A stretch of 33,560 nucleotides of DNA from Dehalococcoidia bacterium. Its GTDB lineage: Bacteria > Chloroflexota > Dehalococcoidia > Dehalococcoidales > UBA3254. A program made the translations under genes and the position numbers. Under the pieces are notes generated by a model. It saw only the letters and a program-made list of their open reading frames with translations. It did no database searches and was not told where the DNA came from. Every line of letters starts with the position of its first letter. The stretch's first letter is position 1. Positions 1-33,560 of this stretch are shown piece after piece. The stretch lies in NCBI GenBank assembly GCA_025361145.1, contig JANYAV010000024.1, forward strand, positions 1 through 33,560, given 5' to 3'.

Positions 1-1
1 T

Positions 2-124
2 ATACGTCCTAAATTATTAGAATGGGAATTAACTTGTAATACGATCAGACCTAGTCAGGCCTTGCATTACCTTACTCCAGCCGAAAATTTGAAATTGCTT
101 TTAAAGGAGATAAGGTGTCACTGA
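2..124 (+). CDS. Transposase C-terminus (partial, cut by window edge)
   Basis: Frame 2 is open from the first bases to TGA at 122-124 and gives 40 residues. They include NTIRPSQALHYLTPAE, which matches the closing motif of the DDE integrase core (rve family) in IS3/IS481-type transposases: an N-x-x-RPH-like motif, then A-L, then TPAE. Only the C-terminal tail is inside the window, so I cannot tell whether the element is intact upstream or a remnant, and the exact IS family is uncertain. About 160 bp of apparently non-coding DNA separates its stop from the next gene; no terminal inverted repeat can be confirmed without the other end. Confidence 0.65.
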   Translation: MRPKLLEWELTCNTIRPSQALHYLTPAENLKLLLKEIRCH

Positions 125-287
125 TCAACCGAACGAGTACAGCCAAATGACAAGGTACTTTAAGAAGACTATAATGTAGTTAACCTCGATACTACTTCTA
201 AAACGATCAAATTTTGCAAATCAAGGCGATTAATATTTTCTTCGATTACCAGCAATATTTAAAATATTATAAAAGGGGGCAGATTAG

Positions 288-437
288 ATGTCAAAACATA
301 AATTACCGGAAGGGAACATTATTGGTTTTATCTGTAATAAATGCAAGAGAAACTTCAGAGTTAAGGAAGCTGAAGCCGCCAAGATTACACAATGTGTTTA
401 TGACGATTGTAAAAGTAAAGATATAAAAAAAATGTGA
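288..437 (+). CDS. Small zinc-ribbon-like protein (49 aa)
   Basis: ATG at 288 follows a purine-rich ribosome site (AAAGGGGG, 8 bases upstream) and the frame runs to TGA at 435. The protein has an N-terminal CNKC pair (Cys16, Cys19) and a second pair at Cys36 and Cys41, a spacing compatible with one zinc-binding knuckle. Its function is unknown. The overlapping 70-codon frame from 214 lacks a ribosome site and these cysteines, so I read this shorter frame as the real gene. It sits 29 bp before the FmdB-like gene on the same strand and may be co-transcribed with it. Confidence 0.6.
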   Translation: MSKHKLPEGNIIGFICNKCKRNFRVKEAEAAKITQCVYDDCKSKDIKKM

Positions 438-466
438 TGAACTTTTCTGGGTAACAGGAGGATAGA

Positions 467-781
467 ATGCCGATATACGAATATGTTTGCTCTAAATGTA
501 AGACTGAGTTTGAGTTGAGACTCTCATTTGGCGAATTTGATAGTATGCAGCTATGTCCCCAATGCCATGCGAACGCACGAAAGTTGGTATCAAGTTTTTC
601 TACCACTAACGCAGGGAAGGTAGAAATAGCTGAAAAGCCATTCAGAAAATATGCGACTAAAGAATCGGAATCGCAGACTTTCAATGTGCTAATCACGCCC
701 CCACCAGTTCAAACGAAATTACTTTCATCACCCGCTAAGAAGGGTATTCCTGCTCGAAGCAAGAAAAAAGTAACAAATTAG
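467..781 (+). CDS. FmdB-family zinc-ribbon protein
   Basis: The N-terminus MPIYEYVCSKC with a second pair CPQC near residues 30-33 is the signature of the FmdB/CxxC_CxxC_SSSS putative regulatory family, in which four cysteines bind one zinc. The length (104 aa) fits; residues after about 45 are low-complexity and basic, ending in a Lys-rich tail. The family was named from formamidase/methylamine-gene regulators, but its molecular role is not established, so I assign no specific target. An AGGAGG ribosome site 6 bases upstream fixes the start. The next gene starts 15 bp after its stop, so the two are probably one transcript. Confidence 0.8.
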   Translation: MPIYEYVCSKCKTEFELRLSFGEFDSMQLCPQCHANARKLVSSFSTTNAGKVEIAEKPFRKYATKESESQTFNVLITPPPVQTKLLSSPAKKGIPARSKKKVTN

Positions 782-795
782 CTAGGAGGGTCGCA

Positions 796-981
796 ATGAC
801 CAGGAAACTGTACCGCAGCCGAGTTGACCGAAAGTTGTGGGGAGTTTGTGGTGGATTAGCAAAATATTTCAACATTGACCCCACCGTTGTAAGAGTAATT
901 GCCGTAATATCTTTGTTTGTGGGCAGTCTGGGTTTCTGGATTTATATAGTAATGGCACTAGCTGTCCCCCTGGAGAGTTAA
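796..981 (+). CDS. PspC-domain membrane protein
   Basis: This 61-residue protein is a minimal PspC domain: a basic N-terminus (KLYRSRVDRKLWGVCGGLA), the KYFNIDPTVVRV motif, and one hydrophobic segment at about residues 36-57. In enterobacteria PspC partners PspB and PspA in the membrane-stress response; in other phyla stand-alone PspC-domain proteins of this size are common and their role is inferred. The start is set by GGAGGG eight bases upstream. It follows the FmdB-like gene by 15 bp and is followed by a strong terminator, making it the last gene of the small operon. Confidence 0.85.
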   Translation: MTRKLYRSRVDRKLWGVCGGLAKYFNIDPTVVRVIAVISLFVGSLGFWIYIVMALAVPLES

Positions 982-1001
982 CAGCGTAATCTTCAAACCG
1001 A

Positions 1002-1034
1002 AAGCCAGCCCCTGTCTCGGGGCTGGCTTCTTTT
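1002..1034 (+). terminator. Rho-independent terminator after the PspC gene
   Basis: An 11-bp perfect GC-rich stem (AAGCCAGCCCC, 1002-1012, with its complement at 1019-1029) with a 6-nt loop is followed by CTTTT. It lies 20 bp after the PspC stop codon. The 219 bp from here to the next start hold nothing else I can recognise. Confidence 0.85.
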
Positions 1035-1253
1035 ATTGAACAGCTTACTGATTAGATTTTAGCTAGAACCACTTTCCATCTAAGTTCTTCGCCAGACCAT
1101 CACGATAATTAAGGGATACGTGACAACCCCCCGGAATAAATACAGCCTTTGTAACTATTAATTACGTGAAACCTCGCAGTTTTCCCGATCCATTTTAGTA
1201 TAGAAAGTAATCAGGGGCTCAATTTAACAAAGAATTGACCACTGAGGCGTAAG

Positions 1254-1460
1254 ATGAACAATAGAATAACACAGACAGCATACTGCCCTAAATGTGGCGG
1301 AAGAGTATTTTTAGATAAAGACTACTATGGTTGGTATGCACAATGTCTTCTGTGTGGTCATCTGCAAAACTTAGAAAAGGTTTCCGCGAAGTTGACAAGG
1401 ACTACCGATAAAGCCTTTACTCAGCCTATCAAGATGCAGAGAACCAAAATCAAGTTATAG
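1254..1460 (+). CDS. Small zinc-ribbon protein (68 aa)
   Basis: CPKCGG near the N-terminus (Cys11, Cys14) and CLLCGH about 20 residues later (Cys31, Cys34) form a classic four-cysteine zinc ribbon with DKDYYGWYAQ between the knuckles. The C-terminal half is basic and has no recognisable domain. Similar short proteins with a Trp-Tyr pair before the second knuckle occur widely as uncharacterised proteins that may bind nucleic acid. The ribosome site is weak (GAGG 6 bases before the ATG). It stands alone, after a terminator and convergent with the next gene. Confidence 0.6.
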   Translation: MNNRITQTAYCPKCGGRVFLDKDYYGWYAQCLLCGHLQNLEKVSAKLTRTTDKAFTQPIKMQRTKIKL

Positions 1461-1497
1461 CTTGGATTCTGTCTCTCTATCTCGGGCAATATTGTAT

Positions 1498-1770
1498 TTA
1501 ACCGCCTTCAGGGGGAGTTGTTACCGTTGTATCATTTATCGAATTACTGGAACAACTTCCCCCTTGGGGCTTTTTATGGCTGAAACCGAATATGTAGATT
1601 ATTTCCAAAATTCCTAATGTGTTAAAAATAATAAGGCAAATAAACCAGGCCAGATGATTGTTCCTGCCGGCTCTCCATAAGGCAATCGCCTTCCAAACTC
1701 CCTGCCATGCGACTATGATTGGAATGATCCACGCAAACGCTATAAACCAATGCGGAAATACCTGGTCCAT
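1498..1770 (-). CDS. DUF5652-like two-helix membrane protein
   Basis: This 90-residue protein has two hydrophobic segments, at roughly residues 8-30 and 40-63, with the motif WKAIALWRAGRNNHLAWF between them and a NTLGILEIIYIF helix after it. That arrangement is typical of the DUF5652 family, a relative of the membrane N-terminus of phospholipase D-nuclease proteins. The tail from about residue 65 is polar and rich in Ser, Thr and Pro. GAGGAGGGG lies 5 bases before the ATG. It is convergent with the zinc-ribbon gene at 1254. Function unknown. Confidence 0.65.
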   Translation of the reverse strand: MDQVFPHWFIAFAWIIPIIVAWQGVWKAIALWRAGRNNHLAWFICLIIFNTLGILEIIYIFGFSHKKPQGGSCSSNSINDTTVTTPPEGG

Positions 1771-1864
1771 ATCCCCTCCTCTTAAAGCCTAATTCTAACG
1801 TTAGTATATATTATAACCGCTTTGACAATAGTGCTGACCTCATCATCTAATTTTGCATCATAAC

Positions 1865-1900
1865 AAAGCGAGGGCGAATGTAAACACTCGCCCTCGCTTT
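1865..1900 (-). terminator. Terminator of the glutamine synthetase gene
   Basis: A 13-bp perfect inverted repeat (AAAGCGAGGGCGA at 1865-1877, complement at 1888-1900) with a 10-nt loop lies 30 bp past the stop codon of the minus-strand glutamine synthetase. Its A/T-flanked ends would let it work in both directions. Confidence 0.85.
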
Positions 1901-1929
1901 TGGGTTTAATGATTCTAAAATTCCCTATT

Positions 1930-4035
1930 TTAGACTTTGAACAGCAATTGTGAGTAGGTAGGCATGGGCCAAAATTCGGCATCAATCATAGTCTCGAGCA
2001 TATCGGCATCTTTACGCAGCTCGCCCATAGTCTTGAAGACCTGATCGCGATATGCTACAGCCTGGGCTTTAACATCGCCGTGCAGAGTGCCCGCGGTTTT
2101 GAGCGCCTTCTCTAGTTTGGTCAGGTTGGCGTTGAACGACTTCAGTGAATCGCTAATCTGGACAAATAAGGCTTTCTCGACATCCGCGTTACCTTCAATA
2201 GCCAGGACACCGCCGATCGACGCTGCCAGGTCGGCTTTATAAGCAATAACAGCAGGCACAATTTGGCGCTTGGACATCTCGACCATGGTCAGGGCTTCGA
2301 TGTTGACCGTCTTGATATAGATTTCATATTGAATCTCGCAACGGGACTCCATCTCGACATGAGACAGGACACCATGTTTTTCCATCAGTTTGAGGTTCTT
2401 TTCCGCGCGGATTGCCGCGATGGCGTCGACTGTATTCTGGATGTTGGGTAGTCCGCGCTTCTTGGCCTCGGCAACCCATTCCTCTGAGTAATTGTTGCCA
2501 TTGAAGATAACGCGTTTGTGTTTCTTAATGACTTCCAGGATAATGGCGCTTATCTCTTTCTGTACGTTAGAAGCTTTCTCAAGCCGGTCGGCGAATTGGC
2601 AAAGACTTTCAGCAACAATGGAGTTAAGACTGTAGTTGGCCTGGGCGATAGATTGGCTAGAACCGACCATTCGGAATTCGAATTTATTGCCCGTGAAGGC
2701 AAATGGCGAAGTTCTGTTCCGGTCGGTGCTATCCTTAGGCAGTGATGGCAGTGAACTGGTTCCCAGGGTCATAATTCCGCCCGACTTGCTCTTGGTTGCA
2801 CCGCCTGCTTCGATCTGGTTGAGGATATCCGTCAATTGCTCGCCGAGAAAGACAGAGATAATAGCCGGCGGAGCTTCATTAGCGCCTAGTCTATGATCAT
2901 TGCCTGGGCTGGCGGCAGAGGCTCTCAGCAGATCGGCATATTCATCCACACCTTTGATGATTGCACTCAGGAAAACCAGGAATTGGATGTTATCATGAGG
3001 TGTTTTCCCGGGTTCAAGCAGATTCTGTCCGTCATTAGTAGACATAGACCAGTTATTATGTTTGCCTGAGCCGTTAATACCGGCAAAGGGTTTTTCATGG
3101 AGCAAGCAGACCAATCCATGACGCAGAGCAACTTTTCTCATCGTCTCCATCGTCAGTTGATTGTGATCGGTAGCGATGTTGGTGGTAGTAAAGATCGGGG
3201 CGAGTTCATGCTGCGCGGGTGCAACTTCGTTATGTTTGGTCTTGGCCGCTACACCCAACTTCCATAACTCCGTATCCAGCTCAGACATGAAAGCCGCGAC
3301 CCGATCCTTGATCTGGCCAAAGTAATGATCCTCCAGTTCCTGCCCCTTGGGAGGCTTGGCGCCGAAAAGAGTGCGGCCGGTCAAAATCAGGTCTTCGCGC
3401 TCTTCAAATAACTTTTTATCGATAAGAAAGTACTCTTGCTCAGGACCAACCGTAGTGGTGACCCGTTTGGTGGTTTTGTTACCCAAGATGCGCAGGACCC
3501 TGAGTGCCTGACAATTCAAGGCATCCATCGAGCGCAGTAACGGGGTCTTCTTATCCAGTGCTTCACCGGTATATGAGGCGAAAGCAGTAGGTATATACAG
3601 GCTGCCGTCCTTATAAAAAGCTGGCGAGGTGCAATCCCATGCGGTATATCCACGAGCTTCAAATGTAGCCCGCAGGCCTCCGGAGGGAAACGAGGAAGCA
3701 TCCGGCTCTCCCTTGATAAGCTCTTTCCCGGAAAACTCCATGATCATACGCCCATCAGTGGTCGGTGAAATAAAGGAGTCATGTTTTTCTGCGGTAATGC
3801 CGGTCAAAGGCTGGAACCAATGAGTGAAATGGGTAGCGCCCTTGTTAATAGCCCAATCCTTCATTGCAGAGGCCACTACTTCAGCTACCTGCGGATCAAG
3901 GGGTAACCCTTCTTCAATTGTCTGCCTTAAAGACTTATATATCTCCTTCGGCAAGGTCTGGCGCATGACTGAATCATTGAAAACATTGCTTCCATAGATC
4001 TCCACGGGGGCTCTCATTTCGTTTGCGTGGTGCAT
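1930..4035 (-). CDS. glnN: Glutamine synthetase type III
   Basis: ATP-dependent condensation of glutamate and ammonia to glutamine in the cytoplasm, the main entry of ammonia into amino acids. At about 701 residues it has the length of GSIII rather than GSI (~450). GSIII marks visible are [24 protein letters not shown], the nucleotide-site stretch [12 protein letters not shown], the EFRMVGSS segment, and the C-terminal [11 protein letters not shown]. The frame can be extended to a GTG at 4059, but the ATG at 4035 is preceded by AAGGAGA at good spacing (that site lies inside the longer reading), so I take 4035. The gene is monocistronic with its own promoter and terminator. No PII gene, ammonium transporter or GlnR-type operator is recognisable beside it. 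Confidence 0.95.
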
Positions 4036-4115
4036 TCCTAATTCTCCTTCATTAAACACAATTCAACTATATCGCCGCCGCAAAAACAAATGGCCGCGAT
4101 CAATTTAACTTTACC

Positions 4116-4144
4116 ATTATAATGTTACAACAATGTTTCGTAAA
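4116..4144 (-). promoter_or_regulatory. Promoter for the glutamine synthetase gene
   Basis: Reading the minus strand, TTTACG (4144-4139), a 17-bp spacer and a perfect TATAAT (4121-4116) form a sigma-70-type promoter about 80 bp upstream of the start at 4035. This is a pattern match only. Confidence 0.5.
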
Positions 4145-4313
4145 TAAAGCCTCTTTTATAGCGTTTATTTTGGAGACTAAAACTAATACCTATTATGTTA
4201 AATATCTCGTTTCATGCTATACTTACGGATATGACTGTGGGGTTGCAATTCTGATAACATGTAAACAGATCTTCCCTATGGCTTCAATAAATACCAACTA
4301 AAAGGAGATAACC

Positions 4314-4460
4314 ATGAAGCGCGATTTAACCGCTAAACAGCTTTTAACCCGGGTTAAAACCCAAACTAAAAGGCGAGAAAAAAAGAAGCTCGTCAACCAG
4401 GTGAAAAGACTGGAGAAAAGACTGGATAAGGTTCAAGCTGCAACTCAGACTACTACCTAG
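4314..4460 (+). CDS. Small basic helical protein (48 aa)
   Basis: ATG at 4314 is preceded by AAAGGAGATAACC, a near-ideal ribosome site, and the frame ends at TAG 4460. The product is very rich in Lys and Arg with heptad-like hydrophobics (LVNQVKRLEKRLDKV), predicting one long amphipathic helix or short coiled coil, followed by a Thr-rich tail. I do not recognise a family. It has its own terminator just downstream and lies between the divergent glutamine synthetase gene and the antiporter gene. The strong ribosome site and isolation suggest a real, well-translated protein. Confidence 0.6.
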   Translation: MKRDLTAKQLLTRVKTQTKRREKKKLVNQVKRLEKRLDKVQAATQTTT

Positions 4461-4476
4461 GCTGGTTATTTAATTT

Positions 4477-4515
4477 GAATTCCGGAGCGTTAATTTATGT
4501 CTCCGGAATTCTTTT
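4477..4515 (+). terminator. Terminator after the 48-aa gene
   Basis: GAATTCCGGAG (4477-4487) pairs perfectly with 4501-4511 around a 13-nt loop and is followed by TTTTA. It closes the small gene that ends at 4460. The 248 bp from here to the antiporter start contain only a TATAAT-like box at 4717-4722 with no good -35 partner. Confidence 0.75.
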
Positions 4516-4763
4516 ACCCTTTTTGCAGCCTCTTTGTCAGACGTAATTAAACATCCTCTTTCTCTTAACTTCTCTTTGAACCAGCGCTAATAGACTACCG
4601 TTCCTTAGCGATTTGTCCGGTAATTAACTTTTCACCACAATCCGTTAGAGCATAGATATCCGCTATCCATAAGCTTACAACCTTAGCACAGGAGTGAATT
4701 ATTCCCTATTTCCCTCTATAATGGTATAAATTTCGGTGTTTTAGGTTATGGAAGGAAATCTTC

Positions 4764-6038
4764 ATGGCTCAGCATGATATCGTAATATTTTTTCTTCAGA
4801 TTGCTACGATGCTTGGGGTAGCTTTAGTTTGCGGTCAGCTCATGCGCCTCTGCCGTTTACCTGCTGTACTGGGAGAACTGGCTGGAGGTGTGCTACTAGG
4901 GCCAACTCTCTTCGGCATACTTGCCCCTAGTGCCTACACTTTTATCTTTCCATCTACCGCTAATATCATAACCTCAAGGGAAACACTCCTCACCGTCAGC
5001 GTGGTGCTCTTTCTGCTGGTAGTCGGCATGGAATTAAATCCCGGACAATTAAAGACCAGAGGCTCAAACATACTCTGGACCAGTCTTCTGGGGATCGTGA
5101 TTCCGTTTGCTATGGGCTACGCACTAGTAACTCTAGTGCCAGCGATGTGGGGTAATCAAGCCAGAGACAATACATTCATCTTCGCTCTTTTTATGGGAAC
5201 AGCTCTTTCCATTTCTGCACTTCCGATCATAAGCCGAATATTAATGGACTTAAACCTTTTAAAGACTAGACTAGGGACTGTGATTATTGCTTCTGCCACT
5301 ATTAACGACCTCATTGGCTGGTTTCTATTAGCCGTCATTATGAACAGTTTTATCCTTTCGGGGGATCCTCAGGTTAACATTTGGATAATGCTCCTGCGGA
5401 TTCTAGGGATTTTTATAGTGATTTTAACTCTGGGACGCTGGCTAATACAGCGAACTTTACGGTGGTATGAAAAACGTTTTGCTAATTCTGGGATACTACT
5501 CGCATCCTTTGTTTTATTGGCCTTAATAGCCGCGTCCGCCGCTGAGGCTATCGGAATACACGCTATTTTCGGCGCCTTTTTAGTGGGTATCGCCATCGCA
5601 CAAAATAAGGAGAAACGCGGCAAGGCTCAGGAGTCTTTATACCAGCTGGTAAGCTATGTTTTCGCACCACTATACTTCGTCTCAATTGGCTTAAGGGCCA
5701 ATTTCGCTGCAAGGTTTGACCTGGTTCTAGTTATTGTGTTGATTCTGGTCGCTAGCGTGGGGAAAATAGCGGGAGCCACTCTCGGAGCGCGGCTTAGTAA
5801 AATCCCTCTCCGGGAGGCTCTTGCAGTGGGCTTCGGCATGAATGCCAGAGGGGCGATGGAGGTGCTGATAGCATCGGTAGCTCTTCAATACAAACTGATA
5901 GACGAACGTATTTTCGTAGCCTTGGTAATCACTGCTTTTGTCACCACCATCATTGCCAGTCCCATTATGCAGCATTTGATGGCAAACGGGACTGATAAAG
6001 CCATGAATATTAACAGCCCAAATCCAGACGGTCCCTAA
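4764..6038 (+). CDS. CPA2-family cation/proton antiporter (Kef/NapA type)
   Basis: A polytopic membrane protein of 424 residues with about 12 hydrophobic segments, matching the Na_H_Exchanger (CPA2) fold. Family marks are GELAGGVLLGPTLFG near residues 37-51, the unwound-helix site around TINDLIGW, and NARGAMEVLIA near the C-terminus. The ion-site pair is Asn181-Asp182; many electrogenic members carry Asp-Asp here, and ND is usually linked to electroneutral exchange, so Na+ or K+ for H+ with 1:1 stoichiometry is a reasonable inference. It ends soon after the last helix and lacks the TrkA-N (RCK) domain of KefB/KefC. GGAAGGAA precedes the ATG. It appears monocistronic, upstream of the trp promoter. 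Confidence 0.85.
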   Translation: MAQHDIVIFFLQIATMLGVALVCGQLMRLCRLPAVLGELAGGVLLGPTLFGILAPSAYTFIFPSTANIITSRETLLTVSVVLFLLVVGMELNPGQLKTRGSNILWTSLLGIVIPFAMGYALVTLVPAMWGNQARDNTFIFALFMGTALSISALPIISRILMDLNLLKTRLGTVIIASATINDLIGWFLLAVIMNSFILSGDPQVNIWIMLLRILGIFIVILTLGRWLIQRTLRWYEKRFANSGILLASFVLLALIAASAAEAIGIHAIFGAFLVGIAIAQNKEKRGKAQESLYQLVSYVFAPLYFVSIGLRANFAARFDLVLVIVLILVASVGKIAGATLGARLSKIPLREALAVGFGMNARGAMEVLIASVALQYKLIDERIFVALVITAFVTTIIASPIMQHLMANGTDKAMNINSPNPDGP

Positions 6039-6068
6039 TTTCATAATTTAACAATTTTATGTGCTAAT

Positions 6069-6098
6069 TTGACAATTATTTAAAAAAACTTTTATACT
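6069..6098 (+). promoter_or_regulatory. Promoter of the trp operon
   Basis: TTGACA at 6069-6074 and TATACT at 6093-6098 are separated by 18 bp, giving a strong sigma-70-type promoter about 20 bp before the T-box leader begins. Confidence 0.7.
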
Positions 6099-6119
6099 TG
6101 ATAAGATATTTATAAAAGC

Positions 6120-6405
6120 TAAGAAAGAGACGAGTAGGTCTTTAGCGAAGCTCAGAGAGCCGGGGTTGGTGTGAACCGGTGCTAGCGCAGAGATTGAATG
6201 GACTCCCGAGCTGCCCACCGAAAGGGAAACCGATTAGGATGGGCCGGAAAGAGCACCGTTAGCCAGGCTCAGGGTATCATCCTTCTAAAGAAGGCCGTAC
6301 CTGCAAAGAGATAATCGATCTGTTTCCAGTTTCTGTTAGATCGATTAATTAGGGTGGTACCGCGAAGATAAATACCTCGCCCCTATCGGGCGGGGTATTT
6401 TTATT
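6120..6405 (+). promoter_or_regulatory. T-box riboswitch, tRNA-Trp specific
   Basis: The leader has the parts of a T-box in order. Stem I starts near 6124 (AAAGAGACGAGTAGG). It carries the specifier region GAATGGACTC, in which UGG (6199-6201) is the tryptophan codon. The conserved T-box AGGGTGGTACCGCG is at 6351-6364, and an intrinsic terminator follows (arms about 6370-6382 and 6388-6400, then a U-rich run). In this family uncharged tRNA pairs with the specifier and with the T-box bulge, stabilising the antiterminator so that the operon is transcribed when charged tRNA-Trp is scarce. Trp specificity agrees with the genes downstream. Confidence 0.95.
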
Positions 6406-6423
6406 TTTGTTCGGGAGAGAAAA

Positions 6424-7881
6424 ATGTATCACCCTAATTTAGAAGAGGTTAAAAAACACCGGAGCGAAGGTAATCTGATTCCGGTCTACCGGGAGATCGT
6501 GGCCGATCTGGAGACACCGGTCTCGGCCTTTCTTAAAATCAACCGCGGCGGCCCTTCCTTCCTGCTGGAAAGTGTGGAAGGCGGTCAGAGACTGGCCCGG
6601 TACAGCTTCATAGGTACCGAACCCTATAAGACTCTCAAGGTCAATACCGCAGATGCTATAGATCCCCTGCCAGATATTGAAGAAGAAGTATCCCGCTTTA
6701 AAATAGTCCCGGTCGAAGGCCTCCCTCGCTTTCACGGTGGTGCGGTGGGCTACCTCAGTTATGAGACTGTTAACCACTTCGAGAAACTGCCCAGTCCCTC
6801 TTCTGATCCCCTCGACCTGCCAGAAGCCTTCTTCATGTTCACCGATACATTGCTGGTTTTTGATCATGTTACCCACACTATCAAGGTCCTTAGCCATGTG
6901 CGATTGGATGGAGATATTGAGAAGTCTTATCTGAAAGCTACCCATAAAATTGATGAGATGGTCGAACGCCTCAATCAACCCCTGCTGATTGCGTCAAAAC
7001 CGCAGTTAAGCCAAACAACCCCCAGCTATACCTCAAATTTCACTAAAAACGAATTTGAAGAGGCCGTTAGACAGATTAAACAATATATCAATGCCGGAGA
7101 CGCAATCCAGGTCGTGCTTTCACAGCGGCTGACCAGGCCTACCTCATTGCCTCCCTTTGAGATTTATCGGTCTTTACGCACCGTTAACCCCTCGCCTTAT
7201 ATGTTCTATCTGGATTTTCTGGATTTTCAAATTGTGGGAGCTTCACCAGAAATTCTGGTGCGTGTAGAAGACGGTAACGTCATGACGAGGCCGTTGGCGG
7301 GGACCCGGCCGCGTGGGCTGGGCGAAGAAGAAGACCGCCGACTGGAACAAGAACTCAAGCAGGATGAGAAAGAACGTGCGGAACACATCATGCTGGTAGA
7401 TCTAGGCCGTAACGATATCGGGCGGGTTAGCCAACCCGGCAGCGTTAAAGTCAGCGAACTGATGGATATCGAACGCTACTCGCATGTCATGCATATGGTT
7501 ACCCACGTTCAGGGCAAGCTGCGTCCTGACATGACAGCCTTTGATGCACTGCAAGCCTGTTTCCCCGCCGGTACAGTCTCAGGCGCTCCCAAAATCCGCG
7601 CTATGGAAATCATCGCTAAATTTGAACCGGAGAAACGTGGGCCTTATGCTGGCGCCTGCGGCTATTTTTCTTTCTCTGGCAATATGGACATGGCCATTGC
7701 CATCCGCACCATCGTCATGAGCAAAGGCACAGCATATGTCCAGTCCGGCTGCGGTATCGTCTATGATAGCGTACCTGAAAAAGAATACGAAGAAACTCTT
7801 AATAAGGCTAAAGCCCTGGTTAAGGCCATCGAACAAGCTGAAAAACAGCAGGGGGAGAAAAATGCTGCTTATAATCGATAA
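6424..7881 (+). CDS. trpE: Anthranilate synthase component I
   Basis: Converts chorismate to anthranilate, using ammonia delivered by the TrpG subunit; first committed step of tryptophan synthesis. The 485-residue protein shows the N-terminal TrpE domain with the LLES feedback motif (Leu47-Ser50), which in known enzymes binds tryptophan, and the C-terminal chorismate-binding domain with DAIQVVLSQR, ASPEILVR, the TRPLAGTRPRG turn, LVDLGRNDIGRV, GTVSGAPKIRAMEI and GPYAGACGYF. All key stretches are intact, so it should be active and Trp-sensitive. It is the first gene after the T-box, has a GGGAGA ribosome site, and overlaps trpG by 20 bp, which suggests translational coupling. Confidence 0.97.
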   Translation: MYHPNLEEVKKHRSEGNLIPVYREIVADLETPVSAFLKINRGGPSFLLESVEGGQRLARYSFIGTEPYKTLKVNTADAIDPLPDIEEEVSRFKIVPVEGLPRFHGGAVGYLSYETVNHFEKLPSPSSDPLDLPEAFFMFTDTLLVFDHVTHTIKVLSHVRLDGDIEKSYLKATHKIDEMVERLNQPLLIASKPQLSQTTPSYTSNFTKNEFEEAVRQIKQYINAGDAIQVVLSQRLTRPTSLPPFEIYRSLRTVNPSPYMFYLDFLDFQIVGASPEILVRVEDGNVMTRPLAGTRPRGLGEEEDRRLEQELKQDEKERAEHIMLVDLGRNDIGRVSQPGSVKVSELMDIERYSHVMHMVTHVQGKLRPDMTAFDALQACFPAGTVSGAPKIRAMEIIAKFEPEKRGPYAGACGYFSFSGNMDMAIAIRTIVMSKGTAYVQSGCGIVYDSVPEKEYEETLNKAKALVKAIEQAEKQQGEKNAAYNR

Positions 7882-8431
7882 TTACGATAGCTTTACCTAT
7901 AACCTGTACCAATATTTTTGTGAGCTTGGCCAGGAGGTTAAAGTCATCCGCAATGATAAAACCACTCTAGCCAGTATTGAGCAAATGGCACCGGAGCGTA
8001 TCGTCATTTCACCAGGACCGTCCACCCCTTTACAGGCCGGCATCTCTAATGAAGTCATTCGCTATTTCGGGCCTCAGTTTCCCATCCTGGGAGTCTGTTT
8101 GGGTCATGAGTGTGTTGGCTACACTTACGGCGGATTTATCTCGCAAGCTAATCAGATCATGCACGGCAAGGCCTCCTTGATCCACCATAATAACGCTGGC
8201 GTTTTCAAAGGACTGCCAGATCCGCTTTCCGTGATCCGCTACCATTCGCTGGTCATTAAAAAGGAGGGACTTCCTGATTGTCTGGAGATCACGGCCTGGA
8301 CTGACGATGGCACTATTATGGGCGTCAAACACCGGGAACATAAGGTGGAGGGAATCCAGTTTCACCCAGAGTCTTTTATGACCCAGTGTGGTAAAGAACT
8401 ACTGGGAAACTTTCTGAAGGGGAGTAAATAA
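7862..8431 (+). CDS. trpG: Anthranilate synthase component II (glutamine amidotransferase)
   Basis: Class I glutamine amidotransferase that supplies ammonia to TrpE. The start at 7862 has GGGGGAG just upstream and gives the standard N-terminus MLLIIDNYDSFTYNL; longer frames begin inside trpE. The oxyanion strip PGPSTP, the nucleophile elbow GVCLGHE and the HPES motif (His and Glu of the triad) are present; 189 residues is the usual length. One oddity: the residue after GH is Glu, where GHQ is typical. The triad is intact, so I expect activity, with a possible effect on glutamine binding. It is followed by trpD one base after the stop. Confidence 0.95.
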   Translation: MLLIIDNYDSFTYNLYQYFCELGQEVKVIRNDKTTLASIEQMAPERIVISPGPSTPLQAGISNEVIRYFGPQFPILGVCLGHECVGYTYGGFISQANQIMHGKASLIHHNNAGVFKGLPDPLSVIRYHSLVIKKEGLPDCLEITAWTDDGTIMGVKHREHKVEGIQFHPESFMTQCGKELLGNFLKGSK

Positions 8432-8432
8432 A

Positions 8433-9458
8433 ATGATTAAAGAAGCGATCGGCAAGCTGGTTAAAAGACAGAACCTGAGCAGGCTGGAAGCTGGCGCCGT
8501 TATGACCGAGATTATGGAAGGGCAGACTACCACCGCCCAGTTGGGCTCATTTCTGACCGCCTTGAATATGAAAGGTGAGACTGGCGATGAAATCGCGGGC
8601 TTGGCTGAATCCATGCGGGCTAAAGCCTTACAGGTTGCCACCGATGGTCCTGTCCTGGATATCGTGGGAACTGGCGGAGACGGCTTGAACACCTTTAATA
8701 TTTCTACTGCCGCGGCTATTGTGGCTGCCGGGGCAGGAGTCAGAATCGCTAAGCATGGCAACCGGGCCGCCACCGGGAAATGCGGTGCCGCCGATGTCTT
8801 GGAAAAGCTGGACGTCAAGATCGACCTTACCCCTGAACAGGTGACTGAATGTATACGGCAAACAGGCATCGGCTTTATGTTCGCTATGACGTTTCACCCT
8901 GCCATGAAACATGCCGCCGTGACCAGGCGTGAAATAGGCGTCCGTACGGTCTTTAATATCCTGGGGCCTTTAACTAATCCAGCTCATGCTAAACATCAGG
9001 TCCTGGGAGTACCGAACCCAGAACTGGCCATTAAAATAGTTTCAGCCCTGTCGCAAATGGAGCTGAGCCATGCCCTGGTAGTATACGGCCTGAATGGCAT
9101 GGATGAACTCTCCATCGCCGGACCCTCGGTCTATTATGAAATCAAGGGACAACAGGTTAAGAAAAACGAAATAACACCGGAGGCTTTGGGATTAAAACGT
9201 TGGCCGCTTGAGTCTATACTGGGCGGCACACCTGAGCAAAACGCATCTATAATCAGGCAAGTGCTGCAGGGGACTATCGGCCCGCATAGAGATGCTGTAG
9301 TCCTGAACGCCGCCGCTGGCCTGCTGGCCGCTGATAAGGTTAATTCCCTGCAAGAAGGGGTAATACTCGCTAAGCAAGTCATAAACTCAGGCAAAGCAGC
9401 GAGCAAACTGAAAGAAATGGTTGAGTTTACGCAAAGCACCGCTGGAAGACAGGTATGA
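8433..9458 (+). CDS. trpD: Anthranilate phosphoribosyltransferase
   Basis: Transfers the phosphoribosyl group of PRPP to anthranilate, the second step of the Trp branch. The 341-residue protein has the family's PRPP-binding stretch GTGGDGLNTFNIST, then VRIAKHGNRA and GAADVLEKL, the anthranilate-side FMFAMTFHPAMKH, and VRTVFNILGPLTNPA. The segment after HGNR reads AATGKCGAADVLE where SSxxGSADVLE is more usual; this is a mild variation in a conserved loop. The gene begins one base after the trpG stop and its end overlaps trpC by 4 bp (ATGA), an operon junction typical of coupled translation. Confidence 0.97.
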   Translation: MIKEAIGKLVKRQNLSRLEAGAVMTEIMEGQTTTAQLGSFLTALNMKGETGDEIAGLAESMRAKALQVATDGPVLDIVGTGGDGLNTFNISTAAAIVAAGAGVRIAKHGNRAATGKCGAADVLEKLDVKIDLTPEQVTECIRQTGIGFMFAMTFHPAMKHAAVTRREIGVRTVFNILGPLTNPAHAKHQVLGVPNPELAIKIVSALSQMELSHALVVYGLNGMDELSIAGPSVYYEIKGQQVKKNEITPEALGLKRWPLESILGGTPEQNASIIRQVLQGTIGPHRDAVVLNAAAGLLAADKVNSLQEGVILAKQVINSGKAASKLKEMVEFTQSTAGRQV

Positions 9459-10231
9459 TATTAAAAGAAATTGTCGAGAATACCCGGGCGGAATTAGAGG
9501 CCCGAAAAAGGAAAATACCCATATCTATTATTAGGGTGATGGCACAATCTCGGCCCCAACCGGTAAATCTGACCAGGGCTCTTCAGGGTGGTCGCGTAAA
9601 ACTGATCGCAGAAGTAAAAAAAGCCTCCCCTTCCCGTGGAATGATTAGGGCCGATTTCAACCCTGTTGAAATTGCCCAAACGTATGCCGCTAACGGCGCC
9701 TCAGCCATTTCGGTCCTGACGGATTCTAAATACTTCCAGGGCAGCCTGGACTTTTTAATTCAGATTAACACCGCTTTGGGCACTAACCATCCGCCCTTGC
9801 TCAGGAAAGATTTTATTTTTGATCCCTACCAAATCTATGAATCTCGAGCGTATGGTGCGGACGCTCTTTTATTGATTGGCGCTCTATTAACCTCTGAAGT
9901 TCTTAAAGAATTGCTGGGATTGGCCCACAGTTTGAACATGCAATGCCTGGTAGAAACACATAACGAGGAAGAGGCTAAACAGGCGGTGGCCAGCGGGGCA
10001 CAGATTATCGGCATCAATAACCGCGATCTTAACACTTTCGAGGTCGACCTTGACACTACCAGACGGCTGCGGCCTTTGATACCGGACGATCGCATTGTCA
10101 TCAGTGAAAGCGGTATTAAAACCCACATGGATATGAAAAAATTGCAATCGATGAGAGTAAACGCCGCTCTGGTTGGGGAGACTCTGGTGGCTGCCCCGAA
10201 TATTGCGGTAGCTATGAGGAAATTACTATGA
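9455..10231 (+). CDS. trpC: Indole-3-glycerol phosphate synthase
   Basis: Decarboxylating ring closure of carboxyphenylamino-deoxyribulose phosphate to indole-3-glycerol phosphate. The 258-residue TIM barrel shows LIAEVKKASPSRG (catalytic Lys region), SVLTDSKYFQGS, LLRKDFIFDPYQIYE, GADALLLIGALL, IGINNRDLNTF and ISESGI, the full strand-end set of active-site motifs. It is a stand-alone TrpC, not fused to TrpF as in enterobacteria. It overlaps trpD and trpF by 4 bp each. Confidence 0.97.
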   Translation: MILKEIVENTRAELEARKRKIPISIIRVMAQSRPQPVNLTRALQGGRVKLIAEVKKASPSRGMIRADFNPVEIAQTYAANGASAISVLTDSKYFQGSLDFLIQINTALGTNHPPLLRKDFIFDPYQIYESRAYGADALLLIGALLTSEVLKELLGLAHSLNMQCLVETHNEEEAKQAVASGAQIIGINNRDLNTFEVDLDTTRRLRPLIPDDRIVISESGIKTHMDMKKLQSMRVNAALVGETLVAAPNIAVAMRKLL

Positions 10232-10881
10232 CACTTATTAAGATCTGCGGAATCATGGAAGTAGAACACGCCCTGGCAGCTGCTCAAGCCGGAGCAGACT
10301 ACCTGGGACTGGTTTTCGCGACCAGCCGACGGCGGATCATGCCGGTCAAGGCCATGGACATTATCCGCGTGGTGCGCCAGTTGCCGCATCCTCCTCTCAT
10401 TGTAGGGGTCTTCGTCAACGTTCCCGCAGCAGACATAAATTATCTCTCCGAGGTCTGTAAGCTGGACCTGGTTCAACTCAGCGGAGATGAAAGCTGGGAA
10501 TATTGCCGCGATATTAAACGTCCGGTCATCAAGGCCATTCATGTCGCAGCAGGAAGTACGGTTGATACACTCATAGAGATTATTCAGAAGGGCTACCGCG
10601 CCTTATCCCCGGACAGATTAACCTGTCTGCTGGATACTCATAGCAAATCTGCCTCCGGCGGTACCGGACTGACCTTTAATCCAAAGATCGCTAAAGAGGT
10701 TGGACTCAAACATCCAGTGCTGGTTGCCGGTGGGTTGACTCCTGAGAACGTTGGCGACCTTATTAGGGTGGCTAAACCGATGGGAGTAGACGTTTCTTCC
10801 GGAGTTGAAACGGATGGTATAAAAGACATCCGCAAGATCAAATATTTTATACAAACAGTAAGAGAGGCAAGTAAATGTTAG
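10228..10881 (+). CDS. trpF: Phosphoribosylanthranilate isomerase
   Basis: Amadori rearrangement of phosphoribosylanthranilate. The 217-residue barrel starts MTLIKICGI, carrying the catalytic Cys7, and has GLVFATSRRRI, VGVFVN, LDLVQLSGDE and LLDTHS with the catalytic Asp, followed by GGTG and the phosphate-binding VAGGLTPENV and GVDVSSGVE. The catalytic residues are all present. It overlaps trpC by 4 bp and the following DAHP synthase gene by 7 bp. Confidence 0.96.
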   Translation: MTLIKICGIMEVEHALAAAQAGADYLGLVFATSRRRIMPVKAMDIIRVVRQLPHPPLIVGVFVNVPAADINYLSEVCKLDLVQLSGDESWEYCRDIKRPVIKAIHVAAGSTVDTLIEIIQKGYRALSPDRLTCLLDTHSKSASGGTGLTFNPKIAKEVGLKHPVLVAGGLTPENVGDLIRVAKPMGVDVSSGVETDGIKDIRKIKYFIQTVREASKC

Positions 10882-11876
10882 TAATTATGAAAAATGATGC
10901 CACTGAAAATCAGGTGCAGGCAGTTATACAGCAGATCGAAGCCCTTGGATTCAGGGGCGTCCCCATTCCCGGCGCGCTGCGGACCGCAGTCTGCATTGTT
11001 GGCAACCAGGGCTATGTTGACGATTCTCAACTTCTCTCGCTGGACGGTGTTAAAGAGGCATTACGGGTCACCAAGCCTTATAAACTGGTCAGCCGCGAAA
11101 CCCATCCGCAGCAGTCTATCTTTACGATTGGAGGCGTGACCATAGGCGGGAAAACCCCGGTGGTCATGGCCGGACCTTGCGCAATTGAGAATGAGGAACA
11201 GGCCTTGACTATTGCCCGCCTAGTGAAAAAAGAGGGGGCACAAATATATCGTGGCGGAGCTTACAAACCCCGCACTTCCCCCTACAGCTTTCAGGGGCTG
11301 GGCGAAGACGGCCTGAAAATTCTGGCCAGGGTGCGTGAAGCGACCGGAATGCTGATCGTGACCGAAGCCACGGACTTTGATAATATAGAATTGGTGGAAC
11401 AATACGCCGACATCATTCAAATAGGCGCCCGCAATATGCAAAACTATGCGCTTTTAAAGCGGGCCGGGCACACCAATAAGCCGATTCTTCTAAAACGGGG
11501 TCTGGCTGCTACCATTGAAGAGCTCTTGATGTCCGCCGAATACATAATGTCCGAGGGTAACAACAGGGTAATTCTGTGTGAGCGCGGTATTCGCACCTTT
11601 GCCGATACCACCCGCAACACTCTGGACATCAGCGCCATTCCCTCCATCAGAGAGGTCAGCCACCTACCCGTGATAATCGATCCCAGTCACGCCGCTGGCA
11701 GAAGGGAATACGTCATTCCATTGTCCAGGGCAGCAATTGCGGTAGGAGCAGACGGTTTGATTGTAGAGGTACATAACGATCCACCGCATTCAATATCGGA
11801 CGGGAAACAGTCGCTATATCCCGAACAGTTTGCTACCCTTATGAAGGAGATTAAGGGAATGAGTCCTAAGTCTTAA
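10875..11876 (+). CDS. aroF: DAHP synthase, type I-beta with regulatory domain
   Basis: Condenses phosphoenolpyruvate and erythrose 4-phosphate, the first step of the shikimate pathway. The 333-residue protein has an N-terminal ferredoxin-like domain (about residues 1-70, starting MLVIMKNDATENQVQAV) and then the barrel with VVMAGPCAIE, KPRTSPYSFQGLG, IGARNMQN, LKRG and DPSHAAGRREY. This is the layout of the Thermotoga-type I-beta enzyme, in which the small domain binds aromatic amino acids as feedback inhibitors. Its position inside the trp operon puts it under the Trp T-box. A 54-bp gap with a fresh AGGAGG site separates it from trpB, so trpB translation restarts independently. Confidence 0.95.
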   Translation: MLVIMKNDATENQVQAVIQQIEALGFRGVPIPGALRTAVCIVGNQGYVDDSQLLSLDGVKEALRVTKPYKLVSRETHPQQSIFTIGGVTIGGKTPVVMAGPCAIENEEQALTIARLVKKEGAQIYRGGAYKPRTSPYSFQGLGEDGLKILARVREATGMLIVTEATDFDNIELVEQYADIIQIGARNMQNYALLKRAGHTNKPILLKRGLAATIEELLMSAEYIMSEGNNRVILCERGIRTFADTTRNTLDISAIPSIREVSHLPVIIDPSHAAGRREYVIPLSRAAIAVGADGLIVEVHNDPPHSISDGKQSLYPEQFATLMKEIKGMSPKS

Positions 11877-11930
11877 TAATTTTGGATATCGGAATTTAAG
11901 ATTTATTATTTTTGTTCCAGGAGGTTCGCC

Positions 11931-13112
11931 ATGCTGCCAGATGAAAAGGGTTATTTTGGAGAATTCGGTGGCTGCTTTGCGCCGGAGACCCTCATACCTG
12001 TTGTAAACGAATTGACTAAAGCTTATCAGGGGATCCAGCAAGACCCATCCTTCTGGGCTGAGTTTGACGGCTATTGCCGCGATTATATCGGCCGGCCTAC
12101 CCCTTTATACTTTGCTGAAAGACTGACCGCTCACTGCGGCGGTGCACAAATCTATCTGAAAAGAGAAGATCTTTCCCACACCGGCGCTCATAAAATTAAT
12201 AACGCCCTGGGGCAGGGCCTGCTGGCCCAACGCATGGGCAAAAAACGCATCATCGCCGAGACTGGCGCCGGACAGCACGGGGTAGCCACGGCGGCCGTTT
12301 GCGCTAGATTAGGACTGGAGTGCGTAGTCTATATGGGTGAAGAGGACATGGCCAGGCAATCCCCTAATGTCTTCCGCATGAGGCTTTTGGGCGCTAAAGT
12401 CGTACCTGTTACCAGCGGCAGTAAAACCCTTAAGGACGCGGTCAATGAGGCTTTGCGCGACTGGATCACTAATTGCGAAAACACTTACTACATCCTTGGC
12501 TCTGTTGTGGGACTGCATCCCTATCCGGCTATGGTCAGGGATTTTCAATCGATTATCGGCACGGAAGCCCGCCGTCAAATTCTGGAAAAGACCGGGCGGC
12601 TCCCAGACTATCTGATTGCCTGCGTTGGCGGTGGTTCAAACGCTATGGGAATCTTCAAGGCTTTTCTGAATGATAAAGAGGTCAAGCTGATCGGAGTGCA
12701 GGCCGCCGGTAAGGGCATCGAGACCGGCGAACACGCCGCGCCGCTACTAGCCGGAAGTATTGGCGTCTTCCAGGGCGCCAAATCTTATGTGCTGCAAGAT
12801 CGATACGGTCAGATTACTAATACCTACAGTATCTCGGCCGGGTTGGATTACTGTAGTGTAGGCCCTCAGCACAGCCACCTGAAGACTATTGGACGGGCAC
12901 AGTATTTTTCAGCTACCGACCACGAAGCTCTGGCGGCTTTTCAATTATTGTGCAAAATCGAAGGCATCCTTCCCGCGCTGGAGTCTTCGCACGCTGTCGC
13001 TTATGCTTTAAAGTTCGCCCCTACTCTGGAAAAAGACAAAGTGATCATTGTTAACCTTTCAGGTCGAGGCGATAAAGACCTTCAAATTGTGATGAAAGCG
13101 CTAGGAGAATAA
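11931..13112 (+). CDS. trpB: Tryptophan synthase beta chain
   Basis: PLP enzyme that joins indole to serine. The 393-residue protein is a standard TrpB1: N-terminal [15 protein letters not shown], the PLP Schiff-base lysine in [12 protein letters not shown] (Lys88), [13 protein letters not shown], the phosphate-binding [26 protein letters not shown], and the C-terminal [10 protein letters not shown]. The COMM-domain residues that contact TrpA are present, which fits trpA lying directly downstream. The start has CAGGAGG at ideal spacing; trpA begins 2 bp after the stop. Confidence 0.98.
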
Positions 13113-13114
13113 TT

Positions 13115-13888
13115 ATGAGCAGAATCACGTCAGTCTTCCAAAAAGTGGGGCATAAAGCCCTGATTCCTTATATAACTGTGGGCTACCCTGATACGAAAAC
13201 CACACTTAAAGCCATTTCCTTGCTGGAGGCAAATGGGGCGGATATTATAGAGCTGGGTATCCCCTTCTCAGACCCGCTGGCAGACGGTGCCACGATACAG
13301 GAATCCAGCTATCAAGCTTTGCGTAAGGGCGTGAATACCGATACCTGCCTGGAAATCGTCCGACAGGCCAGGAAAAAGACCACTGTTCCCCTGGTTTTCA
13401 TGAGCTATTACAATCCTGTTCTGCGCTATGGCTTAGAAAAATTCTGTATTGCTTGCGCTGAGGCGGGAGTTGACGGTTTGATCGTGCCTGACCTGCCCCC
13501 GGAGGAAGGCACCGATCTTAAAAGCTTTACCCTTCGGTACGGGCTTGATCTGATCTATTTGCTGGCCCCCACCAGTACACCGGAACGTATCAAAATGGTG
13601 GCAGAACAGTCCAGCGGCTATATTTATCTGGTTTCTGTGGCAGGAGTAACCGGTGCCCGCACTAGCCTTCCGCCTGATTTGCACTCATTTATCGCCCGGG
13701 TCCGTCGGGAGACCAAAAAACCACTTTGCGTCGGCTTCGGTATCTCTACACCGGAACAAGCCGGGGAAATCGGTAAATTGGCTGACGGCGTGATCATCGG
13801 CAGTAGGCTCATCCAGTTGATGAAAGAGGATCAAACCCTTAGCAGTCTGGCTAAGTTTATTAAAACTTCAAGGACTACGCTAATTTAG
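13115..13888 (+). CDS. trpA: Tryptophan synthase alpha chain
   Basis: Cleaves indole-3-glycerol phosphate to indole, which is channelled to TrpB. The 257-residue barrel has ALIPYITVGYPD, IIELGIPFSDPLADGATIQ with the catalytic Glu46 and Asp57 equivalents, VPDLPPEE, LLAPTS, YLVSVAGVTGAR and the phosphate-binding VGFGIS and GVIIGSRL. All catalytic residues are present. Last gene of the operon. No strong terminator follows; the only candidate is a short hairpin at 13,964-13,979 (GCTGG/CCAGC) before a T-rich stretch. Confidence 0.97.
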   Translation: MSRITSVFQKVGHKALIPYITVGYPDTKTTLKAISLLEANGADIIELGIPFSDPLADGATIQESSYQALRKGVNTDTCLEIVRQARKKTTVPLVFMSYYNPVLRYGLEKFCIACAEAGVDGLIVPDLPPEEGTDLKSFTLRYGLDLIYLLAPTSTPERIKMVAEQSSGYIYLVSVAGVTGARTSLPPDLHSFIARVRRETKKPLCVGFGISTPEQAGEIGKLADGVIIGSRLIQLMKEDQTLSSLAKFIKTSRTTLI

Positions 13889-14028
13889 GTGATTTACAAA
13901 ATACGAATAATAAACTCAATGATGTGCTGAAGACGCCACCCCTTTCAACAAGCTGTTGCTCTAGCTGGCAATACCCAGCCTTGTTTGGATTTTAGTAACA
14001 GAATTTTGAATTTAAATGTAAGCTCGGC

Positions 14029-14277
14029 CTATGACATCGGGAATTTCATCGGTGCGATCAACTCTAGCCAGGTGTACTGCCTGATCTTTTGAGGCGGATT
14101 AAACATCACTTCACTAATCTCACGCAACACCCCCTGCAGAGACTTTTCATTTCTTATACACACGCAGTGATCGCCAACCCAGATTTTCCCCTTGTTTTGA
14201 GCAATTTCAAAAACGTCGCGCTCTCCATTCTCCCAGGTGATAGCTATAGTGCCGACATATCCCTCAGGCTTGCTCAC
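14029..14277 (-). CDS. Hypothetical protein (82 aa)
   Basis: A GTG start at 14277 is preceded by GGGAGGTG at good spacing. The 82-residue product begins MSKPEGYVGTIAITWENGERDVFEIAQ and looks like a small beta-rich domain with two cysteines (HCVCIRN) but no zinc-type spacing. I do not recognise the family. It lies between the trp operon and the tRNA remnant, convergent with trpA, and may belong to the host side of the boundary. The clear ribosome site argues for a real gene. Confidence 0.55.
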   Translation of the reverse strand: MSKPEGYVGTIAITWENGERDVFEIAQNKGKIWVGDHCVCIRNEKSLQGVLREISEVMFNPPQKIRQYTWLELIAPMKFPMS

Positions 14278-14472
14278 TGGTTCACCTCCCTTGATAATCC
14301 TGGCGACTCCCTATTTTTCTTACTTAATTGATTATTAACTAAGATAACCTAACAATCACAGAAATTCAACAGCTAAACTGTTCTGGTGTCCTAAAACAAA
14401 ACCCCAGATACAATTATGATACTTTACAGGGGATGTTACACCCATAACTTATGCGGACTTCGGCAAACGAAA

Positions 14473-14506
14473 AACCCCTGGCCGTTTTATTGACCAGGGG
14501 TTAATT
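14473..14506 (-). terminator. Terminator of the ancestral tRNA-Lys gene (bidirectional)
   Basis: AACCCCTGG (14473-14481) pairs perfectly with 14494-14502 around a 12-nt loop. On the minus strand it sits about 20 bp beyond the 3' end of the tRNA remnant, the usual place for a tRNA terminator; T/A runs on both sides could make it bidirectional. Confidence 0.75.
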
Positions 14507-14523
14507 TTAGTCTTGTTTTCAAC

Positions 14524-14568
14524 TGAGCCGCCTGGGAATCGAACCCAGAACCTACTGATTAAGAGTCA
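14524..14568 (-). tRNA. tRNA-Lys(CUU) 3' half; putative attachment-site remnant
   Basis: On the minus strand the sequence reads an anticodon arm with loop CTCTTAA (anticodon CUU, lysine), then a variable loop, a perfect T arm (CTGGG, TTCGATT, CCCAG), the 3' acceptor strand GCGGCTC and discriminator A. Toward the 5' side the match stops within the anticodon stem: the base at position 27 no longer pairs, and the following 60 bases show no D arm or 5' acceptor strand. The fragment cannot form a tRNA. It is what remains on one side when an integrase inserts an element into the 3' part of a tRNA gene. The intact tRNA would then lie at the other, right-hand end, which is not in the window. The rest of the 14,332-14,638 gap holds only the terminator just listed. 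Confidence 0.75.
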
Positions 14569-14638
14569 GAGAAAGTTAGAACAAGCATTCTAATCTAACC
14601 CCTTCCTCCTTCTTGTTTAATTTATTTTTCTACTTTTA

Positions 14639-15007
14639 TTATACTCGCTGCACGGGTCGTTTAGGGGAAAGAGTTCTGCGGAGTTGTTTTCGAGTGGATG
14701 ATCTAACAGGAACTGTTTCCTGGGGCGCGAGGGGCTCGGTTTTCATTGCAATCTTTAATCCAAGAACAGCCAGCATACTGCCCAACGCCTCCAGAGTAAG
14801 ATTGGTCTCTCCGCTTTCTATTTGAGCAATGTAGGGCTGTTTAACTCCCAGCTTATCCGCCAGTTCCTTTTGAGTTAAATCGGCTGCCTGACGGGCATGG
14901 AATAAAGCCAGGCCATATTCCGATTTGGCACATTCAGATCCGTAGGATTTAGCGAACGCAGGATCCTTAAGTTCCTCGATTAAATCTCTCTCAAGTTGAT
15001 CAAGCAT
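14639..15007 (-). CDS. HTH antitoxin, HigA-like
   Basis: A 122-residue protein with an XRE-type helix-turn-helix in the middle: ARQAADLTQKELADKLGVKQ, then PYIAQIESGETNLTLEAL. The N-terminal 25 residues (LERDLIEELKDPAFAKSY) resemble the lead-in of HigA-type antitoxins; the C-terminus is basic and disordered. It starts one base after the toxin stop, the toxin-first order typical of higBA modules. Such antitoxins bind the toxin and repress their own promoter. First gene inside the boundary marked by the tRNA remnant. Confidence 0.85.
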   Translation of the reverse strand: MLDQLERDLIEELKDPAFAKSYGSECAKSEYGLALFHARQAADLTQKELADKLGVKQPYIAQIESGETNLTLEALGSMLAVLGLKIAMKTEPLAPQETVPVRSSTRKQLRRTLSPKRPVQRV

Positions 15008-15008
15008 A

Positions 15009-15365
15009 TTATTTGTTCTCCCATTTCAGATATTCATGCAATAATTCACGGGATTTCTGAATTTCCCGTTCGTAATTATTATCTTTATGCCATCCATGTA
15101 AGAGTATAAAGGTTTGGTACTTCAAATTATGATAAACAGCGATTCTCCAACCTAAGGCACTATTCCGCAGTTCATAAAAACCATTGTCTGGTCCTGCGAT
15201 AACATCCATGGATTTGGTCTTAAGTATATCCGGACCGTTTCTTCTCAAGTCATCCAGTTTACGATGAATGTTAGGCTTAATGCTATTGTCTTGAGCAACA
15301 ATCCAGTCACGGGCTGGTTGTTTACCATCTGGTCTTTCATAAGCAATTACTTTATATATTTGCAT
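15009..15365 (-). CDS. RelE/HigB-like toxin (Gp49 family)
   Basis: The 118-residue protein shows the phage Gp49/HigB-like pattern: a short beta-strand lead, ARDWIVAQDNSIKPNIHRKLDDL helices, then FYELRNSALGWRIAVYHN and FILLHGWHKDN near the C-terminus, where the conserved Arg and the strand-end basic residues form the mRNA-cleaving surface of RelE-fold toxins. The role (ribosome-dependent mRNA cleavage, element maintenance or phage abortive response) is inferred from the family. It lies upstream of, and is probably co-transcribed with, the antitoxin. Confidence 0.85.
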   Translation of the reverse strand: MQIYKVIAYERPDGKQPARDWIVAQDNSIKPNIHRKLDDLRRNGPDILKTKSMDVIAGPDNGFYELRNSALGWRIAVYHNLKYQTFILLHGWHKDNNYEREIQKSRELLHEYLKWENK

Positions 15366-15438
15366 TATAACCCACTAACTTATATTTTACAACAGGTCTT
15401 TAGCAATATTATTAAAGATATACTACCGGCAGCGCGGG

Positions 15439-16056
15439 TTAAGGATATTTGCGATAACTGCCAACAACTTTGGCAATGCCCTGACAATCGGTCATTTTAC
15501 GGGTAGCATAACGGTTCTCCAGCCAATAACCATCGCCAATGATTTTGAGCTTGGCGACATGGAGCTGGTCGTCGCAAATACAGACCACCTTATCGCCGTT
15601 GTCGATTTGACTGTCATGGTCGACGATAACGTAGTCGCCATCATGTAATTCCGGCTCCAGGCAATCACCGGAGACGCGATAGGCTTTGATTGAAAAGGGG
15701 GCGGTCACCGGCCGATCCACATAAATATGGTCGATAGCCTCGACAGGGTCGCCGGCATGGACCCGGGCATAATCGGAGTAGACGTTGATTTTAAGGGGCG
15801 GATTGACAGCATGAGTTTCCCAGTCTTCTGTAGAACCAGTGGGGCTGATGCCATAAATATACATTATCAACTCTTGCGTGGTTTTATTTAAGCCCACGGC
15901 GAATTTGTTAATTAGCTCTTCTGAATAGTTTGGGTAATGGCCCAACTCTATGCGGGAGATATAAGAGCGTTTAATGCCGGATTTTTTCTCTAAATCCTCC
16001 TGCGTGATATGCAGCTCTTCTCTTAATCGTTTGACCTTGATACCCCAATTTTCCAT
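15439..16056 (-). CDS. CI/LexA-like phage repressor with Cys in place of the S24 Ser
   Basis: A 205-residue repressor: XRE helix-turn-helix at residues 5-60 (LREELHITQEDLEKKSGIKR, SYISRIELG) and a C-terminal S24 peptidase-type domain from about 115. The nucleophile motif, normally GDSM, reads VSGDCLEPELHDGDYV, with Cys132 (codon TGC) at the Ser position; the Lys partner is probably Lys169 in HVAKLKI. Self-cleavage by Cys is possible but unproven; loss of SOS-type inactivation is the alternative. GAGGG precedes the ATG. It faces the Cro-like gene across a 113-bp control region, the arrangement of a lysis-lysogeny switch, and probably controls the genes to its right. Confidence 0.88.
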   Translation of the reverse strand: MENWGIKVKRLREELHITQEDLEKKSGIKRSYISRIELGHYPNYSEELINKFAVGLNKTTQELIMYIYGISPTGSTEDWETHAVNPPLKINVYSDYARVHAGDPVEAIDHIYVDRPVTAPFSIKAYRVSGDCLEPELHDGDYVIVDHDSQIDNGDKVVCICDDQLHVAKLKIIGDGYWLENRYATRKMTDCQGIAKVVGSYRKYP

Positions 16057-16074
16057 TTAAACCCTCTGCGATTT

Positions 16075-16171
16075 ATTGTAGCACTACTGCGACATTTGTC
16101 AATAGTTTTGTTATTTTGAGGCTAATTTGACACTAGACTATTTGTAGTTAGTATGCTACTGTTTGTAGCAT
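16075..16171. promoter_or_regulatory. Divergent repressor/cro control region with operators
   Basis: Leftward promoter on the minus strand: TTGACA (16102-16097), 16-bp spacer, TACAAT (16080-16075). Rightward promoter: TTGACA (16127-16132) with a weak -10 TATGCT at 16152-16157. The half-site GTAGCA occurs at 16078-16083 on the leftward -10, inverted as TGCTAC at 16154-16159, and again at 16165-16170. The last two form a perfect 7-bp dyad (16153-16171) covering the rightward -10 and start codon. This fits repressor and Cro competing for shared operators; binding itself is inferred. Confidence 0.65.
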
Positions 16172-16412
16172 GTTGTTAATAAATAGACTAAAAGACGCGC
16201 AAAAAGCAGAGAATCTGAGTGATGCCAAATTCGCTAAAAAGATCGGGGTTCATCGCACCACCTGGATACGGATTAAGACCAAACAGGTAGGCATCTCGAC
16301 CCGTGTCTTACAAAACATCATCACGGTTTTCCCTGGATTTAAAAAGGAAGTGGATATATTTTTATCCTGTAATGCTACTGTCAGTAGTAAGGAAGGAGGA
16401 ATAATTAAATGA
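16170..16412 (+). CDS. Cro-like helix-turn-helix protein
   Basis: An 80-residue DNA-binding protein with the helix-turn-helix LSDAKFAKKIGVHRTTWIRI followed by KQVGISTRVLQNIITVFP. It is divergent from the repressor and its start codon lies inside the rightmost operator. No ribosome site precedes the ATG, and the predicted transcription start is only a few bases upstream, so the message may be leaderless. Its stop overlaps the next start (ATGA), suggesting coupled translation. A Cro-type role is inferred from position and fold. Confidence 0.75.
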   Translation: MLLINRLKDAQKAENLSDAKFAKKIGVHRTTWIRIKTKQVGISTRVLQNIITVFPGFKKEVDIFLSCNATVSSKEGGIIK

Positions 16413-16681
16413 CAATGTCGAGAGAAGAGTGCGGGCGGATCGGCGGACTGAGAACTTTAGAGAGGCACGGCAGGAATCACTTTTCCAGCATCGGCAAGTC
16501 TCCGAAACCCAGGAATCCAACATTAGCTGAAATACTGGAGCGAAATCCAGAATTAACGATAAAGGAGGATTGGAAAGAAAAGAATCCTCGGCAACTGAGT
16601 CTAGCGGCTCAACGAGTGATTGACCGAATTATCAGAGAAGCAAGGGAGGTGCACCTTATCGAATCAAAAAAGAGCTTATAA
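16409..16681 (+). CDS. Phage-type hypothetical protein (90 aa)
   Basis: A 90-residue basic protein starting MTMSREECGRIGGLRTLERHGRNHF. The N-terminal GRIGG-xx-TLERHGRxHFSxIGK stretch resembles the Gly/Lys-rich motifs of small KGG-type or phage-associated proteins, but I cannot name a family. The C-terminal half is helical (AAQRVIDRIIREAREVHLI). GGAAGGAGG lies about 9 bases upstream. It overlaps the Cro-like gene by 4 bp, so it is the second gene of the rightward early operon. Function unknown. Confidence 0.65.
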   Translation: MTMSREECGRIGGLRTLERHGRNHFSSIGKSPKPRNPTLAEILERNPELTIKEDWKEKNPRQLSLAAQRVIDRIIREAREVHLIESKKSL

Positions 16682-16714
16682 ACTGCTAACACCGACAACA
16701 TCCAATAAATAGAA

Positions 16715-16742
16715 GGAGCCGCTGGTTAAGAGCCAGGGCTCC
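16715..16742 (+). other. Hairpin just upstream of a ribosome site
   Basis: GGAGCC-G-CTGG (16715-16725) pairs with CCAG-GGCTCC (16733-16742) around a 7-nt loop, with one bulged G. The ribosome site GAGGAG of the next gene begins two or three bases later, so the hairpin could affect its translation or mRNA stability. No U-run follows, so it is not an intrinsic terminator. Confidence 0.4.
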
Positions 16743-16756
16743 GAGGAGACACCCGA

Positions 16757-16975
16757 TTGAAACCCACACTTACCCTACCAGAGAAACCCAAAGACAATAA
16801 TGAACGCTACTGCCCGCAGTGCAGGATCGACAGAATTATCCTGCGCGACATGCTGCACTCCAAAGGGAATTCTCGAGGAGGCAACCGATCTCGCAAGGCA
16901 GAGGCACACAGAATTATGGACAATTGCCCGGCATGCCGGGCTGCCATGAAAGTACATAAGAAAGGACTTTCATAA
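16757..16975 (+). CDS. Small zinc-finger-like protein (72 aa)
   Basis: It starts at TTG 16757, chosen because GAGGAG lies about eight bases upstream and no ATG fits. The product has CPQC near residues 19-22 and CPAC near residues 58-61, two knuckles separated by a basic linker (SRGGNRSRKAEAHR), consistent with one zinc-binding fold in a DNA- or RNA-binding protein. Small proteins of this type are common among phage early genes. No family can be named. Confidence 0.5.
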   Translation: MKPTLTLPEKPKDNNERYCPQCRIDRIILRDMLHSKGNSRGGNRSRKAEAHRIMDNCPACRAAMKVHKKGLS

Positions 16976-17009
16976 GGGCAGTCCTTGCTTTTAGGCAAGG
17001 GCTGTCCTT
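16975..17009 (+). other. Long hairpin in the leader of the replication gene
   Basis: AGGGCAGTCCTTGC (16975-16988) pairs, with G-T wobbles, with GCAAGGGCTGTCCTT (16995-17009). It starts at the stop codon of the zinc-finger gene and ends 25 bp before the replication gene, and could be an attenuator or an RNase barrier. The downstream sequence is A-rich, not U-rich, so a classical terminator is unlikely. Confidence 0.4.
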
Positions 17010-17034
17010 TAAGAACGAAGGAAAGAGAAACGAG

Positions 17035-17892
17035 ATGGCCAAAGGCAGAATGCTACACAAGAAAATCTCCAATAGCAAGCGGGTCAATGACCTGCCGGTG
17101 GAAGCGGCACTGCTTTACACCTGGCTGATCTCCCATCTCGACTATAACGGGGTGTTTTACGGCAGCGCACAAATGATTAAAAGCCTGGTATTTCCGCGCC
17201 GAGAATGCAGCGTTAAGCAGGTTGAAAACTGGTTGCGGGCTATGGAAACGGCAAAAAATGATGACGGAATGACGCTGGTAAAACGATTTAAGGTTAATGA
17301 GGAACTTTTTTTATGGATGCCAGGGTTTAAGGGAGAGCAGCCGGGACTGCGCGCGGAAAGGGAGGCAAGTGACTTCCCAAACCCACCCCAAATGGATAAA
17401 ACGAGCCAGAATAATGATACAAATGACGGAAATTTGCGGGAAAAAGACGGGAATAATACTGAAAAACAGCGGCAAATTGTGGGAGTCATCCCGGAAAAAG
17501 ACGGCGAAAAGTCCGCACAAGGACAAGGTCAAGTACAAGGGGAAATACAAGAAGAACTAGAAGAAGAAAAAGAAACCAGTAGTTGTTGTTCAGAAAATGA
17601 CAAGTTGAGCTCCCAGGAAATCGCCGAGGTGGCCAAGGCCTTTGAGGAAAACGTGTGCAAGCTGACCTCAGGGATCGCGGTCGAATTGAACGAAGCCCTG
17701 CAATACTACAGCAAACAGGAACTTTTAGACGCGATAAAAGCCTGCGCCCTGCAAAACAAGCACACGATGGCCTATTTCCTGGGGGTACTGCGGAACAAAA
17801 ACGGCGCCCACTGCGACAATGGGCCGCCGAAATACAAAGTTGATCCGGATAAATATATCAAAGGCAAATACGGACATATGGTCCAACGTTAA
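17035..17892 (+). CDS. DnaD-like phage replication protein
   Basis: The 285-residue protein has an N-terminal winged-helix-like domain (GRMLHKKISNSKRVNDLPVE then ALLYTWLISHLDYNGVF) as in phage replisome organisers. A disordered, charged linker spans about 115-190 and includes a run of Glu. A C-terminal DnaD/DnaB2-type domain follows (AVELNEALQYYSKQELLDAI, TMAYFLGVLRNK). Such proteins bind the phage origin and recruit helicase loaders. No helicase loader gene follows within the window. The gene starts after a purine-rich leader and is part of the rightward early region. Its presence supports a phage or phage-satellite origin of this block. Confidence 0.75.
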   Translation: MAKGRMLHKKISNSKRVNDLPVEAALLYTWLISHLDYNGVFYGSAQMIKSLVFPRRECSVKQVENWLRAMETAKNDDGMTLVKRFKVNEELFLWMPGFKGEQPGLRAEREASDFPNPPQMDKTSQNNDTNDGNLREKDGNNTEKQRQIVGVIPEKDGEKSAQGQGQVQGEIQEELEEEKETSSCCSENDKLSSQEIAEVAKAFEENVCKLTSGIAVELNEALQYYSKQELLDAIKACALQNKHTMAYFLGVLRNKNGAHCDNGPPKYKVDPDKYIKGKYGHMVQR

Positions 17893-17908
17893 AAAAGGAG
17901 ATAAACGC

Positions 17909-18127
17909 ATGAATCTGGACTCGCAACTCAAACCGGCACATCGGGCAGCCGGCCTTCGCCTGGAGGACGATGAGGATTTTATCTATCTGACCTTGAATGA
18001 CGAAGGAATTGGAATTTTCAGGCTGGGAACTACCCGGCATGAAATATTAGAAATTGCCGATCGTTATGTTAAGGCAGCGACCAGCAGCAAAATATTATGG
18101 AGCTTGAAAAACATATGCAGTGCGTGA
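17909..18127 (+). CDS. Hypothetical protein (72 aa)
   Basis: Start ATG 17909 follows AAAAAAGGAGATAAACGC, a near-perfect ribosome site; a longer frame reaching back into the previous gene has no such signal. The product (MNLDSQLKPAHRAAGLRLED, then DDFIYL-type beta strands, then EILEIADRYVKAA) looks like a small alpha/beta protein of the phage early-gene type. No family recognised. It lies 16 bp after the replication gene. Confidence 0.6.
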   Translation: MNLDSQLKPAHRAAGLRLEDDEDFIYLTLNDEGIGIFRLGTTRHEILEIADRYVKAATSSKILWSLKNICSA

Positions 18128-18264
18128 CGTGTCAAACCGATCTGGTAAGTCTGGGTCTGGCCATTCTGAAGGTTAAGGTGGGTTATTGCCCCAAGTGCGG
18201 GCTGATGTATGCACAGAAGAAGGGGGCGGCTGGGGGAGCAGCGGGCGTGACGGGAAGCAAGTAA
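18097..18264 (+). CDS. Small zinc-ribbon protein (55 aa)
   Basis: ATG at 18097 opens a 55-residue frame ending at TAA 18264 and overlapping the previous gene by 31 bp in another frame. It contains CVTC (Cys9, Cys12) and CPKCG (Cys31, Cys34), an ordinary four-cysteine zinc ribbon, and ends in a Gly/Ala-rich tail. A second possible start is the internal Met7. The regular knuckle spacing makes a chance frame unlikely; the ribosome site is poor. Function unknown. Confidence 0.5.
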   Translation: MELEKHMQCVTCQTDLVSLGLAILKVKVGYCPKCGLMYAQKKGAAGGAAGVTGSK

Positions 18265-18346
18265 ACCTCAATAATACTTGATAAACAGACTCTCCACGTT
18301 ATATACTAACCACAAATAATAAAACTAAAGACAATTAAATTGTATA

Positions 18347-18375
18347 TTGACTGATATCAAACTTCTAAATAAAAT
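18347..18375 (+). promoter_or_regulatory. Promoter of the defence locus
   Basis: TTGACT (18347-18352), a 17-bp spacer and TAAAAT (18370-18375) form a good sigma-70-type promoter 40 bp before the first defence gene, in an AT-rich 150-bp gap after the phage-type genes. Confidence 0.55.
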
Positions 18376-18414
18376 AAGTCGAGATGGTTAAAATAGGACA
18401 GTGATTACTTTATC

Positions 18415-19722
18415 ATGAACATAAGAATCGGTGAAATTTTTAGAGTAGAATGGCCAGGAAACCGAAACAAAAACGAGGTTCCTGGTAAGTACCGATCTTA
18501 CTATGAATTGACTCAAGGAAAACATACAGTTGGCGCTGATATCAACAAGGGTATATGGGCCTATAAAGAAATACGAGAAACTAATACCAAATTTAATAGG
18601 CGACCGGCAATACTTTTACACAGTAACCCATGCAAAGAAGCTTCACTGGACGTACCCTGGATAGACATCATCGAACCCGATAACGGCTCAGCCATTTATA
18701 ACGGAGATAATAGAAAACTATCAACACCTTCAACTGCCAGGGGGAATGACCTCCTTATTAATCTATCCCGTTTCTACAATACTCCAGAACTCCGTATTTA
18801 TGCACCCCCAATTCTATTATTTACTCAACACATAACAAATGGAAACCGAAGAGGATACAGACAATTCTCTGGCTATGGAATACCTACAAAATACGTTTTA
18901 CAATCACAATCCGCAAAAGATATATATTTTACAAATCTAGTTCTTGAAATCGCATTATTCAATCTGGACAAAGAGAATGATTCATTCGATTGGAAATGGA
19001 TAGATGCCCGACGGGATAGTTCAACGACAGCGGAGGCGGCTTTACGTTTAGCGCCATCAGCTTGGAAACTATGGGTTTTACAAGGTGATGATGTTATAGA
19101 GCATTGTCGGAGAAAAGTTGCCAGAAATAGAGTGGTTTGCTCAAAGGACCAACTTCCTGAAACAAACGGTGACATTGAATTACTGGAAAAGTTGGTCGCA
19201 GCATTTCGCCCAAACCGTTATGCATTCGAAGGTTTAGCCGCACTAATAGCACAAAGAGTGATTGGCAACAATTGTGTGCGTGGTTGGGTCACTAAACGCT
19301 CAGGCGACGGTGGTGTCGACTTCGTATGCCGCCTGGATGTTGGCACAGGTCTTAGCCGGTCATCCATGGTGGTTTTGGGCCAAGCAAAATGCACTGGAAT
19401 TAAAACAGCGGTTAGTGGTCACGATTTAGCCAGGGTGGTTGCGCGTTTGCAAAGGGGCTGGCTGGGAGTATACGTCACAACCGGAATATTTTCTGAACCT
19501 GCCCAAGAAGAATTATATGCCGATAGATATCCAATTGTACTAATAAGTGGAAAGCGTGTAGTGCAGGAAATAAAACTAATAATGAATACTGAAAACATCG
19601 GCTTTGAAGAATTGTTATCGCGGGAAAGTAAATGGTACCAAGAACATATAGAACCAGTTGACGCGGGACGCATCGTGGATCAAACCATGTTTGGAACTGA
19701 ATTTACTCCCGAGACCGATTAG
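18415..19722 (+). CDS. Mrr-like restriction endonuclease
   Basis: The C-terminal third is an Mrr_cat nuclease domain: FEGLAALIAQRVIG helix, then KRSGDGGVDF with Asp298 and the catalytic Asp302, then VVLGQAKC with Gln323 and Lys325 (the D...QxK form of PD-(D/E)XK), then GVYVTTGIFSEPAQEE and PIVLISGKRVVQ, the usual family ending. The first ~260 residues match no domain I know; they begin MNIRIGEIFRVEWPGNRN and may be the DNA- or partner-recognition region. It lies 13 bp before the methyltransferase gene. It could cut unmodified DNA as a type II partner, or modified DNA as classical type IV Mrr enzymes do; the neighbouring methyltransferase favours the first. No clear ribosome site precedes the ATG. 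Confidence 0.85.
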   Translation: MNIRIGEIFRVEWPGNRNKNEVPGKYRSYYELTQGKHTVGADINKGIWAYKEIRETNTKFNRRPAILLHSNPCKEASLDVPWIDIIEPDNGSAIYNGDNRKLSTPSTARGNDLLINLSRFYNTPELRIYAPPILLFTQHITNGNRRGYRQFSGYGIPTKYVLQSQSAKDIYFTNLVLEIALFNLDKENDSFDWKWIDARRDSSTTAEAALRLAPSAWKLWVLQGDDVIEHCRRKVARNRVVCSKDQLPETNGDIELLEKLVAAFRPNRYAFEGLAALIAQRVIGNNCVRGWVTKRSGDGGVDFVCRLDVGTGLSRSSMVVLGQAKCTGIKTAVSGHDLARVVARLQRGWLGVYVTTGIFSEPAQEELYADRYPIVLISGKRVVQEIKLIMNTENIGFEELLSRESKWYQEHIEPVDAGRIVDQTMFGTEFTPETD

Positions 19723-19735
19723 ATGGAATGATAAT

Positions 19736-20716
19736 ATGATACAAAATAAAAAACAGATAAAGACGCTAGATTTATTTTCAGGTTGCGGTGGGAGCAGCTG
19801 CGGAGCAAATGAATCCGGAGTAAACATCGTTGCGGCTGTTGATGCTTGGCCGTTGGCAAGAGATACATATATTGAAAATTTTAAAAATATCAGTTTTTAT
19901 TGTGATTTTATCGAGAATATTAATCCAGCCGATATCGAAAATAAAGTTGGGAAAATTGATTTGATTCTGGCATCCCCTGAATGCACCAGCCACACATGTG
20001 CTCGAGGAAACAACCCAGGATCAGAAAGTAGCCGCATGACAGCCTTTGAGGTATTACGCTTCGCCCGGATTTTGAAACCAAGGTGGATCGTTATTGAGAA
20101 CGTAGTGCATATGCGTAAATGGAAAAGGTATAAAGAACTTATAGATACACTGGAAAAAGAACTCAAATACCAAGTTAGAGTGCAAACGCTCACCGCTTCG
20201 GCATTTGGTGTACCACAATCGCGGAGACGGTTATTCATTACGTGTGATAAAAAAGAAATGCCACCCGTTATCACGCCTAGTATTAGGGCACGTCGGAAAA
20301 CTGTTAAAGACATTATAGAAAACGATGCAGATTATCCGTTTTCACAACTAGTTACTGAAAAGCGGGCAAAGGCAACACTCGAAAGGGCTGAACGTGCATT
20401 TTCCGAAGTAGGAAAAGATAAATCGTTTCTGCTTGTCTATTACGGAAGCGATGCCGCTGGCGGATGGCAGTCAATTGACAAACCTCTGCGTACCGTCACA
20501 ACGGTCGATAGATTTGCATATGTAAAACCCAGTGATAATGGACATTTAATGCGTATGCTCCAAGTCCCAGAGATAAAAGCGGCAATGGGATTCCCTTCTC
20601 AATTTAAAATGCCCCATGGAACCAGACGGGAAAAAATTCATATGTTAGGTAATGCTGTATGCCCGCCAGTGATGGAACATGTAATTCGTAGTCTTACACA
20701 TAAACCACAAGAGTAA
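19736..20716 (+). CDS. DNA (cytosine-5) methyltransferase
   Basis: Transfers methyl from SAM to C5 of cytosine, presumably marking self DNA. Start 19736 gives MIQNKKQIKTLDLFSGCGG; a longer frame starts within the preceding gene. Motifs in order: I (DLFSGCGGSSCGANESG), IV (ASPECTSHT, catalytic Cys83; PEC where PPC is usual), VI (IENV), VIII (QSRRRLFIT), a short target-recognition region, and IX/X ending LGNAVCPPVMEHVI. At 326 residues it is a compact Dcm-type enzyme. The recognition sequence cannot be read from the protein. It lies between the Mrr-like nuclease and the twin-ATPase gene. Confidence 0.93.
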   Translation: MIQNKKQIKTLDLFSGCGGSSCGANESGVNIVAAVDAWPLARDTYIENFKNISFYCDFIENINPADIENKVGKIDLILASPECTSHTCARGNNPGSESSRMTAFEVLRFARILKPRWIVIENVVHMRKWKRYKELIDTLEKELKYQVRVQTLTASAFGVPQSRRRLFITCDKKEMPPVITPSIRARRKTVKDIIENDADYPFSQLVTEKRAKATLERAERAFSEVGKDKSFLLVYYGSDAAGGWQSIDKPLRTVTTVDRFAYVKPSDNGHLMRMLQVPEIKAAMGFPSQFKMPHGTRREKIHMLGNAVCPPVMEHVIRSLTHKPQE

Positions 20717-20805
20717 TGAAGCATATTGGATTTAGCAAATTTTCGTGCCAAATTTAAGGAATGGCAACAGTTAACGGGAATGAATTATGCCGGTCAAGGA
20801 TAAAA

Positions 20806-22950
20806 ATGAACGATTCGACCAAAGTAATAGTATTTAAACCCAGAGCACGAATGCTTCTTTTACTCGGCGATCAACTCATTAAGGACCCCGGCATTGCCGT
20901 TTTTGAACTAGTGAAGAATGCTTTTGATGCTGATTCCCCAGATGTCACTGTTACAATGTCACATATCACTGATCAAAAATTGGGAACTATTGTGGTAGAA
21001 GATTCCGGCACCGGAATGGATTATAAAACAGTCACAGAAGTCTGGATGGAACCCGGAACCGATTACCGTGCGCGTCAAAGAGCTAGAGGAGAACGAACTC
21101 CAAAATATCACCGTCTACCGCTTGGTGAAAAAGGCGTAGGAAGATTTGCAGTTCATAAGCTGGGAAATGAAATAAGGCTGATTACGCGAAAACTGAACGC
21201 GCCAGAGGTAGTGGTGGAGATAGACTGGACGGAATACTCCCAACAAAAGTACTTGGATCAAATTCCTGTCAGAGTTTTCGAAAGAACCCCCAAAGTATTT
21301 CTGGGAGAGTCAACCGGTACAAAAATAGAGATTTCTGATCTACGCAATGATTGGAGTCGCGGTATGGTCCGCGATTTGGCAAGGGCCATCAATTCCATCT
21401 GTTCGCCCTTTGAAAATATCAAAAACAAAAAAGAAAAAAAGACTACTAAAAAGGACAATCATGAATTTACGGCAAAATTAGTCTTAACCGAAAATCAGGA
21501 CTGGCTCGAGGGAATATTAAACACAGAGAAGGTTCTAGAGTACGCACTTTTTAAAGCCAGCTGTGAAATAACTGGGACGACTTTGAAATACGACTACGAA
21601 TTCCGGCCGTACCCTGCAATGGATGCCATAAAGGCAAGAATAGTTAAGCAAAATATCATGCAGTTATCTCAAAATAAAAAGGAAAATATCGATATCGATG
21701 TCATCGAAAAGCAAATTGGCCCTATACATTTAGATTTTTATATATATGACAGAGAAGCTAAGATTTTGTCTCTGGGGGTGGCGGACAAGCAAGGATTAAA
21801 GGAGTTCCTTGACAAGAACGGAGGTGTGAGAGTCTATAGAGAAGGTATTCGGGTTTACGACTACGGTGAACCTGGAAACGATTGGCTGGATCTCGGAGCA
21901 AAAAGGGTAAACATCCCCACAAAAAATATCAGCAACAATCTGGTAATTGGTGCCGTATCCTTACATTACGATAAAAATATTATTTTTAATCCTGATAAAA
22001 ATTTGGGCTTAATTGAAAAGACTAATCGAGAAGGATTTGTAGATAATGCAGCGTTTCGTGCATTACAGTGGGCTGTTGTTAGTGCTTTCACCCAAATAAC
22101 TCAAGAAAGAAATAAAGATAAGCTGCGAATCAGAAACGCCTACAACAGCAGCAAGATCAAAGAGCCAGTCATTGAAGATTTAACCGATCTGAAGAGCTTG
22201 ATTGAAAAAAAAGGATTAGAAGATGAATTAGGCCCTTATATTGACAGAATTGCAGCAGATTTCATAGCTATTAAGGAGAGATTTTTAACCAGTGCCAGCA
22301 CGGGATTGAGTCTTTCAACCGTTATCCATGAAGTAGAAAAAGGCGTACAAGAACTCAGCAGAGCCGTTGAAGAGGACCGAGCTACTCCCCGAATTAAACG
22401 CCTCGCAAGACATTTAGCAGAATTAATAGAGGGTTTTGCCTCATTGATCAGAAGATCCGGAATGACACGGGAACAAGCAAAGATCATGATCGACCAAGCA
22501 AGGTTCAATACCGAGTTAAGGCTCAAAGTACATGGAATTACATTAGTAACCAATTTTGACCAGGGCGATTTCGAGGTTAAATGTAGCCGTCGTTTGACAA
22601 TTGCTACTCTGATGAACCTGATAGACAACTCCATCTGGTGGCTCGAAAATAAATGGGGAGAGTCGAAAAAAAAGAAACGCATATATATTGGCACTTCAAA
22701 GGAATTTTCGGACGGACCAGCTATTGTAATAGCAGACAACGGTCCAGGATTTATGGACCCTCCAGAATATATGGTAGAACCATTTATGAGTAGGAAACCG
22801 GATGGAATGGGACTTGGGCTTCACATTGCTGATCAAGTCATGAGAGGACAAAAAGGCAGATTAGCATTCCCAGACAAAGGGGACGTCTCGCTGCCAACCG
22901 AATTTGATGGAGCTGTGGTAGCTCTAGTGTTTGGAGGGAATAACAGATGA
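20806..22950 (+). CDS. Twin-GHKL ATPase with histidine-kinase-like C-terminus
   Basis: A 714-residue protein with two ATP-binding GHKL domains. The N-terminal one is Hsp90/MutL-like: Glu34, Asn38 and Asp41 in FELVKNAFDAD, DSGTGM (Asp66-Met71), and GEKGVGRFAVHKLG from Gly107. The C-terminal one is kinase-like: NLIDNSIWWLE (Asn604, Asn608), DNGPGF (Asp644-Phe649), and GMGLGLHIADQV (Gly667-Val678). Between them is a helical stretch with VIHEVEKG (His508-Glu509), placed where the DHp phospho-accepting His-Glu of histidine kinases would be. I chose ATG 20806 because AAGGA lies 6 bases upstream; a frame from 20761 also exists. It overlaps the receiver-like gene by 4 bp (ATGA). Role inferred: infection sensor or signalling ATPase. 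Confidence 0.82.
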   Translation: MNDSTKVIVFKPRARMLLLLGDQLIKDPGIAVFELVKNAFDADSPDVTVTMSHITDQKLGTIVVEDSGTGMDYKTVTEVWMEPGTDYRARQRARGERTPKYHRLPLGEKGVGRFAVHKLGNEIRLITRKLNAPEVVVEIDWTEYSQQKYLDQIPVRVFERTPKVFLGESTGTKIEISDLRNDWSRGMVRDLARAINSICSPFENIKNKKEKKTTKKDNHEFTAKLVLTENQDWLEGILNTEKVLEYALFKASCEITGTTLKYDYEFRPYPAMDAIKARIVKQNIMQLSQNKKENIDIDVIEKQIGPIHLDFYIYDREAKILSLGVADKQGLKEFLDKNGGVRVYREGIRVYDYGEPGNDWLDLGAKRVNIPTKNISNNLVIGAVSLHYDKNIIFNPDKNLGLIEKTNREGFVDNAAFRALQWAVVSAFTQITQERNKDKLRIRNAYNSSKIKEPVIEDLTDLKSLIEKKGLEDELGPYIDRIAADFIAIKERFLTSASTGLSLSTVIHEVEKGVQELSRAVEEDRATPRIKRLARHLAELIEGFASLIRRSGMTREQAKIMIDQARFNTELRLKVHGITLVTNFDQGDFEVKCSRRLTIATLMNLIDNSIWWLENKWGESKKKKRIYIGTSKEFSDGPAIVIADNGPGFMDPPEYMVEPFMSRKPDGMGLGLHIADQVMRGQKGRLAFPDKGDVSLPTEFDGAVVALVFGGNNR

Positions 22951-24296
22951 AAGGACTTGGCGGCGTGAGAGTGATTGTTGTTGACGATAAAGAAGACGAA
23001 GCACTACCCATACTCAAAGACCTTGCCCAAAGAGGCATTCCTTCGGCTTTTTTTCTTGGAGGGTCAAAAGCCCCCGTTCCTGTCAGGCAGAACCCCGGAA
23101 TCAGATTAGCTATTCTCGATATGGACTTGGGTTGGATCGGAGCAACTGAAGCGGGAAAAGCCTCTTCACTCGCGAAATTCATCAGCAATATTTTTAGCCC
23201 TGAAAATGGACCATATGGTATATTGGCTTGGACAAGTTATCCTGAAATAGTTGAACATCTCAAAAAATACTTATATGCAGAAACATCATTTCCTCGCCCA
23301 ATTTTCACTTTGTGTCTCACCAAGGATGAATGTTCAATAAAAGGAAAGATAAGTGCCAAACTTTTATCCGAAAAGCTTGATCCACGGCTCGCCGATTTCA
23401 CTCCGTTAATGCTGATGGAAACATGGGAGGAACAAAGCTTTTGCGCAGCGACGGAGGTTACAAATACTCTTTCTAAAATGGCCGACTGTGATGCGCCTGA
23501 TCTTGATTCCTGGTCAACTGCATGGAATAAAAATTTCCTCAACTTAATGAATATTTTGGCAAAAGCCGAAATGGAACAAAACCTTGATTTAAATAACTGC
23601 CTCTCTGGATTCTACAATATTCTCAATCCATTGCATGCCGACAAAATGGAAACTAAATCCGCAACGCTCGTAAAGACTCATAAAAAAAAGGCAAAAGAAA
23701 TTATCGCAGCCGACGGTAAAAACGATCTCAATCAAAATGCGAATTTAAATACGATGTTACACCTTGGCTTTGAACAACTGAATCAATATTCACCAGGCAA
23801 TTTGTACATATTGTCAAAAGCGAAGATCCCTCCAGAATTAGCCAAAATAGATGGTATTCTGACAGAATTGTTCATACCAGTAAAAGACAAAACTGGTAAA
23901 GTGAAGCAAGAAGAAACGGAAATATTATTTACAAAAATGAAAACGCAAATAAAATTGATCGCGCTGGAAATTAGCGCTGCTTGCGATTATGCCCAGAAAC
24001 ATATTTATTTAGCTCGTTTTCTTGGAGGAATTCTAATACCGGAAACTCTAATCAAACATATCAGGCATAATGATTTATTCCTGAATAACTTCGGCCCGAT
24101 ATGCTTAAATATTGAAGGCTCACCAAGCGTGTACTACGTATGTTTGAGCGCGAGACATTTTGTAACACTTGATATTGAAAAAGCACAGAAACTTAGAGCA
24201 GTCGCCAAAATCAGATCTCAGGCTTTAGCAGTATTGCAAGATTGGTTTGCGCAACATGCCGGAAGACCCGGTATGGTATGGATTGGCACGAAATAG
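22947..24296 (+). CDS. Receiver-like domain protein, partner of the twin-GHKL ATPase
   Basis: The N-terminal ~130 residues resemble a response-regulator receiver: VIVVDDKEDE with Asp13 and Asp14, AILDMDLG with candidate phospho-acceptor Asp58 (or Asp60), AWTSYPE with Thr96, and TKDE with Lys126. The order acidic pair, Asp, Thr, Lys is that of CheY-like domains, with extra length between elements. The remaining ~320 residues are mostly helical, contain a Lys-rich segment near 235-250, and match no output domain I know; there is no helix-turn-helix. Its 4-bp overlap with the kinase-like gene implies a stoichiometric pair. It could be the effector or adaptor that passes the ATPase signal to the nuclease modules. 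Phosphotransfer is inference. Confidence 0.65.
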   Translation: MKGLGGVRVIVVDDKEDEALPILKDLAQRGIPSAFFLGGSKAPVPVRQNPGIRLAILDMDLGWIGATEAGKASSLAKFISNIFSPENGPYGILAWTSYPEIVEHLKKYLYAETSFPRPIFTLCLTKDECSIKGKISAKLLSEKLDPRLADFTPLMLMETWEEQSFCAATEVTNTLSKMADCDAPDLDSWSTAWNKNFLNLMNILAKAEMEQNLDLNNCLSGFYNILNPLHADKMETKSATLVKTHKKKAKEIIAADGKNDLNQNANLNTMLHLGFEQLNQYSPGNLYILSKAKIPPELAKIDGILTELFIPVKDKTGKVKQEETEILFTKMKTQIKLIALEISAACDYAQKHIYLARFLGGILIPETLIKHIRHNDLFLNNFGPICLNIEGSPSVYYVCLSARHFVTLDIEKAQKLRAVAKIRSQALAVLQDWFAQHAGRPGMVWIGTK

Positions 24297-24337
24297 ACTA
24301 TAGCGTTAATCAGCACCCGAACAGGTAATAGAGTTCC

Positions 24338-24368
24338 GACAGAATTTACATCGCGAGCTTATTCTGTC
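24338..24368 (+). promoter_or_regulatory. Inverted repeat in the gap between the two defence units
   Basis: GACAGAAT (24338-24345) and ATTCTGTC (24361-24368) are perfect 8-bp arms with a 15-nt spacer, in the only sizeable gap (117 bp) of the locus. A TTGACA follows at 24375-24380 but no good -10. The repeat may be an operator, an mRNA-processing hairpin or a weak terminator, and suggests the second unit can be expressed separately. Confidence 0.4.
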
Positions 24369-24413
24369 TAGGTTTTGACAGCAGCTTAACGACGCGGACA
24401 TCTAAAAATCTAA

Positions 24414-25901
24414 ATGATTGATTATTCTAAATTAGAAACTGCAAAGGTCGAGCCGGAAGCTTCCTCTACAATTGAGACTTACCGAGCCGTTGGCTACAAC
24501 TTAGAAACAGCTATAGCGGATATTATAGATAATTCTATTTCAGCCGGGGCTGGTAACATTTGGGTTGACTATCTGTGGGATGGGGCTGCAACTACGATTT
24601 TCATCACAGATGATGGCCATGGTATGAACAATAAAGAATTGATACAAGCTATGAGGCTTGGTAGCCGGAATCCTCTAGAGAAAAGAGAGCGAAAAGATTT
24701 AGGACGATTTGGTCTCGGCTTAAAAACGGCCTCTTTTTCCCAATGCAGAAAGTTTTGTGTAATTTCCAAGAAAATAGGATCCGAGCCCGTTTACTGGACA
24801 TGGGATTTGGACTATGTAAACCAAAGCAAAACATGGGATATCTTAAAATATAAACCAGTTAACAAGAATGCGTTCAAGAAATTGAATGAAGTTGAGTCAG
24901 GAACTGCAGTAATCTGGTGGGACATAGATAGACTTACGGAAAACTCTTCCGCTTCTGACGAAAAGGCAAAAGGGAGATTTCTTGAGGTAATGGAGTCTTC
25001 AAAGAATCACATAGGGATGGTATTTCACAGGTTTATTGGGAATGGGCTTAATATATATTTTCGCAATAGGAAAATTGCTGCCTGGGACCCTTTCATGACT
25101 GGCACAAACGGGATACAAACCAGACCTGAAACAAAAATTGCAAAAGGTAATATTACGATTCAGGGAAGTGTATTACCGCATAGGTCGAAATTAACACCCG
25201 AAGAATACAATTATGGAAAGGGACCCAAAGATAGCTGGACCAATCATCAAGGCTTTTATGTATACAGAAATAACAGATTGTTAGTAGCCGGAGATTGGCT
25301 AGGAATGTTCAAGAAAGAAACCCATTATGATTTATGCAGAATAAAACTGGATATTACGAATGATTTTGACAGTGAATGGCAAATTGATATTAAAAAATCT
25401 CAGGCAATTCCACCGGCTGCACAACGACAAATAATATTGGTATTAGCAAAAGAAGCTCGAGACTTAGCCGTGGAGGTCTATCGTCACAGAGGTAAAGTTA
25501 TTAAAAGGACATTTTCTAAAGACAGTTTTCTTCCCATTTGGGAGGAATATGTCAGGCATAGCAAGCGCTTTTATAGACTAAATAGACACCATCCGATAGT
25601 GCAGGATTTATTGAACAAGGGAGATGATTCAACAAGAAATATTGAAGAAGCTCTCAAGTTTATCGAAGAAACCGTTCCAGTCCCGTTAATCATGATTAGC
25701 GAAAACCAAAACGAGATTAGTTCTGGGAAACCATTTGAAGGGATAAATCATGATCCTATTTTGCGCATCATGAAAGAAATGTACAAGCAAATGATAAATA
25801 ATGGCTATAGTTCAAAAGATGCAAAAGCGAGAATTGCTAACATAGAACCATTTGATTCATACGTGGAGTATCTTGAGCAATTGGAGGATATTATTGCATA
25901 G
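24414..25901 (+). CDS. MORC/MutL-like GHKL ATPase (paraMORC; Mza-type)
   Basis: A 495-residue protein with an N-terminal GHKL ATPase: IADIIDNSISAGA (Asp36, Asp39, Asn40), DDGHGM (Asp66-Met71), and LGRFGLGLKTASFSQC from about residue 96, followed by an S5-like transducer region (QGFYVYRNNRLLVAGDWL). This pattern is the bacterial paraMORC group linked to restriction systems by Iyer, Abhiman and Aravind. The usual N-box Glu is Asp36, apparently normal for the group. ATP-driven dimer closure could clamp DNA, by analogy to MutL and MORC. The gene overlaps the Z1 gene by 8 bp and corresponds to the MutL-like component of Mza systems. Confidence 0.88.
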   Translation: MIDYSKLETAKVEPEASSTIETYRAVGYNLETAIADIIDNSISAGAGNIWVDYLWDGAATTIFITDDGHGMNNKELIQAMRLGSRNPLEKRERKDLGRFGLGLKTASFSQCRKFCVISKKIGSEPVYWTWDLDYVNQSKTWDILKYKPVNKNAFKKLNEVESGTAVIWWDIDRLTENSSASDEKAKGRFLEVMESSKNHIGMVFHRFIGNGLNIYFRNRKIAAWDPFMTGTNGIQTRPETKIAKGNITIQGSVLPHRSKLTPEEYNYGKGPKDSWTNHQGFYVYRNNRLLVAGDWLGMFKKETHYDLCRIKLDITNDFDSEWQIDIKKSQAIPPAAQRQIILVLAKEARDLAVEVYRHRGKVIKRTFSKDSFLPIWEEYVRHSKRFYRLNRHHPIVQDLLNKGDDSTRNIEEALKFIEETVPVPLIMISENQNEISSGKPFEGINHDPILRIMKEMYKQMINNGYSSKDAKARIANIEPFDSYVEYLEQLEDIIA

Positions 25902-28659
25902 CGAGGCTATCAGGATCATAAGAATAATGTTAGGGAGTAATATTTCGGTAACAAGGGATGAAATAGAAGCCAAAGTGAAACAGGTTTTGGAAATGCCTGA
26001 TTACTCAAATTGTGACAGAGATCAGCTAATTAGAGAAATAGAAAGTATTTACAACGTCAGGGTTGATGAATATAGAATTATCGAAAAGAAAGAAAGACGA
26101 CTACCATGGCTAAATGGTAAAAGAACCGCAATAGACTGGAGTTTCTGGCCCCGTTATAAAGGCTATTTGCAGGATGAAAAAAATTTTGCTCCCGATACAT
26201 TGAACAGGCTAAACCATCTTACAGACAGAATTCTCGACGGCCTTTTTGATCCAACCGCTAATATAAAAGTAGATAAAAAAGGACTGGTGGTTGGAGAAGT
26301 ACAGTCAGGGAAAACGTCAAATTACACTGGCCTGATTTGTAAAGCGGCAGATTCCGGGTTTAAGCTCATAATTGTCCTGGCCGGAATTCATAATAACCTT
26401 AGAAGTCAAACTCAATTGAGACTAGACGAAGGTTTTCTTGGTTTTGACACACAACTTACACGAGCATTTAATCAGAATAATATTAGAATTGGGGTTGGAC
26501 GGATCAATCGTAATGGGGTTGCACATTCCCTGACTTCTAGCCTGGATAGTGGTGATTTCACTCAAGGATCTGCTAATAACTGCGGTTTCAATTTTGACAC
26601 AAACGAACCCATAATCGCCGTTGTTAAAAAGAACCCATATGTTCTGGACAGATTATATAAATGGCTTAATAATCAAGCTACGCAACAGCCCAATGGGACC
26701 AAAATCATAAGTAACAAATCATTATTGTTGATCGACGACGAAGCCGATCACTCTTCAATTAACGTTAATAAGACTGGAATGGGTCCAACGACAATAAACA
26801 GGCAAATCAGAGATATCCTGAGACTTTTTAGAAAATCAGGTTATATCGGATATACTGCAACCCCATTCGCAAATGTTTTCATACCGCTTGATGAAGATGA
26901 CCTTTTTCCTCGTGACTTTATAATAAATATTCCCCCACCTTCAAATTATATCGGCCCGGAAAAAGTATTCGGGTTCCATGTTATGAAAGAAGAGGACGAA
27001 ACACCAAATAATGTTTTGCCGATTGTAAACCGGATAGAGGATTATTTAGATTTTGTTCCGGACAAGCACAAGCAACACGATCAACTTCCTTCCTCTCTTC
27101 CCGATTCTCTAAAGATGGCTATTCGTTGTTTCATTATTACTTGTGCGGTTCGGCGACTAAGAGGACAAACTTCGGTCCACAACTCTATGCTCATTCATGT
27201 TTCGCTGTTCCAACGCTGGCAAAAACACATTAGTGAACTCGTCCAGAAGCAATATGATTATTATAGGATGGGCATAGACCAAAATGATCCAGAAATTTTG
27301 GAAATGTTCAAAACCACTTTTGAAAAAGATCAATTAAATTATAGATCTTATATTAACGTATCCAGCCAGATACTTAATTCCAAATTAGCGAATATTGACC
27401 CATCGATTAAGGTCCACTCTTGGGATGATTTGATTCCTCATTTAAATGAAGCGGCTGCGAGGATAGAGGTCAGGGAAATACACGGGGGCTCGAGAGAAGC
27501 ATTGGACTATTTTGACCACAAAGATGGACTTTCTGTCATCACGATCGGTGGAAATAAACTGTCGAGAGGGCTTACGCTAGAAGGACTATCTATAAGTTAT
27601 TATTTGCGTTCTTCCAAGATGTACGACACTCTGATGCAAATGGGACGATGGTTTGGTTATCACCCCGGATATGTAGATCTTTGCAGACTTTTTACAAGCC
27701 AGGAATTAAATGAACACTTTTGCCATATTACTCGTGCGTCGGAAGAGCTACGAGAAGAATTTGATTATATGGCTGATGTTGCCGGCTCGACGCCGGAACA
27801 ATATGCTCTGAAAGTAAGAACTCATCCAGGCGTTCTGCAGATTTCCGCCACCAACAAATTACGGTCAGCAGTAAACGTGCAATTGAGCTGGGCAGGACGG
27901 TTAGTCGAATCATATGAGCTAATGAAGAATCCGCAAACTATTTCCAATAACTTGAATCACACTCTCAATTATTTTTCAGCCATAGGAAAAGATTACGAAT
28001 TCAAAAAGGGCAATTTTCTATGGTATGACATCCCCGCAACGCAGGTCATGGAATTTCTAAACGGTATTCGCACGCCCGAAAATTTAAAAGCCTATAATCC
28101 ACAAAATCTAATAAGATTTATTACCGCCCAGCTGCCAAACGGAGAACTAACACACTGGCGAGTTGCTTTAATGTCTAAAAATAATTCACGCATAGATATA
28201 CCCCTTCAGATTCGAGGCGAGCTAGTCAATATTGGATGTTGGAGGCGAACCCAGGACCCAAACAATTCCAATGATGACATATATTATCTAAAAAAATCGC
28301 ATATCTTAAGCCCAGATGACGAGTTCATAGACCTAACGCCACAAGAAAATGAGCGCGCATTGGAATTGACCAGAGAGAATCGTCTAAAGAAAAACAAAGA
28401 GGGCGAGCCAGACTATCCAAATGGTGAAATCGTCCGTAATGCGATCAGAGATGCAAAAAATCCACTATTATTAATCTATCTACTTGACCCTTTATACGCA
28501 GAAATGCCAAGCGATTCTAACCCTTTTGTAGGATTTGCAATTAGTTTTCCGGGCAGCAAACACCAAGAATATATAACCTATGCAGTACATGAGCAGTTAT
28601 TGAAATACCTTGATTTCGAAGACAATGAAGAGGATCTGGAAGAAATTGATGAAAATTGA
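25894..28659 (+). CDS. Z1-domain superfamily II ATPase/helicase (Mza-type)
   Basis: A ~921-residue protein. The helicase core has Walker A GEVQSGKT (Lys140), Walker B LLIDDEADHS (Asp281-Glu283-Ala-Asp285), GYTATPFANVF (motif III-like), and the Z1 signature GGNKLSRGLTLEGL from about 552 with QMGRWFGYHPGYVDLCRL from about 582. Z1 proteins are found with GHKL ATPases and nucleases in defence loci; ATP-driven DNA tracking or remodelling is inferred. I chose TTG at 25894 because GGAGG lies 6 bases upstream and it overlaps the previous stop by 8 bp; ATG 25927 is the alternative. The last ~25 residues are very acidic. The end overlaps the nuclease gene. Confidence 0.92.
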   Translation: MHSEAIRIIRIMLGSNISVTRDEIEAKVKQVLEMPDYSNCDRDQLIREIESIYNVRVDEYRIIEKKERRLPWLNGKRTAIDWSFWPRYKGYLQDEKNFAPDTLNRLNHLTDRILDGLFDPTANIKVDKKGLVVGEVQSGKTSNYTGLICKAADSGFKLIIVLAGIHNNLRSQTQLRLDEGFLGFDTQLTRAFNQNNIRIGVGRINRNGVAHSLTSSLDSGDFTQGSANNCGFNFDTNEPIIAVVKKNPYVLDRLYKWLNNQATQQPNGTKIISNKSLLLIDDEADHSSINVNKTGMGPTTINRQIRDILRLFRKSGYIGYTATPFANVFIPLDEDDLFPRDFIINIPPPSNYIGPEKVFGFHVMKEEDETPNNVLPIVNRIEDYLDFVPDKHKQHDQLPSSLPDSLKMAIRCFIITCAVRRLRGQTSVHNSMLIHVSLFQRWQKHISELVQKQYDYYRMGIDQNDPEILEMFKTTFEKDQLNYRSYINVSSQILNSKLANIDPSIKVHSWDDLIPHLNEAAARIEVREIHGGSREALDYFDHKDGLSVITIGGNKLSRGLTLEGLSISYYLRSSKMYDTLMQMGRWFGYHPGYVDLCRLFTSQELNEHFCHITRASEELREEFDYMADVAGSTPEQYALKVRTHPGVLQISATNKLRSAVNVQLSWAGRLVESYELMKNPQTISNNLNHTLNYFSAIGKDYEFKKGNFLWYDIPATQVMEFLNGIRTPENLKAYNPQNLIRFITAQLPNGELTHWRVALMSKNNSRIDIPLQIRGELVNIGCWRRTQDPNNSNDDIYYLKKSHILSPDDEFIDLTPQENERALELTRENRLKKNKEGEPDYPNGEIVRNAIRDAKNPLLLIYLLDPLYAEMPSDSNPFVGFAISFPGSKHQEYITYAVHEQLLKYLDFEDNEEDLEEIDEN

Positions 28660-29656
28660 ATCTGTCTGGAAAGAACTCGAAGCCGATGAATCAATTTTAT
28701 ACTCTGGATTGCTTTACAAACGTTTTTCAGGGGAAATAAAACCGGACGTTTATGTGGCTTTAAAAGCGCCTGAGAAAATGCGTTGCATAGCAGCTCGCAT
28801 AAACAATTTCACAAATTCAGAGGTAGAACCACTAAATAGCCTTCGAGACATTAAAATCGAAACTATTCCGGATCAAGAACATCCTGGTAAAAAGTTCCTA
28901 CTCATTCTTTTACTTGATAACCAGTTTAAAGATATTTTTGCTACTCTATGTGAAGATTTGATGAATAACGTTGCAGAAATTGGCGACGAAAATATGCTGA
29001 TTAGCGAATTATTAGCAAGACTTTTTAAATGGCAAGCAATATTTGAACAATATAAATTGCCAGGTTTATCTGAAGAATCGCAAATGGGATTATTTGGCGA
29101 ATTATTTTTCATGAGAAAATTCCTTCACAATTCAGACGACTTCGCATTTTGTCTCAACGCTTGGAAAGGCCCTGAAAACGCTGTTCAAGATTTTCAACAT
29201 TCGAACTGGGCTATTGAAGTTAAAGCCACTCACGGTAAAAACCATCAAAAAATCCAAATTACAAGTGAGCGTCAACTGGACACGGATATAGTAACCAACA
29301 TCTATTTATATCATTTGTCTTTAGATATTCGAGAAAACAAAGGTGAAACGTTAAATGACATTGTCGATGACGTTAAAGATATACTCAAGGATAATAGCGT
29401 CGCATTTACGGCATTTAAGCTAAAACTATTGAGCGCAGGTTACTTCGAAAATCATCGCGTATACTATACAGACACCGGTTACAACATAAGGCTGGAAAGA
29501 ATCTTTTTTGTAACCGGAAGTTTTCCAAGGATTACGGAAAGGCAAATAGCAGCTGGCGTAGGTGATGTGAGATATTCAATTATTATTGGAGACGATGTTT
29601 CATGGAAAATATCTGAAGAGGAATTATTTTCCCAAGCGAGGAAGAAAAGTGCTTGA
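28649..29656 (+). CDS. PD-(D/E)XK nuclease, DUF4420 family (Mza-type)
   Basis: A 335-residue protein of the DUF4420 family. The nuclease core shows MGLFGELFFM (conserved Glu), VQDF with Asp181, and AIEVKAT with Glu190 and Lys192, a complete D...ExK metal site. It is followed by a lineage-typical pattern (ITSERQLD, then YLYHLSL). All catalytic residues are present, so active DNA cleavage is expected; its trigger is unknown. ATG 28649 fits the family N-terminus and overlaps the Z1 gene by 11 bp; a frame back to 28610 lacks a ribosome site. The stop overlaps the AIPR gene by 8 bp. Probably the effector of the second unit. Confidence 0.88.
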   Translation: MKIESVWKELEADESILYSGLLYKRFSGEIKPDVYVALKAPEKMRCIAARINNFTNSEVEPLNSLRDIKIETIPDQEHPGKKFLLILLLDNQFKDIFATLCEDLMNNVAEIGDENMLISELLARLFKWQAIFEQYKLPGLSEESQMGLFGELFFMRKFLHNSDDFAFCLNAWKGPENAVQDFQHSNWAIEVKATHGKNHQKIQITSERQLDTDIVTNIYLYHLSLDIRENKGETLNDIVDDVKDILKDNSVAFTAFKLKLLSAGYFENHRVYYTDTGYNIRLERIFFVTGSFPRITERQIAAGVGDVRYSIIIGDDVSWKISEEELFSQARKKSA

Positions 29657-31760
29657 GGCGCAAGAAATAGGAATTTTCTTTAGTGAACTTCAAGAGAATA
29701 TTAATGCCTTACTGGTTTCAGCAGAAGAAGGGGCGACACCTGAACAAATATTTACCGAAACCTCTCTAGCACTACTGGACCAAGCGGGTGAAACTGAGAA
29801 TTTCCGGGTATGTTACGACGAAAAAACCAGTAAACGGGGTATCGAACATAAAATAAATGGCTACGCTCTATACGAAAACTACGAGACCCTGGACCTTTTC
29901 GTAACGATTTACAACAATGGACAAACGATCACTTCGATTCAAAAGAGTGAGATAGACAAGGCGTTCAGTCGAGCTATAAAATTCTTTGAAAATACAATGC
30001 ATAAAGGTTATGCCGATCAGATTGAGGAGAGCTCAGAGATATTTGATATCGCCAACACTCTCGCTAAATCTCCTGAAGTCAAGGAATATTTAACACGAAT
30101 AAATATATTCATACTCACTAATGGACAAGTAAAAGCAAATATTGATATAAGCAAGACGTTTACAGACTACAAAATTTTCTTGCGGGTAGTTGATATTGAC
30201 TATTTATACAATTTATCAGATAAGTCTCGGATTCCTATCGAAATTGATTTCGCTGAATTAGGTGTACCTTTACCATGTGTCACTACAAATGTTGAGCTTG
30301 AAGGATACCAATCATATCTCGCCATTGTTCCAGGTTTTATCCTAGCCGACATTTATGAAAAATACGGACCTAGATTACTGGAACAAAATGTGAGATCTTT
30401 TCTTCAATTTACTGGAAATATCAATCGTGGAATTCGCGATACAATTCGCAGGGAGCCCCAAATGTTCCTTGCATTCAATAACGGAATTTCCGTGACCGCA
30501 GACGAAGTCAGGTTTGTCACATTACCTAATGGCGAAGGCCGCGCCATAGCATACGTAAAGGATTTTCAAATCGTCAACGGGGGACAGACTACTGCAGCCA
30601 TATATCACACTTGTAAAAAATATTCGGCTAACATTTCCCAAGTATACGTCCAATTAAAATTGACTACGATAAAGAATAAGGAAAACGTCAATCAAACAGT
30701 TGCAAAGATAGCGGAATATGCAAATACACAAAACAAAATCTCAGCTTCCGATTTAAGTTCTAACGGCCAGGGTCTGATTAAACTTGAAATGATCTCCAGG
30801 TCAACCTGGGCCCCGCCCAAAGATGGCCAATCAAATCAAACCAGATGGTTCTTTGAGCGAGCCAGAGGGCAATTTAAAAACGAACGTCTGCGTCAGGGAT
30901 TTACGCCATCGAAGAGAAAAGCTTTTGATTTGATGAACCCTTTAAGGCAAATGTTATCTAAAGAAATGCTGGCCAAGTATGTTAATTGTTATCAAGAAAT
31001 CAACAAGGGTAATAAAACTGTGATCGGGCCTCATACAGTTGTCAGAGGTAATCAAAAAAATTACGCCCAATTTATAAGTCACAACTTAGTGAATGAGCCT
31101 GACGAAAATTATTTTCAAGAGATAATTGCCAAAGCTATTATGTTTAAAACCGCAGAAAAAGTATATGGAATTGCGCCTAACTCAATAGGTGATATGCGTT
31201 ATATTACAGTGCCTTATTCAATCGCATGGCTTACCCTCAATTTGAATTATAAGGTTGACCTTTTCAAAATCTGGAAAGATCAAAATATTAGTCCTGAATT
31301 TGAAAATATTCTTTATCAAATCATGAACGATGTCGAAGTATTTATCAAAAATAATGCACCAGGCTCGCTTTATGGTGAATGGGCAAAAAAGGAGGATTGC
31401 TGGGCGTCTCTTAAGAAGCAGGCATTCAATTTTAACCTCGATAAGATCAATAATTATATCGTTAATGAAAACTCAACACACCAGACAAAGGCTACTAATG
31501 TAGATCAACGAATAAAAGGCCAGATTCTAGGTGAAATTGAATCGTTAGGCGCTGAAAACTGGAGGAAAATCTACATTTGGTGTAGCAATTCCGGACAGAT
31601 ATCTCAATTTTACACAGATGTTGCCCATACCGTCGGTCGAAAAATTAGGGACAGAATTACCTTGTCCCCAAAAGAAATCTATTCTGCTCATTTACTATTA
31701 GAAGAAATTAGCAAAAAAACCTCATTGCTTCAGTCGATATATGACGAAAGCGAAAACTAA
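29649..31760 (+). CDS. AIPR family protein (abortive phage resistance)
   Basis: A ~703-residue protein whose middle holds the AIPR domain: RDTIRREPQMFLAFNNGIS, DFQIVNGGQTTAAIYHT, VYVQLKLTTI and IAEYANTQNKIS, the strongest conserved stretches of the family. AIPR proteins were named from a plasmid-borne abortive infection gene; their biochemical activity is not established. The GTG start at 29649 is preceded by GAGGAAG and overlaps the DUF4420 stop; the frame back to 29586 runs inside the nuclease gene and lacks a ribosome site. It is the last gene of the tightly coupled MORC-Z1-DUF4420-AIPR run. No strong terminator follows in the next 118 bp. Confidence 0.92.
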   Translation: MLEAQEIGIFFSELQENINALLVSAEEGATPEQIFTETSLALLDQAGETENFRVCYDEKTSKRGIEHKINGYALYENYETLDLFVTIYNNGQTITSIQKSEIDKAFSRAIKFFENTMHKGYADQIEESSEIFDIANTLAKSPEVKEYLTRINIFILTNGQVKANIDISKTFTDYKIFLRVVDIDYLYNLSDKSRIPIEIDFAELGVPLPCVTTNVELEGYQSYLAIVPGFILADIYEKYGPRLLEQNVRSFLQFTGNINRGIRDTIRREPQMFLAFNNGISVTADEVRFVTLPNGEGRAIAYVKDFQIVNGGQTTAAIYHTCKKYSANISQVYVQLKLTTIKNKENVNQTVAKIAEYANTQNKISASDLSSNGQGLIKLEMISRSTWAPPKDGQSNQTRWFFERARGQFKNERLRQGFTPSKRKAFDLMNPLRQMLSKEMLAKYVNCYQEINKGNKTVIGPHTVVRGNQKNYAQFISHNLVNEPDENYFQEIIAKAIMFKTAEKVYGIAPNSIGDMRYITVPYSIAWLTLNLNYKVDLFKIWKDQNISPEFENILYQIMNDVEVFIKNNAPGSLYGEWAKKEDCWASLKKQAFNFNLDKINNYIVNENSTHQTKATNVDQRIKGQILGEIESLGAENWRKIYIWCSNSGQISQFYTDVAHTVGRKIRDRITLSPKEIYSAHLLLEEISKKTSLLQSIYDESEN

Positions 31761-31878
31761 ACAGCTCAGTCTAATCGTCTTCGAATAATCAAGGAACGCC
31801 GAGAGACTTTGTCATAAATAGAATCGTAATAAAAGACGACTTTTCCTGCGACCGCTGTAATTGATCTTGTACGCTAAG

Positions 31879-32349
31879 TTAAGCTTCTAAATCTTTTTCT
31901 GGTACGAACTCAGATCCATAGCCAAGTATGCGTTGGCACCAGTCACGCGGTTCGTCCCAATTTGACAGGGGCTTGTCACTACTGACAGTAATCTGATTTT
32001 TTAGATACTGCTTAGCGATAATCAAAAGAGCTGCCGCTGCTAGGCTATATTGTAAACCTTCTGTTTTTGCATACTGGAGAAACTTGCCATTCCGCTGGCT
32101 CGGCTCACGATAGGGGAAAATCAACTCCTGAACAAAACTAAAGGTCTCGCAGCATCCACCGGATTCGCATGAGCCGTTAAAACTTACCCCATATTCATTT
32201 ATCATGGGCAGACCGCTACCGTCTGGACCGGCTAAGATTACTCCTTTCTGAGCAAACTCTGGCAGAATCTTCTTAAAATCTCTGAGAATCATAGAATATT
32301 TCTCTTGATCGATAGACTTTTCTCTATACCAGTAAAGTGTGTAACCCAT
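31879..32349 (-). CDS. Conserved protein of the MGYTxYW type (156 aa)
   Basis: The start MGYTLYWYR, a central FNGSCESGGCCETFSF and a late NQITVSSDKPLSNWDEP segment match a widespread uncharacterised family seen in phages, plasmids and bacteria, whose members typically start MGYTHYW and have an E-x-F motif mid-protein and an SSDG-like segment near the end. Here the HYW His is Leu and the FCKTARKPYD-type stretch is changed to KFLQYAKTEGLQYS, so this is a divergent member. ATG 32349 gives the family N-terminus; a TTG two codons upstream (32355) has slightly better spacing to GGAG. It is convergent with the AIPR gene. Role unknown; possibly another accessory cargo gene. Confidence 0.65.
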   Translation of the reverse strand: MGYTLYWYREKSIDQEKYSMILRDFKKILPEFAQKGVILAGPDGSGLPMINEYGVSFNGSCESGGCCETFSFVQELIFPYREPSQRNGKFLQYAKTEGLQYSLAAAALLIIAKQYLKNQITVSSDKPLSNWDEPRDWCQRILGYGSEFVPEKDLEA

Positions 32350-33119
32350 TTTCAATCATCTCCATTTATAAATTTAATATTAAAGTATTTAATCTTTTTT
32401 AGAAACCACCACTTTCCGGGAGATATCTTGTGTAAAAATAAAAAACATCAAAAACAATCAAAGAATGCCTTCGTCTCCTACCTCAGCACCTAGACTCCTG
32501 CCAGCTGCATACTAGCCCTGCTGCGGCGCGGCGCCCGAGCAGGCAACCTCTTCACCTGCACAGACAGCGAGGAACAGAGCCTGAAAGGGGGTGCAGCACG
32601 AGCGATGAGAGCAGCGCATATCATTTCTTCAAGCGTAACGGCGCAAGCCCGAAAGCGAGTGCCACCCGCCTGAGCCGAAGGCGAAGGCCGAAGTGAGGAG
32701 TGACTGTGCCATGAAAAAAGGCCTGCGATCCGGGCGCAACCTTCAGCAGGGCAAGCTTTTTTTAATTCCCCCCGGCGGCCACAGCTGGGCCGGGCATTCT
32801 GGCATGTCCGCCGCAGCGGACCACAGCAAAGCCGAATGCCCTGGCATGCCGCCGGAGTCTCCTTTACATGACATCTTTACTCGCACCCGCTGCGTGATGG
32901 GAGCGAGCCCTGGCATGGGATTCGCGCTAGCCCGCCAGGCCGCTTAACAGCACCGAGCGCGCGGTGTGCCGAAGGTGAGTATGACTGGTATGCGTCCGCG
33001 CCGGAAGACTGACCTGAGGCATTACACCTTTGCCTGATACCCTTTCGCGAGTACCCGGGCGGAAAGCAAAAACGGGAATAAAATACAAAACCGCCTGCGA
33101 CTTGCGGAACCCACCAAAG

Positions 33120-33176
33120 CCTGAGGCGGCCGCTACAAACACAAAAGTAACGACCAATAAAAAGCGGCCGCTCAGG
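33120..33176. repeat. Long inverted repeat with GCGGCCGC cores
   Basis: CCTGAGGCGGCCGCT (33120-33134) is matched by AGCGGCCGCTCAGG (33163-33176) with one bulged base, enclosing a 28-nt A-rich loop. It could fold as a strong RNA stem-loop or extrude as a DNA cruciform. Confidence 0.75.
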
Positions 33177-33454
33177 GTGACTGGGTGAGCATCCCTTCTC
33201 ACGACCTAACACGATCTAAATACTTCTTCTGCTGGCACCGGTGTCATGACCCAATGCCGGGAGCGACGGGGGGCCGGCTGGCGGTACGGGGATGAGCGGC
33301 AGGGGAGGAGAGGAGAGGGGAGGAAGCGACGGGACCCAGCCGGATGACACGAGCAGGAGAAGAATGGCCTGAGGGGGGAAGGCGCAGTGGCACAAAGAGT
33401 GTACATTTTAAACAGGCGATGAAGCAACAGCACGAAGGTGATCGATGGGGGGAT

Positions 33455-33524
33455 AGCGCACAATGCCTTTTATGTATGTGGCTTCTTACCCTCTGCCAAA
33501 GGACATAAGACCGCATTGTGCGCT
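33455..33524. repeat. 12-bp perfect inverted repeat near the right end
   Basis: AGCGCACAATGC (33455-33466) and GCATTGTGCGCT (33513-33524) are perfect complements 46 bp apart; the enclosed DNA has a partial second pairing (CTTTTATGT with ACATAAG). Confidence 0.75.
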
Positions 33525-33560
33525 GGCGTGGGTTATCGTTGTTCGGTTTCCCTGGTGTTC

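Follow-up and report, generated by a model that had tools for sequence, protein, structure and literature searches.

The DNA analysed here, hereafter the window, is one whole contig (C19), 33,560 bases long. It belongs to a Dehalococcoidia genome of 25 contigs and 1.70 Mb that is 96% complete, and it carries the 3' part of a lysine tRNA gene on its minus strand. The side to the left of this part is chromosomal and carries the trp operon, whereas phage-type and defence genes follow on the right, and the GC content falls from 0.473 on the left to 0.409 on the right. A T-box leader is found upstream of the trp operon, at 6112-6387. The coordinates of the features around the tRNA are collected in Table 1.

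Table 1. Features at and to both sides of the half tRNA in the window, with strand and basis of assignment
Positions	Strand	Feature	Basis
14465..14523	-	Native 3' trailer and hairpin terminator of tRNA-Lys(CUU), chromosomal side	Conserved in the G001 match; fold
14524..14569	-	Displaced 3' part (nt 28-73) of tRNA-Lys(CUU); very probable attachment-site remnant and left island boundary	46/46 to G001; no ARAGORN call
14570..14638	.	First bases assigned to the element, with inverted repeat TTAGAA...TTCTAA	Hairpin in fold
14639..15365	-	Toxin-antitoxin-like pair: HTH/HipB-like antitoxin (14639-15007) and Gp49/HigB-like toxin (15009-15365)	Pfam HTH_3, Gp49
15439..16056	-	Phage CI-type repressor (HTH and S24 peptidase)	Pfam Peptidase_S24, PHROG repressor
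16170..16412	+	Cro-like regulator, divergent	PHROG transcription regulation matches, E about 2e-5
17035..17892	+	Phage replication initiation protein / DnaD-like helicase loader	PHROGs
18415..31760	+	Defence cargo: AspBHI-type restriction enzyme, 5mC methylase, two HATPase proteins, Z1, DUF4420, AIPR (Mza-like)	Pfam, PADLOC
32480..33560	.	Repeat R, a stretch of 59% GC lacking a clear gene that extends to the end of the contig, short of the island's right end	C7 copy, C3 overlap

Genes to the right of the half tRNA

The original prediction placed a toxin-antitoxin pair, a repressor/cro switch, phage-type genes and a defence locus to the right of the half tRNA, and the Pfam, PHROG and PADLOC matches bear this out. 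The antitoxin also matches NCBIfam couple_hipB, below the cut-off. The CI/Cro-type switch and the replication gene are prophage features; the repressor found no match in IMG/VR, and the replication protein is 38% identical to a protein of an IMG/VR phage contig on which a terminase is encoded as well. No terminase, head or tail genes were recognised among the island genes on C19, on which the island is only partly assembled, and no integrase was found on this contig, which ends at 33560.

The defence block encodes, in order, the AspBHI-type enzyme, the 5mC methylase (best PADLOC match DrmMII), a HATPase protein, a 449-aa protein, and homologues of MzaB, MzaC, MzaD and MzaE. Since the MzaB and MzaD homologues score far below the NCBIfam cut-offs, we regard the system as a divergent, Mza-like one. 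It is followed by a 158-aa protein (31879-32355) without a match in Pfam, PHROG or PADLOC.

The half tRNA and the empty site in a relative

Read on the minus strand from 14569 to 14524, the 46 bp correspond to nt 28-73 of a tRNA-Lys with anticodon CUU (CTGACTCTTAATCAGTAGGTTCTGGGTTCGATTCCCAGGCGGCTCA) and divide into CTGA, CTCTTAA, TCAGT, AGGTT, CTGGG, TTCGATT, CCCAG, GCGGCTC and A. The anticodon loop (CTCTTAA), variable loop, complete T arm, 3' acceptor strand and discriminator base are thus all retained, and CCA is not encoded at the 3' end. ARAGORN called no tRNA in the 33,560-base window. To the left of the fragment, 59 bp of native downstream sequence have been kept, including a terminator hairpin (about 14470-14502) with an 11-bp stem in the fold.

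The single same-genus genome compared, the uncultured Dehalococcoidia MAG G001, carries the whole tRNA and not the half. Its tRNA-Lys(CTT) lies intact at 145-218 of a 3.6-kb contig (C504) and is identical to the half tRNA at 46 of 46 bases. The identity stops exactly at 14569: over the following 40 bases only 6 positions agree, no more than expected by chance, and 14570-14638 has no similarity to the 5' half of the G001 tRNA. The inverted repeat in those bases is possibly an integrase-arm or a terminator site. In the other direction the match runs past the tRNA 3' end into the terminator hairpin (C504 87-191 against window 14465-14569). With 105 bp at 91% and an E value of 2e-36, a chance match of half tRNA and terminator is excluded. 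The 3' half of tRNA-Lys(CUU) beside an intact terminator, as originally read on the minus strand, is therefore confirmed; of the extent first given for it (14524-14568, 45 bp) the start stands, and the end moves to 14569, making 46 bp.

Beyond the tRNA, C504 403-2628 matches a different contig of our genome, C8, at 70450-68287 and about 75%. The order in G001 is uninterrupted, with terminator, tRNA-Lys, 271 bp, response regulator and histidine kinase, and the response regulator on C8 is the orthologue of that in G001 (83% protein identity). As C504 matches both C19 and C8, what is one short stretch in G001 is split here between two contigs. G001 thus offers an uninterrupted site, spanning both flanks, in a relative without the island.

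Which side of the half tRNA is the insert could in principle be turned around, with the fragment being the attachment-site copy of an element on its left and the trp operon belonging to that element. G001 lacks trpA, which leaves it unproven that the trp side is ancestral here; C504 extends only 86 bp to the left of the region matched around the terminator, so that the left flank beyond the terminator could not be matched. However, the native terminator conserved with G001 sits to the left of the half tRNA, and the phage genes and the drop in GC are on the right, which makes a left-side element extremely improbable.

Lysine tRNA genes as integration sites in the same order

A prophage in another genome of the order, G003, is the closest parallel. 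On its contig C6, a CI repressor comes after a tRNA-Lys(CTT) half (149097-149160); this repressor is 39% identical to that of the window and, among 61 genomes, the best match to it. On C22 of the same genome, an intact tRNA-Lys(CTT) is followed 36 bp downstream by a tyrosine integrase and then by head and terminase genes. The two contigs have no joining overlap; we infer that their ends belong to one prophage. The window shares with it the same tRNA, the same half and a homologous CI repressor adjoining the fragment. The two differ in that the fragment starts at nt 30 in G003 and at nt 28 in the window, that the toxin-antitoxin pair and Mza-like cargo are seen in the window only, and that the intact tRNA and integrase at what we take to be the other end of the G003 prophage would fall, here, in an unassembled part.

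G037, G041, G057 and G007 likewise hold lysine tRNA halves with the break in the anticodon loop or next to it (a copy at a contig end in G020 was excluded from the count); in G037 and G041 the half and the intact gene share a contig, 2-3 kb apart. Of the 20 integrase loci examined that most resemble the G003 one, 14 adjoin an intact tRNA gene. This arrangement explains why none was found beside the displaced half here, and by the G003 pattern the integrase and restored tRNA should lie at the island's far right end.

Together with the empty site in G001, the analogous G003 prophage supports the boundary that was originally proposed: 14569/14570 is very probably the att site at which a prophage-like island, inserted into the tRNA-Lys(CUU) gene, begins on the left. 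An intact copy at the right end, as also foreseen, fits both the orientation of the tRNA and the G003 arrangement.

The search for the other end

An intact tRNA-Lys(CUU) is absent from the tRNA calls of the 96%-complete assembly, in which the sole lysine tRNA called is a Lys(TTT) on contig C11. Allowing up to 3 mismatches, the whole genome holds no second copy of the tRNA 3' end besides this Lys(TTT) gene. The 46-bp core has no exact match in IMG/VR and, among the contigs of related genomes, was found in G001 only.

On C11, a tyrosine integrase (112150-113290) lies 54 bp downstream of the intact tRNA-Lys(TTT) and is followed by more cargo genes. It is 41% identical to the integrase at the G003 tRNA-Lys(CTT), and no second 3' half of at least 13 bp is present in C11:72000-112000. 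As a candidate for the enzyme of the window element it was set aside, having its own locus adjoining the intact Lys(TTT) gene.

The missing gene gives room to another account of the half tRNA, namely a decayed pseudogene produced by a deletion, an insertion-sequence event or a rearrangement, with the phage and defence genes arriving separately. A window without an integrase and a bin of this completeness without the intact gene are in line with it, as is the repeat on the other side of the break. The loss of the CUU gene could moreover be tolerable, since tRNA-Lys(UUU) is intact and could cover for it by wobble decoding. Yet the break falls where integrases classically cross over, as do breaks in other genomes of the order, phage early genes begin within about 1 kb of it, and in the G003 prophage the same tRNA half adjoins a homologous repressor. 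Simple decay is thus a very unlikely origin.

For the integration reading, the place to look is C8, which stops 295 bp upstream of the response regulator. The last 141 bases of C8 are common to the ends of C7, C9 and C10 and, read by eye, look like the start of a transposase. The right junction with the regenerated tRNA is expected in the gap beyond this end.

The right end of C19 itself leads elsewhere. It consists of repeat R, of which further copies lie at 1-790 of C3 and 16731-17446 of C7 (87% alike, at the far, right end of C7); R is absent from 60 related genomes and gave only a sub-threshold chance match in Rfam. The start of C3 equals the last 141 bases of C19 exactly, the sole overlap for that end among the in-bin contig ends; C3 holds no tRNA-Lys. 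One could propose that C19 really continues into C3, the right end of an island in tRNA-Arg(CCU), this island and the tRNA-Lys(CUU) island having recombined through R. The low GC of C3:1-21 kb, like that of the window island, would agree with this, and the left boundary would stay an integration junction all the same.

Against such a swap, C3 carries two tRNA-Arg(CCT) 3' halves (18101-18142 and 21081-21122), and from 25.8 kb on holds core genes that flank tRNA-Arg(CCT) in G001. An intact tRNA-Arg(CCT) with a tyrosine integrase is present at 8840-10476 of C7, whose copy of R stops about 63 bp before the C3 start, so that passing from C7 to C3 accounts for the tRNA-Arg layout without an exchange; the tRNA-Arg(CCT) island spanned by the two contigs is most likely a separate, tandem one. 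In addition, nearly all contig-end overlaps are exactly 141, evidently the k-mer length of the assembly, and a shared repeat produces overlaps of that length. Most likely, then, the overlap between C19 and C3 is a repeat effect, and we think recombination between the islands improbable. C3 was set aside as right neighbour of C19, as it appears, probably, to be part of the tRNA-Arg(CCT) island. Somewhat more broadly, that tRNA-Lys(CUU) was lost without being restored, or that the two tRNA islands swapped ends through R and left their boundaries unpaired from their own tRNAs, is to our mind rather unlikely.

Two further observations concern tRNA-Arg(CCT). An integrase remnant adjoins the first of the two halves on C3. 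In G001 (C243, 442-1577), an intact tRNA-Arg(CCT) is preceded by a tyrosine integrase gene on the same strand, with 18 bp between the end of that gene and the tRNA 5' end; this is an unusual side for an integrase.

Proposed route of integration

Under integration into tRNA-Lys(CUU), which we prefer, the enzyme acting on the chromosomal tRNA would have been a tyrosine integrase, with its gene in the unseen right part of the island. Strand exchange would have taken place in the anticodon loop, between the chromosomal gene and an attP that bears the same 3' end of the tRNA; tyrosine integrases indeed prefer a crossover in the anticodon stem/loop (PMC8371274). The original 3' half would thereby have been displaced and left on C19 with its native terminator, on the trp operon side, and at the right end an intact tRNA-Lys(CUU) would have been regenerated, adjoining the integrase and lying upstream of the regulator that is now on C8. 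An insertion-sequence-like repeat between tRNA and regulator may then have broken the assembly. For the window site, we infer both the action of the integrase and the restoration of the tRNA by analogy with the related loci.

Integration targeted at tRNA genes is of an ordinary, well-known mechanism. Genomic islands and prophages in tRNA genes are defined as such in the Islander database (PMC4383910), and the window shares with these islands the split tRNA, the displaced 3' fragment abutting foreign DNA and the empty site in a relative. They also show the regenerated tRNA and an integrase, whereas the window contig ends before that end is reached.

Nearer by, the genomic islands in ssrA (tmRNA) of Dehalococcoides have been attributed to serine recombinases (PMC3146451). 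They occur in the same bacterial class, with an RNA gene as recurrent integration site, and they leave direct repeats. Their integration module with the serine recombinase lies beside attL, however, whereas the window has a tRNA as its site and a tyrosine integrase is expected at the far end.

Biological significance

One end of an island with phage genes and an Mza-like defence locus can be fixed to the base. With the left boundary at the half tRNA, the defence genes would sit on integrated, probably mobile DNA. In this order of the Dehalococcoidia, tRNA-Lys genes serve repeatedly as integration sites for tyrosine integrases, unlike the islands in ssrA described for Dehalococcoides, with their serine recombinases.
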